64,000 nucleotides of DNA from Crossaster papposus. Lineage: Eukaryota; Echinodermata; Asteroidea; Velatida; Solasteridae. The stretch spans positions 186,001 to 250,000 of the forward strand of contig JBAIAA010000412.1 in NCBI GenBank assembly GCA_037893245.1, in the 5' to 3' direction. This document shows, in pieces, positions 1 to 64,000 of the stretch. The position numbers and the translations under genes were made by a program. Every line of letters begins with the position of its first letter. The first letter of the stretch is position 1. The notes under the pieces are model-generated. The model saw only the letters and a program-made list of their open reading frames with translations. It ran no database searches and was not told the DNA's origin.

Positions 1-14
1 AAACCTGGACCTAG

Positions 15-253
15 GCGAGGGTAAGATAGGTCGAGGAGGCCTATTGCCGGATCAGCCATACAACGAAGGAGCCTATTCCCTTCTCGTTAAGCGCTGGACC
101 AGTGAGATCAATTGTTGAGACGGAACGCTACACCTGTTTTTAACTCCCAGTTCACTTACCGCACTGAATTGATACCGATGCACGGGGTGAGCTGAAACCG
201 ACAAGAACCGCGGACCTTGCGATCTTTAGTCTGATGCTCTACCGACTAAGCTG
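15..253 (-). mobile_element. tRNA-derived SINE (family 1), copy 1
   Basis: Read on the minus strand, the element begins at 253 with a tRNA-like head: an A-box-like stretch around cttagtcggtagag and a B-box-like ggttcttgtc. An unrelated body of about 190 bp follows, with no poly-A tail. It is flanked by a 13-bp direct repeat, aacctggacctag, at 2-14 and 254-266. The regions just after the lectin stops at 3904 and 9593 are paralogous sites with a single copy of this 13-mer (with substitutions) and no SINE, so the insertion is well supported. The window appears to start inside the stop codon of an upstream lectin copy, because the copy at 5806 has the same junction. RNA polymerase III transcription is expected for the class but not shown. 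Confidence 0.8.
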
Positions 254-856
254 AACCTGGACCTAGCCTGCATGTAAATACACCTTCTGTATAACCATAC
301 ACTCATTCACAACTATGTACAGTTCTGCGATTTTCCATGCAGTTAAGTCTCACAAATCAATTACATGTATACATAGTAGTAGTATTCTTGCGAACATGAT
401 TTTAAATTTCCTCTGAGACTTCTCATTTTAAAAACCTACGCCGAAGGACGGTACAACATGCTTCATCAAAATGATGAACGCTTGCACGAGGCTTATATTG
501 TTACAATATTTTTCAACAATGATGCTTTGCTTCGTTCAATTGAGTGCGACAATGGGAGTGTAGTCACTAAAATAGTTGCCCAAACTGTCAATATTTTGGG
601 GACTTTGTCATCTCCGACGATGTTGCTAAAACAGAGCGAGCTGACATTGCCACCTTTATGTCCAGTTATTGTCACAATACACCGAGGCAGTTTGTATTCT
701 CATTCTAGTTAGTCTACATGCAGAAAATAACATTACTACAAGAATCCGTACCAATATGTAATGTGGCAATATAAGTGTAGCGAGAAAACTTGCCCCAATT
801 GCCAATATTTATCTATGGTAATGTGCATTTCTGTTCAAATTTTACTAGCGATATTG
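254..856. other. Intergenic spacer, lectin unit 1
   Basis: AT-rich spacer with no credible gene. The first part (about 260-420) is paralogous to 3' flanks of the lectin genes. A block of about 160 bp (roughly 420-575) is absent from the paralogous spacer at 6059-6512. Short open frames on both strands overlap each other and carry no recognisable domain. Confidence 0.6.
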
Positions 857-1145
857 TTGATTGATTGATTGATTTATTTATTTATTTATTTATTTACAAC
901 CATCTTTAATGAGGGTAACCCATCCAGCAGAAGCTGATCATTTGGGGCCCTCAGTAGAGAGAAGACAATGAGAAAAAGGTACAGTTTTAGAGGTAGGAGG
1001 AAAACCCCAAAAGAATATCCTGGGGGAACCCCACTGAGTCAGGCAGGGACTGAAAACCCAATCCACATATTGGCCCAGGAGGGGTTCGAACTCCGGGTCA
1101 TAGTGGTGGAAGGCGAGGAAAGAACCGCTACGCCAACCTGACTCC
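857..1145 (-). mobile_element. tRNA-derived SINE (family 2), copy 1
   Basis: On the minus strand the head near 1145 has an A-box-like ttggcgtagcggt and a good B box, gagttcgaacccc. A body of about 200 bp follows and ends in a simple tail of (aaat)n followed by (aatc)n at 857-895. Head, body and simple tail in this order are the usual layout of a tRNA-derived SINE. The second copy at 6513-6795 is nearly identical and was probably copied by the segmental duplication, not by a new insertion. Confidence 0.8.
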
Positions 1146-1146
1146 C

Positions 1147-1254
1147 TTTACATCTACCTATTCCTGATAATTCAAGCAATTATCAATGGTGTATCCTACC
1201 TTTACATCCACCCATTCCTGATAATTCAAGCAATTATCAATGGTGTATCCTACC
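1147..1254. repeat. Two tandem 54-bp MITE-end fragments
   Basis: Two adjacent, nearly identical 54-bp units (1147-1200 and 1201-1254). Each matches the right end of the TTAA-flanked MITE found whole at 14,991, 25,459 and 54,583 (core: caatggtgtatcctacc). No left end is present here. The pair recurs at 6796-6903. Confidence 0.8.
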
Positions 1255-1539
1255 TATAAGAGTCGATGTGTTTATATAATTTGTAAATTGCATGTTTTCA
1301 AATATTGTTCAAAGTTTCATTATTAAAATGAATTGTGTGCTTTTATTTCGTGCAAAACAAAATATTTATTTTTTAGTCCCTTTTGTTTGGGGGGGGGGGG
1401 GAGGGTAGGGCTGTTCGAATGTTGTATTGTGAAAAAAAGAATAGGAAAATGTGTTCGTCAAGGACTATCAACATGGAGGACGAAGCTTTTACGGGCCTGG
1501 AAAATGTTGTATTTTAGATGCTTTGATCTGTGGTGCAAT

Positions 1540-1941
1540 CATAGAGCTATATTAAATTACTAGAGAGCTGGCTCGATGTACAAAGTGATGCGAGCTGGGC
1601 GCATCCATGTTTGTGAACAAACCTACAGAAACCTCAACGGTTTGTATGGCATGGTCAGCAAATGAGCGCAAACATCGCAAATGGTCGTGCGTATCTGCGC
1701 GCTCTGGTATTTTGTCGTGCCTTTTTGTTTTAATGACATGACGCGCGTGAAGTTGTTTGCGTCTGTTCTACTTGCACGCGCGTTGCATTTAGAGTACACT
1801 TTCAAAATTAAATCCATCTATTTGTATTATGTTCTACAACACGTACATGAATTCAAAATGTCTGCGTACAGAATGGATTCAAAGGATCTCCGCGCGTAAG
1901 AATGAAGAGCTAGCGCTCTAGTAATTTAATATAGCTCTATG
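1540..1941. mobile_element. TIR element of about 400 bp (MITE), copy 1
   Basis: The ends are near-perfect inverted repeats of about 27 bp, beginning catagagctatattaaatt at 1540 and ending in its complement at 1941. There is no transposase-like frame inside, so it looks non-autonomous. The target duplication is ambiguous; a TA dinucleotide is possible. A copy with the same ends lies at 7187-7588 in the duplicated unit. Confidence 0.75.
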
Positions 1942-2984
1942 ACACGACCATACTTTTTGTAGTAGATATCAAAATAATAGTATAATACATGTATAACAAG
2001 ATCGGAATAGTCTTTGGGCCCAAGACCGTTGTGTTGTCATTCGATTCGGCGCCCGCCCTCCAGATTTGCGAACGTTTTTTGGGTTTTTTTCCAAATTTTG
2101 GCTTTGTGTGCGATTTCTTAAAAATCGTATGGCGTTTTGGACGTGTAAAGTGCGCCCTCTCTTGATATATATACATGTTTTCGATGCATTATAACTACAA
2201 AAGTACAAAAGTAACGTCTCGAAACCAAGACTAGGAATGGAAGCGCATTATAATACGCACTTCTGTTATTGTTCATTCAGAGATGTTATGAGGTCCAGAC
2301 TAGATACAAAATAAAGATTTCTTGTAATCTTTAGGCATTGTTTAACTTTGAGTGTTAGAAGAATGGGCCATGGCCCCCTTTGACCCCCCCCCCCCCCCCC
2401 CCCCTCCCCCTTCCCTTCCCTTCACCCCCCGGCTATGCCACTGGTTTAAATGATCCATGGTACACGGCCTTGAAATTAAACTACAGTCCAATTGACGCCA
2501 ACCCGTAATAAAAGATGCACGTATGATTACGCCGCCTCCCAAGAAACACATTGTTAGTCGGTCTCTATTGTTACAGACATGATATTAAATTTTCACCGGT
2601 GTTTACTTTTATTATTATAAATATGTATACTTCTTTTTTTTGGGGGGGGGGGTGCTAATATTTATCTATGACCATGTTTTTTATCTTACCAATGATATTG
2701 TTACAACAGAGCGAGGCTTTTTTTCCCCTCACTTTTGTGTTCAGTTATTGTCACAAACCCCGAGGCAATTATTCCATCTGGAGTCGGTCTAGATATTGTT
2801 AGTTGGTTTTCTTTTGTTACACACAGGAAATTAAATTTCCAGCGGTTTTTTTCCTTTTTGGAATCAACATCAGTGTCTAATGTTGGCTATTCTTTATTCA
2901 TAGCCCTTTTGTTTGGTCCTTTGCCCCTTCGTTTGTTTGGGTTTTTTGCCGCAGGTACATGTAGGCTAAATTGGTAATACATAT
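1942..2984. other. Spacer with poly-C and poly-G tracts
   Basis: No gene seen. It holds a long C-rich run at about 2384-2430 and a G run near 2642-2652. It is paralogous to 7589-8655, where the C-rich run is far longer. The short frames here are produced by the homopolymer tracts. Confidence 0.6.
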
Positions 2985-3376
2985 GTATCACCATTTCATC
3001 ATTTGACTGCTCCGAATTGAGTCATGTCACGGGCTGTGTTCAACACCACGTACAACTGCTTTCTGGTTTCTTAAGTGTTGTCATCATCGTTTGGCTGAAA
3101 GACTTTGGTCACATCGCAGGCTTTCTTCCCTGACGCTGCTGTCTAGGACTATTGTTGAGAAACGATATCAATCTTGGGGCAAGGAGGTAGTTGTTGCATC
3201 TTCCTACATCCTTGCTTCTTGATACCAAACTGTACACGGATCTTTGTCATCTATTATGCACCTCATCTGGTGTTTTACTGGATAAAGAGAGCTACAGTAC
3301 ATGTCTTTAGCTAATAATGTTTGAATCAAACTGAACAGTGACTTAATTCAACTCAACTAAATATAACATTCTGAAT
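2985..3376 (+). promoter_or_regulatory. Conserved 5' flank of lectin gene 1
   Basis: About 390 bp directly upstream of the lectin start is shared, with small indels, with the 5' flanks of the other two lectin copies (about 4895-5303 and 8665-9062). Conservation over this length next to the start fits a promoter plus 5' leader, but recent duplication alone could also explain it. No clear TATA box was found. Confidence 0.5.
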
Positions 3377-3904
3377 ATGATGGCCTTAATTGTACCAAAG
3401 AACATCCACCCAGCCATCTTAATTGTCATCGTTGGTTGTATCGGTGTAAATGCCGTTTGCAAACCAGGTTGGATAGAACGCGGTTCATCTTGCTACAAGT
3501 TCACAGAATATCGCAGTAACTGGGAGAATGCGACCATGTACTGCCGAGGGCATGGTGGAATGCTGTTGGTCATTAAGTCAGAGGAAGAGAACAAATTCAT
3601 TGCTGAAGAAATGAGTAAATTAAACATGAGCTTGGCTTGGCTTGGTTGTAATGATATAACCATGGAGGGCACATGGGTGTGTTATCCTGAAGGAGTCAAG
3701 ATAATGCAATATAAGAACTGGGCAGCGGGACGACCAAACAACCGTAGGCCTAAGAGCCAAGATTGTGCAACAATAAATAAGAGTAGTCATAAGTGGAATG
3801 ACAGAAATTGCAAGAATGAGATGCACGCCATATGTGAGACAAGCAGCAGTGTCCCTGCCATGTCCTGCTACATTCTGGGTCTTGATGGCCGCCTCCATCC
3901 CTAA
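3377..3904 (+). CDS. Secreted C-type lectin, single exon (copy 1)
   Basis: A 175-aa protein. Residues 1-26 are a hydrophobic signal peptide ending at VNA. One long-form C-type lectin-like domain fills about 28-153: a C28/C39 hairpin pair, C56 with C153, C130 with C145, and a WLGCND variant of the family's WIGL core. The Ca-site WND motif is intact at 140-142, but the position of the EPN/QPD sugar-specificity tripeptide reads RPN (119-121), so Ca-dependent sugar binding may be altered. No transmembrane segment is seen; a short tail with C164 follows the domain. ATGATG gives two adjacent possible starts and all three copies keep both. The gene is intronless and lies in a tandem array with copies at 5304 and 9063. 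An innate recognition role is the family expectation, not shown here. Confidence 0.88.
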   Translation: MMALIVPKNIHPAILIVIVGCIGVNAVCKPGWIERGSSCYKFTEYRSNWENATMYCRGHGGMLLVIKSEEENKFIAEEMSKLNMSLAWLGCNDITMEGTWVCYPEGVKIMQYKNWAAGRPNNRRPKSQDCATINKSSHKWNDRNCKNEMHAICETSSSVPAMSCYILGLDGRLHP

Positions 3905-4894
3905 ACCTGAACCTAGCCTGCATGTAAATACACCTTCTGCATCCGGACATTCACTCACAACTAACTATTATAGGCCTACAGGTTAGTTCTGCTGGTTTCC
4001 TGGCCATTTCAACAGTTGCTTGGAAATATCTCTGCTCTCCTGGCTTCATAAAATGACCATTCATTTGAATTATACCTTGACCGGCCCGGAGAAGCAATTG
4101 ATGACAAGATACCCTTTGTTCTGGATTCTGCAATTTTGGTTGCTTTTGCTCATCACAGTTCTGGCAAAACACGCAAGAACATGAGTTGTAATAATGTGGC
4201 TGCCGAACAGAATGGTGAAAACGGACACAGCTTACCCCCATTACGCAGCGCAGCTAAATAAAACAACAACTAACGTCAACAAAGTGTGGTTGTTATTGCC
4301 TCAGCTTGATGCAAATTGTGACCACAATTTTATGTCGGTGAAAATCAAAGTCTGTAAACAATTATATTTCCTTGCAATCGCGTGGCTAAGATTTAACAGG
4401 CTGAACTGCTCAGTATTCAATAAAACCCTTTTGAAGAAACTGCGACACAGTTGAGATGGTTGTTGCTTCAGCAAACGGTGCTTTGATGAAAAACAGGACC
4501 ATGTTGTCTCTCATTTGAAAGCAATATTGACATGCTGAATTTGTGGAGTACCTTCAAACCATCACAGGCTCAGCAACTGATGTGTAATTGGGTCTGTCAG
4601 TCAGAAACAATTAAGGAGTAGTTGTTGATGGTAGACTTGATTGTCTAAATCGTGACACGCCGTCATCTCTGGATGCAAAAAACGCCGCTGAGTCCATTGT
4701 CACTCCACCTACCAACAGTGTTGTTAAACGGAAGTCCATCTCAGAATGTATTATATTTTCCAAGATTGGTAAATGCAGCTAGCGTGTGTGGGTTTTTTTT
4801 AAACTGCAAAGCAGATATCAGTTGAGCACATGCAGTTTGTGTTTGTGGCAGTTGATTCCATAGTGGAAGAAGATTCAGAACCATGCAACCATGC
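3905..4894. other. 3' flank of lectin gene 1
   Basis: No further gene seen. AATAAA at 4257-4262 and 4419-4424 are candidate polyadenylation signals on the + strand; the second is conserved in the copy at 10,102-10,107. The whole stretch is paralogous to 9594-10,530. Short frames in it differ between the copies and are not convincing. Confidence 0.55.
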
Positions 4895-5303
4895 TGTGGC
4901 ACATGTATCATCATTTTATCATTTTGACCGCTCCGAATTCAGTCACGTCACGGGCTGTGTTCAACATCACGTAAAACTGCTTGGTGGTTTCTTAACTAGA
5001 GTGCCGTCATCATCGTTTGGCTGAAAGACTTTGGTCACATCGCAGGCTTTCTTCATTGACACTGCTGTCAAGGACTGTTGTTATAAGAAACGATATCAAT
5101 CTTAAGGCAAGGAGGTAGTTGTTGCATCTTCCTGCATCCTTGCTTCTTGATACCAAACTGTACACGGATCTTTGTCATCTATATGCACCTCATCTGGTGT
5201 TTTACTGGATAAAGAGAGCTACAGTACATGTCTTCGGCTGATAATGTTTGAATTAAACTGATCAGTGACTTAATTCCACTCAACTAAATATAACATTTTG
5301 AAT
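4895..5303 (+). promoter_or_regulatory. Conserved 5' flank of broken lectin copy 2
   Basis: Homologous to the 5' flanks at 2985-3376 and 8665-9062, ending at the same ATGATG start. It shows that copy 2 arose by duplication of a complete gene with its upstream region, not by retroposition. Confidence 0.5.
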
Positions 5304-5806
5304 ATGATGGCCTTAATTGTACCAAAGAACATCTACCAAGCCATCTTAATTGTCATCGTTGGTTGTATCGGTGTAAATGACGTTTGCAAACCAGGTTGGA
5401 TAGAGCGCGGCGCATTAACTGGAAGAATGCAAACAAGTACTGCCAAGGGCTAGGCGGAATGCTGTTGATCGTCGAGTCAGAGGAAGAGAACAAATTCATT
5501 GCTGAAGAAATGAGTAAATTAGGCATGGCCAAGGCCTGGCTTGGCTGTAATGATATAATCATGGAGGGCACATGGGTGTGTTATCCTGAAGGAGTCAAGA
5601 GAATGCACTATAAGAACTGGGCAGAGGGACGACCAAAAAAGTCTGACGGCCAAGATTGTGCAACAATAGATGAGAAGTTGCAACACAAGTGGAATGACAG
5701 AAATTGCAAGAATAAGAATGACATGCGCACCATATGTGAGACAAGCAGCAGTGTCCCTGCCATGTCCTGCTACATTATGGGTCCTGATGGCCGCCTCCAT
5801 CCCTAA
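5304..5806 (+). pseudogene. C-type lectin copy 2, frameshifted
   Basis: Start, signal peptide and stop all align with the intact lectins at 3377 and 9063. The copy is 503 nt against 531 nt for the copy at 9063: 28 nt are missing just after the segment coding GWIERG, near 5408. The loss removes the second hairpin cysteine and its neighbours and shifts the frame. The rest of the lectin domain (from the equivalent of residue 50, including WLGCND, RPK in place of EPN, and WND) is still open in the other frame at 5416-5806. That conservation suggests the break is recent. It is most similar to the copy at 9063. A truncated product or a sequencing indel are alternatives, but a 28-nt gap is unlikely to be a read error. 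Confidence 0.85.
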
Positions 5807-5819
5807 ACCTGGACATTGG

Positions 5820-6058
5820 CGAGGGTAAGGTAGGTCGAGGAGGCCTATTGTCGGGATCAGCCATACAACGAAGGAGCCTATTCCCTTTTCGTTAAGCGCT
5901 AGACCAGGGAGATCAATTGTTGAGACGGAGCGCTACACCCGTTTTTAACTCCCAGTTAACTTACCGCACTGAATTGATACCGATGCACCGGGTGAGCTGA
6001 GGCCGACATGAACCGCGGACCTTGCGATCCTTAGTCTGATGCTCTACCGACTAAGCTG
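5820..6058 (-). mobile_element. tRNA-derived SINE (family 1), copy 2
   Basis: Nearly identical to the element at 15-253 and at the same place relative to a lectin stop codon. The flanking direct repeat begins aacctggac on both sides (from 5806 and from 6059). The shared position means the insertion preceded duplication of the unit. Confidence 0.8.
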
Positions 6059-6512
6059 AACCTGGACCTAGCCTGCATGTAAATACACCTTCTGTATAAC
6101 CATACACTCATTCACAACTATGTACAGTTCTGCGATTTGCCATGCAGTTAATTCTCACAAATCAATTACATGTATACATAGTAGTATTATTATTGCGAAC
6201 ACGATTTTAAATTTCCTCTGAGATTGCCCAAGTTGCCCAAACTGTCAATATTTTGGGGACTTTGTCATCTCCGACGATGTTGCTAAAACAGAGCGAGCTG
6301 ACATTGCCACCTTTATGTCCAGTTATTGTCACAATACACCGAGGCAGTTTGTATTCTCATTCTAGTTAGTCTACATGCAGAAAATAACATTACTACAAGA
6401 ATCCGTACCAATATGTAATGTGGCAATACAAGTGTAGCGAGAAAACTTGCCCCAATTGCCAATATTTATCTATGGTAATGTGCATTTCTGTTCAAATTTT
6501 ACTAGCGATATT
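6059..6512. other. Intergenic spacer, lectin unit 2
   Basis: Paralogous to 254-856 but about 160 bp shorter because one internal block is absent near 6225. No gene or RNA seen. Confidence 0.6.
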
Positions 6513-6795
6513 GTTGATTGATTGATTGATTTATTTATTTATTTACAACCATCTTTAATGAGGGTAACCCATCCAGCAGAAGCTGATCATTTGGGGCCCT
6601 CAGTAGAGAGAAGACAATGAGAAAAAGGTACAGTTTTAGAGGTAGGAGGAAAACCCCAAAAGAATATCCTGGGGGAACCCCACTGAGTCAGGCAGGGACT
6701 GAAAACCCAATCCACATATTGGCCCAGGAGGGGTTCGAACTCCGGGTCATAGTGGTGGAAGGCGAGGAAAGAACCGCTACGCCAACCTGACTCCC
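6513..6795 (-). mobile_element. tRNA-derived SINE (family 2), copy 2
   Basis: Same head, B box and body as 857-1145; only the length of the simple tail differs (fewer attt units). Part of the duplicated lectin unit. Confidence 0.78.
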
Positions 6796-6903
6796 TTTAC
6801 ATCTACCTATTCCTGATAATTCAAGCAATTATCAATGGTGTATCCTACCTTTACATCCACCCATTCCTGATAATTCAAGCAATTATCAATGGTGTATCCT
6901 ACC
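6796..6903. repeat. Two tandem 54-bp MITE-end fragments, copy 2
   Basis: Same tandem pair as 1147-1254, carried along in the duplicated unit. Confidence 0.75.
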
Positions 6904-7186
6904 TATAAGAGTCGATGTGTTTATATAATTTGTAAATTGCATGTTTTCAAATATTGTTCAAAGTTTCATTATTAAAATGAATTGTGTGCTTTTATTTCGT
7001 GCAAAACAAAATATTTATTTTTTAGTCCCTTTTGTTTGGGGGGGGGGGGGGGTAGGGCTGTTCGAATGTTGTATTGTGAAAAAAAGAATAGGAAAATGTG
7101 TTCGTCAAGGACTATCAACATGGAGGACGAAGCTTTTACGGGCCTGGAAAATGTTGTATTTTAGATGCTTTGATCTGTGGTGCAAT

Positions 7187-7588
7187 CATAGAGCTATATT
7201 AAATTACTAGAGAGCTGGCTCGATGTACAAAGTGATGCGAGCTGGGCGCATCCATGTTTGTGAACAAACCTACAGAAACCTCAACGGTTTGTATGGCATG
7301 GTCAGCAAATGAGCGCAAACATCGCAAATGGTCGTGCGTATCCGCGCGCTCTGGTATTTTGTCGTGCCTTTTTGTTTTAATGACATGACGCGCGTGAAGT
7401 TGTTTGCGTCTGTTCTACTTGCACGCGCGTTGCATTTAGAGTACACTTTCAAAATTAAATCCATCTATTTGTATTATGTTCTACAACACGTACATGAATT
7501 CAAAATGTCTGCGTACAGAATGGATTCAAAGGATCTCCGCGCGTAAGAATGAAGAGCTAGCGCTCTAGTAATTTAATATAGCTCTATG
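7187..7588. mobile_element. TIR element of about 400 bp (MITE), copy 2
   Basis: Same terminal inverted repeats and interior as 1540-1941 with very few substitutions. It sits at the matching position of the second lectin unit, so it is a duplicate by descent. Confidence 0.75.
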
Positions 7589-8664
7589 ACACGACCATAC
7601 TTTTTGTAGTAGATATCAAAATAATAGTATAATACATGTATAACAAGATCGGAATAGTCTTTGGGCCCAAGACCGTTGTGTTGTCATTCGATTCGGCGCC
7701 CGCCCTCCAGATTTGCGAACGTTTTTTGGGGGTTTTTTCCAAATTTTGGCTTTGTGTGCGATTTCTTAAAAATCGTATAGCGTTTTGGACGTGTAAAGTG
7801 CGCCCTCTCTTGATATATATACATGTTTTCGATGCATTATAACTACAAAAGTACAAAAGTAACGTCTCGAAACCAAGACTAAGAATGGAAGCGCATTATA
7901 ATACGCACTTTTGTATGTAATTGTACATTCAGAGATGATATGATGTCCAGACTAGATACAAAATAAAGATTTCTTGTAATCTTCAGGCATTGTTTAACTT
8001 TTAGTTTTAGCAGAGTGGGCACCCCCCCCCCCCCCTCGCACCCCCCCCCCCCCCTCCCCCTCCCCCTCGCACCCCCCCCCCCCCCCCCCCCCACCCCCCC
8101 CCCCCCCCTCGCACCCCCCCCCCCCCCCCCGCACCCCCCCCCCCCCGGCTACGCCACTGGTTTAAATGATCCATGGTACACGGCCTTGAAATTAAACTAC
8201 ATCCCAATTGACGCCAACCAGTAATAAAAAGATGCACGTATGATTACGCCGCATCCTTAAAAACACATTGTTAGTCGGTCTCTATTGTTACGGACATGAT
8301 ATTAAATTTCTAGCGGTGTTTACTTTTTATTATTATAAATATAATATACTTGTTTGGGGGGAGGGGTGCTAGTATTTATCTATGACCATATTGGTACAAC
8401 AGAGCGAGGCAAGTTTTTCTACTTTTGTGTTCAGTTATTGTCACAAACCCCGAGGCAATATTCCATCTGGAGTCGGTCTAGATATTGTTAGTTGGTTTTC
8501 TTTTGTTACACACAGGAAATTAAATTTCCAGCGTTTTTTTCGTTTTTTGGCATCAACATCAGTGTCTATAATGTTGGCTATTCTTTATTCTTAGCCCCTT
8601 TGTTTGGCCCTTGGCCCCTTCGTTTGTTTGTTTTTTGCCGCAGGTACATGTAGGCTAAATTGGT
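7589..8664. other. Spacer with a 125-bp C-rich tract
   Basis: Paralogous to 1942-2984. The tract at about 8021-8146 is almost pure C with interspersed ctcgca interruptions, and has grown by roughly 100 bp relative to the copy at 2384. Reading frames across it (Gly- or Pro-rich) are artefacts. No gene seen. Confidence 0.6.
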
Positions 8665-9062
8665 AATACACATGTATCACCATTTCATCATTTGACTGCT
8701 CCGAATTGAGTAATGTCACGGGCTGTGTTCAACACCACGTACAACATTTTGGTGGTTTCTTAACTAGAGTCATCATCGTTTGGCTACAAGACTTTGTTCA
8801 CGTCGCAAGCTTTCTTCCCTGACGCTGCTGTCTAGGACTATTGTTGAGAAACGATATCAATCTTGGGGCAGGGAGGTAGTTGTTGCATCTTCCCGCATCC
8901 TTGCTTCTTTATACCAAACTGTACACGGATCTTTGTCATCTATATGCACCTCATCTGTTTTACTGGATAAAGAGAGCTTCAGTACATGTCTTCAGCTAAT
9001 AATGTTTGAATCAAACTGAACAGTGACTTAAGTCCACTCAACTAAATGTAACATTTCTGAAT
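8665..9062 (+). promoter_or_regulatory. Conserved 5' flank of lectin gene 3
   Basis: Homologous to the upstream regions of the other two lectin copies up to the ATGATG start. A promoter or 5' leader role is inferred from position only. Confidence 0.5.
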
Positions 9063-9593
9063 ATGATGGCCTTAATTGTACCAAAGAACATCCACCCAGC
9101 CATCTTAATTGTCATCGTTGGTTGTATCGGTGCAAATGCCGTTTGCAAACCAGGTTGGATAGAACGTGGCTCATCTTGCTACAAGTTCACAGGATATCGC
9201 AGTACCTGGGAGAATGCAAACAAGTACTGCCAAGGGCTAGGCGGGATGCTGTTGGTCATCGATTCAGAGGAAGAAAACAAATTCATCGCTAAAGAAATGA
9301 GCAAATTAGGCATGACCAAGGCCTGGCTTGGCTGCAATGATATAATCATGGAGGGCACATGGGTGTGTTATCCTGAAGGAGTCAAGATAATGCAATATAA
9401 GAACTGGGCAGAGGGACGACCAAAAAAGTCTGACGGCCAAGATTGTGCAACAACAGATGAGAAGTGGCAACACAAGTGGAATGACAGAAATTGCAAGAAT
9501 AAGAATAGCATGCACACCATATGTGAGACAAGCAGCAGTGTCCCTGTCATGTCCTGCTACATTCTGGGTCCTGATGGCCGCCTCCATCGCTAA
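9063..9593 (+). CDS. Secreted C-type lectin, single exon (copy 3)
   Basis: A 176-aa paralog of the lectin at 3377. It has a hydrophobic signal peptide (1-26), a long-form C-type lectin-like domain with its six canonical cysteines, a WLGCND core and an intact WND motif. The EPN/QPD position reads RPK here, against RPN in copy 1, so the two copies differ exactly where the family sets sugar specificity. A two-residue lysine-rich insertion lies before the final domain cysteine (KNKNSMHTIC against KNEMHAIC). Intronless. Start chosen at the first of two adjacent Met codons, as in the other copies. It is probably secreted because no membrane segment follows the domain. Confidence 0.88.
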   Translation: MMALIVPKNIHPAILIVIVGCIGANAVCKPGWIERGSSCYKFTGYRSTWENANKYCQGLGGMLLVIDSEEENKFIAKEMSKLGMTKAWLGCNDIIMEGTWVCYPEGVKIMQYKNWAEGRPKKSDGQDCATTDEKWQHKWNDRNCKNKNSMHTICETSSSVPVMSCYILGPDGRLHR

Positions 9594-10532
9594 ACTTGGA
9601 CCTAGCCTGCATGTAAATACACCTTCTGCATCTGGACATTCACTCACAACTAACTATTATACAGGTTAGTTCTGCTGGTTTCCCGGCCTTTTCAACAGTT
9701 GCTTGGAAATATCTCTGCTCTCCTCGCTTCATAAAATGGCCATTCATTTTAATTATACCTTGACCGGCCCGGAGAAGCAATTGATGACAAGATACCCTTT
9801 ATTCAGGATTCTGCAATTTTGGTTGCTTTTGCTTATCACAGTACTGGCAAAACACGCAAGAACATGAGTTGTAATGATGTGGCTGCCTAACAGAATGGTG
9901 AAAACGGATACGGCTTACCCCTATTACGCAGCGCAGCTAAGTAAAACAAAAACTAACGTCAACAAAGTGTGGTTGTTATTGACTCAGCTTGATGTACATT
10001 GTGACCACAATTTTATGTAGGTGACAATCAAAGTCTGTAAACAATTATATTGCTTTGCAATCGCGTGGCTAAGATTTAACAGGCTGAACTGCTCAGTATT
10101 CAATAAAACCCTTTTGAAGAAACTGCGACACAGTTGAGATGGTTGTTACTTCAGCAAACGCTGCTTTGATGAAAAACAGGATTATATTGTCTCTCATTTG
10201 AAAGCAATATCAACTTGCTGAATTTGTGTAGTACATGTACCTTCAAACCATCACAGGTTCAGCAAGTGCATGTGTAATTGGGTCTGTCAGTCAGAAACAA
10301 TTAAGGAGTAGTTGTTGATGGTAGACTCGATTGTCTAAATCGTGACACGCCGTCATCTCTGGATGCAAAAAACGCCGCTGAGTCCATTGTCACTCCACCT
10401 ACCACCAGTGTTGTTAAACGGAAGTCCATCTCAGATAATATTGAATTTTCCAAGAATTGGTAAAGGCAGTTAGCGGGGTTTTTTGGTTGTTTTTTTTCAA
10501 ACTGCAAACCAGATATCAGTTAAGAACATGCA
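9594..10532. other. 3' flank of lectin gene 3
   Basis: Paralogous to 3905-4800. A candidate polyadenylation signal AATAAA lies at 10,102-10,107. At its start the 13-mer that is duplicated around the SINE elsewhere is present once, making this an empty site. No further gene seen. Confidence 0.55.
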
Positions 10533-10534
10533 GT

Positions 10535-10730
10535 CAGGGGCGGATGCAGGAATTTATGAATGTGGTGTCCTAGCCATGGGCGTGGGGTGTGGGGGCTCTC
10601 CCCCAGAATTGTTTTTACAGTAGAAGCTCTGAGGTGCATTCTGGGACATTATGGGCCTATTTTTCTTGTATATTTTGATCGTTTTGATCTATTGGGAATC
10701 TTTTACAGAAAGCACCACGCTGCTATTATC
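10535..10730. repeat. Possible hAT-like terminal fragment
   Basis: Begins caggggcggatgcagg, which resembles the CAGGGGCGGAT-type ends of many animal hAT elements. I found no matching right end nearby, so it is at best a solo end. Downstream, actctttcgagaaac (about 10,770) and its inverted copy (about 10,832) form a separate short inverted repeat of unknown meaning. Confidence 0.35.
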
Positions 10731-10971
10731 AAAAAAAGAGTGAAAACGACTTCAAAAGTGTAATATTTTTACTCTTTCGAGAAACCACATGGAAGTTAGC
10801 TCTTATTCAAATTGTACTTCATAATATAGTTTCTCGAAAGAGCGCAAATGTACTCCTTGTGAGTTACATTCACTCGGGAAAACTATATTCCACTATTTTG
10901 TTTGTTTTATAAGGAATTCCTTTTTTTTTTGGAGTGAGCTAGTCACTATTTTACATTTAGAGTGTAAGCTA

Positions 10972-11042
10972 AATTTTACTAAGCACATTTGTTTGTGCTT
11001 AAACAGTTATTGTGGTTAAGCAGCTCTACGAAAACGGGCCCC
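10972..11042. repeat. End fragment of the AATTTCATA-type MITE
   Basis: Matches the right-hand end of the MITE whole at 18,385-18,628 (ttgtgcttaa ... ttaagcagctctacgaaa) and ends in gggcccc. Only this end is present. Confidence 0.55.
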
Positions 11043-11214
11043 TGCAGATCACTTTCCATTTCCGTATAGCTGGAGAGATGAAAACAAATAACAAGTAAAT
11101 AAGGAACTGAAATGGTTTGGTAAAAAAACAAAGGGATGGTGTTTGTTGTGACTTATACTTCCCGGTTACACTTTATACAGTTTTCCAGCAAATGATGTAT
11201 TTGAGGAAACAGTG

Positions 11215-11514
11215 TCAGTTTTAATGGCGTTACGGATGTGACGGTGAGGGAGAGGCAGAGAGCAATAAACTCAACGGCTGTTTTTGGCTCGGGATACTGA
11301 TCGTCCATCGCATTAATGTTACAACTGTCAATGCACAAGGAGACATTGTCCGAGGCGTGTGACTTTTTTTTCTGATACGGAATACTCACACGTGGGAATG
11401 CCGTGTAGTTCAGACTAAGCACACGGTGAGACATCTACAATAACGTGCTTACCTTTAGGGAACTGACATTCGGGATTGTTTTTCTTCTGAAAATTCGCTG
11501 TTCAAACATAAGAA
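11215..11514 (+). promoter_or_regulatory. Conserved upstream block of type-A Ig receptor (IgR1)
   Basis: About 300 bp before the start is shared with the blocks before the Ig genes at 36,894, 60,505 and 62,033. They run from a common ggcgttacggatgtgacggt to the start codon. The block is not found before the type-B genes (19,875, 22,968, 28,689), so the two classes have different upstream regions. A promoter or 5' leader role is inferred. No TATA box seen. Confidence 0.5.
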
Positions 11515-13299
11515 ATGATATCAAAAATGGCGGTTTTTGCCTTTCTGCTTATCGGAGCGACGCTCTGTGATGCAACCGATGTTTTCTCCAGAATGTCTCC
11601 ATCTTTGTCGGTGGATGCTGGCAGCAATGTCACACTGACTTGTTGGTCCGTGTATGTAGTTAGCGCCTGTGACTTTGAGCTATCGTGGTTCTACAGACGA
11701 AACGGGCAGAAGACAAGAGACAAACTACTAGTCTTGTGTACCACTGTGCAAAATGCTAAGCTTGAGAGACGAATAACAGCGAGAATAGACGACAATGATT
11801 TTAACAATAGACAGTACCATGTGGATATCCACAACGTACAACCGAAAGACAGTGGGGAGTACTGGTGTTACCTTGAACTTGAAACTGAGGCGTACACGTC
11901 TTCCAATGCCACACTAACAGTCAATCGTCTCCCACCAACGTTTTCTCCTTCGTGCGAGGTAGCCCCTCCCCATCCCACCATCGGTACAAAGATCACATTG
12001 ATATGCACTCTCTCACCTGAAGATCCACCGAGCCTAATGACGTGGTTTCAAACACCAGCACGTGGTTCCATGGAGCAAATGGCTCTTTCACGTGAGACAA
12101 ATCCAGGAAAGGTCCATCTGATTGAGCTTACCCTGAACGAAACTGACAACATGAAGGAGTTCACATGTGTGGCCGGTCCCGATACCAGCGGTCCAAACTG
12201 TTCCCTTACACCTCTCCAAATACCGACAGTTGTTTACGTCTCCCCTCCATCGGTCACTCTGCACGAGGGGGAGAGAGCATGGTTTGCCTGTAGCCTAAGG
12301 GCGACACCCCGAGTGGTGGTAGACGAGTACAACTGGCTTGTGAAACCGGATGGACAAGATATGGTGAGGATCAACAGCTCAAATGTTGGCGATTATGAGG
12401 GTCGATTTAATTTAAGTCGACAAGGTGAGACGCTAGAGATCCTCGAGGTGTCAGCTGAAAAAAATAACTCGCGCATAATATGCTTTGCAGTTTTTGACGG
12501 CAAATCCAAACGATCTGAGAATGATTCCTTGCTGATTGTTCGTCCGTTTCTATCCACAACTCCGCCTGCAAAAACACACCCAACAACCGCAAGGGGAATA
12601 CAAACTGGAGAAGATAAAGACGGCAGTGGTTTAGGTGCCAATGATGAATCGGAAGGTCTTCCCGTGGGGGTAATCATTGCAGGTACTCTGGGGGTGGTCT
12701 TCCTTACCTTCACGATAATCGTCCTCTCGTGCTACTTAAAGAAGAATAAACAGAGCGACCGACCGAGCCAAGCCCAGAGACCCCCGCGGAGAGACAGACT
12801 CGCCGAAGTTACCACCACGCCAGAGATTTCCCCTACCTACGAAGAGCTGCCGCAAGAACAGACGGTACACCTCGGCCCTTCTAACACCCAGGCACCACCC
12901 AAGGCGGTGGTGGGGACGCCGAGTCAGGCCGTTTTGTACGCCGCTGTCGACGAGTCTCAACGTGGAGGGTTACGACACTCCACGGTATCATCTCCAACCA
13001 GTCCCGGGAGCGGTCAGTCCCGAAGCGCCCAGGGGGAGGAAGCAGCGAGTAGCGGCCCAGTCATCTACGCGACCTGTCACCCTACGCCCGGACGGGACAC
13101 GACGGGAACAGACGGAACAGATGCTGAGCACGGCCAGTCGGTAGACTCGGGCGGACAACACAAGAACATCGAGGGGCTCGTGTACGCCGACTTGGATCTC
13201 AAGGTACAAACAGAGGCCGATATGGTGATTCACAACAGCGCTGAGAATACAGTATACGCTGAGGTTCGTGGTGATGATACATGTACTAATACACAGTAG
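11515..13299 (+). CDS. IgR1: intronless three-Ig-domain receptor with ITIMs and ITSM
   Basis: A 594-aa predicted type I membrane protein. Signal peptide about 1-20; V-set-like domain with C43-C118, a DSGEYWC F-strand motif and an extra cysteine pair (C52, C75) recalling CD300/pIgR-type V domains; second Ig domain C164-C218; third Ig domain C259-C323; Thr-rich stalk; transmembrane segment about 382-407 followed by KKNK. The long tail has VLYAAV (Y475) and LVYADL (Y557), both fitting the ITIM consensus, TVYAEV (Y581) fitting the ITSM TxYxxV, and near-misses at Y442 and Y518. By family knowledge such tails recruit SH2 phosphatases, so an inhibitory receptor is the likely role; the ligand is unknown. 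Domain 3 and the tail differ from all other members. A second in-frame Met at 11,527 may be the true start, because the paralog at 36,894 keeps only that one. Confidence 0.88.
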   Translation: MISKMAVFAFLLIGATLCDATDVFSRMSPSLSVDAGSNVTLTCWSVYVVSACDFELSWFYRRNGQKTRDKLLVLCTTVQNAKLERRITARIDDNDFNNRQYHVDIHNVQPKDSGEYWCYLELETEAYTSSNATLTVNRLPPTFSPSCEVAPPHPTIGTKITLICTLSPEDPPSLMTWFQTPARGSMEQMALSRETNPGKVHLIELTLNETDNMKEFTCVAGPDTSGPNCSLTPLQIPTVVYVSPPSVTLHEGERAWFACSLRATPRVVVDEYNWLVKPDGQDMVRINSSNVGDYEGRFNLSRQGETLEILEVSAEKNNSRIICFAVFDGKSKRSENDSLLIVRPFLSTTPPAKTHPTTARGIQTGEDKDGSGLGANDESEGLPVGVIIAGTLGVVFLTFTIIVLSCYLKKNKQSDRPSQAQRPPRRDRLAEVTTTPEISPTYEELPQEQTVHLGPSNTQAPPKAVVGTPSQAVLYAAVDESQRGGLRHSTVSSPTSPGSGQSRSAQGEEAASSGPVIYATCHPTPGRDTTGTDGTDAEHGQSVDSGGQHKNIEGLVYADLDLKVQTEADMVIHNSAENTVYAEVRGDDTCTNTQ

Positions 13300-13840
13300 T
13301 TAGCACATAGGTCACACAAATTATAATCCGATTCTCCCCGAACCATCTGGTGATGTATAAAAGCCAAATTGGAATTTTAAAAATACATTAATAGAGGACC
13401 AATGTATTTACAACGCGCATTTTGAGCACAAAGGGGTTACGGCATAAAGTTTATTAAACCATTAATACAAACCTAGGAGAGTTAATAGCTTATGTTTGGT
13501 TGAGACTTGATTACTTGAAGGGCACTATTTTCAAAAATTGCAGCAAATTAACTGTTTATTCCCTAAAGAAAAAAGAATTTATTTAAAGGAATAACAGGTA
13601 ATGGTAAATAAACCTCGCCATCGGCTCGGTCCAGTACCCTTGGTCATCCTCCAACCCGGTCCGTTAACACGCAATAATACCCGCGTCCCTATACCCTGTC
13701 CTAATTGGTGTGATTTTGCACTAAGGGCAAACGTGAATATTGCCGTACGTGATTTCAATAACGCAATAACATCGCATCGTCTGAGGCTCTGCATGCTAAG
13801 CTTTACAATATAATCAGTATCAGATTGGACAAATGTTGAT
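13300..13840. other. 3' flank of IgR1
   Basis: No gene seen. Overlapping short frames near 13,580-13,810 on both strands have no domain and no paralog in the window. Confidence 0.5.
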
Positions 13841-14207
13841 TTAAAGGGATCGTATACGTTTGGTAATTACTCCAAAAATTTGTGGCAATAAAAACTTACT
13901 TGGTAAGAAGTACAGCAGCTTTGGATAGTATAATGCATTTTTAGAAACTTTTCACTTCGAAGTACTGCGGTTATGGAAAAAGATATCACTTTTTATCCCC
14001 CAAAATTTTTCTCAGATTGTGTATTCCAATGCAGATTATTCTTCCTGCGTGGACATAACTGCTCCAGATTTTCGGCAATATCTCAAAATCGCTACCACCT
14101 TTTGAAATGAAATTTGTACAGGTTTAGTTTAATGGTATATATCTATAACTATGTAGGATTGAAACAAACAGTGGGTTCCTATTACCAAACGTATACGACC
14201 CCTTTAA
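13841..14207. mobile_element. TTAA-flanked MITE (family T1)
   Basis: A 367-bp element bounded by TTAA on both sides, with inverted ends of about 24 bp (aggg-atcgtatacgtttggtaat at the left, its complement with one mismatch at the right). No coding capacity. TTAA target duplication is typical of piggyBac-like and Kolobok elements; the superfamily is inferred. Confidence 0.8.
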
Positions 14208-14990
14208 CTTTACTAGTATAATCTCTTATTTCATATTTAATACAAAAATCACATTATGTGGTTTTCAAAGTGTATAAACGGATATCAATGAGCTTTTCTG
14301 TATAGCTGTATACTGTATAGTCCTAATAATGTCTTTTCGAAGTACGTGCCACATGAAATAGCTATGCAGCTGTGCAAAATATGATAGAATTGTTCACTTG
14401 ATAATACAAGCATGAAATATGGCACACATGTCGTGAAAAAAATATATTTGGCCATATGCATATTTATTCTAACGAACTCTCCGATGGCCCTATAGCTAAA
14501 TATATTTATCATGATTATTATTGACTGTGTGCCAAATTCCATGCTTTCATCATGTTGATTGAACGATGTTTACACAAATCTGCCTGACTAAATAGTGTGG
14601 ACTTATATTTATAAGTAGCTGAATCAAATGGTATTATACAGTAATTACGCCTATAAATAGTTTACAATAGTTTACAATGTGAGATAGGTATTTTTCATAA
14701 TACACGTAACTCTATATACATTATATTTTCCTGGCGATTATAAAAAATGTTTCATTCAAATTCACCAACTTTCACACTCAATTTCGTCCGAGAAAACTAA
14801 TCACACGCTTTTATCAAATCAATTTAGTCATTTATTATTCAATATCAACGTTTGGTGACCCTTTGCAAACAACGTTCCGATAGGCAGTATTCAAAAATCG
14901 AATTTGTCTTGTATCAATCAGTTACGAACTATAGGCTCCGTAGATTAGTTTTAAATTGATTGATATAAGACGAATTCTATCTCCGAATGC
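14208..14990. other. AT-rich intergenic stretch
   Basis: No gene, RNA or clear repeat boundary seen. Short frames here carry no recognisable domain. Confidence 0.5.
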
Positions 14991-15378
14991 TTAAAGGTTG
15001 GATACACCATTTGCAGATATCGAAAATATTTACTACCGAATTATTCAGAAATATCTTACTCATCTGAAAGTAAATAATGATTCTAGGCATCCAGCAAAAT
15101 GATTGCGCTAGATATCCTGTAATTATTCTGTAAAATAGAATTTTATAAAGAAACATTTCGCGATCGCCGTACGGCGATCGCGAAATAACACAAATAACAT
15201 AAGAATAACTTCCCGACGCCGGTTGAAAACAAACGCTGTTTTTCGTGCTTTTCTCGGCATCCATGATTGTAAAACTTTTGACAGGTCAGTTAAACGATAT
15301 TTACTACAAAATACAACCCCCAAAATCCACCCATTCATGATAATTCAAGCAATTACCAATGTTGTATCCTACCTTTAA
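14991..15378. mobile_element. TTAA-flanked MITE (family T2), copy A
   Basis: A 388-bp element with TTAA at both ends and inverted ends of the form aggttggatacaccatt. A 30-bp perfect palindrome built on cgcgatcgccg sits in the middle, around 15,156-15,185. Two further full copies lie at 25,459 and 54,583. The TTAA target is proven by the empty site described for the copy at 25,459. No coding capacity. Confidence 0.85.
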
Positions 15379-16477
15379 GCCAATGTTTAAATAGAGTCAC
15401 AAAATTTTGAAATTGAATGATATTGATAAATGATCTAAATTAGTTTGATAAAAGCAGATTAAACGTGAAAGTTGGTGAATTTGAATGATTTTGTTTTCTT
15501 TAAATAGCCTATAGAAATAATATTACAACATGCTAATAATTATATTAGTCTAGTCTAAAGTATCGTATATACGAAGAAATATAAAACCCAAATTCCATTT
15601 TTACTTTAACGGAAATTGCTCAAAGTAAAAACAAATGTCATAATTAATTGTTTTACATTCGTCTGACAAAATGTTGGGCATTGAGTGGCCGTGTCTCTAT
15701 TATTTCATGAGGTTTATCATATTATTGTCTATTTAGACAATCATGATGAAATAGATCATTTTTATTTCCTTGAACAAATGCGAGCTATGTCTGGGAAAAC
15801 AGGATCGTGAGGCTAGTGAACTTGGCACAATGCCAAGATGATGTGTGGCTGTGTACCAGTTTATGTATTATGTTTTCCCTTTGACGCCCCCGGAGTAAAG
15901 CCCCTTTGACCTAATTGTTGTAAGAATTTGTTAGAAAGAAAAGCTTGTTGGGCTTTTGTGCATGGAATTGTGTAATTTGCATATTGACATTTAATAATAA
16001 AAAAAAAAACCGGAGCGCTTTGTTACATAATACACGCTGCAATTATTTAGTGTAAAAAAAATATAGTTGTCAAACAGCGTTATTTAGTTTTGGCGAACGA
16101 TAAAAATGCACAACTGACATAATGGTATACTATAACTTTAATATTAGATATACTTATAAGGGGAATTGAGTATTATTTGAAGCTTTATGTGATGGAATGT
16201 TATAGCAGTATATGCTCACTCATAAACCAAGTATAGTGTTGAGGTTTTTGTTTGGTACACATATATGATTTTGTTCTTATTTTTTTTAACAAATTGTTCA
16301 AATTTCGTTCTTATCGTTATTATCGTTTTGGGAGACATATGAAAGTAAAATGAATAATTCACACGTTTTAACTAATTCTTTACGGATAATTGTAGAGTAT
16401 TGTAATATGAAATTGCCACTTTAGCAACTGTGTACAGTTTAAAGATTTAGCTTCAAAAGGAAAGATGACAATGTGTA
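15379..16477. other. Spacer with first copy of a locally duplicated block
   Basis: No gene seen. About 15,690-16,065 is paralogous to about 16,975-17,420 (shared landmarks: aacaggatcgtgaggct, tttgacgccccc, the cgctgcaattatttagtgt end). This is a local duplication of non-coding sequence about 1.3 kb apart. Confidence 0.55.
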
Positions 16478-16790
16478 CGGATTTTGAAGGATGGATACGC
16501 CATTGATAATTGCTTGAATTATCATAAATGGGTGGATTTGAAGGGTTGTATTTTATAGTAAATGTCGTTTAAACTTAAAGTAATTGCTTGAATTATCGTG
16601 AATGGGTGAATGTAAAGGTAGAATACACCATTGGTATTTGCCTGGATTATAGTGAATGGGTGGATGCAAAAGTGGGATACATCATTGGTAACTGATTGAA
16701 TCATCAGGAAATGTCCTAATAATTCGGTAGTAAAGTTTGTTGTAAATTTGTCTGCAAATAGTGTATCTGACCTTTAAACATTGTGTATAA
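16478..16790. repeat. Degenerate, nested fragments of TTAA MITE family T2
   Basis: Several decayed copies of the T2 right end in reverse orientation (aattgcttgaattatc, gggtggat, ggatacaccattgg-like words), followed by left-end-like sequence (ctgcaaatagtgtat). Best read as two or three old insertions broken by rearrangement. Confidence 0.55.
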
Positions 16791-17120
16791 GTAGATCTGT
16801 AGTTTATTGTGCAATCGTACAGCTGATAATTGTGAACTTTATGCAGACTAAACGTAACATAGTTTATAAAAAACACAAACATTTCCAATTGTACCCCATA
16901 TTATTCTTGCCGTTTCTTAGAATCTGACTGGTCCTGGATTTGTAAATGTCGTATATATTATGGGTTTTCCCGGTCAATGAAATAGATCATTTATTTTCCT
17001 TGAACAAGTTTGAGTTATATCCGGGAAAACAGGATCTTGAGGCTGGTGAACTTGGCACAATGCCAAAATGACATGTGTCCCCGGACCAGTTTAATTATTA
17101 CGCTTTCACTTTGACGCCCC

Positions 17121-17235
17121 TAGTCTTGATCCAAGACCGAGCTAGCCGTTAAGGGCGCCCTCAATAAACCCGGATATATACGGACGGCGCGCCGCGGAAC
17201 AAATGAACGGCTAGCTCGGTCTTGGATCAAGTCTA
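17121..17235. mobile_element. 115-bp palindromic MITE with 9-bp target duplication
   Basis: Inverted ends of about 30 bp starting tagtcttgatccaagacc, separated by a short GC-rich centre. It is flanked by tgacgcccc at 17,112-17,120 and 17,236-17,244. The paralogous empty site near 15,884 has the word once. The TAGTCTT...CAAGAC ends and 9-bp duplication resemble the ends of the elements at 34,346 and 43,307, suggesting one Mutator-like group. Confidence 0.82.
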
Positions 17236-17244
17236 TGACGCCCC

Positions 17245-17854
17245 GGACTATGACGCCCCTGGATTAAAGCCCGTTGACCTAAATTTTGTGAGAATTTGTT
17301 AGAAAGGAAAACCTGTTGAGCTGTTGTGCATACAATTATTGACATTTTATAATCCGGAAAAAAAAAATCGGAAAGCTTCGTCACATTATACACGCTGCAT
17401 TTATTTAGTGTGAAAAAAAATAAAAAAATCAAGGAAACGCTACCATTTACATTAAGAATATTCGGAGCAAATAAGTAAGGAATATCTTAATAAGTCGATA
17501 GTAAAGTTTGTTCGATGTCTGCAAATGGTGTATCTTGAAACATTGTGTATAAGTAGATTTTGTAGTTTATTGTTTAATTGTACGGCTGGTAAGTGTGAGC
17601 TTTACGCAGACTAAATTTTAAATAGTTTAATTTATTAAAAGCACCAAAATGCCAAATTGTATCCCATATTATTCTTGCAGTTTCTTAGAGTCTTATTGGT
17701 CCTAGATCTGTACATGTCGTACTTTTTTCTTTCTCTTTTCTACAGGTCGGTCTCTATTAAAACCATGAATATAATATAGAAAAAAACCAATACCATAACG
17801 TATATGACATTGTGTAGATGCGCTAGGACATAAGATTCAATTTGAGTCCAGTTT
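17245..17854. other. Rest of duplicated block and spacer
   Basis: Continuation of the block shared with 15,890-16,065, then sequence shared with 16,710-16,920 (T2-related gtctgcaaatggtgtat word and the promoter-distal flank common to several Ig units). No gene seen. Confidence 0.5.
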
Positions 17855-18385
17855 CAGGTCGGTCGCTTTCTGGTTGCCCGAGCAATCACTGTTTGAATGA
17901 GGTGGGGTAAAATACATGTTAGAGAATTTTAATGAAGAACGACTTCAATTGAATTTTACATGTTCTTTAATAAACAAAACTTAACAAAAGCATTTGCTTT
18001 ATCTTAAAACAACCTTCTACTAGCATAAACATAAAACGAATATTTAAAACAATGGTTTGAAGACCGTTCAAAGTCATCACGGCACTGCCTATTTATGAAC
18101 AGGTCGACCAGGATAACGACTATCAAATGCGTATATTATCAATGCAAGGCTCCCTAAACGTCCATATTCGGTAACCACAAAGTACGATCTCTGCTGATTG
18201 TGTCAACTGCATCATCTTGTCAAATGAAGTGCCCATCAGACAATGTCATGACAAACCTGGTGTAAGATTATAGGCAAAGCAAAAAAGACCATCCAGCCAT
18301 TTACACAACATGTAACAAAGGGCACTTTTAATACCCCACCTCATTCAACAATGATTGCTCAGCCAACCGGAAAGTGAACGACCTG
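17855..18385. mobile_element. MITE of about 530 bp with 55-bp TIRs
   Basis: The left end (caggtcggtcgctttctggt..., through gaatgaggtggggta) is mirrored by the right end at about 18,330-18,385. The interior is AT-rich without a coding frame. It abuts the next MITE at 18,385 directly. Confidence 0.75.
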
Positions 18386-18628
18386 GGGGCAATTTCACCG
18401 AGCTGCTTAAGCATAACAATTGATTAAGCACATCTTATATTCTTGCTTAGTAAAACCAGCTTACCAGCCACAACTCCATGTGATGTATATTGTTTGTGAT
18501 TGGTATTTAGCTGTTGTTAGCTTAGCATAACGATCACATGGAATTTTGGCTCCTAACTTGATTTACCAAGCAAGGGTTTGTGTGCTTAAGCAACATTTTG
18601 TACTTAAGCAGCTCTATGAAATTGGCTC
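18385..18628. mobile_element. AATTTCATA-type MITE, copy 1
   Basis: Inverted ends of the form caatttca-cgagctgcttaagca and its complement, with a repeated internal layout (cttagtaaaa, gtgattggtatttagctg, cttagcataa). A second complete copy is at 21,483-21,724, and partial copies at 10,972, 33,478 and 42,424. No coding capacity. Confidence 0.78.
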
Positions 18629-19254
18629 ATGAGGAATGAACATATGAAGCGCGATATGTGGCAGAGAACCACCCCCCCCCCCCCCCCCCCCCCCTCTTTT
18701 GTGTTGACCATTGTGTTCCCGGAATCTCAGGAATTCTTGTTAGGTTTCGAGGGGGGATGGGTTAGGTAACAATAGTGTTGAGTGTGTGTATAGGGTATAG
18801 GGATAAGAGGTGGGTACCCCTCTGCCACATATCGTGCTGGGTATATGAATGAAACTGGTCTCAAATTGAAGCTGGTGGGATTATGTACGGTTATCATATT
18901 GGGTTTTCCTATAATCACGGCTTTAGCAACTGTTGCGTTTTTAGAGAGACACCCTGTAGATGACCATACCTATACATATACATAACAGCTTTGAGAAAAG
19001 ACGGTTGTGAGGGTAAAGAAATGAAAGGCTTGGAATTGGTTACGAACATCATGTCATGTAATAATTTAACCAACTTCTATTCCCTATATTACTCTACAGG
19101 TTTTTACCAAACCTCTGGTGAATTCCATTTACCCACGAACGGGAATTGAAGTTGGGTTTTTTCTTTTTCATCAAATTTACTAACAGTTGTATAGCCACAA
19201 ACTAATTGCTGGTGAAATTTGTATTGCCCAACTTTTTAACAGTATTTTGTTTTT
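18629..19254. other. Intergenic stretch with poly-C run
   Basis: A C run of about 25 bp lies at 18,669-18,695. Otherwise AT-rich sequence without a gene. Confidence 0.5.
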
Positions 19255-19580
19255 AAGTGTATACCACAGGAAGTATTGTAACTATTTTGTGTATTAAAAC
19301 GAAGTCAAATATGTAATCAGTTTAATTATAGTTTGTAATAAAATCGTATGATTAAAAAAAAAGAAAAAAAAACATCCCCAAAATGATGCTCCGACTTAAA
19401 ATTACTTATTTAAAATATAAAAGTGTATACCACAGGAAGTAATGTAACTATTTTGCGTATTAAAACGAAGTCAAATATGTAATAAGTTTAATTATAGTTT
19501 GTAATAAAATCGTATGATTAGAAAAAAAGAAAATAAAACATCCCCCGAAATGATGCTCCGACTTAAAATTACTTATTTGG
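19255..19580. repeat. 166-bp tandem duplication
   Basis: Unit 1 starts at 19,255 and unit 2 at 19,421, both with aagtgtataccacaggaagt; they share an A-rich stretch and the atgatgctccgacttaaaat word. It is a recent tandem duplication upstream of IgR2. Confidence 0.8.
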
Positions 19581-19874
19581 CGTGAATGACCAGGAAAACA
19601 TAAATATGGTTTAAATGGACTTTTGGTTGCCATGGCACTTTTCCTGTTCGACTTCATAATCCCCCAAAAAAAGAATTATTAGGAAACTGAATGTGACTTT
19701 CTTATTGACCGTGTGCTTTCACACATGACGGATGCAAGTTGAGCAAGGAATATTATATAAGAGCTGTTTTCGGTTCAGGCCATTTAACTTCTGACGCAGA
19801 AATATAAAGTCATTTTAGAAAACTGGAGATCTTTTTCTGTTTTACAACTTCTGTTTATCGCAAAACCAAACAAA
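19581..19874 (+). promoter_or_regulatory. Upstream region of IgR2 with TATA-like box
   Basis: tatataag at about 19,754-19,761 lies about 115 bp before the start codon and could serve as a TATA box. Most of this block (from about 19,638) recurs at 28,362-28,688 before IgR4, where the TATA-like word is altered. Confidence 0.45.
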
Positions 19875-21254
19875 ATGTTGTTTTTGGCATTCCTGCTTAT
19901 CGGAGCAACGCTCTGTAGTGCGGATGACGTTTTCACTGAGGTTTCTACATCCAATTTGACGGTGGATGCTGGCAGCAATGTCACCCTGACTTGTTGGTCC
20001 GATTATGCAACCAACTGGTCCTGTCAACATCGGCTATCGTGGTTATACAAACGAGACAGGCAAACGAGAGAAGACACGTTAGTCTCTTGTACCACGGTGC
20101 AAATTGCTGGGCTTGAGGCTCGGATTACAGCCCAAATACACGGCCATGGCAACAAACATTACCTTATTAATATCCACAACGTACAACCAGAGGACAGTGG
20201 TCAATACCGGTGTTACCTTGAGAACAATGGCGTTCCTTCCACTTCTGAAGAGATCTCGCTGACAGTCAATAGTTTGCCACCAAAGTTTCCTCCTTTGTGT
20301 GGTCCAAACTGTTCCCGGACACCTCTCCAATTACCAACAGTTGTTTCCGTCTCCCCTCCATCAGTCACTTTGCACGAGGGGCAGAGAGCGAATTTTTCCT
20401 GCCACATCAGGGCAACACCCGAAGCGCCAGCTACAAAATACAAATGGTATGTGAAAAAGCAAGGCAGAAAACGTGTAACCGTGCGTCTCTCCAAAGTGGA
20501 TAACCATCGAGGTGAATTTGAGCTTGGCCCGCAGGGACGGACTCTAGGGATTCCTGACTTGACAGTCGAAGAGCACAACAACTGTCGCATAAGTTGCTCT
20601 GAGGTTCCAAAAGGAGAACCAACTCGAAAAGTGACCAATTCCATTCTGGTCGTTCTTCCATACCCTACACGGGAATACCCAACACGGGAATACCCAACAA
20701 CCACGTGGGTCGGGAGAACGGCACAAGAGGGTGATAACAATCATTTCGGTGATTCTATTTCCTCCAAGGGTATCACGTTTTGGGTAATTGTTGCAGGCAC
20801 ACTTGCCTTTGTTGTCCTTCTCTTTGTTCTCGCATCCTTGTGCTGCTTGATCAAGTATAAAAAGAAAGCCGACAGATCGCACCAAGCCCGGAGTCCCTCT
20901 ACTAGAGAAGACGGGTGCCCTGCTTCTGCGAGAGCTCCGGGAAATGTACACACGCACCAAGAAACTCTGCATGAACCTCGGGTGCACCTTGGCCTTCCGA
21001 ACAGACGGGACAACATCGAGGGTTCCGTTTACGAGAGCACGATTAACCTCCAGCAACTTGGGGGAAATAGGTGCACCGGTACTAAGGGAGCTCCGGAGAT
21101 TACTCACATGTACCAAAACCTTCTACGTAAACCTGAGGTACTACTCGGTTTGCCAAACAGACGGGACGACATCGAGGGTTTCGTCTACGAGAAGATGATG
21201 AACCTCAACCAACATGCTGAATGCCAGGAGACGGACGCAGAATGGCACGGGTGA
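19875..21254 (+). CDS. IgR2: two-Ig-domain receptor, second domain deleted, terminal ITSM lost
   Basis: A 459-aa predicted type I membrane protein. Signal peptide about 1-16; V-set-like domain C40-C113; then an in-frame jump from PPKFPPLC straight to GPNCS, so the whole second Ig domain of the family is missing; third-type Ig domain C176-C241; stalk with a duplicated PTREY unit; transmembrane segment about 301-325; basic stop-transfer. The tail has two copies of the family's tail module (EPRVHLGLPNRRD ... VY), with tyrosines at SVYEST, MYQNLL and FVYEKM, none a clean ITIM. A +1 shift near 21,233 relative to IgR3 ends the frame early and removes the terminal ITSM; a relic (ALYEV) lies beyond the stop in the old frame. 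Intronless. Possibly still made, with altered signalling. Confidence 0.82.
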   Translation: MLFLAFLLIGATLCSADDVFTEVSTSNLTVDAGSNVTLTCWSDYATNWSCQHRLSWLYKRDRQTREDTLVSCTTVQIAGLEARITAQIHGHGNKHYLINIHNVQPEDSGQYRCYLENNGVPSTSEEISLTVNSLPPKFPPLCGPNCSRTPLQLPTVVSVSPPSVTLHEGQRANFSCHIRATPEAPATKYKWYVKKQGRKRVTVRLSKVDNHRGEFELGPQGRTLGIPDLTVEEHNNCRISCSEVPKGEPTRKVTNSILVVLPYPTREYPTREYPTTTWVGRTAQEGDNNHFGDSISSKGITFWVIVAGTLAFVVLLFVLASLCCLIKYKKKADRSHQARSPSTREDGCPASARAPGNVHTHQETLHEPRVHLGLPNRRDNIEGSVYESTINLQQLGGNRCTGTKGAPEITHMYQNLLRKPEVLLGLPNRRDDIEGFVYEKMMNLNQHAECQETDAEWHG

Positions 21255-21482
21255 TCAGGCACTCTATGAAGTTCCTATTGCTACTACGGCGTGTCTATAA
21301 ATTAAATATATAAACAAAATGACGCATAAAACCAGTATCGAAAAAAAGTAAATAGTCTTTTTTCAGAAAGACACACTTTGAAGACATTAAACACCGGTAC
21401 ATTTATTTCACACGTGCAGTTATTATTAAACAGTAAGCATTACTGTTACAGATATATGTAGCTGTTTGTTCTTTGCTCGTCA

Positions 21483-21724
21483 GGGGCCAATTTCATAAAA
21501 CATGTAAGCACAAAAAATTGCTTAGCACAAAAAATTCTTGCTCAGTAAAAACAGGTTATCGGCCAAAACTCCACAAGCTTTTCATTCAAAGCAAAAAACA
21601 GCTGAATACCAGTCACAAACAATAAACATCAACGGAAATGTTGGTTTGTAACCCTGTTTTTTCCAAGTAAGAATTTTCATGCTAAGCAAATTTTGGTGCT
21701 TACACGTTTTATGAAATTGGCCCC
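21483..21724. mobile_element. AATTTCATA-type MITE, copy 2
   Basis: A complete copy with inverted ends ggggccaatttcataaaa and its complement. The interior keeps the family's cttagcac, agtaaaaacagg and ccagtcacaaacaata words. No coding capacity. Confidence 0.82.
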
Positions 21725-22967
21725 AGGTTAGTTGTCAAGCACCAGTTTTTAGACGTTGCGAACTTTGGTATAGGCCCTAGCTACTTTGTACATATACGAT
21801 AACAATACACAACTGATATTATTAGTATGCTTCATGTATAACTGTATAGTTTAAGCGGGATTAAGTATTATTTCAAGCTTTGTGTAGCAGTATTTTTTAG
21901 CAATATGCTCACCCACAAATCAATTATACTCGAGGTTTTTTTGTGTGTAGACCTTTATATGATTGTTCTTATTAATAAAAATCATTCTTATTGTTATTAT
22001 CTATTTGGGAGCAATATGAAAGTGAAATGAACCATCAACACATTTTAACTGTTTTCCCCTTCATAATTTTAGAGTAATCAGTATGAAATTGGTACTTTAG
22101 CAACTGTATACATTTTAAAGATTTTAGCTCCAAAAGGAAAGGTGACATTATATAATGATGTACAAATAATGAGAAATTTGTAACAGATTTGTGTTTGTTT
22201 TTGTGCGTAAAAATAATTGCTTTTGTAATTGTACGGCTGTTTAATTGTGAGCTTTTTTTAGACATACTAAATTTTGAAGAAAAAGAATAGTTTAATTACC
22301 GGCTGGTAATTGTGAGCTTTATGCAGACTAAATTTTAAATAGTTTAATAAAAGCACCAAAATGCCAAATTGTATCCCATATTATTCTTGCAGTTTCTTAG
22401 ATTCTGATTGATCCTGTTTTTGTACATGTCGTACTTTTATTTTTTCGGAGAAACAGCTTCATTTTGGTTACAAAAATCGACCAAATTTGGAAGTTTGTAG
22501 ACACAGGACTCAGGAAAGAGACTTTCCGTTATAACGGTATGATGTGATACGACACGATGTGATATCAGCCACATTTCCCGTTGCCATGTTTGCGGTTAAA
22601 TTTAAGAGTATCAAGTTCGTTAAATAAACAAAGAAAAGATACAGAAAGCAATATAAAAATTATAAATAACAAGTTTCCTTGCTCCATTTTTATTATGACA
22701 CAATTCCAAATATTCGACGTACCAGATTTCAACAAAATCCCTGATTGCACGGCATAATTGTGAATGCACTTTTCAAGCAGGTTGTAGTTTTGTAATGGCC
22801 TAGGCCATTTATCTTCCGACGAAGTAATATTTTATCCGCGCGTGCTCAGTCAATTGTCATTCGTGTGTGCGAGATTTATTCATTGTTGATAATTGTGTTC
22901 ATTGTTGACATTGTAACAATAAGAGCTTTTCGTGTTACAACCTCTGTTTGTCAAAATACCAAACAAA
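21725..22967. other. 5' flank of IgR3, shared with other Ig units
   Basis: No gene seen. This flank recurs at about 27,062-28,279, 31,835-32,830 and 39,703-40,700, marking repeated duplication of a larger Ig unit. The last 220 bp (from about 22,745) is the type-B upstream block, nearly identical to 28,065-28,279. Short minus-strand frames recur in the copies but are interrupted by indels. Confidence 0.55.
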
Positions 22968-24437
22968 ATGTTGTTTATTGCATTCCTGCTTAGTGGAGCA
23001 ACGCTCTGTAATGCGTGTAGCCGTTTTACCCGAATTTCTACACCCAATTTGACGGTTTATGCTGGCAGCAATGTCACATTGACTTGTTGGTCCACGGATG
23101 CAACCAGAGGCTGTGACTTCGATCTATCGTGGTTTTACAGACGAAACGGGCAGACGACAGGAGACAAACTAGTAGATTGTACCACGGTGCAAAATGCCGG
23201 GCTCGATACACGGATAACAGCTAAAATATACGATCGTGATTTTGACAATAGATATTACCAGATTGATATCCATGACGTACAACTACAAGACAGTGGGCAA
23301 TACTGGTGTTACAATAAAATCAGTGGTTTTAATTGTATATCCGATGAGATCTCACTGACAGTCAATCGTTTGCCACCAAAGTTCCCTCCTTCGTGCGAGG
23401 TAGACCTTCTGGCGCCCACCATCGGTACAAGGATCACATTTAGATGCACTCTCTCATCTGAAGATCCTCCAAGCCTCCTGACGTGGTTTCAAACACCATC
23501 TAGTGGTCCCACGGAGCAAATTGGCCTTTCACGGGACACACAGCCAGGATGGGTTTATATCGTGGATCGAGTCTTGTACGCAACTGACAACATGAAGGAG
23601 TTCACGTGTGTCGCCGGTCCCGATACCAGCGGTCCAAACTGTTCCCTGACACCTCTCCAACTACCAACAGTTTCTGTCTTCCCTTCGTCGGTCACTTTGT
23701 ACGAGGGGCAGACAGCAACCTTTACCTGTCACTTCGACGCAACATCGCAAGCGCCACCAGTGACAGCATATGAGTGGCAAGTGAATAAGCAAGGCAAAAC
23801 ATCAGTGGCCGTACGTCTCTCCAACTCGGCTAACTATCAAGGTAAATTTGAGCTCGGTCGGCAAGGACAGACGCTACGGATTCTTAACTTGACAGCCGAA
23901 GAACACAACAACTGTATCATAACATGCTCTGAGGTTCCTAAAGGAGAATCAGAACGAGTTGTGATCGAGTCCTTTCTGGTCGTTCTTCCATGCCATACAC
24001 GAGCGTACCCAACAACCACGTGGGTCGGGAGAACGGGACAAGAAGGTGATGACAATAATTTAGCTGACTCTACTTCGCCGTTCGGACCTGGGGTGATCGT
24101 TTCTGGTACTCTTGCCTTGATTTTCCTTATCCTTGTCGTCGTGCTGTCATGCTGCTTGGTGAAATACAAAAAGAAAGCTGGCAGATCGCACCAAGCACAG
24201 AGTCCCCCTAGAGAAGAAGGATGCACCGGTACTAAGGGAGCTCCAGGGAATACTCAAAATTATCAAGACCTTCTACAAGACCAACAAGAACCTCGGGTGC
24301 ACCTCGGCCTTCCAAACAGACGGGACGGCATCGAGGGATTCGTCTACGCCAACGTGAACCTCGAGCAACCTGCTGAAGGCAACGAGACAACGCAGGGTGG
24401 CACTGGTGAGCAGACACTTTACGATGAAGTCGCTTAG
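22968..24437 (+). CDS. IgR3: intronless three-Ig-domain receptor with terminal ITSM
   Basis: 489 aa from the chosen start. An upstream in-frame Met at 22,932 exists, but the start at 22,968 aligns with the starts of IgR2 and IgR4 and gives a normal signal peptide (about 1-16). V-set-like domain C40-C114 with DSGQYWC; second Ig domain C160-C214; third Ig domain C254-C320; transmembrane segment about 374-398 then KYKKK. The tail has one family module: NYQDLL (Y432), FVYANV (Y460, a YxN Grb2-type SH2 site) and, at the very C-terminus, TLYDEV (Y484), an exact ITSM. An extra cysteine (C123) lies after the V domain. A phosphotyrosine-dependent regulatory receptor is the likely role; ligand unknown. 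Closest relative is IgR4. Confidence 0.87.
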   Translation: MLFIAFLLSGATLCNACSRFTRISTPNLTVYAGSNVTLTCWSTDATRGCDFDLSWFYRRNGQTTGDKLVDCTTVQNAGLDTRITAKIYDRDFDNRYYQIDIHDVQLQDSGQYWCYNKISGFNCISDEISLTVNRLPPKFPPSCEVDLLAPTIGTRITFRCTLSSEDPPSLLTWFQTPSSGPTEQIGLSRDTQPGWVYIVDRVLYATDNMKEFTCVAGPDTSGPNCSLTPLQLPTVSVFPSSVTLYEGQTATFTCHFDATSQAPPVTAYEWQVNKQGKTSVAVRLSNSANYQGKFELGRQGQTLRILNLTAEEHNNCIITCSEVPKGESERVVIESFLVVLPCHTRAYPTTTWVGRTGQEGDDNNLADSTSPFGPGVIVSGTLALIFLILVVVLSCCLVKYKKKAGRSHQAQSPPREEGCTGTKGAPGNTQNYQDLLQDQQEPRVHLGLPNRRDGIEGFVYANVNLEQPAEGNETTQGGTGEQTLYDEVA

Positions 24438-24763
24438 GTGTAAATTGTAAGTTTATAATGCGTGAAAAGATAGCCTGACATAACAACCTCAAAAATTAAT
24501 ACAGGGTCGCCCCCCAAAAAAAAATTTTTTAATAAAAATAATAATTAATATTAACAATAATAATAAGAATAATAATAATCGAAAATGGTACATTTGGGAG
24601 ACCTCTCCATAATAACGTGCACAATTTGTTTCTTTCTTGTACTGTAACCTAACCCGTTTTTACATAGATCTTTTCCCACGAAATTTCATATTTATGCATT
24701 TAGGATCCTACTCTATCGATCTGGACTGTTGAATGTTTTAAAATGTATCTCCTTCTTGTAGTT
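24438..24763. other. 3' flank of IgR3
   Basis: Shared with the flank after IgR4 (cgcgtgaaaagatag, aattaatacagggtcgcc). Contains AAT-rich simple sequence at about 24,530-24,580. No gene seen. Confidence 0.55.
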
Positions 24764-25029
24764 GGATCTCCCTAATGACACTGGTCTCCCTAATGACACT
24801 GGTCTCCCTAATGACACTGGTCTCCCTAATGACACTGGTCTCCCTAATGACACTGGTCTCCCTAATGACACTGGTCTCCCTAATGACACTGGTCTCCCTA
24901 ATGACACTGGTCTCCCTAATGACACTGGTCTCCCTAATGACACTGGTCTCCCTAATGACACTGGTCTCCCTAATGACACTGGTCTCCCTAATGACACTGG
25001 TCTCCCTAATGACACTGGTCTCCCTAATG
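24764..25029. repeat. 18-bp minisatellite, about 14.7 copies
   Basis: Near-perfect tandem array of ggtctccctaatgacact. The unit is a multiple of three without stops in most frames, so it produces long artefactual frames on both strands. The paralogous flank after IgR4 lacks the array. Confidence 0.95.
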
Positions 25030-25134
25030 CTGTTAAACTTACGCAAATTGGTCTCCTAAAGGGTACTTATTCCACGATAAACAAATAAACAAAACCTCGG
25101 CAAAGCGTGCTCTCGCTGCACTGAGGTCAAATCG

Positions 25135-25177
25135 GTTTAACCATGGAGGAATAAGAAGGATTCCTCCATGGTTTAAC
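25135..25177. mobile_element. Tiny palindromic insertion (about 37 bp)
   Basis: gtttaaccatggaggaat, a 7-bp loop, then the exact complement. The paralogous site near 30,364 reads cggtataacggac, with no hairpin. A flanking tttaac duplication fits an insertion, so this looks like a micro-MITE or foldback relic. Confidence 0.65.
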
Positions 25178-25458
25178 GGACGGGGAAAAAAGATACAAAG
25201 ATAGGGTCAGGAGCTAAAACTACTGGACCAAATCGGGATTTATTTTTGGTCTCATTTTTCTTCTAGAAGGATACTCCATCTCTTTGTATAGGTAGTTTTG
25301 GCTTTGGGTCGTGGGGGTGCATTGCCTGTCCGGGTTTTTTTTGTGGGCCACTCTAGTTTCACAAACAAAAAATACTACAAAGATGTTTTTTCCAAAATAA
25401 ACACATATATCAAAATTAAGTCGATTCCTAACGCGTGTAAGCATTTCGAAAATATACC
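25178..25458. other. Ig-unit 3' flank
   Basis: Paralogous to about 30,370-30,655 after IgR4. No gene seen; the minus-strand frame across it is broken in the other copy. Confidence 0.5.
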
Positions 25459-25842
25459 TTAAAGGTAGTATACACCATTTGCAGATATCGAAAATATTTA
25501 CTACCGAATTATTAAGAAATATCTTACTCATTTGAAAGTAAATGTTGATTCTAGGCATCCAGCAAAATGATTGCGCTAGATATCCTGTAATTATTTCGAA
25601 AAATATAATTTTATAACGAAAAATTCGCGATCGCCAGACGGCGATCGCGAAAAAACAAAGAAAGTATAACTGCTCGACGCAGGTTGAAAACAATCGCTGT
25701 TTTTTGTGCTTTTCTCGGCATCCATGATTGTAAAACCTCGGACAGGTCCGTTAAACGATATTTACTATATACGATATTTACCTCCCAAATCTACTCATTC
25801 ATGATAATTCAAGCAATGACCAATGGTGTATCCTACCTTTAA
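25459..25842. mobile_element. TTAA-flanked MITE (family T2), copy B, with empty site
   Basis: A 384-bp copy with aggtagtatacacca-type inverted ends and a central cgcgatcgcc inverted repeat. The paralogous sequence at about 30,656-30,670 reads aatataccttaacag, a single TTAA with no insertion. This shows directly that TTAA is the duplicated target. piggyBac-like mobilisation is the likely source. Confidence 0.92.
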
Positions 25843-28279
25843 TAGCACTATGTATGTTACACAGTTTACCGAAGTGCATGACGGGAAAAGGGTTCGGTTT
25901 TAAGGTTTGATTATTATATACATATTAAAGGTTCACGAAAGGTAGCAATGGTTATCCTTGTAAAGTAAAATGTAATTTAGTTATCCTCAAGCGTAATTTG
26001 CATAAACTCCGATTGTAGTGCATGTATTGTGTATCATACACGCTTATAAAAATAATGTCTATATTACAGCCCTTGCCATATTAAGCCACGCTTAAGAACC
26101 AATTGGGCTGTTGGTTTAAACCAATGCAGTTTTATTCAAGGTATCAACGCATTATGTCACTCTGTATAAGAAACAAAATTATATGTAAACAACAATCTTA
26201 ACAACAACAACAACCAACATGTGTTTCCGATGAAAATATATTCCTGAACTCTTATGGATTGCGGATATTTATCCGAGGCTGAGACTTAGTCTTCTGTTTG
26301 GAAACGGTTTAGCTTGATCAGGAGATGCCCAATCAATATGATACTATATCGCATTTGCAGTAACATTATGGTATACGTCTGTAATTGCTTGTATATGTTT
26401 TTCCAAATGTTATAGTTAATGAGAATCGGATATTCTTGAAAAGTTTGGAACTTTAATTTTGTAATTTACAAAGATAATGAGCATAAAAAGAACAAGCAGA
26501 AGTGTAGCTCTTTTGTAGATTTGTGCCAATATAATATGTAAACTGTAGCGTAACTGTTTTAATACGGTATAAAAAGCTGTAGGCCTATACCCTTTCGGTT
26601 AGTCTTGTGCGTAAAAACATTGCTAGTTGTGCAGTAACGACAATTACATGTATATTACAAATTTACATGATTACTTTAAACCTTTTTTAAGGGTTATGTT
26701 ATACAGCCAAAACTGTTAAGAGAAATTGTTTGGAGACGGTTTTCATACGGTATGCTGTATACGCTTTCGGTTAGTCTTGTGTGTAACATCATTGCTTGTG
26801 TAGTAAATATATAATATAAATATACATGATTACTAAGGGAACAAAAGTGTGATTGGCCGATTTTAACAGTAATGTTTAAATACCGGTTCGGAGTCTGGAC
26901 GCTGAAATTCCCGTGAAATTATTACTTCAGGCATTTTGAAGAAAATTATAAAAGAAGTCCAAAGAAGCGTCTCAGAGGCGCAATTTTGGAAATTCTAAAT
27001 CAAAATCTTAAAATACTATTTTCTCGGGATCGAATATGCATCATTCACAGAGCTAAAACTGCGTCAGGTTAGTTGTCAAACACCAGTTTGTAGACGTTGC
27101 GAACTTTGGTATAGCTACATACGATAACAATGCACAACTGACAATTGGTATTCTTCATGTATAACTATATAGTTTAAGCGGGATTAAGTATTATTTGAAG
27201 CTTTGTGTTGCGGTATTTTTTAGCAATATGCTCACCCACAAACCAAGTATACTCGAGGTTTTTTTCAGTGTAGGCCTTTATATGATTTTTCCTAATTCAA
27301 ACAAATTATTTTTATCGTTATCTATTTGGGAGCAATATGAAAGTGAAATGGACCATGTGCACATTTTAACTGTTTTTCCCCGCATACTTATAGAGTAATC
27401 AGTATGAAATTGGTACTTTAGCAACTGTACATTTTAAAGATTTTAGCTTCAAAATAAAAGGTGACATTATACAATGATGTTCAAAATATTGAGAAATTTG
27501 TAACAGATTTGTGTTTGTTTTTGTGCGTAAAAATAAATGCTTTTGTAACTGTGAGCTTATTTTAGACATACTAAATTTTGAAGAAAAAGAAAAGAATAGT
27601 TTAATTACTGGCTGGTAGGCCTACATGTAAGTGTGAGTTTTATGCAAACTAAATTTTAAATAGTTTGATTTATTAAAAGCACCAAAATGACAAATTGTAT
27701 CCCTTATTATTCTTGCAGTTTCTGGATTTGTTCATGACGTACTTTTTTTTTTAATCGGAGAAACAGCTTCATTTTTGTTACAAACATCGACCAAATTTGG
27801 AAGTTTGTAGACACAGGACTCAGGAAAGAGACTTTCCGTTATAACGGTATATGGTGTGATACGACACGGTGTGATATAAGCCACATTTTCCGTTGCCATG
27901 TTCGTGGTTAAAATTAAGAGTATCAAGTTCGTTAATTAAACAAGAAAAAGACACAGAAAGCAATATACAAATTATAAATAACAAGTTTCCTTGCTCCATT
28001 TTTATTATGACACAATTCCAAATATTCGACGTACCAGATTTCAACAAAATCCCTGATCGCACGGCATTATTGTGAGTGCACTTTTCAAGAAGGTTGTAGT
28101 TTTGTAATGGCACAGGCCATTTATCTTCTGACGAAGTAATATTTTATCCGCGCGTGCTCAGTCAATTGTCATTCGTGTGTGCGAGATTTATTCATTGTCG
28201 ATAATTGTGTTCATTGTTGACATTGTAACAATAAGAGCTTTTCGTTTTACAACCTCTGTTTGTCAAAATACCAAACAAA
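25843..28279. other. Long non-coding flank between IgR3 and the stub
   Basis: About 2.4 kb, AT-rich, shared nearly throughout with 30,665-32,830 and 38,973-40,700. It contains the type-B upstream block at 28,065-28,279. No gene or RNA I can support; small frames shift between copies. Confidence 0.55.
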
Positions 28280-28372
28280 ATGTTGTTTATTGCATTCATG
28301 CTTATCGGAGCAACGCTCTGTAATGCGGGTGACTTTTTCACCCGAATTTCTACACCCACTTTTCCTGTTTAA
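28280..28372 (+). pseudogene. Ig receptor stub: signal peptide only
   Basis: Starts like IgR3 with an intact upstream block and encodes a 30-aa frame: the signal peptide plus the first residues of the V domain (to RISTP), then a stop. At about 28,355-28,372 the sequence switches abruptly to the upstream region of IgR2 and IgR4 (matching 19,638 onward), and IgR4 follows at 28,689. It is best explained by an unequal recombination that deleted nearly the whole gene. Confidence 0.8.
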
Positions 28373-28688
28373 ATTCATAATCAAAAAAATGTGTATTGGG
28401 AAACTGAATGTGACTTTCGTATTGGCCGTTTGCTTTCACACGTGACGGATGCAGGTTGAGCAAGGAATATATTAGTCGCTGTTTTTCGGTTCAGGCCATT
28501 TAACTTCTATTCTGACGCAGTAATATGTTATCCACGCACATGCCACTCAGGTCGTGTGTGTTCATTTGCGACTTGCAATATCATTTTGATAGGATTGGAT
28601 ACGTCCTCGGTGAAGCTTGAAAGTCTTTCTAGAAAACTAGAGAGCCTTTTCTGTTCTACAACTTCTGTTTATCGCAAGACCAAGCAAA

Positions 28689-30104
28689 ATGTTGTTTTTG
28701 GCATTCCTGCTTATCGGAGCAACGCTCTGTAATGCGGCCGATGACTATTTCACTGAAGTTTCTCCACCCAGTTTGACGGTTTATGCTGGCAGCAATGTCA
28801 CACTGACTTGTTGGTCCGGTGATGCAACCAGTTTCTGTGACTTTGAGCTATCGTGGTTCTACAGACGAAACGGGCAGACGACAGGAGAACAACTAGTATC
28901 TTGTATCACGGTGCAAAATGCCGAACTCGAGACACGGATAACAGCTGAAATATACGATCGTGATTTTGACAATAGACATTACCAGATTGATATCCATGAC
29001 GTACAACTACAAGACAGTGGGCAATACTGGTGTTACTTAAACAACACTGGTTTTGTTCATATATCTGATGAGATCTCACTGACAGTCAATCGTTTGCCGC
29101 CAAAGTTCCCTCCTTCGTGTGATGTAGACCTTTTGGCGCCCACCATCGGTACAAGGATCACATTGAGATGCACTCTCTCATCTGAAGATCCTCCAAGCTT
29201 CTTGACGTGGTTTCAAACACCATCCAGTGGTCCCACAGAGCAAATTGGCCTTTCACGGGACACACAGCCAGGATGGGTTTATATCGTGGATCGAGTCTTG
29301 GACGCAACTGACAACATGAAAGAGTTCATGTGTGTGGCTGGTCCCGATACCAGCGGTCCAAACTGTTCCCTGACACCTCTCCAACTACCAACAGTTTCTG
29401 TCTTTCCTTCGTCGGTCACTTTGTACGAGGGGCAGACAGCGACCTTTACATGTCACTTCGACGCAACATATCAAGCGCCATCAGTGACAGCATATGAGTG
29501 GCAAGTGAATAAGCAAGGCAAAACATCAGTGGCTGTACATCTTACCAACTCGGCTAACTATCAAGGTAAATTTGAGCTCGGTCGGCAAGGGCAGACGCTA
29601 CGGATTCTTAACTTGACAGCCGAAGAACACAACAACTGTATTATAACATGCACTGAGGTTCCTAAAGGAGAATCAGAACGAATTGTGACCGAGTCCTTTC
29701 TGGTCGTTCTTCCATATCCTACACGAGCGTATCCAACAACGACTTGGGTCAAGAGAACGGGACAAGAAGGTGATGACAATAATTTATCTGACGCTACTTC
29801 GTCGGAGGGTCTTACGTTCGGGCCTGGGGTGATCGTTTCTGGTAGTCTTGCATTGATTTTCCTTATCCTTGTCGTCGTGCTGTCATGCTGCTTGGTGAAG
29901 TACAAAAAGAAAGCTGTCAGATCGCACCAAGCACAGAGTCCCCCTAGAGAAGAAGGATGCACCGGTACTAAGGGAGCTCCGGCGAATACTCACAATTATC
30001 AAGACCTTCTACAAGACCAACAGGAACCTCGGGTGCACCTCGGTCTTCCAAAGAGCCGGGACGACATCGACGGAATCGTCTACGCCAATGTGAACTTCAG
30101 GTAA
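28689..30104 (+). CDS. IgR4: three-Ig-domain receptor with premature stop before the ITSM
   Basis: 471 aa, intronless, closest to IgR3. Signal peptide about 1-16; V-set-like domain C41-C115; second Ig domain C161-C215; third Ig domain C255-C321; transmembrane segment about 378-402; basic stop-transfer. The tail keeps NYQDLL and IVYANV (fits the ITIM pattern I-x-Y-x-x-V). A Gln codon of IgR3 is TAA here (30,102-30,104), so the frame stops 22 codons short. The lost end is still open to 30,173 and would encode TLYDDVA, an ITSM. Either the allele is truncated, or the shorter tail is the functional form with one ITIM. Confidence 0.85.
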   Translation: MLFLAFLLIGATLCNAADDYFTEVSPPSLTVYAGSNVTLTCWSGDATSFCDFELSWFYRRNGQTTGEQLVSCITVQNAELETRITAEIYDRDFDNRHYQIDIHDVQLQDSGQYWCYLNNTGFVHISDEISLTVNRLPPKFPPSCDVDLLAPTIGTRITLRCTLSSEDPPSFLTWFQTPSSGPTEQIGLSRDTQPGWVYIVDRVLDATDNMKEFMCVAGPDTSGPNCSLTPLQLPTVSVFPSSVTLYEGQTATFTCHFDATYQAPSVTAYEWQVNKQGKTSVAVHLTNSANYQGKFELGRQGQTLRILNLTAEEHNNCIITCTEVPKGESERIVTESFLVVLPYPTRAYPTTTWVKRTGQEGDDNNLSDATSSEGLTFGPGVIVSGSLALIFLILVVVLSCCLVKYKKKAVRSHQAQSPPREEGCTGTKGAPANTHNYQDLLQDQQEPRVHLGLPKSRDDIDGIVYANVNFR

Positions 30105-30262
30105 CCTGCTGAATGCAACGAGACAGCGCAGGGTGGCACTGGTGAGCAGACACTCTACGATGACGTCGCTTAGGTGTAAATTGTAAGTTTATAACGCGTG
30201 AAAAGATAGACTGACCTAACAACCTCAAAAATTAATACAGGGTCGCCCCCCAAAACAAAAAA

Positions 30263-30303
<41 letters not shown>

Positions 30304-32830
30304 TAATCAAATAAATAAACAAAACCGCGGCAAAGCGTGCTTTCGCTGCACTGAGGTCAAATCGGTATAACGGACGGGGGGAAAAAATACCAAGATAGGG
30401 TCAGGAGCTAAAACTAATGAACCCAAATCAGGATTTCTTTTTGGTCTCATTTTTTGGTCTCATTTTTTCTCTCCATCTCTTCGTATAGGTAGTTTTGGCT
30501 TTGGGTCGTGGGGGGGGGGGGGGGCAGTGCTTGTCCGGGGTTTTTTTGTGGGCCACTCTAGTTTCACAAACAAAAAAGACGACAAGGATATGTTTCCCAA
30601 AAAGGAACAACTATCACAATTAAGTGGATTCCTAACGCGTGTAAGCATTTCAAAAATATACCTTAACAGCCCTATGCATGTTACACAGTTTACCGCAGTG
30701 CATGACGGGAAAAGGGTTCGGTTTTAAGGTTGGTTTATTATATACATATTAAAGGTGCACGAAAGGTAGCAATGGTTATCTTTTTAAAGAAAAATGTAAT
30801 TTAGTTATCCTAAAGGTAATTTGCATAAACTCCGATTGCAGTGTATGTCAATGTATCTACACGCTTACAAAAATAATGTCTATATTACAGCCCCTTGCCA
30901 TATTAAGCCACGCTAAAGAATTACCAATTGGGCTGTTGGTTCAAACCAATGCAGTTTTATTCAAGGTATCAACGCATTATGTCACTCTGTATAAGAAACA
31001 AAATTATATGTATACAACAATCTTAACAACAACAACCAACATGTGTTACTGTTTCCGATGAAAATATATTATGGATTGCGGATATTTATCCGAGGCTGAG
31101 ACTTAGTCTTCTGTTTGGAAACGGTTTAGAGTGATCAGGATTCAGGAGATGCCAAATCAATATTCTATAACATTATGGTATATTTCTGTAATGTTCTGTA
31201 TATGTTTTTCCAAATGTTAGTTAATGAGAATCGGATATTCTTGAAAAGTTTGGAACTTTAATTTTGTAATTTACAAAGATAATGATAACAAGAACAAGCA
31301 GAACTGTAGCTCTTTTGTAGATTTGTGCCAATATAATATGTAAACTGTAGCGTAACTGTTTTAATACGGTATAAAAAGCTGTATATTCTTTCGGTTAGTC
31401 TTGTGCGTAAAAGCATTGATAGTTGTTTAGTAACGACAATTACATGTATATTACAAATTTACATGATTACTTTAAACCTTTTTTAAGGGTTATGTTATAC
31501 AGCCAAAACTTTTAAGATAAATTGTTTGGAGACGGTTTTCATACGGTATAAGCTGTATATACGCTTTCGGTTAGTCTTGTGTGTAACATCATTGCTTGTG
31601 TAATATAAATGTACATGATTACTAAGGGAACAAAAGTGTGATTGGCCGATTTTAACAGTAATGTTTAAATACCGGTTTGGAGTCTGGACGCTGAATTCAG
31701 GCATTGTGAAGAGAAAGATAAAAGAAGTCCAAAGATGCGTCTCAGAGGCGCAAATTTGGAAATTCTAAATCAAAATCTTAAAATACTATTTTCTCGGGAT
31801 CGAATATGCATCATTCACAGAGCTAAAACTGCGTCAGGTTAGTTGTCAAACACCAGTTTTTAGACGTTGCAAACTTTGGTATAGCTACATACGATAACAA
31901 CGCACAACTGACAATTGGTATGCTTCATGTATAACTATATAGTTTAAGCGGGATTAAGTATTATTTGAAGCTTCGTGTTGTGGTATTTTTTAGCAATATG
32001 CTCACCCACAAACCAAGTATACTCTAGGTTTTTTTCAGTGTAGGCCTTTATATGATTTTTTTCTAATTCAAACAAATTATTTTTATCGTTATCTATTTGG
32101 GAGCAATATGAAAGTGAAATGGACCATCAACACATTTTAACTGTTTTCCCCGCATAATTATAGAGTAATCTGTATGAAATTGGTACTTTAGCAACTGTAC
32201 ATTTTAAAGATTTTAGCTCCAAAAAGAGAGGTGAAATTATACAATGTAGTACAAATATTGAGAAATTTGTGACAGATTTGTGTTTGTTTTTGTGCGTAAA
32301 AATAAATGCTTTTGTAATTGTGAGCTTATATTAGACATACTAAATTTTGAACAAAAAGAATAGTTTAATTACTGGCTGGCAAGTGTGAGTGTTATGCAAA
32401 ATAAATTTTAAATAGTTTGATTCATTAAAAGCACTAAAATTTCAAATTGTATCCCATTTTATTCTTGCATTTTCTTAGAATCCGATTGATCCTTGGTTTG
32501 TACATGTCGTACTTATTTTTTTTCGGAGACACAGCTTCATTTTTGTTACAAAAATCGACCAAATTTGGAAGTTTGTAGACACAGGACTCAGGAAAGAGAC
32601 TTTCCGCTATGACGGTATGGTGTGACACGACACGATGTGATATCAGCCACATTTTCCGTTGCCATGTTCGCGGTTAAATTTAAGAGTATCAAGTTCGTTA
32701 ATTAAACAAGAAAAAGATACAGAAAACAATATAAAAATCATAAACATCAAGTTTCCTTGTTCCTTTTTTTATTATGACACAATTCCAAATATTTGAGGTA
32801 CCAGAATAAAAATTTAAAAATCCCTGAATG
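30105..32830. other. 3' flank of IgR4 and shared Ig-unit spacer
   Basis: Begins with the 69-nt relic of the tail, then a (TAA)n run at about 30,262-30,300 and a G run at 30,511-30,524. Most of it is paralogous to 24,440-28,070 without the minisatellite, hairpin and T2 MITE seen there. No gene seen. Confidence 0.55.
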
Positions 32831-33477
32831 CACAGCATAAATGTGACGCGCTCCAGGAAAAGGTGACATAAGTCGCGCTATGCATTTATGAGTAATGGCC
32901 TGTTAAAGTTAATAGGGTAAATATTTTTGTCCAAATTTGATTTTCATTTTTTGTCTTAAATGACATCTTTAATATCCAAAATTTTAGATTTAATAAACAA
33001 AAAGCTGGAATTCGATAAATAAAGTGAAACGAAACCGTTTTAGAGTGCATGGTTCCAATGTATTTTCCTAGTTCTGTTGTGTTTCGAAGCTTGTTTTTTA
33101 ATATGAATGCACTTTCCAAGAAGGTTGTAGTTTCTTAAGGTTCATGCTAATTTTTCAACCTCCTGCTTTTATAAATACAAACAGTGTGCCGCCCTCTATA
33201 AAAGGCACACCAACTTTATAATTCAACTTATTGTATAAACACTGTGCATTTCCTTGTCTAAGGACAGCGTTGAAATAAATGTATACTATGTAATCAATCA
33301 ATAAACAAATAGGCCTAGGCCTACCTCAAGCCAGTCGGAGACAAAGCCGAGATTTGGGAAAAGACTACAGTTAAACAACGTCAGCGTTCGCGTACGGGCG
33401 GGCGTGTAAATAACTTACACGAAAAAAGTAGGGGGGAAATGAGAATTATATTCAGGAAATAAAAAGGTAGTGCCTTG
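32831..33477. other. Start of the 33-37 kb duplicated block
   Basis: Non-coding, paralogous to about 40,690-40,900 plus 42,017-42,423. It provides the empty site for the 1.1-kb insertion at 40,901-42,003. No gene seen. Confidence 0.55.
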
Positions 33478-33665
33478 GGCCCAATTTCATAAAACGTGTA
33501 AGCACACAAATTTGCTTAGTATGACAACTCTTCTTTGGCAAGGGTTACAACCAAATCAGGTGATATTTATTGTTTGTGACTGGTATTTAGCTGGTTTTTG
33601 CTTAGCATAAAAACTACGTGCAGTTTCGGCTGGCAACCTGTTTGTACTGAGCTTGAAATGGTTAA
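33478..33665. repeat. Partial AATTTCATA-type MITE
   Basis: Left end gggcccaatttcataaaacg and most of the interior are present; the right end is missing. A duplicate lies at 42,424-42,606. Confidence 0.7.
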
Positions 33666-33801
33666 TAACAGTTTGTAGATGTAACTTTGAGGAAGTGGAT
33701 ATTTAGATTGCGTTGGCTAAACTTCAGTAAACACTGTCTAGCCATCCGGCTTATAAAGCGCCCTCTACATTAAAAGCAGTATTAATAATTACCACCGCCA
33801 A

Positions 33802-33872
33802 GACCTGTGGTCTAGTGGAAAGTGTTTGGTCTGACGCGTGAGAGATGCCAGGTTCGATTCTGAGCAGTAGCC
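33802..33872 (+). repeat. tRNA-like sequence (pseudo-tRNA or SINE head)
   Basis: Contains an A-box-like tgtggtctagtgg and a B-box-like ggttcgattctg at tRNA spacing, like tRNA-Glu/Asp, but the acceptor ends do not pair and the T stem is weak. A functional tRNA is unlikely. The copy at 42,754-42,822 differs at several positions. Confidence 0.5.
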
Positions 33873-34345
33873 ACATTTGTTAATTTTCTTTTTTTCCAAA
33901 AATATTTTGAATTTTCTTCTTTTAATAATTTTAAATTGACTTCAGCATTTAATTGCATTGTATTTTATTTTCTTATTCTGATTTGTGGCCCTGGGGGATT
34001 TTTTTTTTTAAATAAGGGAAATAAAGTCTTAAATTGTAAAATGGTCTGATTCCTGTCTCGTGAAAATAATGAAGTCACAGCGACAATGTTGTTGGGGAAC
34101 CAGACTAATATTGTCATGGTGAAAATGTATACAACAAAAAAGGCACTGCGCATGTTCAGTACACTTGAATTATAACCACTTACCGACAATGCCCGTGTCT
34201 TTATATGTCCAGAAACGAATCCGCTCCTCAGCGCAGCAGGCACAGCGCACCTATGCTAAGTCCATAAAGAGTCGATTTGCGATGTCCTTCCAATGCCACC
34301 GTAGAAATCTGCTCCATACACGTGCACGCGACGCGAACGCAATCC
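33873..34345. other. Duplicated non-coding stretch
   Basis: Paralogous to 42,823-43,306. Ends in acgcaatcc (34,337-34,345), the left target duplication of the next element. No gene seen. Confidence 0.5.
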
Positions 34346-34985
34346 TAGCCTTTTGACAAGGCCTCGTGACTCTGGCTAAGCGGCTGAGATGAGTCTAGAT
34401 ACCCGGGGTGAACGCGCGACCGAGTGACGAATGTCACGAGGCCTTTTGCAATGTAGGTTTCACTGCTCGGCATGAATTATTCATAGATACATATTAGCAT
34501 GCCAATACGCCCAATCAGAACGGCGATCTCCCAGTTGGCTTCGTTCGTGATTCGTTCAATATCAAAGCATGTAAGAAAAGGTACAAAAACGTATATAAAT
34601 TTTGCTTCTGAGTTGAATATATGAATGATAAATACAAGATATCACATTTAAATCTATTTTACATGCAAAATTGCAATAAATTAGGAAGCAACTAATGATT
34701 TGAGCTAAATATTGTAAGTGACATGATTGGACATTCCCTGTTTGTAAAATGAACTAGTCCAACTCAAATATAAGCTGACGCCACGCGGAGATACGTTCGC
34801 TGATTGGACGCTACCATTTCGGTAGCGAATTCCAGTCGGAAACAAAGGTTAACATAAGAAATCCAAACCAGATTGATAAAGGCCACTTGTCTGGGCAATT
34901 CGCACTGACGTCACTCAGGTTTTCGCGATTAGTCTCTTTTTAGTCGCTCGGCGTCTATCAGACATGTGGCCTTGTTTAAAGGCTA
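34346..34985. mobile_element. 640-bp TIR element with 9-bp target duplication
   Basis: Begins tagccttttgacaaggcc and ends with its near complement. Flanked by acgcaatcc at 34,337-34,345 and 34,986-34,994. A second inverted pair (aggcctcgtgac / gtcacgaggcct) lies inside the left 115 bp. Non-coding. Ends and target length resemble the elements at 17,121 and 43,307; Mutator-like is my inference. Confidence 0.75.
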
Positions 34986-35027
34986 ACGCAATCCCTGCAC
35001 ACGTACACGTGGTTCCAAAAGTTCGTT

Positions 35028-35366
35028 TCAGGCTCCACGGAAAAACGGTTCAAAACAGCTGAAATCATCTTCTGCGAGCACAAGCCGCAAACTCACAGTA
35101 TAACAGTCAATATTTGCGGTCGACGGGGTTGTGAAGGTTTTCGTAGTCCCGTCGAAAAACTGAAGAAAATAGCATAAATTATCATCCCACCGACACAACG
35201 TGTCTATCGTTTCCGAAAACCGCCTGTCAAAAGATACCTGCCAAGTCCGTAGACTGTACAAATAATGAGTACTTTTTACTGTACCCAACACGTAGAAAGT
35301 CGTCTGGAATCCAGACTGAAAAAAAATGTGTGTCGCGTACATGGGTGGGTGTACATGTACGTACAA
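35028..35366 (-). CDS. Conserved 112-codon open frame, unknown function
   Basis: I do not recognise this protein. The frame is conserved in the paralog at about 58,120-58,490 with only one in-frame 3-nt indel and scattered substitutions, which is more than chance predicts for non-coding DNA. On the minus strand a tttttttcag acceptor-like site precedes the SGFQTTFYVLG segment, so it could be an internal exon. In this copy a TGA replaces a Trp codon kept in the other copy (FFRGA then WNELLEP). No signal peptide, membrane segment or domain is evident. It could equally be a relic inside an old repeat. Confidence 0.3.
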   Translation of the reverse strand: MYVHVHPPMYATHIFFQSGFQTTFYVLGTVKSTHYLYSLRTWQVSFDRRFSETIDTLCRWDDNLCYFLQFFDGTTKTFTTPSTANIDCYTVSLRLVLAEDDFSCFEPFFRGA

Positions 35367-35562
35367 GTTCCAAGATGTAAGGTCGTGTTCTCGAATTGTT
35401 GGCTTTGGCTGTGACTTAGCATAGCAACAGCTGAAGTCACAGCCAAAGTTAGTAATTCGCGGTATAGAACATTGATTGCATAATGTTATTATGGAGACCG
35501 GTATCTAGCGCCGTTTTAAAGTCATAGGTTGGATCGTTATGGTGGCTCTGAAGGGACATCGC

Positions 35563-35744
35563 ACATTGCACATTTCTGCGCAGATTTCCGCGATGTCGCA
35601 TATTTTATCGCACATTTCTGCGCCGAGTTCTGCGATATTGCACATTTTATCGCACATTTCTGCGCCGATTTCTGCGATATTGCACATTTTATCGCACATT
35701 TCTGCGCCAATTTCTGCGATATTGCACATTTCATCTAACATTTC
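35563..35744. repeat. 42-bp minisatellite, about 4 copies
   Basis: Tandem units built on gcacatttctgcgccgattt and gatattgcacattttatc. The unit is a multiple of three and stop-free in several frames, which explains the repetitive frames on both strands. A longer array of the same unit is at 58,674-59,012. Confidence 0.92.
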
Positions 35745-36594
35745 GTAATTTACAAAGATAACGAGCATAAAAAGAACAAGTGGAAGTGTAGCCCTTTTGT
35801 AGATTTGTGCTAATTTAATATGTAAACTGTAGCGTAACTGTTGGCGTTATGGGAATAGTTGTCTAAAGCCTTTTGTAAATAATGTAGTACCTGTACCGGT
35901 ATTTGTAAAGTTCTTGTAACTATACAGTAGATATAATCTGCTATGATGGTGGAGTTTAGAATTGCATGCCTATTTAAAGGATAAATGCCAAACAACAACT
36001 ATATATTGCTGCATGTTTTCTTAAAATAAATTCTTAAAAATCTGAGTAATTTTGCCAAACCGAGCTGTTTGCATAAAACACCATTTTTGGGGGGAGTTAA
36101 ATCACAGAATTGAGTGGGGGGGGGGTTAAATCACAGAATTTAGTAGCAGTTTAGTTTGGAGGAGAGGACCAAGTTTGAATACCCAAGGGTCGGGCAATTA
36201 AGGTTTTTGTTGAAGGTCCAATAGATAAGGAAACAGTCTAAATCGCGACCAGACAATGTCAGGAGAAACAAAATAAAAAAATCATAATAGATATGTATAC
36301 AAAGAGGAAGAGACTGTGTACAAATAAAAAATACAAATATTGAGAACAGTTCCCTGTTTTTCTTTCTTTCTAAAAACAGAAATCTAAAGGTACGCGTGAC
36401 ACGTAAACGTGGCACAATGCTAAAGCCCTCAGTGATAGCAGTTTTTAAACTGATAAGGCTATACCCTGTTTAAATAAAACTGTAAATAGAAATATAAAAC
36501 ATCAATCACTTCAAACAAATCTGCGCGTCAGCTTGTCAATCAGTATTTTTTTTGCAATAGCAATTTTATTTCAATATTTATTTATTCAGATATT
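35745..36594. other. Distal 5' flank of IgR5
   Basis: Paralogous to 59,340-60,210 and, from about 36,056, to 61,205-61,745. Contains a G run near 36,116. No gene seen; a minus-strand frame at 36,140-36,415 recurs in the other copies but differs by frame-breaking indels. Confidence 0.5.
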
Positions 36595-36893
36595 TTTGAT
36601 GGCGTTACGGATGTGACGGTAAGAAAGAGGCAGGGAGCTATAATCTCAACGGCTGTTTTAGACTCGGGCTACTGATCGTGCATCACATTGTGTTACAACT
36701 GTCAATGCACAAGGAGACATTGTCCGAGGCGTGTGACTTTTTTTCTGATACGGAATACTCACACGTGGGAATGCCGTGTAGTTCAGACTAAGCACACGGT
36801 GAGACAATAACGTGCTCACTTTTAGGGAACTGACATTCGGGATTTTATTTCTTCGGAAAACTCGCCGTTCAAGCAAAAGAAATTATATCAAAA
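36595..36893 (+). promoter_or_regulatory. Conserved upstream block of IgR5
   Basis: Same type-A block as at 11,215-11,514, 60,211-60,504 and 61,745-62,032. Here the first of the two family start codons reads ATT, which supports the second Met as the working start. Confidence 0.5.
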
Positions 36894-38519
36894 ATGGCGG
36901 TTTTTGCCTTTCTGCTCATCGGAGCGACGCTCTGTGATGCAAACTACCCTTTCTCTGGTATTTCTTCATCTTTGACGGTGGATGCTGGCAGCAATATCAC
37001 ACTGACTTGTTGGTCCCCGTATGCAACCAGGTCCTGTGACAATGATATATCGTGGTTCTACAGACGAAACGGGCAGACGACAGGAGACAAACTAGTATCT
37101 TGTATCACGGTGCAAAATGCTGGGCTTGAGACACGAATAACAGCTAGAATAGACGACAATAATAACAATAGACAGTACCATGTGGGTATCCACAACGTAC
37201 AACTAGAAGACAGTGGGGAGTACTGGTGTTACCTTTACAATGGTGGTCATTATAGGTCTGAAAGGATCTCGCTGACAGTCAATCGTTTGCCACCAAAGTT
37301 CCCTCCTTCGTGCGAGGTAGCCTCTTCCCATCCCACCATCGGTACAAGGATTACATTGACATGCACTCTCTCACCTGAAGATCCACCGAACCTATTGACG
37401 TGGTTTCAAACACCATCACGTGGTTCCATGGAGCAAATGGTTCTTTCACGTGAGACAAATCCAGGAAGTGTCCATTTGATTGAGCTTACCCTGAACGAAA
37501 CTGACAACATGAAGGAGTTCACATGTGTGGCTGGTCCCGATACCAGCGGTCCAAACTGTTCCCTGACACCTCTCCAACTAATACCAACGGTTTCTGTCTT
37601 TCCTTCGTCGGTCACTTTGTACGAGGGGCAGACAGCGACCTTTACCTGTCACTTCGACGCAACATCTCAAGCACCACCAGTGACAGCATATGAGTGGCAA
37701 GTGAATAAGCAAGGCAGAACATCAGTGGCTGTACGTCTCACCAACTCGGCTAACTATCAAGGTGAATTTGAGATTGGTCGGCAAGGGCAGACGCTACGGA
37801 TTCTTAACTTGACAGCCGAAGAACACAACAACTGTATCATAACATGCTCTGAGGTTCCTAAAGGAGAATCAGAACGAATTGTGATCGAGTCCTTTCTTGT
37901 CGTTCTTCCATGCCCTACACGAGCGTACCCACCCACCACGTGGTTTAATAAGAGAACGGGACAAGAAGGTGATGATGACAATAATTTAGCTGACTGTACT
38001 TCGTCGGAGGGTCTTACGTTCGGGCCTGGGGTGATCGTTTCTGGTACTCTTGTCTTGATTTTCCTTATCCTTGTCGTCGTGCTGTCATGCTGCTTGGTGA
38101 AGTACAAAAAGAAAGCCGGCAGATCTTACCAAGCCCAGTGTCCCTCTAGAAAAGACAGATGCACCGGTACTAAGGGAGCTCCAGCGAATACTCACAAGTG
38201 CCAGGACCTTCTACAGGAACCTCGGGTGCACATTGGCCTTCTGAACAGACGGGACAGCATCGAGAGTTTCGTCTACGACAACGTAAACCTCGACCAACCT
38301 AGGGGAAATGGGTGCCCCGGTAGCGAGGGAGCTCCGGTGATTATTCACGAGTACCAAAACATACATAAACCCCAGGTGCACCTCGGCCTTTCAAATAGAC
38401 GGGACGACATCAAGGGATCCGTCTACGCCAACGTGAACCTCAAGCAACCTGCTGAAGGCAACGAGACAACGGAGGGTGACACTGGTGAGCAGACACTTTA
38501 CGATGAAGTCGCTATGTAA
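36894..38519 (+). CDS. IgR5: mosaic three-Ig-domain receptor with ITIM and ITSM
   Basis: 541 aa, intronless. Signal peptide about 1-16; V-set-like domain C39-C112 with DSGEYWC; second Ig domain C157-C211; third Ig domain C252-C318; transmembrane segment about 378-403; KYKKK. The tail holds two modules: FVYDNV (Y461), EYQNI (Y487), SVYANV (Y511, fits ITIM) and the terminal TLYDEV (Y536, exact ITSM). The upstream block, signal peptide and second domain are IgR1-like, while domain 3, membrane segment and tail are nearly those of IgR3 and IgR4, so the gene is a recombinant. Its V domain is identical in protein sequence to that of the truncated copy at 60,505. Role inferred as a regulatory cell-surface receptor. 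Confidence 0.88.
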   Translation: MAVFAFLLIGATLCDANYPFSGISSSLTVDAGSNITLTCWSPYATRSCDNDISWFYRRNGQTTGDKLVSCITVQNAGLETRITARIDDNNNNRQYHVGIHNVQLEDSGEYWCYLYNGGHYRSERISLTVNRLPPKFPPSCEVASSHPTIGTRITLTCTLSPEDPPNLLTWFQTPSRGSMEQMVLSRETNPGSVHLIELTLNETDNMKEFTCVAGPDTSGPNCSLTPLQLIPTVSVFPSSVTLYEGQTATFTCHFDATSQAPPVTAYEWQVNKQGRTSVAVRLTNSANYQGEFEIGRQGQTLRILNLTAEEHNNCIITCSEVPKGESERIVIESFLVVLPCPTRAYPPTTWFNKRTGQEGDDDNNLADCTSSEGLTFGPGVIVSGTLVLIFLILVVVLSCCLVKYKKKAGRSYQAQCPSRKDRCTGTKGAPANTHKCQDLLQEPRVHIGLLNRRDSIESFVYDNVNLDQPRGNGCPGSEGAPVIIHEYQNIHKPQVHLGLSNRRDDIKGSVYANVNLKQPAEGNETTEGDTGEQTLYDEVAM

Positions 38520-38542
38520 ATAGTAAGTTTATTACGCGTGAA

Positions 38543-38972
38543 AAGATAGACTGACATATATAACAAACTCACAAATTAATACAGGAAAGCAGATGTCACT
38601 CTGTGTAAGAAACCCAATTATAATGTAAACAACAATCTTAACAAAAATGTGTTTCCGATGAAAATATTTTCCTGAACTGTATGGATTGCGGATATTAATC
38701 CGAGGTTTAGACTAAGTCTTCTGTTTAGAAACAATTTAGCTTGATCAGGAGATGCCCAAGATAGACTGACATATATAACAAACTCACAAATTAATACAGG
38801 AAAGCAGATGTCACTCTGTGTAAGAAACCCAATTATAATGTAAAGAACAATCTTAACAAAACTGTGTTTCCGATGAAAATATTTTCCTGAACTCTATGGA
38901 TTGCGGATATTAATCCGAGGTTTAGACTAAGTCTTCTGTTTAGAAACGGTTTAGCTTGATCAGGAGATGCCA
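38543..38972. repeat. 215-bp tandem duplication after IgR5
   Basis: Two units (38,543-38,757 and 38,758-38,972) with the same agatagactgacatatataa start. The matching flank of IgR7 (63,700 onward) appears to have one unit, so this duplication is specific to IgR5. Confidence 0.85.
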
Positions 38973-40900
38973 AATCAATATGCTACTATATCGCCTTTGC
39001 AGTAACATTATGATATACGTCTGGAATTGTTTGTATGTGTTATAGTTAATGAGAATCGGATATTCTTGAGAAGTTTGGAACTTTAATTTTGTAATTTACA
39101 AAGATAATGAGCATAAAAAAAACAAGCAGAAGTGTAGCCCTTTTGTAGATTTGTGCCAATATAATATGTAAACTGTAGCGTAACTGTTTTAATACGGTAT
39201 AAAAAGCTGTAGGCCTATACCCTTTCGGTTAGTCTTGTGCGTAAAAACATTGCTAGTTGTGTAGTAACGACAATTACATGTATATTACAAATTTACATGA
39301 TTACTTTAAACCTTTTTTAAGGGTTATGTTATACAGCCAAAACTTTTAAGAGAAATTGTTTGGAGACGGTTTTCATACGGTATAAGCTGTATATACGCTT
39401 TCGGTTAGTCTTGTGTGTAACATCATTGCTTGTGTAGTAAAGATATAATATAAATGTACATGATTACTGAGGGAACAAAAGTGTGATTGGCCGATTTTAA
39501 GAGTAATGTTTAAATAAAGGTTTGGAGTCTGGACGCTGAAATCCCCGTGAAATTATTACTTCAGGCATTTTAAAGAAAATACTAAAAGATGCCCAAAGAT
39601 GCGTCTCAGAGGCGTAATTTTGGAAATTCTAAATCAAAATCTTAAAATACTATTTTCTCGGGATCGAATATGCATCATTCACAGAGCTAAAACTGCGTCA
39701 GGTTAGTTGTCAAACACCAGTTTTGTAGACGTTGCAAACTTTGGTATAGCTACATACGATAACAATGCACAACTGACAATTGGTATGCTACATGTATAAC
39801 TATATAGTTTAAGCGGGATTAAGTATTATTTGAAGCTTCGTGTTGCGGTATTTTTTAGCAATATGCTCACCCACAAACCAAGTATACTCGAGGTTTTGTT
39901 CAGTGTAGGCCTTTATATGATTTTTCCTAATTCAAACAAATTATTTTTATTGTTATCTATTTGGGAGCAATATGAAAGTGAAATGGACCATGTGCACATT
40001 TTAACTGTTTTTCCCCGCATACTTATAGAGTAATCAGTATGAAATTGGTACTTTAGCAACTGTACATTTTAAAGATTTTAGCTTCAAAAGGAAAGATGAC
40101 ATTATACAAACAGATATTGAGACATTTGTAACAGATTTGTGTCTGTTTTTGTGCGTAAAAATAAATGCTTTTGTAATTGTGAGCTTATATTAGACATACT
40201 AAATTTTGAACAAAAGGAATAGTTTAATTACTGGCTGGTAATTTGTGTGAGTTTTATGCAGACTAAATTTAAATAGTTTAATTTATTAAAAGCACCAAAA
40301 TGACAAATTGTATCCCATATTATTCTTGCAGTTTCTTAGAATCTGATTGATCCTGGGTTTGTTCATGTCGTACTTCTATTTTTCGGAGAAACAGCTTTAT
40401 TTTTGTTACAAAAATCGACCAAATTTGGAAGTTTGTAGACACAGGACTCAGGAAATAGGATTTCCGCTATGATAGTATGGTGTGATACGACACGATGTGA
40501 TATCAGCCACATTTTCCGTTGCCATGTTCGCGGTTAAAATTAAGAGTATCAAGTTCGTTAAATAAACAAAGAAAAGATACAGAAAACAATATAAATATCT
40601 TGAACAGCAAGTTTCCTTGTTCCTTTTTTTTTTATTATGACACAATTCCAAATATTTGAGGTACCAGAATAAAAATTTAAAAATCCCTGAATGCACAGCA
40701 TAAATGTGAGGCGCTCCAGGAAAAGGTGACATAAGTCGCGCTATGCATTTATGATTAATGGCCTGTTAAAGTTAATAGGGTAAATATTTTTGTCAAAATT
40801 AGATTTTCATTTTTGGTCTTAAATGACATCTTTAATATCCAAAGTTTTAGATTTAATTAACAAAAAGCTGGAATCAAATAAAGTGAAACGAAACCTTTTT
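38973..40900. other. Shared Ig-unit spacer
   Basis: Paralogous to about 26,390-28,070 and 31,190-33,030. Ends in acgaaaccttttt (40,888-40,900), the left target duplication of the next insertion. No gene seen. Confidence 0.55.
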
Positions 40901-42003
40901 GTTTTGTTTTGTTTTGTTTTTGTGTTTATTGGGAAGTAGCGTAATCATACATGTCACTCAAGGTTTTTTAATTTTTAGAACGATTCTCGGTCACCTGGGA
41001 AGGACATTAACGTGAAGGACGTGTAACACTGGGTTTTGTGGAATTTTCTTTCTTTTTCTGTGAGGCTATTAGGTTTTTTAATTATAATGGAGTGCTTTTG
41101 CAAGAGGGTATAGCACAGAGAAGCCGGTTTATGCACGCATACTTCAAGGAATGATCAGTTAATTTTTGTGGTTTTTTTTTATCAATTCCAGAGTTAGCTG
41201 CAGTGAATCAGAACTCATTCTATTTGGGAAGGAGAGGGTGTTTTATGGGAGTTTTCACAAGTCAGAACTTTTTCTCATCGTTTTCGTTGTTTTTTTTGGA
41301 GATGCTGAAGCAGTTCTGCTGCGTAAGGTATCATTGGTTTTTAGGTAGTTTTTGGTCTACAGAGATAAATCTGCATGATTTATTGTGTGCTGGTATTCCA
41401 GCAGTGTGGTTGCGTAACTATCCCGCCCAGAGCGTAATTCCTAATTTAAGTTTGTTTTCCAGTGATATACGCTTCATGGGAGGTCAGTTCAGGCCACTTT
41501 TTTCTGAGAGATTGCAGTCTGTAGGAATGGGGGGGGGGGGGGGGAGGGTGTTTCGTGTACAAGTTTCAACAGAACCCCTCCTTGCTTTTCGTTATTTTTT
41601 TGAGACGCGGAAAAGGTTTTGCTGATAAGTATCATATGGATTGTATTTGTGACTGTTCTGCCGAAGATAAATCTGTAATTGTACGTTAACTAGTGGGTAT
41701 GCTAGAGAGTGGCTGTTTGACTGGTCTCTCCAGAGCGTGATTTTTAACTCTTTTTTTTCCTTTTTTTTCCGTAAGACACGCATCTGGGGGTCAGTTTTTA
41801 GCCACCTTATCTCTGCTAGATGACAGTCCGTGGTTGGAGTTCGTGGACGGGCAAATACATCAAACGTCTGCAGGCCAATTGGGTTAGACATTCCCTAAAA
41901 GCGGGAGTTTCAAACCCTGTCTCTGGTTTTGGCGACGCGATGACTGGTTTGTGTATTGCCACAGTGGTCCCTTTGTTTTTGGTTCACACAGTGATTGATT
42001 TTT
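40901..42003 (-). mobile_element. 1.1-kb retroposon-like insertion
   Basis: Flanked by 13-bp direct repeats acgaaaccttttt (40,888-40,900 and 42,004-42,016), with an empty paralogous site near 33,030. The left end is (gttttgttttg)n, which on the minus strand is an A-rich (caaaa)n tail. Long target repeats plus a tail indicate LINE-type retroposition on the minus strand. The interior has internal repeats (cagagcgt, gggtcagtt words) and a poly-G run, but no reverse transcriptase or other domain. I cannot name its source; a non-autonomous SINE-like or processed sequence is possible. The + strand frame at 41,203-41,625 is antisense to the element and unconvincing. Confidence 0.65.
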
Positions 42004-42016
42004 ACGAAACCTTTTT

Positions 42017-43306
42017 AGAGTGCATGGTTCCAATGTATTTTCCTAGTTCTATTTTCCTAGTTCTCCAAAAAGGTTGTAGTTTCTTAAGGTTCATGCTAAT
42101 TTTCAAATTCCTGCTTTTATAAATACAAACAGTGTGCTGCCCTCTATAAAAGCACGGACACACCAACTTTATAATTCAACTTATTGTATAAACACTGTGC
42201 ATTTCCTTGTCTAAGGACAGCGTTGAAATAAATGTATACTATGTAATCAATCAATAAACAAATACCTCAAGCCACGTCAGAGACAAAGCCGAGATTTGGG
42301 AAAAGACTACAGTTAAACAACGTCAGCGTTCGCGTACGGCCCGGGCGGGCGTGTAAATAACTTACACGAAAAAAGTAAGGGGGAAATGAGAATTATATTC
42401 AGGAAATAAAAAGGTAGTGCCTTGGGCCCAATTTCATAAAACGTGTAAGCACACAATTTGCTTAGTATGACAACTCTTCTTTGGCAAGGGTTACAACCAA
42501 ATCAGGTGATATTTATTGTTTGTGACTGGTATTTAGCTGGTTTTTGCTTAGCATAAAAAACTACGTGCAGTTTCGGCTGGCAACCTGTTTGTACTGAGCT
42601 TGAAATGGTAAACAGTTTTGTAGATGTAACTTTGAGGAAGTGGATATTTGATTGCGTTGGCTAAACTTCAGTAAACACTGTCTAGCCATCCGGCTTATAA
42701 AGCGCCCTCTGCATTATAAATGGTATAATTAATTACCACCGTCGTTTGAATTAGACTTGTGGTCTAGTGGAAAGTGTTTGGTCTGACACGTGAGAGATCT
42801 TAGGTTCGATTCTGGGCAGTAGTAAAATGTTTTAATTATTTTTGTATTTATCACAAAATATGTATAATTTTCTTCTTTTAATAATTTTAAATTGACTCCA
42901 GCATTTAATTGCATTGTACTATATTTTCTTATTCTGATTTGTGGCCTTGGGGGATTTTTTTTAAATAAGGGAAATAAAGTCTGAAACTGTAAAATGGTCT
43001 GATTCCTATCTCGTGAAAATAATGAAGTCACAGCGACAATGTTGTTGCGGAACCAGACTAATATTGTCATGGTAAAAATGTATACAACAAAAAAGGCACT
43101 GCGCATGTTCAGTACACTTGAGTTATAACCACTTACCGACAATGCCCGTGTCTCAATGTACAGAAACAAATCCGCTCCTCAGCGCAGCAGGCACAGCGCA
43201 CCTGTCCTGTGCTAAGTCCATGAAGAGTCGATTTGCGATGTCCTTCCAATGCCACCGTAGAAATCTGCTCCATACAGTACACATGCACGCGACGCGAACG
43301 CAATCC
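42017..43306. other. Second copy of the 33-34 kb block
   Basis: Paralogous to 33,029-34,345, including the partial MITE (42,424-42,606) and the tRNA-like sequence (42,754-42,822). Ends in the 9-bp target word acgcaatcc. No gene seen. Confidence 0.6.
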
Positions 43307-44162
43307 TAGTCTTTGGTCAAGACGTTGCTTAATTCGCAGCCACGAGAGGGCGCTATCGCGACAAACCATCATCACTCGCCATCCTGTCCGTAACAACGTC
43401 TTTGGAATTACGTAAATTTTTTTACAGAAAACGGTAAAAAACTAGTGCGCATGCGCTATTTATGTATGTTAATGAAGGAAATTTGTTCTTCGCGCACGCG
43501 CACATACGACAGCTAGTGTAGAATAGGTCAGGTAGCAAGTACCGAGATACTCACACGAGTCATCAGAGAAAGTCGCCGGCACGGTTTTCTCCGTGTGCAC
43601 GGTGGGCTCCGAGATGGCAGAAGGAGCGGACAGGAAACCTAGGCGATGGTGTTTAATCTGCGTTTAATTTATGGACATCATGTTTATTTCTAGTGATTTG
43701 GATAAATTTAACCTTTATTATAAGTGCATTGAGGTAGGAATACATTCCTATCCTAATCTTACATGTACCTCAATTGCAAGTGTTATCAAAAAAGGAAATT
43801 TTGAAAATTATTCACATGATGATGTATTTTGAATTTCATTTGAGGCCAAAAAGAATTAACAAACAGCACTCTAAATGTCGCTGTTTGTTGCTTTGTATTA
43901 ATAACTGAAACTCAATTAGAATGACTAAATTGGCAACTGCAGTGTAAAGATAAAATGTGTCTAATACTAATTATAGTTTTCCCCTCTGAAAAATAGGCAT
44001 AAAAGTCTGAGGGAATATTTTAGTAAGAATTAATTGATGATTACCCTGAAGCTTGCTTAGCCAGTAATATACTGTACCCAGCACGATATGATGAGACCAA
44101 AGGGACTACCCTTTATACCACCATATCCCACCATATACACTCTAGTACTTACCTAACGCCCC

Positions 44163-44179
44163 TCCCCCCCCCCCCCCCC

Positions 44180-44223
<44 letters not shown>
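44163..44223. repeat. Poly-C tract of about 60 bp
   Basis: Nearly uninterrupted C run inside the 2.4-kb element, with a G run at about 44,299-44,309 downstream. Such runs are error-prone in assembly, so the length is uncertain. Confidence 0.85.
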
Positions 44224-44390
44224 TATTCCCTAAAAACCTACAAAGAATCATGAAAAAACCCAGAATATTCCGCAAGCACAATGGCGACCACAAAGGAGGG
44301 GGGGGGGGGCAATTTTTAAAATTATATGAAAAGGCACATAATTATATACGTAAGCAAAATTGTTTCCTTTGAGAAGTTGGGTTACTGTGA

Positions 44391-45214
44391 TACCCCCTTC
44401 ACATACACGAATTTTTCTTACGAGTCTTTACGGATCGCACAGATTCACAGATCGTTCCTGGATCCTTACGATTTGGCCAGTTTTACGACTGATTTAAGTG
44501 TTGTTACGAGTTATTACGGGCTATTTACGGTTTATTACGGATTATTACGAGTTATTGCCATATGTATTTACGTCAAAATTCCACGATTTGTTACGAGTTG
44601 TCACGGATAACTACGAGCAACTTACGAGCATTTTACGACCTGTTTACGTGTTGTTACGAATAGTTACGAGTTAGTTACAAGTATTTACGAGTCCTCAGGA
44701 TTTGTTGCCAAAAAATATATAAATCTTGCAAATCTCAATGTACATGTACAATCATTCGTAAAGTATACGTATTTATTATTAAAGTACTCGTAACTACACG
44801 TAAAGTGCTCGTAATAACTCGTAACAATCCGTAAAGCCATCGTAACACGACCCGAATGAAATCGTTAACAACACGTAAGCACTCGTAATAATCCGTAAAC
44901 AAATCGTAAACTAACCGTAACAAATTGTTAAAAAAATTGTTACGAGTCATTTATGGATTTTTGCGAGCAGTTTACGGATGGTTACGTGTTGTTGCGAGTG
45001 GTTTACGTTACGGATTGTTACAAGCTTTTTACGAGTTATTTACGGAAAACTCAAACCGTGGACAATCGTAAGATTTTTTTGTGTCTGCGAGTTGTTGCGA
45101 GTTGTGACGATTTTTTTACGGATACCAGCAAGTTATTTACAGATGCTTGCGATTGACTACGAGTTGGCGATCCGTAAGGACTCATAAGAAAAATCCGTGT
45201 ATGTGAAGGGTGTA
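44391..45214. mobile_element. 824-bp TIR element filled with ttacgag iterons
   Basis: Inverted ends of about 45 bp begin taccccct-tcacatacacg at the left and close with the complement at 45,214. Between them lies a long field of degenerate 8- to 11-mers of the ttacgagt / ttacggat type: mostly + orientation at 44,420-44,690, mostly inverted at 44,755-44,935 and + again to 45,180. No coding capacity. It is nested in the 43,307-45,733 element. Iteron-filled foldback-like elements are known; the family here is unassigned. Confidence 0.75.
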
Positions 45215-46109
45215 TAAAGATCCTAAAAAGAAATTAAAAAAATAAATTGCAAAGGTGAAATTCGTCCTGAATTTATGACTAAAGAAATTCATGAAAATAA
45301 ATATATTTTAAGGGGATCGTTGTCATTTTCAAAATACCAAACGGATTCTGCCTTTAAAACTTGTTGGCAAGAGATGACACTAATTAATATGTACCGAAAA
45401 GTCTTCCATTTTCACGAATAACGTTGAACACGTTTGATGATAAAATGTGTATGAGTGTGTGTACACATGTATACGTGTATTGTACACAAATGTACACACA
45501 CATCCAGATGCAATGAGAAGTTGAGTCAGGGTGTTAGACCTATGCATATATGTATGTTTATGCAAAGTACGTAATGTACGCTGCATTCATTAGGCTAAGC
45601 AGGTGCGTGCGCACATCTCTACCTCGACGTAATTCCAAAGACGTTGTTGCGGACAGGATGGCGAGTGATGATGGTTTGTCGCGATAGCGCCCTCTTGTGG
45701 CTGCTAATTAAGCAACGTCTTGCCCAAAGACTAACGCAATCCCTGCACACCAACCTCGTTCCCAGGGCTTACTTTATTTTCAACCACGATTTTCAATAGT
45801 AACCCCTGGGATGGGAACTTCTTTCTCGTGCCTGGATTGGATAGTGACAAAAACAGTAGCGGCTTATTAGCATATATTCAATATTCATATTAGTTAGAGG
45901 AATTGCGACCGTACAGTTGGTGATTCCATCGTATTCAGTTGGTGATTCCATCGTATTCCATACGACGGCATTATACCAACTGTGCGGTCGTAATTTTGTT
46001 GATAAATGTTTGCAGGCGGCGCCGCGCCGCGCCAAAACTTAAAAGTGAAACTTTTGAGTTTCTAACGTTATTAACGTTACTTTTCTGCAGTACGTGTATA
46101 TTCTCGAAA

Positions 46110-46604
46110 ATGTCTGCAATGGCGACGCCGAGCCCCTCAAAAAGTACAGCCGTTAAATCCAATACTTGCATATTGTGTGGCAAAAGCGACAGTCGTGGGA
46201 CGCACATCTGGAGATTCAGTGGACAAAAAAACAGTTTTCCGCAATTGCTTTCACAGCTCAACTTGCCTATACCGTGTGACTTGATCACCGACACAATATG
46301 CCGAAGTTGCGGAACAAAGGTCCATAAAACGGTAACGTTTCTGGAGGATGCAAGGGTCAACATCGCTAAACTGGTGTGCACTAGCACTAGTTGTAGCAAA
46401 AGATTCCTAAGATCTCCTGGTCAGAGTGCTCCAGCTGCCAAACGGCGGGTTTTGGGTCCTGTCAATACCAACGGCGCCCCCCGTAGTCCGAGGCCTGTTG
46501 TCCCCAAAGTCTGCCCTTCATCAAAACGAAGCCCGGGGAAGCCTAATTTGCCTCGTGTGTGCACCACGTACGGAAACATCACAACGAAAACTGGTATCGC
46601 AAGG
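46110..46604 (+). CDS. Exon 1: ZAD-like zinc-binding N-terminus
   Basis: 165 codons ending at a GTATGT donor. Residues 18-85 hold two CxxC pairs 40 residues apart, with hydrophobic spacing (ICRSCGTKVHKTVTF) as in ZAD domains, which mediate dimerisation in insect zinc-finger proteins. A basic, Pro-rich linker follows (about 128-155). The open frame extends upstream to 45,939, but the Met at 46,110 begins just before the domain and is preferred. A DNA- or protein-binding role for the transposase is inferred. Confidence 0.65.
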
Positions 46605-49600
46605 GTATGTACATTTGACCTTTTCATTTGTATTGTAGCCTGTATGGAAATAATTTATCCCGTGCTGTAACAACTAACATTAGGTCGATAGGTAGCCAGG
46701 TTGGACTCCAACCTGGGCTATATCGACCGTACTATTGGAGCTTTATTTTTCGTCCAACCTGGGCTAGGTCGATAGGCAAATTACATGGTGAAACATCACA
46801 TTTGCACTCTAGTGCAAATAGGCAGTTTATTTTCGAATAATTTAGTATTTAGGCCAAAAAAAAAAAAAAACATGTTTAGCGTCACCGCCCGCTTCCTTTT
46901 TGGGGGCCGCCTCCTTTTTTCCTTTTTTTTTCTTTTTGAAAAAAAATGATAAATTTGACCATTTTGGTTAAAAAATTAATAAAAAATAAAAAAAATTGGT
47001 TAAAGATAATAAAATTTTAAGATCGTATTTTAGACTTTAGCATCACTGTGTACATGCTCTGAAAATATATATTTTTTCTAATAGGAAGGCTAGGGTGTGA
47101 CGTGTAGTCGTGTACGGTGTATGATCTACCCACATGAATTTTGATTTTTAATCGTGGGTGAACCATGTTTTAATTTTAAATTGGAAGATAGGGTGTGACA
47201 TGTTCACTACATGACTCGAATTAAGATGTGTCGGGCGGCCATTTTGAAAAAAAAAAAAAAAAAAAAGGGCCTCCTCCTTCCTTTAAAAAAAAAGGCATGA
47301 CGCTAAACATGTTTTTTTTTTTTTGGCCTTAGGGATCACTCAAAGAGGATGCAGCTTTTGCATCACAGGGGAAATTTACTGGAGTAGGGGCTTTCTTTGT
47401 TAAATTTTTTAAATATAATAAACTGTTTCAAAATAGTTTTTAACCGCACCTAGTAAGTTTCCCTTGTGGTTCATTTAAAATGTTTAGAGCCAATAAAAGT
47501 ATAAAACGAATTTATTCAAAATGATTCTCTGGGTCACAGCTCACTTACCATTTGGGAATGAATGTCATGTAATTGTCATTTCCATTATTTAATTGAATTT
47601 CATCCAATTTCAGTACACAGGTTCAAATCAGCGCTTGTTGAGAGTAGAAGATGTGAACATCTTATCATCAGCAGTGTCAAGTAGAGATCCAGTTTCTATT
47701 TCCAATGCCATGTGGAGGATAAAACCCCTACAGAGTGCAATCAAATACTTGATCCTGATCACAGAGGTGAAAACCAACTGCTGCACACTTCAACAATATT
47801 CCATACTCAGGAAATGCAACTACTTGGATCATTCGACTTTCAAATGGAGGGACATCCTTCAGGAGATGGATAAACAGTAGGTTACTTCAGTTTCCTGTGT
47901 CATCCCTGTATTATTATATGATTATGATGTGCATCCTAGCATAAATGCATATGTACCTGTGGTGTTAGAAGGGATCAGTCTTCCCCAATCAACCCTCCAA
48001 TAAAGCCAAGTTTTGTTTTAATTTGGCCGTACTTCCTATGTGCGATATGAATACAATTTTGCTGGTATTAATACTCAATGCGCTCCTCGTTCATTTGATA
48101 CTTGTATACCAGGGGGATTGCTTCATCTACAGGTACGACGACTCTCTTAATTGTGTTTTTATTTAGAATAGAGTGGGAACCAGACACTTAAATTGAAATC
48201 AGGTAAGATGGCGTAAATATTACTTCCCAACTCTCTATTTTTTTCGCTGAGGGGGGTACGTGTGCACGGAGACCACACTGTTACCCACAGCTAGTGCTTA
48301 TAGTAATTGAAGGTAAATAAAAGGAAGGTTTTCATTGCTGTCTATTTCAGGTGTCCCTTTCTGCTTGATGTGCTGGTAACAACATCCAGCGACGATATGA
48401 ATGTCTTTCAAGATGGAAAAGTACCAGTCGTTTGCACAGTGTATGGGATGCTGCTGTACCAGATGAGTTGTCGTATTGGAAGACTGCAGCAGTTGTTTAC
48501 TATTCTCTTAAGCAGATCGGCAGCCAAGAAGGAGGTTAATTTCTTTGAAAATTCCCTCTAGACATGAAGCATTCTCATAATTGTTAGTCACAACTGCATG
48601 TAGCTGTGTAATTATGTGCAGTCAATTAGATTAGAGAATGTGGAAAATATTTATTATATTGTGATTGTTGTTAAAAGAGATCCCTTAAACACACAATACA
48701 AGAATTGTTTCAGTAAATTTGTTTTTAGTGGGAAGGCAGACGGACCTTGGTCAATTCCACAATACCCCAGACTTTCATTTACAGATGTTTCTTTAAAATA
48801 TTTTTATACCTGAACAGATCTACAATGATTTTCAACGGGTAGGCATATGCCAATCCTTCTCACAAAAAGATGTGCAGCTAAACAAAGTAGGTGGACATTT
48901 CAACGAGGAAGTGGTGGAACTGGTCAAAAAGGGACAGAAATTCCAGATTATTGGGGATAACTTTGACCTTCGCATTCAGCGACATGACATGACAAATGAC
49001 GCCAAGAACATTGACTTGCATTACTTTGCCAGCACCATTGTGTTTGATCGCATACCCTTTGTCCATCTGCCTGATGACAAACCAACCAGGCCACTTCAGC
49101 AATGTCCCATCTCATCATTCATGCCTAACGAGGATGAAATCAACACATTGAACAAGTGCTACATGATCCTAGTAGCAAGGGACATCGTTCAGTGCTGCCC
49201 TGCATTGGCCTTCATGAAGTCAGCGATACCAGACCACATCGAGCACACCTACAGTGACCTCACAAAGAAGAAGAGTGCCCTATTCACCCAAGAAATTCTT
49301 CCATGTAATGAGAACAACTATGGGGAAGTTGTCCAGATCCTCAACAGATATGAAGAATGGGTGCATAACATCTATACACCAAATTTACCAGTGGAGAAAC
49401 CAACAACTCGTATAAATGTGAGCATCTAATTTTAAATAACAGAGTAAAGTTTAATACGCTTTATATAAACCAGATTGTGGATTATTGTTATTTTTGTGAT
49501 AAATCATCAAATAGAACATGCTAAATTGTAAGCAAATTAGGCCAAATAGAACCAGCTCATCGTCCTCGCGCACTTCCTATTTTCCCCGCTGCCTCCTTAA

Positions 49601-52600
49601 ACAAAAATTAACAATTTAGTTTCTATGTTTTTCCAGCAAACCTGTGTATACATGCAAGTTTAAATTCTACTTTTAGGTGTAATGGCTCATTTGGACACAA
49701 ATATGCCAAGTAATCTGCATGTTATTATGCATAGGGAAATGGTCTCAATCAAATTGTTTTTAATGTGAAGTTTCTGCTATGAGTGTTTGAGACTGTATGT
49801 GTATTTATTGTGTTGTCTACCACTGTCCACTAAATTGTTAGTGAAAAGGCACTAAAGTATTGCATAAAATGTGTGCAAAATACACGTCAGTAACATTTTA
49901 AGATTGTTCTAATTTACAACCTGAATTTCTGGCTTGTTTTTCCCAGGAGGATGAGGGCAGTGATTTCGGCATGCAGGAAGCTGATGATCTACAAGACCTC
50001 ACTGATGATGTAAGTTATTGCCAAATAACAAAATGATGCCCTCACTAAACACAAAAATATCTAGGAAGGGCAACAACCCCAAAATGGATACACTCTACAT
50101 GTACTGTAAGTCAAAGTTTAAATGTTGGTTATACTTGGCATTAGGCCAAAATGATAAATATATCTGGGGGAAAAAAACAAGTAAATCTGTTTCTGTTGTA
50201 TGTTCGGGAGAATCATGTATCACCTACAAATTGGCAGCATCCAAAACTATTCACTCCCATTTGCTCGTCTCTCCCATATGAAAAAACCCAAAAAAAACCC
50301 TTTTTTTAGGCCCTAATTGTATTGTCTTTCTCCAACTGTCTAATTGTTGGTATTCTTGTCACTGAACACGTAGATTTAAGAATTTTGTAAAAAAACAATG
50401 GATCTTCTTCATCTTTCATATGATGAGCAGCTTAACTTGTTGCTGCATACATCGGTTTGATGACATTCGTGGAAACAGGGTGGGCCGCGTGAAGGTTGTC
50501 ATTTCCCACCCCAAACAATTGTTGAATTTGAAGGTATACATGTATTAAATGATGACTGAACATTGAACACTTTTTTGTTTGTGTGTGTTTTAAAAATTTG
50601 TTTTACAGGAAACTGGAGCAACATCTGATAATCAGAAAATCCAGTCTTGTCCAGACCAGCCAGGATCTCATATGGTGCAGTTAGATCCAGATGATCCACT
50701 ACATGACGTCCACATTCCCGTTGGTGGTGACCAGCTGACAAGGGTCCGGCTTGCCGGGGCAAAGGATCTCAGGGCTGGAGTTCACACTGCCAAACAGCGG
50801 TTTGATCATCTCTACCCCTTCGTTGGTGAAATGTGGCATGCTAAAAAGGCTTTTTTGAATGTAAGAAATGAAATTATGCATTTGCTATATTTTAAACATA
50901 ACCCAATACCAAATTACAGTCAGTTAATGGGGGGGGGGGGGGGGGGGGTGTTGCCTTCTTTACCTTGTTCTAAACGTTTTCTGTTTTGGAGTGAAACCAA
51001 CTAAACCATGCCATAAGGTTTTTCCCTCTTTTTAAAGTGCTTTTGCCTGTAAACCTTGACAATTATCAGGCCATATTGATTCCTCAATCCTTATAATTAT
51101 TATACAATATTTTATTATTCCAAAATATCAAAGTGCATATCACACTTTCACACCCATGTAATACTGTAGTAATTATGATAACCAAAGCAAAGTTCATGTA
51201 CAAGAAGCAATTTTTGTATCTCGACTTGTTTAAAGATAATTAGTTATCCAAAAAAGTGAATTGCGGATCGTCTGTGTCGTCTTTTCCCATGGTCGATCCA
51301 GATATGCCGTGTTCTTTAAAAAAGTCAAATTGTGTGCATTTTTAACGACGACCTCAAATGACCCCTACTTGACCTTGCATACAAGATTCATCAAAATCCA
51401 TGAAAGCATGTACAAGGTAGAAGTTATTAAAAAAAATTGAAAATGAAACATGTTGCTACACATTACATTGTTCAATTATTCACATGTTCTTAAATGATAT
51501 ATTTCTTTGTTTTTCCCCCACCAATATTTTTAAATGGTGTTTGATGTGCTGTTTAGCAACAAGTCAGCTCATGATGTCGGTACTCTGAAGTACTTTCGGG
51601 AGAGAATTGGAAGGCGCAATGTTACAAATCCTGACAAAAATTATGAAGCATGTGAACAGCTGTTTCTGACTGTCGGCAAGGGATACCTTCTGATTGCTGC
51701 TTGTCAATTCTGGGGAATGAAAGACTTGTTTTCTGAGCCTACCCAACACATCCCTACAAAACTGCAGCGAGAAAGACAAGATCACACAAAACTGTATGTT
51801 GATAAGGTACTCAATGAATTTGTGGATCAGTACATACTAGTCAGTTGTGAGTCTGAGCAGATGGTAGTAGCCAATGATAGATTGGTTCAGTGCAGCAGAG
51901 TTGCCCTTGATCATAATTACACGGTAAAACAGCCTGATGAAGTGATGGTTGAGAATGTACATGTAAAGGAACACATACATGTACAATCTACTGAGCACGT
52001 ACCCCAAATTCCTAACCCTCCAAAACCTCCGCCCACTCCAAATTTCCAAACATCTCCAAGGAAAGTGAAAAAAACTGATGATAAAACACCACCATCACAA
52101 ACTGCAAATCATTCAGACCAAGTTAGATCGTACGGGCTTTGTGTGCTTGACATGTATGTGTTTCTCCGACATATGATTGACACAACTAAAGAAGGAGATG
52201 GAAGTCGACTCCTGATAAACATGAAAAGGTTACTTCTTTACTTCTATGCAATGGGTCAGAAAAAGAACAAATATGCTCTAGAAATGCTAGTTGCTATTGC
52301 GCAAGTCGAAGCTCTTCTAACTCCCCAAATGGCCCAAAGAGTTTTATGGGGGCGCTTCTGTAGCATTAGAGGAGGAGCTGGTAACAACATAGAATGTGAT
52401 TTAATGCAAGAGATTTACAACAGAGAGGGCAAAAAACAAATCCAGTGCATGGGGCCAAATAAAACTATGAAGGCTATCCAACGAATCTCAAAAGCGCAAG
52501 CAGGTCTGCAGAAGATTTCAGAGAATTTTGCTGATAATACTTGTTTGCATAAATTGTCAGTTAAACACACTCATAGGTCAGCTGAAAAGGATGAAAAGCA

Positions 52601-52763
52601 GGTCTTGAAAGATTTGGTAAAACTACAGCCATTTATCTTCAGGAGTGGAAGATTACACAGTACTTTCCCAGTTGTCCCCTTTTGTCTGATCAATAATATC
52701 AATCATGACAAGTTGTGCTCATGGATCCGCAAACATGTCAATAATATCCAAGAAGGGTTGTAA
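46110..52763 (+). CDS. Transposase-like gene of the 12.4-kb element (7 exons, about 1028 aa)
   Basis: Exon model from splice sites and unbroken frame: 46,110-46,604; 47,614-47,876; 48,351-48,534; 48,818-49,417; 49,947-50,009; 50,609-50,860; 51,534-52,763. All junctions keep frame, and introns 1-5 are GT-AG. Exon 1 has C20-x2-C23 and C64-x2-C67, the layout of ZAD-type zinc fingers. Exon 4 has IIGDNFD, exon 6 GGDQLT and EMWHAK, and exon 7 GTLKYFRERIGRRN and the YALEMLVAIAQVEALLTPQMA stretch; I recognise this series from the DUF6589 family of animals and fungi. The conserved Asp residues could belong to an RNase H-like catalytic core (inference). Oddity: no AG precedes exon 7 (the bases are AA at 51,532-51,533), so intron 6 may not splice normally. 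Confidence 0.7.
46851..47331. mobile_element. MITE in intron 1 of the transposase-like gene
   Basis: Ends are inverted: aggcc then an A run then acatgtttagcgtca at the left, and the complement ending at 47,331. It is rich in homopolymers and non-coding. It is an insertion into the larger element. Confidence 0.75.
48818..49417 (+). CDS. Exon 4: central DUF6589-like segment
   Basis: 200 codons between a CAG acceptor and a GTGAGC donor, both phase 0. Contains IIGDNFDLRIQ and LHYFASTIVFDR followed by a Pro/Asp loop. This order (GDN-F-D, then an H-F or H-Y-F motif) is what I know from DUF6589 proteins. The Asp in GDNFD is a candidate catalytic residue, not proven. Confidence 0.65.
51534..52763 (+). 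CDS. Exon 7: C-terminal DUF6589-like segment
   Basis: 409 codons and a TAA stop. It starts with FDVLF, then GTLKYFRERIGRRN and YEACEQLFLTV, then a low-complexity Pro-rich linker (about residues 155-190), then a helical block with GDGSRLLINMKRLLLYF and RVLWGRFCSIRGGAGNN. It may start from its own Met if intron 6 is not spliced, but the homologous order of motifs argues that it is the last exon of the larger gene. Confidence 0.65.
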   Translation: MVFDVLFSNKSAHDVGTLKYFRERIGRRNVTNPDKNYEACEQLFLTVGKGYLLIAACQFWGMKDLFSEPTQHIPTKLQRERQDHTKLYVDKVLNEFVDQYILVSCESEQMVVANDRLVQCSRVALDHNYTVKQPDEVMVENVHVKEHIHVQSTEHVPQIPNPPKPPPTPNFQTSPRKVKKTDDKTPPSQTANHSDQVRSYGLCVLDMYVFLRHMIDTTKEGDGSRLLINMKRLLLYFYAMGQKKNKYALEMLVAIAQVEALLTPQMAQRVLWGRFCSIRGGAGNNIECDLMQEIYNREGKKQIQCMGPNKTMKAIQRISKAQAGLQKISENFADNTCLHKLSVKHTHRSAEKDEKQVLKDLVKLQPFIFRSGRLHSTFPVVPFCLINNINHDKLCSWIRKHVNNIQEGL

Positions 52764-53330
52764 GGCAAAGAAAAAATACCCATGTCAGTTATCAAATATA
52801 ACTTATGCCAAGCATGCAAAAGAAAATAAGTAGAAGCAGTTTGTCACCTAAATTGTATGTTTTTAGTAGTGCTGGGATTTAAAACCGAATTGTTTAATAT
52901 TCGGTTTTAATTCCACTATTCGGTTTCGATTTAGAAAACCGAATATTCGAAACCAACCCCAAAAAGTTTAGCCTTGCATATTTGTGTGACACAGGCTGAA
53001 GAAGACAATTGTAACATCTTCCAATTGGCTCCATGGCCTCCGATTGTATACTAGAGGGAGGGAGGGGGGGGGGGGTGTTACATTATGCCTGCACGTTTTG
53101 TTATAATTTGGCTATATTTGTCTTATATTCAGTTTAAGGTGTTTGGTTCAATGCAGCCACCTACTGGTAGTTGTGGTGGGCAAGACAATGGTGGGAAGGG
53201 GTTGTTTATACATGTAGGTTTTTAATTCATATTGTGTTTCTCTTTTACTGTAATAATTTGTAATTTGTAACTCAAATATTTTATATTAAACGGACGATAA
53301 AGACTATGTTTAAACATAGCTGGAATCACC
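52764..53330. other. Region between the convergent transposon genes, part 1
   Basis: No gene. Has an AT hairpin of the aaaaccgaat type at about 52,878-52,950 and a G run at 53,059-53,075. Confidence 0.5.
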
Positions 53331-53442
53331 ATTCCGTCCCCAGGGCTCACTTTATTTCCAATCCTGAACCGTACCTCGTCTCCAATAATAAAAGCGGGTA
53401 GTGTTGAGTGCGTACAGCTCGACACCTTGGGAACGAGGTTAA
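53331..53442. mobile_element. 112-bp mini derivative of the same transposon family
   Basis: The left edge, ccccagggctcactttattt, resembles the left end of the 12.4-kb element (cccagggcttactttatttt). The right edge, ttgggaacgaggtt, resembles its right end. It is probably a small non-autonomous relative nested inside the large copy. Confidence 0.6.
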
Positions 53443-54582
53443 TTGCCAATGGCAGTAATAGTCTGGTTCACAGTAAATACGCTTTATTGTATGTATTGTG
53501 TAGAGAGCGACAGAGGCGGAAACATGTCATTTGACACAGACAGAATGGCGAAACACCGAAATTTACTTGCGACAATTTTCCGGGATTTCGGGGCTTTTGG
53601 GGCTGAATTTTACAAAAAAGGTATTTATGAATGGGAATAAATGTGTGTTCGGTCGGTATTAATCACTCTGGGTGCTGATAATTACTTGCTTCATGAACAG
53701 ATTGGGATAAATTTCAAATTTGACCCTTGTTTGACCTTAATTGACCCCTAACAAAAATGCCCGGAACTTTGAAGAGGGCAGCCGAAGCCAAATTTGTTCA
53801 GTACCCTTCAGGGATGCCCAAAACACTTTCAAACCTTTGTTGCCAAAATTTGGTCACGGGACATTAGCGTTCATCCCTTACTAATGGTACATAACACTTA
53901 CAACGCTCCAGAAAGTCATGGGTTTTACAAAACGTGTTTGTGAGAAAACTTACTTTAAACATCTTAAACAAAACACGCAAAAGATTAAAAAACAGGACAA
54001 GTAAGGTTAGGTTGAGCATAGCAACAGCTATGTTCTGATCATTATTTCTTCCTGAAATTTGCCACACATACAAACTATTGTATAAACAGCAAAATATCAA
54101 AATTTTGAAAACGTGGGATACTGACGAGGACCTGATTTTCATATTTAATTACCGTGTTAATTAGACCACTATTGGACTTTAATCCAAACACTAACTATGC
54201 AAACACTACGAAAAATCACGTAATTTAAGAGGTTTTCGATCATGTGATTTCACCCAAAAAATGGGAATTTGTAGAGGACTTGGGCATTCCAAATTATGCA
54301 AAATCCTAAAATTGACCACCCCTTCATATTTTGACTTGGGATGGCCATATCTCTGAATCACATTGTGCGACTTTACTCTCATTTTGTAATGACAATTCAC
54401 AATTTGAATGAATGAATTATTGAATGATTGTCAGATTGGGCCTTCGTAAAACATATTCGCAGTTTCATCTGATTCTGATTTGATTACTTTTGACCTGGAA
54501 TACTTCACTGAGATACCAAAGGGATTTATTGTGTACTTGCACACATAGTATGTCATGCATATTTTTTTTTACATAACTGAGC
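53443..54582. other. Region between the convergent transposon genes, part 2
   Basis: No domain-bearing frame. The ORF at 53,443-53,640 is short and unsupported. AT-rich. Confidence 0.5.
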
Positions 54583-54980
54583 TTAAAGGTAGGATACACA
54601 TTACACCATTTGCAGATATCAAAAATATTTACTACCGAATTATTATGTAAGAAATATCTTACACATTTGAAAGTAAATGTTAATTCTAGGCATCCAGCAA
54701 AAGGATTGCGTTAGATATTCTGTAATTATTCCGAAAAATATAATTTTACAATGAAAAATTTGCTATCGCCGTCCGGCGATCGCAAAAAAACAAAGATAAC
54801 ATAAGAATAACTGCTCGACGCCGGTTGAAAAACCCCGCTGTTTTTCGTGCTTTTCTCGGCATCCATGATTGTAAAACTTCGGACAGCTCAGTTAAACGAT
54901 ATTTACTATAAAATACAACCCCCCAAATCTACTCATTCATGATAATTCAAGCAATGACCAATGGTGTATACTACCTTTAA
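54583..54980. mobile_element. TTAA-flanked MITE (family T2), copy C
   Basis: A 398-bp copy with TTAA at both ends, nested in the 12.4-kb transposon. The central palindrome is partly decayed (gctatcgccgtccggcgatcgc). Its presence shows that T2 was active after the large element inserted. Confidence 0.85.
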
Positions 54981-55147
54981 TTATTGCTTTACATGTACAG
55001 TGTACTTCATTTTAGTTTTACAAGGCAATAAAGAGATGATACATGTAAATGAAAGTTGTTTGCTACGTGTTGATCATAATGAACAGATGAATATTTATTT
55101 AATTTCCTGTATAGAAAGATTGTGAAATTTAACATTTCATGCACATT

Positions 55148-56579
55148 CTACTGCGAGTCGTCATCATATAGAAAGTTAAGGCAAAACTCCATGTCACATT
55201 CAAGGCACCAACATTTTAGCTTGCACATGTCGCAGCACAGATGAGGGATGCTTGCATGTGTACCACATGGCTTATACCCAAAGTGTTGAAGAATAGTTGT
55301 CCTCCTGCAATTATTTCCTCTGCATAAGTCCCGCATTACTTGCTGCATGCCTTCCTTATTCTTGGCTATATCTGAACCATTGAAGTACATAGTAGCTGTG
55401 GCTGGACAACCATCCCTTCCTGCGCGCCCTGTCTGTTGAAAGTAGGCTTCTATTGTATGTGGCACACCAACGTGAACAATATGGCGAATACTAGGGGCAT
55501 CTACACCCATCCCTACTGCACATGTGGCAAACACAACCCTGCATGTGTTTTTCGATGATGAAAGCTGCTTGAGCAGAACCTGTTTCATTTCTTCTGTTTG
55601 GGGAGCATGGTACTGCCCAAACAATCTGTGATCTGGACCAACACATGTTTCTGGATAGTACTGATGAACACCGAGTACATTTTCAAAAAGCCTGTATGCA
55701 TAGCCACAGTACTTCAATTTCATGTAGATGAGTGGTGGGATAGCATATGCCTTCTTCAAGTAACTTAAGAGCTATTGGATATAGTACGTCATGATAACTT
55801 TGGACTCCATATATAGAGGGCAGTCGACTCTTTACGGTGTACGTGATATTTTTCCAGTCAGGATTCCTGCTAATAATAACAGGTTTCCTCAAGCAAAGCG
55901 ACTTAATTATGGCTTCTCTGTAATCCTGTGGTGCAGTTGCAGTCATTGCAGCTGTTGGAGTATGTGGATATAGGCTAGCTAAAATGCCTAACTTTGCAAA
56001 ATCCGGTCTGAAATCCAGGCCCCACTCCACTATGCAATGTGCTTCATCTACCACTGTCGCAACCACTGTGTTTTGAATTGGATCAGACAATAAAAAGGAT
56101 CGTGATGACACAACTGCTTCCGGATGGGCATAGATGATATTTGCTTTGCGCAGTTGCTCCTCACTGCTCCCAGCAATACAAGCATCTGTAGATGAAATTT
56201 GGTTTGTCTCTTCTTCTTTATCACTATCATGATCAAGACAAATCCCAATCACCATATTACCACTAAGTATACCAACGTGCACCCCAATGCTGGAAAGTTT
56301 TGAGGCTTGATCTTGAACGATTGCATTTAGAGGTGTGACAACCAGAAGTTTGGGATTGTTTATGTTTAGTTTATATCCCAGCATATACACAGCTATTTGG
56401 TAAATGAGGCTTTTTCCATAGCCTGTAGGAAGAATGACGAAAACATCACGTCCATTAAACAGTTGCCACAATGCCTGACACTGTGCAGGTTTGAGATTAA
56501 TACTCAATTGTAACCGATTTACTGCGTATTGAACCGAGGGCCAAAAGCTGTTCATGTTTGATGATACATGTAGATCCAC
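55148..56579 (-). CDS. RecQ-like DNA helicase of the transposon, one frame shift
   Basis: Superfamily 2 helicase read on the minus strand. Start at 56,579 (MDLHVSSNMNSFWPSVQYAV). Motif I LPTGYGKS, motif Ia VVTPLNAIVQDQ, motif II DEAHCIVEWG, motif III MTATAP, then in a second frame motif V-like FATCAVGMGVDAP and motif VI QQTGRAGRDG, followed by a Cys cluster (CCDMCKLKC) like the RecQ zinc-binding region. The frame changes near 55,730-55,755 at CYPTT, where the coding potential passes from one frame to the next, consistent with one 1-nt indel. Length and motif order suit a RecQ core without the HRDC domain. It converges with the transposase-like gene and probably helps excision or repair of the element (inference). 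Confidence 0.8.
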
Positions 56580-57238
56580 ACAACTTTAATACAACTGTCA
56601 ACTGATTGAAGAAGCTGTTGGAAAGCTGACCAACTCACTCCCAAACCAACTTGTCCTAGGTCAACTCGGCCTGTATAGGAAAATATACGTAAATAAAGTT
56701 AAGTATGTACACTACACACACAAAAGTTGGTCGAGATTGCCATGTTTAGGGCGTCCTTTTTTATTTCTGTGGTTCTCATTTCCGATCGCATTCGACCCTA
56801 TTTTGGGCTCCCGACCCAAGAAAAAACACCATTTTTATTACCGCTGACCCTATCTGGAACCCCATTCACACAGCAAATCCCATTATTAATGACTGGGTAA
56901 CTATAGTCATACAGTTCGCTAATTTACCATGTTGATTTTAACTTTAGCAAACTCGATTTTGTGGAAAGAGGGCAGAGTTACTTTTTAATTTTGGAAATTG
57001 TAAGGAAAAATGCAAAGACAACCCGCATTACTGTTTACAAATATAACATGGCAACATGCATGCCTCCGAGTCCGGGTGAAAAAAAAGATGAGAAAAATCC
57101 ATTTTCTTTAACATTACGGAAAGAAGGTACATGTATACAGCCTACCTCCACTTCTTTGGTTGTGTATAAAGTCTAGACTAAAGTGCAGAACAAAATCTGA
57201 AATGTATCACGGCCCTGGCCTAGTCCGAGTATTAATAT
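56580..57238. other. Upstream side of the helicase gene
   Basis: Candidate promoter side of the minus-strand helicase. No clear TATA or further exon seen, and no other gene. Confidence 0.45.
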
Positions 57239-57346
57239 AGGACCCTACATCGCTTTTTTAAACATTTGGACATGATCTGGCGATAGATCATCCAAATCAT
57301 CGCCAGATCATGTCCAAATGTTTAAAAAAAGCGACGTAGGGTCCTA
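57239..57346. mobile_element. 108-bp near-perfect palindrome (foldback MITE)
   Basis: taggaccctacatcgctttt ... ctggcgat at 57,239-57,285 is mirrored at 57,299-57,346 with one or two differences and a 13-bp loop. Likely a minimal foldback element. Confidence 0.75.
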
Positions 57347-58106
57347 GTTTGGACTATCATTCATGGCCCTAGATTCCTTCATGTTGTCAACATTTTTGCA
57401 CAAACTTGACCTTCACTGAGAATGAGTAACATTATTATATGATAAAATACTTTTTTCCAAAAGTATGTGGTTTATCATAAATTTGTCAGCTTTAATTAAA
57501 GAAAATATTAATAAATGTTAACTTAGGATTTTCAGAGATTTTTTAAAGCATGGTTAATCTTTAGGGAACACTCATCATTATGATTATCAATATGCTTTAT
57601 CAGCCGAATTTTTGTTTGCCCAATTTCCGGACGGCACTGGTCATGCCGTTTTTTTTAGACAACTTTTGTTTAGACTCGTCTAGGATGTCCTACAACAAGT
57701 ACAATTACCCCAACAAGACGCTAAGTATGTAACTGAGTAATACTAATACATGTTCATTAAACAATCCTTACTTACAAAATACGAGCGTGTAGCTAGTTGA
57801 GATTGCATCGGCACAGAACCATAGAGAAAGGAACAGAAGTCAGAACCCATGATAATGATTCCCATGAACTGCACGTATTTTGCGGTCTTTGTGCACAATA
57901 TTGTGAATCAAGCTAGCAACCAGGGAAGATGTGAACTTTTAGTATTGCCGCCAGACTACTACTACGTGTCAGAATACACCAATCACAGGGAACCTAATTT
58001 GCATGCGTATCCAAAAATATTGGATATGTAAATGATCCAATACCAGGGTGAGAGTGCAGCTTTTGTGTCGGTGAGGGCGCTGCTCGATATCCTGGGAACG
58101 AGGTTG
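57347..58106. other. Right end of the 12.4-kb transposon
   Basis: Non-coding, ending in the right TIR. No gene seen. Confidence 0.5.
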
Positions 58107-58116
58107 CCTGCACACG

Positions 58117-58486
58117 TACGTACACGTGGTTCCAAAAGTTCGTTCCAGGCTCCACGGAAAAACGGTTCAAAACAGCTGAAATCCTCTGCGAGCACAAGCT
58201 GCAACCTCACAGTATAACAGTCAGTATTTGCGGTCGACAGGGTTGTAAAGGTTGTCGTAGTCCCGTCGAAAAACTGAAGAAAATAGCAGAAATTATCATC
58301 CCACCGACACAACGTGTCTATCGTTTCCGAAAACAGCCTGTCAAAAGATACCTGCCAAGTCCGTAGACTGTACAAATAATGAGTACTTTTTCCTGTACCC
58401 AACACGTAGAAAGTCGTCTGGAATCCAGACTGAAAAAAAATGTGTGTCGCGTACGTACACCTGGTGCGTTTACGTACAAGTTCCAA
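58117..58486 (-). CDS. Second copy of the conserved unknown open frame
   Basis: Paralog of the frame at 35,028-35,366. It reads from YATHIFFQSGFQTTFYVLG to FFRGAWNELLEP; the Trp codon is intact, and one codon fewer lies in the VLAEDFS segment. The open frame runs on into the inserted transposon, so its end here is not original. Function unknown. Confidence 0.3.
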
Positions 58487-58673
58487 GATGTAAGGTCGTG
58501 TTCTCGAATTGTTGGCTTTGGCTGAAGCAACGGCTGAAGTCACAGCCAAAGTTAGTAATTCGCGGCATAGAACATTGATTGCATAATGTTATTATGGAGA
58601 CCGGTATCTAGCGCGCTCCGTTTTAAAGTCATAGGTTGGATCGCTATGGTGGCTCTGAAGGGACATCGCACAT

Positions 58674-59012
58674 CGCACATTTCTGCGCAGATTTCCGCGA
58701 TGTCGCAGATTTTATCGCACATTTCTGCGCCGATTTCTTCGATATTGCACATTTTATCGCACATTTCGGCGCCGATTTCGGCAATATTGCACATTTTATC
58801 GCACATTTCTGCGCCGATTTCTGCGATATTGCACATTTTATCGCACATTTCTGCGCCGATTTCTGCGATATTGCACATTTTATCGCACATTTCTGCGCCG
58901 ATTTCTGCGATATTGCACCTTTTATCGCAGATTTCTGCGCAGAAATGTGCGATAAAATGTGCAATATCGCACATTTCTGCGCAGAAATGTGCGATAAAAT
59001 GTGCAATGTGCA
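58674..59012. repeat. 42-bp minisatellite, 6 or more copies, with inverted end
   Basis: Same unit as 35,563-35,744 but longer. At about 58,925 the array turns round: the last units are in reverse orientation (gcgcagaaatgtgcgataaa), forming a long palindrome with the preceding units. Stop-free frames across it on both strands are artefacts. Confidence 0.9.
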
Positions 59013-60210
59013 AATTTACGAGGCGGGATTCAGCCCTATACACGTCATGCATATAATTTGCATACACCAGGCGGGATTCCTCCGAATTTATGCCAGATTC
59101 ACTGCTAGTTACCGGACAACATTTTGAAGGACAATAAAATCAGGGAGCTAGACTAAATTAAAAAAATTTAACATAAGAGAAACTGACTAAGTAAATTTGC
59201 ATAAAATGTCAAAGTGAACAAAGAAATATGCAAGGCAGGACGTGAACATGGGCGCCAGTCAGTAGTACCTCTGTATTTTTTGTATATGTTTTTGCAAATG
59301 TTAGTTAATAAGAATCGGATATTTTTTGAGAAGTTTGGAACTTTAATTTTGTAATTTACAAAGATAACGAGCATAAAAAGAACAAGTGGAAGTGTAGCCC
59401 TTTTGTAGATTTGTGCAAATTTAATATGTAAACTGTAGCGTAACTGTTCACGTTACGAAAATTGTTGTCTAAAGCCTTTTGTAAATAATGTAGTACCGGT
59501 ATTTGTAAAGTTCTTGTAACTATACAGTAGATATAATCTGCTATGATGGTGGAGTTTAGAATTGCATGCCTATTTAAAGGATAAATGCCAAACTGCAACT
59601 ATATATTGCTCCATGTTTTCTTAAAATAAATTCTTAAAAATCTGAGTAATTTTGCCAAACCGAGCTGTTTGCATAAAACGCCATCGAATGTTTTTTTGGG
59701 GGGAGTTACATCACAGAATTGAGTGGGGGGGGGGGGTTAAATCACGGAATTGAGTAGCAGTTTAGTTTGGAGGAGAGGACCAAGTTTGGATAGTTCTTTA
59801 CCCTGCAGGGTCGGGCAATTAAGGTTTGTGTAGAAGGTCCAATAGATAAGGAAACAGTCAAAATCGCGACCATAAAATGTCAGGAGAATAATCATAATAG
59901 ATATGTATACAAAGAGGAAGAGACTGTGCAAAAATAAAGAAATACAAATATTGAGAACAGTTCCCTGTTTTTTCTTTCTTTCTTTCTAAAAACAGAAATC
60001 TAAGGGTACGCGTGACACGTAAACGTGGTACAATGCTAAAGCCCTCAGTGATAGCAGTTTTTAAACTGATGAGGCTATACCCTGTTTAAATAAAACTGTA
60101 AATAGAAATATAAAACATCAATCACTTCAAACAAATCTGCGCGTCAGCTTGTCAATCAGTATTTTTTTGGAAAGACCAATTTTATTTCAATATTTATTTA
60201 TTCAGATATT
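59013..60210. other. Distal 5' flank of the truncated IgR6
   Basis: From about 59,290 it is paralogous to 35,745-36,594 and partly to 26,380-26,570. G runs at 59,699 and 59,725. No gene seen. Confidence 0.5.
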
Positions 60211-60504
60211 TTTGATGGCGTTACGGATGTGACGGTAAGAAAGAGGCAGGGAGCTATAAACTCAACGGCTGTTTTAGACTCGGGCTACTGATCGTGCATC
60301 GCATTAATGTTACAACTGTCAATGCACAAGGAGACATTGTCCGAGGCGTGTGACTTTTTTTCTAGGACGGAATACTCACACGTGGGAATGCCGTGTAGTT
60401 CAGACTAAACACACGGTGAGACATCTACAATAACGTGCTCACTTTTAGGTAACTGACATTCGGGATTTTATTTCTTCGGAAAACTCGCCGTTCAAGCAAA
60501 AGAA
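60211..60504 (+). promoter_or_regulatory. Conserved upstream block of IgR6
   Basis: Type-A upstream block, close to that of IgR5. Confidence 0.45.
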
Positions 60505-61218
60505 ATGATATCAAAAATGGCGGTTTTTGCCTTTCTGCTCATCGGAGCGACGCTCTGTGATGCAAACTACCCTTTCTCTGGTATTTCTTCATCTTTGACG
60601 GTGGATGCTGGCAGCAATATCACACTGACTTGTTGGTCCCCGTATGCAACCAGGTCCTGTGACAATGATATATCGTGGTTCTACAGACGAAACGGGCAGA
60701 CGACAGGAGACAAACTAGTATCTTGTATCACGGTGCAAAATGCTGGGCTTGAGACACGAATAACAGCTAGAATAGACGACAATAATAACAATAGACAGTA
60801 CCATGTGGGTATCCACAACGTACAACTAGAAGACAGTGGGGAGTACTGGTGTTACCTTTACAATGGTGGTCATTATAGGTCTGAAAGGATCTCGCTGACA
60901 GTCAATAGTTTGCCACCAAAGTTCCCTCCTTTGTGCGAGGTAGACCCTCCCCAACCCACCATCGGTACAAGGATTACATTGACATGCACTCTCTCACCTG
61001 AAGATCCCCCGAACCTATTGACGTGGTTTCAAACACCATCACGTGGTTCCATGGAGAAAATGGTTCTTTCACGTGAGACAAATCCAGGAAGTGTCCATTT
61101 GATTGAGCTTACCCTGAACGAAACTGACAACATGAAGGAGTTCACATGTGTGGCTGGTCCCGATACCAGCGGTCCAAATCTGTTCCCTGACACCTCTCCA
61201 ACCGAGCTGTTTGCATAA
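60505..61218 (+). pseudogene. IgR6: Ig receptor truncated after the second domain
   Basis: A 237-aa frame. The V domain is identical in protein sequence to IgR5, and the second Ig domain is complete to CVAGPDTSGPN. One extra T near 61,179 then shifts the frame, and at about 61,200 the gene stops matching its paralogs and continues as the distal 5' flank seen at 36,056 and 59,657 (cgagctgtttgcataaaac). Domain 3, membrane segment and tail are therefore absent, and the upstream region of IgR7 follows at once. A secreted two-domain product is conceivable, but a recombination-made pseudogene is simpler. Confidence 0.82.
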
Positions 61219-61744
61219 AACACCATCGAATGTTTTTTTGGGGAGTTAAATCACAGAATTGAGTGGGGGGGGGGGGTTAAATAACGGAATTGAGTAGCAG
61301 TTTAGTTTGGAGGAGAGGACCAAGTTTGAATAGTTCTTGACCCCAGGGTCGGGTAATTAGGGTTTTTGTTGAAGGTCCAATAGATAAGGAAACAGTCAAA
61401 ATCGCGACCATAAAATGTCAGGAGAATAATCATAATAGATATGTATACAAAGAGGAAGAGACTGTGTACAAATAAAGAAATACAAATATTGAGAACAGTT
61501 CCCTGTTTTTCTTTCTTTCTTTCTAAAAACAGAAATCTAAGGGTACGCGTGACACGTAAACGTGGCACAATGCTAAAGCCCTCAGTGATAGCAGTTTTTA
61601 AAGTGATGAGGCTATACCCTGTTTAAATAAAACTGTAAATAGAAATATAGAACATCAATCACTTAAAACAAATCTGCGCGTGAGCTTGTCAATCAGTATT
61701 TTGCAATGGCAATTTTTATTCAATATTTATTATTCAGATATTTT
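61219..61744. other. Distal 5' flank of IgR7
   Basis: Third copy of the flank seen at 36,056-36,594 and 59,657-60,210. No gene seen. Confidence 0.5.
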
Positions 61745-62032
61745 TGATGGCGTTACGGATGTGACGGTAAGAAAGAGACAGGGAGCTATAAACTCAACGG
61801 CTGTTTTAGACTAGTCTACTGATCGTCCATCACATTTGTGTTACAACTGTCAATGCACAAGGAGACATGGTCCGAGGCGTGTGATTTTTTCTAGGACGGA
61901 ATACTCACACGTGGTAATGCCGTGTAGCTCAGACTAAACACACGGTGAGACATCTAAAATAACGTGCTCACCTTTAGGTAACTGACATTAGAATTGTTTT
62001 TCTTCTGAAAACTCGCTGTTCAAGCATAAGAA
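61745..62032 (+). promoter_or_regulatory. Conserved upstream block of IgR7
   Basis: Type-A upstream block with small deletions relative to the blocks before IgR1 and IgR5. Confidence 0.45.
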
Positions 62033-63679
62033 ATGATATCAAAAATGGCGGTTTTTGCCTTTCTGCTTATCGGAGCGACGCTCTGTGATGCAACCGATGT
62101 TTTCTCCAGAATGTCTCCATCTTTGTCGGTGGATGCTGGCAGCAATGTCACACTGACTTGTTGGTCCGATTATGCAACTAGCTCCTGTGGATTTGACCTA
62201 TCGTGGTTCTACAGACGAAACGGGCAGACGACAAGAGACAAACTACTAGTCTCGTGTACCACTGTGCCAAATGCTAAGCTTGAGAAACGAATAACAGCGA
62301 GAATAGACGACAATGATGATAACAATAGACAGTTCCATGTGGATATCAACAACGTACAACCAGAAGACAGTGGGGAGTACTGGTGTTACCTTGAATTTGG
62401 AACTACGGTGCACACGTCTTCCAATGCCACACTAACAGTCAATCGTTTGCCACCAAAGTTCCCTCCTTCGTGCGAGGTAGCCCCTTCCCATCCCACCATC
62501 GGTACAAGGATCACATTGACATGCACTCTCTCACCTGAAGATCCACCGAGCCTATTGACGTGGTTTCAAACACCATCACGTGGTTCCATGGAGCAAATGG
62601 CTTTTTCACGTGAGACAAATCCAGGAAGTGTCCATTTGATTGAGCTTACCCTGAAAGAAACTGACAACATGAAGGAGTTCACATGTGTGGCCGGTCTCTA
62701 TATCAGCGGTCCAAACTGTTCCCTGACACCTCTCCAACTAATAGCAACAGTTTCTGTCTTCCCTTCGTCGGTCACTTTGTACGAGGGGCAGACAGCGACC
62801 TTTACCTGTCACTTCGACGCAACATCTCAAGCGCCACCAGTGACAGCATATAAGTGGCAAGTGAATAAGCAAGGCAAAACATCAGTGGCCGTACGTCTCT
62901 CCAACTCGGCTAACTATCAAGGTAAATTTGAGCTCGGTCGGCAAGGGCAGACGCTACGGATTCTTAACTTGACAGCCGAAGAACACAACAACTGTATCAT
63001 AACATGCACGGAGGTTCCTAAAGGAGAATCAGAACGAATTGTGATCGAGTCCTTTCTGGTCGTTCTTCCATGCCCTACACGAGCGTACCCAACAACCACG
63101 TGGTTTAATAAGAGAACGGGACAAGAAGGTGATGATGACAATAATTTAGCTGACTGTACTTCGTCGGAGGGTCTTACGTTCAGGCCTGGGGTGATCGTTT
63201 CTTGTACTCTTGCCTTGATTTTCCTTATCCTTGTCGTCGTGCTGTCATGCTGCTTGGTGAGGTACAAAACGAAAGCTGTCAGATCCCACCAAGCCCAGTG
63301 TTTCTCTAGAGAAGACAGATGCACCGGTACTAAGGGAGCTCCAGCGAATACTCACAAGTACCAGGACCTTCTACAGGAACCTCGGGTGCACATTGGTCTT
63401 CTGAACAGACGGGACAGCATCGAGAGTTTCGTCTACGACAACGTAAACCTCAACCAACCTAGGGGAAATGGGTGCCCCGGTAGCGAGGGAGCTCCGGTGA
63501 TTATTCACGAGTACCAAAACATACATGAACCTCGGGTGCACCTCGGCCTTTCAAACAGACGGGACGGCATCGAGGGATTCGTCTACGCCAACGTGAACCT
63601 CAAGCAACCTGCTGAAGGCAACGAGACAACGCAGGGTGGCACTGGTGAGCAGACACTTTACGATGAAGTCGCTATGTAA
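62033..63679 (+). CDS. IgR7: mosaic three-Ig-domain receptor with terminal ITSM
   Basis: 548 aa, intronless. Signal peptide about 1-20 and a V-set-like domain close to IgR1 (DATDVFSRMSPSLSVDAG). The second Ig domain is IgR1/IgR5-like. The third Ig domain, transmembrane segment and two-module tail are nearly those of IgR5. Tail tyrosines sit in KYQDLL, FVYDNV, EYQNI, FVYANV and the terminal TLYDEV (Y543), an exact ITSM. Unlike IgR5, the second module has FVY instead of SVY, so there is no clean ITIM there. GPDTSGPN of the paralogs reads GLYISGPN here. The stop-transfer is RYKTKA instead of KYKKKA. Likely a regulatory cell-surface receptor; ligand unknown. Confidence 0.88.
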   Translation: MISKMAVFAFLLIGATLCDATDVFSRMSPSLSVDAGSNVTLTCWSDYATSSCGFDLSWFYRRNGQTTRDKLLVSCTTVPNAKLEKRITARIDDNDDNNRQFHVDINNVQPEDSGEYWCYLEFGTTVHTSSNATLTVNRLPPKFPPSCEVAPSHPTIGTRITLTCTLSPEDPPSLLTWFQTPSRGSMEQMAFSRETNPGSVHLIELTLKETDNMKEFTCVAGLYISGPNCSLTPLQLIATVSVFPSSVTLYEGQTATFTCHFDATSQAPPVTAYKWQVNKQGKTSVAVRLSNSANYQGKFELGRQGQTLRILNLTAEEHNNCIITCTEVPKGESERIVIESFLVVLPCPTRAYPTTTWFNKRTGQEGDDDNNLADCTSSEGLTFRPGVIVSCTLALIFLILVVVLSCCLVRYKTKAVRSHQAQCFSREDRCTGTKGAPANTHKYQDLLQEPRVHIGLLNRRDSIESFVYDNVNLNQPRGNGCPGSEGAPVIIHEYQNIHEPRVHLGLSNRRDGIEGFVYANVNLKQPAEGNETTQGGTGEQTLYDEVAM

Positions 63680-64000
63680 ATAGTAGGTTTATTACGCGTG
63701 AAAAGATAGACTGACATATATAACAAACACACAAATTAATACAGGAAAGCAGATGTCACTATGTGTAAGAAACCCAATTATAATGTAAACAACAATCTTA
63801 ACAAAAATGTGCTTCCGATGAAAATATTTTTCTGAACTCTATGGATTGCGGATATTAATCCGAGGTTTAGACTAAGTCTTCTGTTTAGAAACGGTTTAGC
63901 TTGATCAGGAGATGCCAAATCAATATGCTACTATATCGCCTTTGCAGTAACATTATGATATACGTCTGTAATTGTTTGTATGTGTTATAGTTAATGAGAA
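63680..64000. other. 3' flank of IgR7
   Basis: Paralogous to the flank of IgR5 from 38,520, but with a single copy of the 215-bp unit. No gene seen up to the window end. Confidence 0.55.

Follow-up and report, generated by a model that had tools for sequence, protein, structure and literature searches.

A probable full-length copy of an AcademH-type DNA transposon with DUF6589 and RecQ-type helicase genes in Crossaster papposus

Introduction

What kind of mobile element carries a DUF6589 gene together with a RecQ-type helicase gene, and which of its proteins would move it? The question arises from a locus in a stretch of 64,000 nucleotides of Crossaster papposus (GenBank assembly GCA_037893245.1, contig JBAIAA010000412.1, positions 186,001 to 250,000), which we refer to as the window and to which all coordinates apply. 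An initial annotation of the locus proposed an undescribed or little described transposon superfamily. The Academ superfamily provides the closest frame of reference. In the consulted part of PMC10045372, AcademH is described as the helicase-coding Academ lineage, with a target site duplication (TSD) of 9 or 10 bp, and AcademX as the nuclease-coding one, with a TSD of 3 or 4 bp. The title of the original description (Kojima 2020, Mob DNA 11:15) places AcademH in animals and fungi, and the excerpt of PMC9004415 that we used lists Academ among the DDE superfamilies; the corresponding excerpt of PMC12730594 contains no mention of Academ.

Results

Boundaries of the element

The segment at 45751-58106 represents one insertion of 12,356 bp. 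It begins with a 16-bp terminal inverted repeat (TIR), CAACCTCGTTCCCAGG, at 45751-45766 on the plus strand and ends with its counterpart at 58091-58106 on the minus strand; the two TIRs are identical at 16 of 16 bases, and the likeness ends at base 17. Directly outside them lies the TSD CCTGCACAC, at 45742-45750 on the left and 58107-58115 on the right, with agreement at 9/9 bases. Both the matching TIRs and the 9-bp duplication had been noted in the initial annotation, as had a paralogous empty site, which we located at 34978-35744. There the flanks are joined without the element and CCTGCACAC is present in a single copy; the site agrees with the left flank (45726-45750) at 24 of 25 bases and with the right flank (58107-58851) at 92%. 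Directly past CCTGCACAC, the empty site and the filled locus differ by one GTAC unit.

We scanned the window for pairs of ends in which a perfect 9-bp direct repeat lies directly outside a perfect inverted repeat of at least 12 bp, at a spacing of 0.5-20 kb. The sole match was the element's own pair, and 100 first-order Markov controls yielded none. When the scan was relaxed to inverted repeats of at least 8 bp, the window contained 3 pairs, compared with 10 across the 100 controls; the two further pairs correspond to two neighbouring elements. With up to 3 mismatches allowed, the TIR occurs three times in the window against an expectation of 0.23, a count reached by none of 100 shuffles; the third occurrence is internal, at 53426-53441. 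The window is devoid of Rfam matches.

These data bear on the reading that a DUF6589 host gene and a RecQ host gene happen to sit between chance repeats. RecQ helicases are indeed common host genes. Against this stand the perfect TIRs and TSD, a combination found 0 times in 100 controls, the paralogous empty site and the broken helicase frame described below, so that the host-gene reading is barely credible; we rejected it on the TSD and the empty site. The anatomy of the locus supports a real insertion of the cut-and-paste type.

An internal segment with TIR-like ends

A short internal segment at 53335-53441, the exact borders of which are uncertain, has two ends that resemble those of the element: a left-like end of 27 bases at 53335-53361 (89% identity to the element's left end) and a right-like end of 24 bases at 53417-53440 (88% identity to its right end). 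The presence of both kinds of end inside the element raises the alternative of a composite or nest, in which a DUF6589 element (45751-53441) lies beside a helicase element (53335-58106) and the internal segment is common to both. However, it is the outermost ends that have one perfect 9-bp duplication in common, and the bases flanking the internal ends are, as judged by eye, unlike CCTGCACAC; the end-pair scan demanded perfect inverted repeats, so the imperfect internal ends fell outside its reach. In addition, the two outer ends are identical, whereas the internal right end carries 2 mismatches to the TIR, and the internal ends span just 107 bp, which is better explained by a nested short relative. 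We consider the composite quite improbable and rejected it on the evidence of the TSD and the empty site. Within a single 12,356-bp insertion, the internal segment appears to be a MITE-like relative, nested or left over, and the likeness of its ends suggests that the family had non-autonomous members.

The DUF6589 gene

On the plus strand, a gene model built by hand comprises seven exons between 46110 and 52763, joined in frame throughout, and encodes a protein of 1,027 amino acids. All six introns start with a GT donor and five of the six end with an AG acceptor. Exon 1 (46110-46604) encodes a ZAD-like region with a CxxC...CxxC arrangement (C20, C23, C64 and C67); its match to zf-AD (8.5e-4) stays below the Pfam cut-off of 28 bits, with 20 bits in the ORF piece and 17.6 in the complete protein. 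Exons 2 (47614-47876), 3 (48351-48534) and 5 (49947-50009) are bounded by AG and GT and spliced in frame. Exon 4 (48818-49417), which has no match in either Pfam or NCBIfam, precedes the DUF6589 match and contains a GDNFD motif with Asp361 or Asp364 as the candidate first acidic residue of a putative RNase H-like core. The candidate second acidic residue, Asp576, lies in the GGDQLT motif of exon 6 (50609-50860), within the DUF6589 match (1e-7), and Glu911 or Glu916 in exon 7 (51537-52763) is the candidate last one; all of these residues were picked by inspection only. Exon 7 encodes the bulk of DUF6589 (1.2e-25) and has nothing in NCBIfam beyond one chance-level match (0.044).

The acceptor of exon 7 is uncertain. 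The junction preferred by the DUF6589 profile, 51537, gives 126.3 bits and has no AG. A start at 51564, behind the nearest in-frame AG and 27 bases downstream, shortens the protein by 9 residues and lowers the score to 116.0 bits; in-frame AGs are present at 51562, 51589 and 51601.

The complete protein matches Pfam DUF6589 (PF20231) with 135.1 bits against a cut-off of 27 (E 3.6e-39), and the alignment covers profile positions 103-410 of 410. DUF6589 and zf-AD are the only Pfam families listed for it up to an E-value of 10, a range in which the HMMER filters drop most matches above 0.1. In the seven-exon gene of the initial annotation, the DUF6589 part, for which a profile search had been suggested, scores far above its cut-off; the ZAD-like part stays below its own, and the last acceptor is doubtful.

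The RecQ-type helicase gene

The helicase gene lies inside the TIRs on the minus strand, convergent with the DUF6589 gene as previously described. Its N-terminal half (55683-56585, first Met at 56555) contains the DEAD domain (3.9e-22) and matches DNA helicase Q5 (1.2e-26); a ResIII match among the ORF pieces overlaps this DEAD domain. The C-terminal half (55148-55771) contains Helicase_C (2.1e-10) and a RecQ zinc-binding-like region, which reaches 24 bits against the RecQ_Zn_bind cut-off of 25 (6.9e-5). The best match of both halves is TIGR00614 (RecQ), with 138.1 bits (3.7e-40) for the N-terminal and 91.2 bits (6.2e-26) for the C-terminal half, each of which alone falls short of the cut-off of 219.8. 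Because the two halves sit in different frames, overlapping at 55.68-55.77 kb, the gene as read is broken.

The frame break of the helicase gene, together with the doubtful exon 7 acceptor and the nested repeats, suggests that this copy no longer works.

Discussion

Assignment to AcademH

Taken together, the helicase and the TSD make it probable that the element is an AcademH-type DNA transposon, present here as a full-length and probably inactive copy. A RecQ-type helicase is encoded within the TIRs on the minus strand, albeit in two halves in different frames, and the TSD is 9 bp long at the one copy examined. In both features the element is alike to AcademH, with no difference found in a comparison that covered these two features and drew on what PMC10799480 and PMC10045372 say of that lineage. 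AcademX would belong to the same superfamily if the assignment holds, but it differs in its TSD of 3 or 4 bp and in coding for a nuclease instead of a helicase; here the TSD is 9 bp, and no nuclease domain was detected in eight ORF pieces (Pfam, E 1) or in the 1,027-residue protein. Length speaks against the assignment: in the consulted part of PMC10294476, where lineage and TSD are not stated, curated bivalve Academ elements have a mean of 5,565 bp, under half of the 12,356 bp observed here.

The initial annotation had set Academ aside on the ground that its target duplications are shorter. This is true of AcademX, but not of AcademH (9 or 10 bp in the consulted part of PMC10045372), and the basis for an undescribed superfamily is thereby lost. 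The combination of a helicase with a 9-bp TSD therefore argues for AcademH rather than against it. A superfamily separate from Academ would require that a DUF6589 transposase lineage acquired its RecQ helicase and its 9-bp stagger in events independent of those in AcademH. The literature searched shows no link between DUF6589 and Academ, and RecQ helicases were acquired by more than one superfamily, as in KolobokH and Kolobok-1_CCri (PMC9587614, in the part consulted). Nonetheless, what distinguishes AcademH from AcademX is that a helicase occurs together with a TSD of 9 or 10 bp, and we regard a separate superfamily as unlikely. The element could also belong to the Kolobok superfamily, as a KolobokH-like form that carries a RecQ helicase; to this alternative we assign a very small probability. 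Kolobok elements duplicate the 4-bp target TTAA, whereas the duplication here is 9 bp of unrelated sequence, CCTGCACAC. In the consulted part of PMC9587614, moreover, KolobokH is reported solely from fungi; in KolobokH and Kolobok-1_CCri the RecQ helicase adjoins the transposase, in the latter on the complementary strand.

DUF6589 as the candidate transposase

Within an AcademH-type element, the anatomy supports the proposal of the initial annotation that the DUF6589 protein is the transposase and that the helicase assists it, and we consider this likely. That this protein corresponds to the Academ transposase is our inference. As judged from this one copy, both genes may move together. In the mechanism that we envisage, the N-terminal zinc finger of the DUF6589 protein would bind the element ends or aid dimerisation, and the DUF6589 region would contain an RNase H-like core, which would cleave at the element termini and join them to the target site across a stagger of 9 bp; the RecQ-type helicase might unwind or remodel DNA in excision, joining or gap repair. 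A single-sequence structure model of exon 7 alone had a mean pLDDT of 36.3 and a pTM of 0.21, values that make it unusable. A sequence search of solved structures returned no relative of the DUF6589 part at an E-value of 1, and a further such search only a ribosomal protein at 0.43.

The Pfam description of PF20231 gives no function, whereas in our case the domain is encoded within a full-length transposon. The literature searched contained no on-topic mention of DUF6589 or PF20231 and no match for a transposon with RecQ and zf-AD or for an Academ transposon with XPG and transposase. That DUF6589 is the Academ or AcademH transposase is possibly a new point. If so, a Pfam family of unknown function would gain one, and DUF6589 members in genome annotations would become recognisable as transposon proteins. 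AcademH also raises the question of what role a RecQ helicase plays in DDD/E transposition, and whether it is related to the longer target duplication.

Sequence relatives outside the window

We scanned prokaryote and virus collections with a few short peptide patterns, which capture close relatives only and have no bearing on the spread of the element in animals. Matching stretches numbered 4, 4, 0 and 55 in the viral contig collection and 19 and 54 in the prokaryote genome contig collection, but no relative was confirmed among them. For the 18-bp left end, the viral contig collection yielded no exact match. In a protein search of a phage collection, the N-terminal half of the helicase matched 21 of 50,697 records, all with less than 60% identity and with 27-32% among the five listed.

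Integration of the 12.4-kb element

The 12.4-kb element, an insertion at 45751-58106, is 12,356 bp long; its ends form inverted repeats that are identical at 16 of 16 bases and diverge immediately beyond, and the 9-bp direct repeat CCTGCACAC flanks it on either side. When the window was scanned for inverted repeats of at least 12 bp bordered immediately on the outside by a perfect 9-bp direct repeat, the element's pair was the sole one recovered, against none in 100 first-order Markov controls (three in the window and ten in the 100 controls when the inverted repeat was relaxed to at least 8 bp). In a paralogous copy of the element's locus, the corresponding site (34978-35744) is empty. There, the left flank (24 of 25 bases identical) joins directly to the right flank (92% across an alignment of 759 columns), and CCTGCACAC is present once. 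Matching ends, duplication and empty site, all of which had been proposed in the initial annotation and are borne out here, therefore identify the element as the product of a single integration event and not of chance.

Proteins encoded by the element

On the plus strand, hand-placed exons that join in frame yield a seven-exon gene (46110-52763) of 1,027 codons and a stop. Residues 545-963 of the 1,027-residue protein match DUF6589 in Pfam with 135.1 bits (cut-off 27). The exon structure and DUF6589 assignment of the initial annotation thus stand, whereas its ZAD-like zinc-finger region (residues 19-81) fell under the Pfam cut-off, with the whole protein as well as in a piecewise search. GT is present at six of six intron donors and AG at five of six acceptors; the exon 7 junction preferred by the DUF6589 profile lacks AG, and the nearest in-frame downstream AG would cost nine residues and 10 bits. 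By inspection, candidate acidic residues of a putative RNase H fold are Asp361 or Asp364 (GDNFD), Asp576 (GGDQLT) and Glu911 or Glu916; the predicted structure of exon 7 alone had low confidence (mean pLDDT 36.3).

The convergent helicase is indeed RecQ-type and on the minus strand, but as read it is split over two frames: the N-terminal half (56585-55683) has its own frame and the C-terminal half (55771-55148) an overlapping, different one. The gene is therefore either broken as read or affected by a sequence error at the frame change. TIGR00614 was the top NCBIfam model for both halves, each alone scoring below the curated cut-off, and a RecQ zinc-binding-like tail lay slightly under the Pfam cut-off. 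In a solved-structure search with the N-terminal half, DNA helicase Q5 was the best relative.

Probable assignment to AcademH

The initial annotation had excluded Academ for its shorter target duplications. This exclusion fails for the helicase-coding lineage AcademH, to which a published account ascribes duplications of 9 or 10 bp, compared with 3 or 4 bp in the nuclease-coding AcademX, a difference seemingly tied to the encoded helicase or nuclease (PMC10045372). A helicase together with a 9-bp duplication is thus what AcademH predicts, and the element matches in both respects. AcademH is also treated as a helicase-domain source in a survey of host-transposon fusions in fungi (PMC10799480). 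Given the mean of 5,565 bp reported for bivalve Academ elements (PMC10294476), 12,356 bp is long for Academ. The element is known here from one copy, and pattern scans of virus and prokaryote collections confirmed no relatives. Kolobok elements duplicate TTAA, which does not fit the element, despite the existence of helicase-bearing members. One report describes such members, one with its helicase on the complementary strand (PMC9587614).

From the anatomy of the element, we infer that the DUF6589 protein is the Academ transposase. The ends and the 9-bp duplication are observed directly, and the roles of both proteins are proposed: the DUF6589 protein would most likely use its zinc-finger part to bind the 16-bp ends, and would cut the element out and join it to the target with a stagger of 9 bp. 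The helicase would help by unwinding or remodelling DNA at excision, joining or repair. Naming DUF6589 as the Academ or AcademH transposase may be unreported in the literature searched, whose scope left out subscription papers, the AcademH paper and Repbase; DUF6589 was not mentioned there, and PF20231 occurred solely in an unrelated nanophotonics context.

Internal repeats

Between the two genes is nested a repeat of ∼400 bp (54582-54981), 87% alike to two other long copies elsewhere in the window (25458-25843 and 14989-15378), which also holds shorter partial matches. Inverted repeats with perfect arms lie at 57254-57329 (31 bp) and, in intron 1, at 46858-47324 (27 bp, partly an A/T run). 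Both ends of a 107-bp segment (53335-53361 and 53417-53440) resemble the element's own two ends; the segment is best interpreted as a short non-autonomous relative, either inserted into the element or a remnant inside it. These internal repeats and the 107-bp segment are further marks of the element's age.

Neighbourhood of the element

V-set immunoglobulin receptor genes form a tandem array of long single open frames (11512-13296, 19788-21251 and 62030-63676), with similar ORFs at 22923, 28641, 36834 and 60457; of these seven, three were searched against Pfam, and tyrosine motifs were seen by eye in the tails. Three C-type lectin-like ORFs also lie in tandem: 3347-3901 matches Lectin_C (3.5e-19; Pfam, this ORF only), and 5381-5803 and 9027-9590 are alike by eye. 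Together, the receptor array and the lectin-like ORFs point to an animal genome. Beside the element's right flank (58672-59007) and at the paralogous locus (35565-35745) are repeats with an offset of 42 or 84 bp, in which several frames stay open; ORF 58555-59139 had no Pfam match.

Two smaller transposon-like elements, at 43307-45733 (2,427 bp, 107-bp TIRs 96% alike) and 34346-34985 (640 bp, short TIRs), each have TAGYCTTT at both ends and ACGCAATCC on either side, and sit at an identical base position in two paralogous loci. No similarity between them was detected by blastn at E 1e-3, and they look like two independent insertions into an identical site. The target duplication of the 12.4-kb element begins 8 bp past this shared site.
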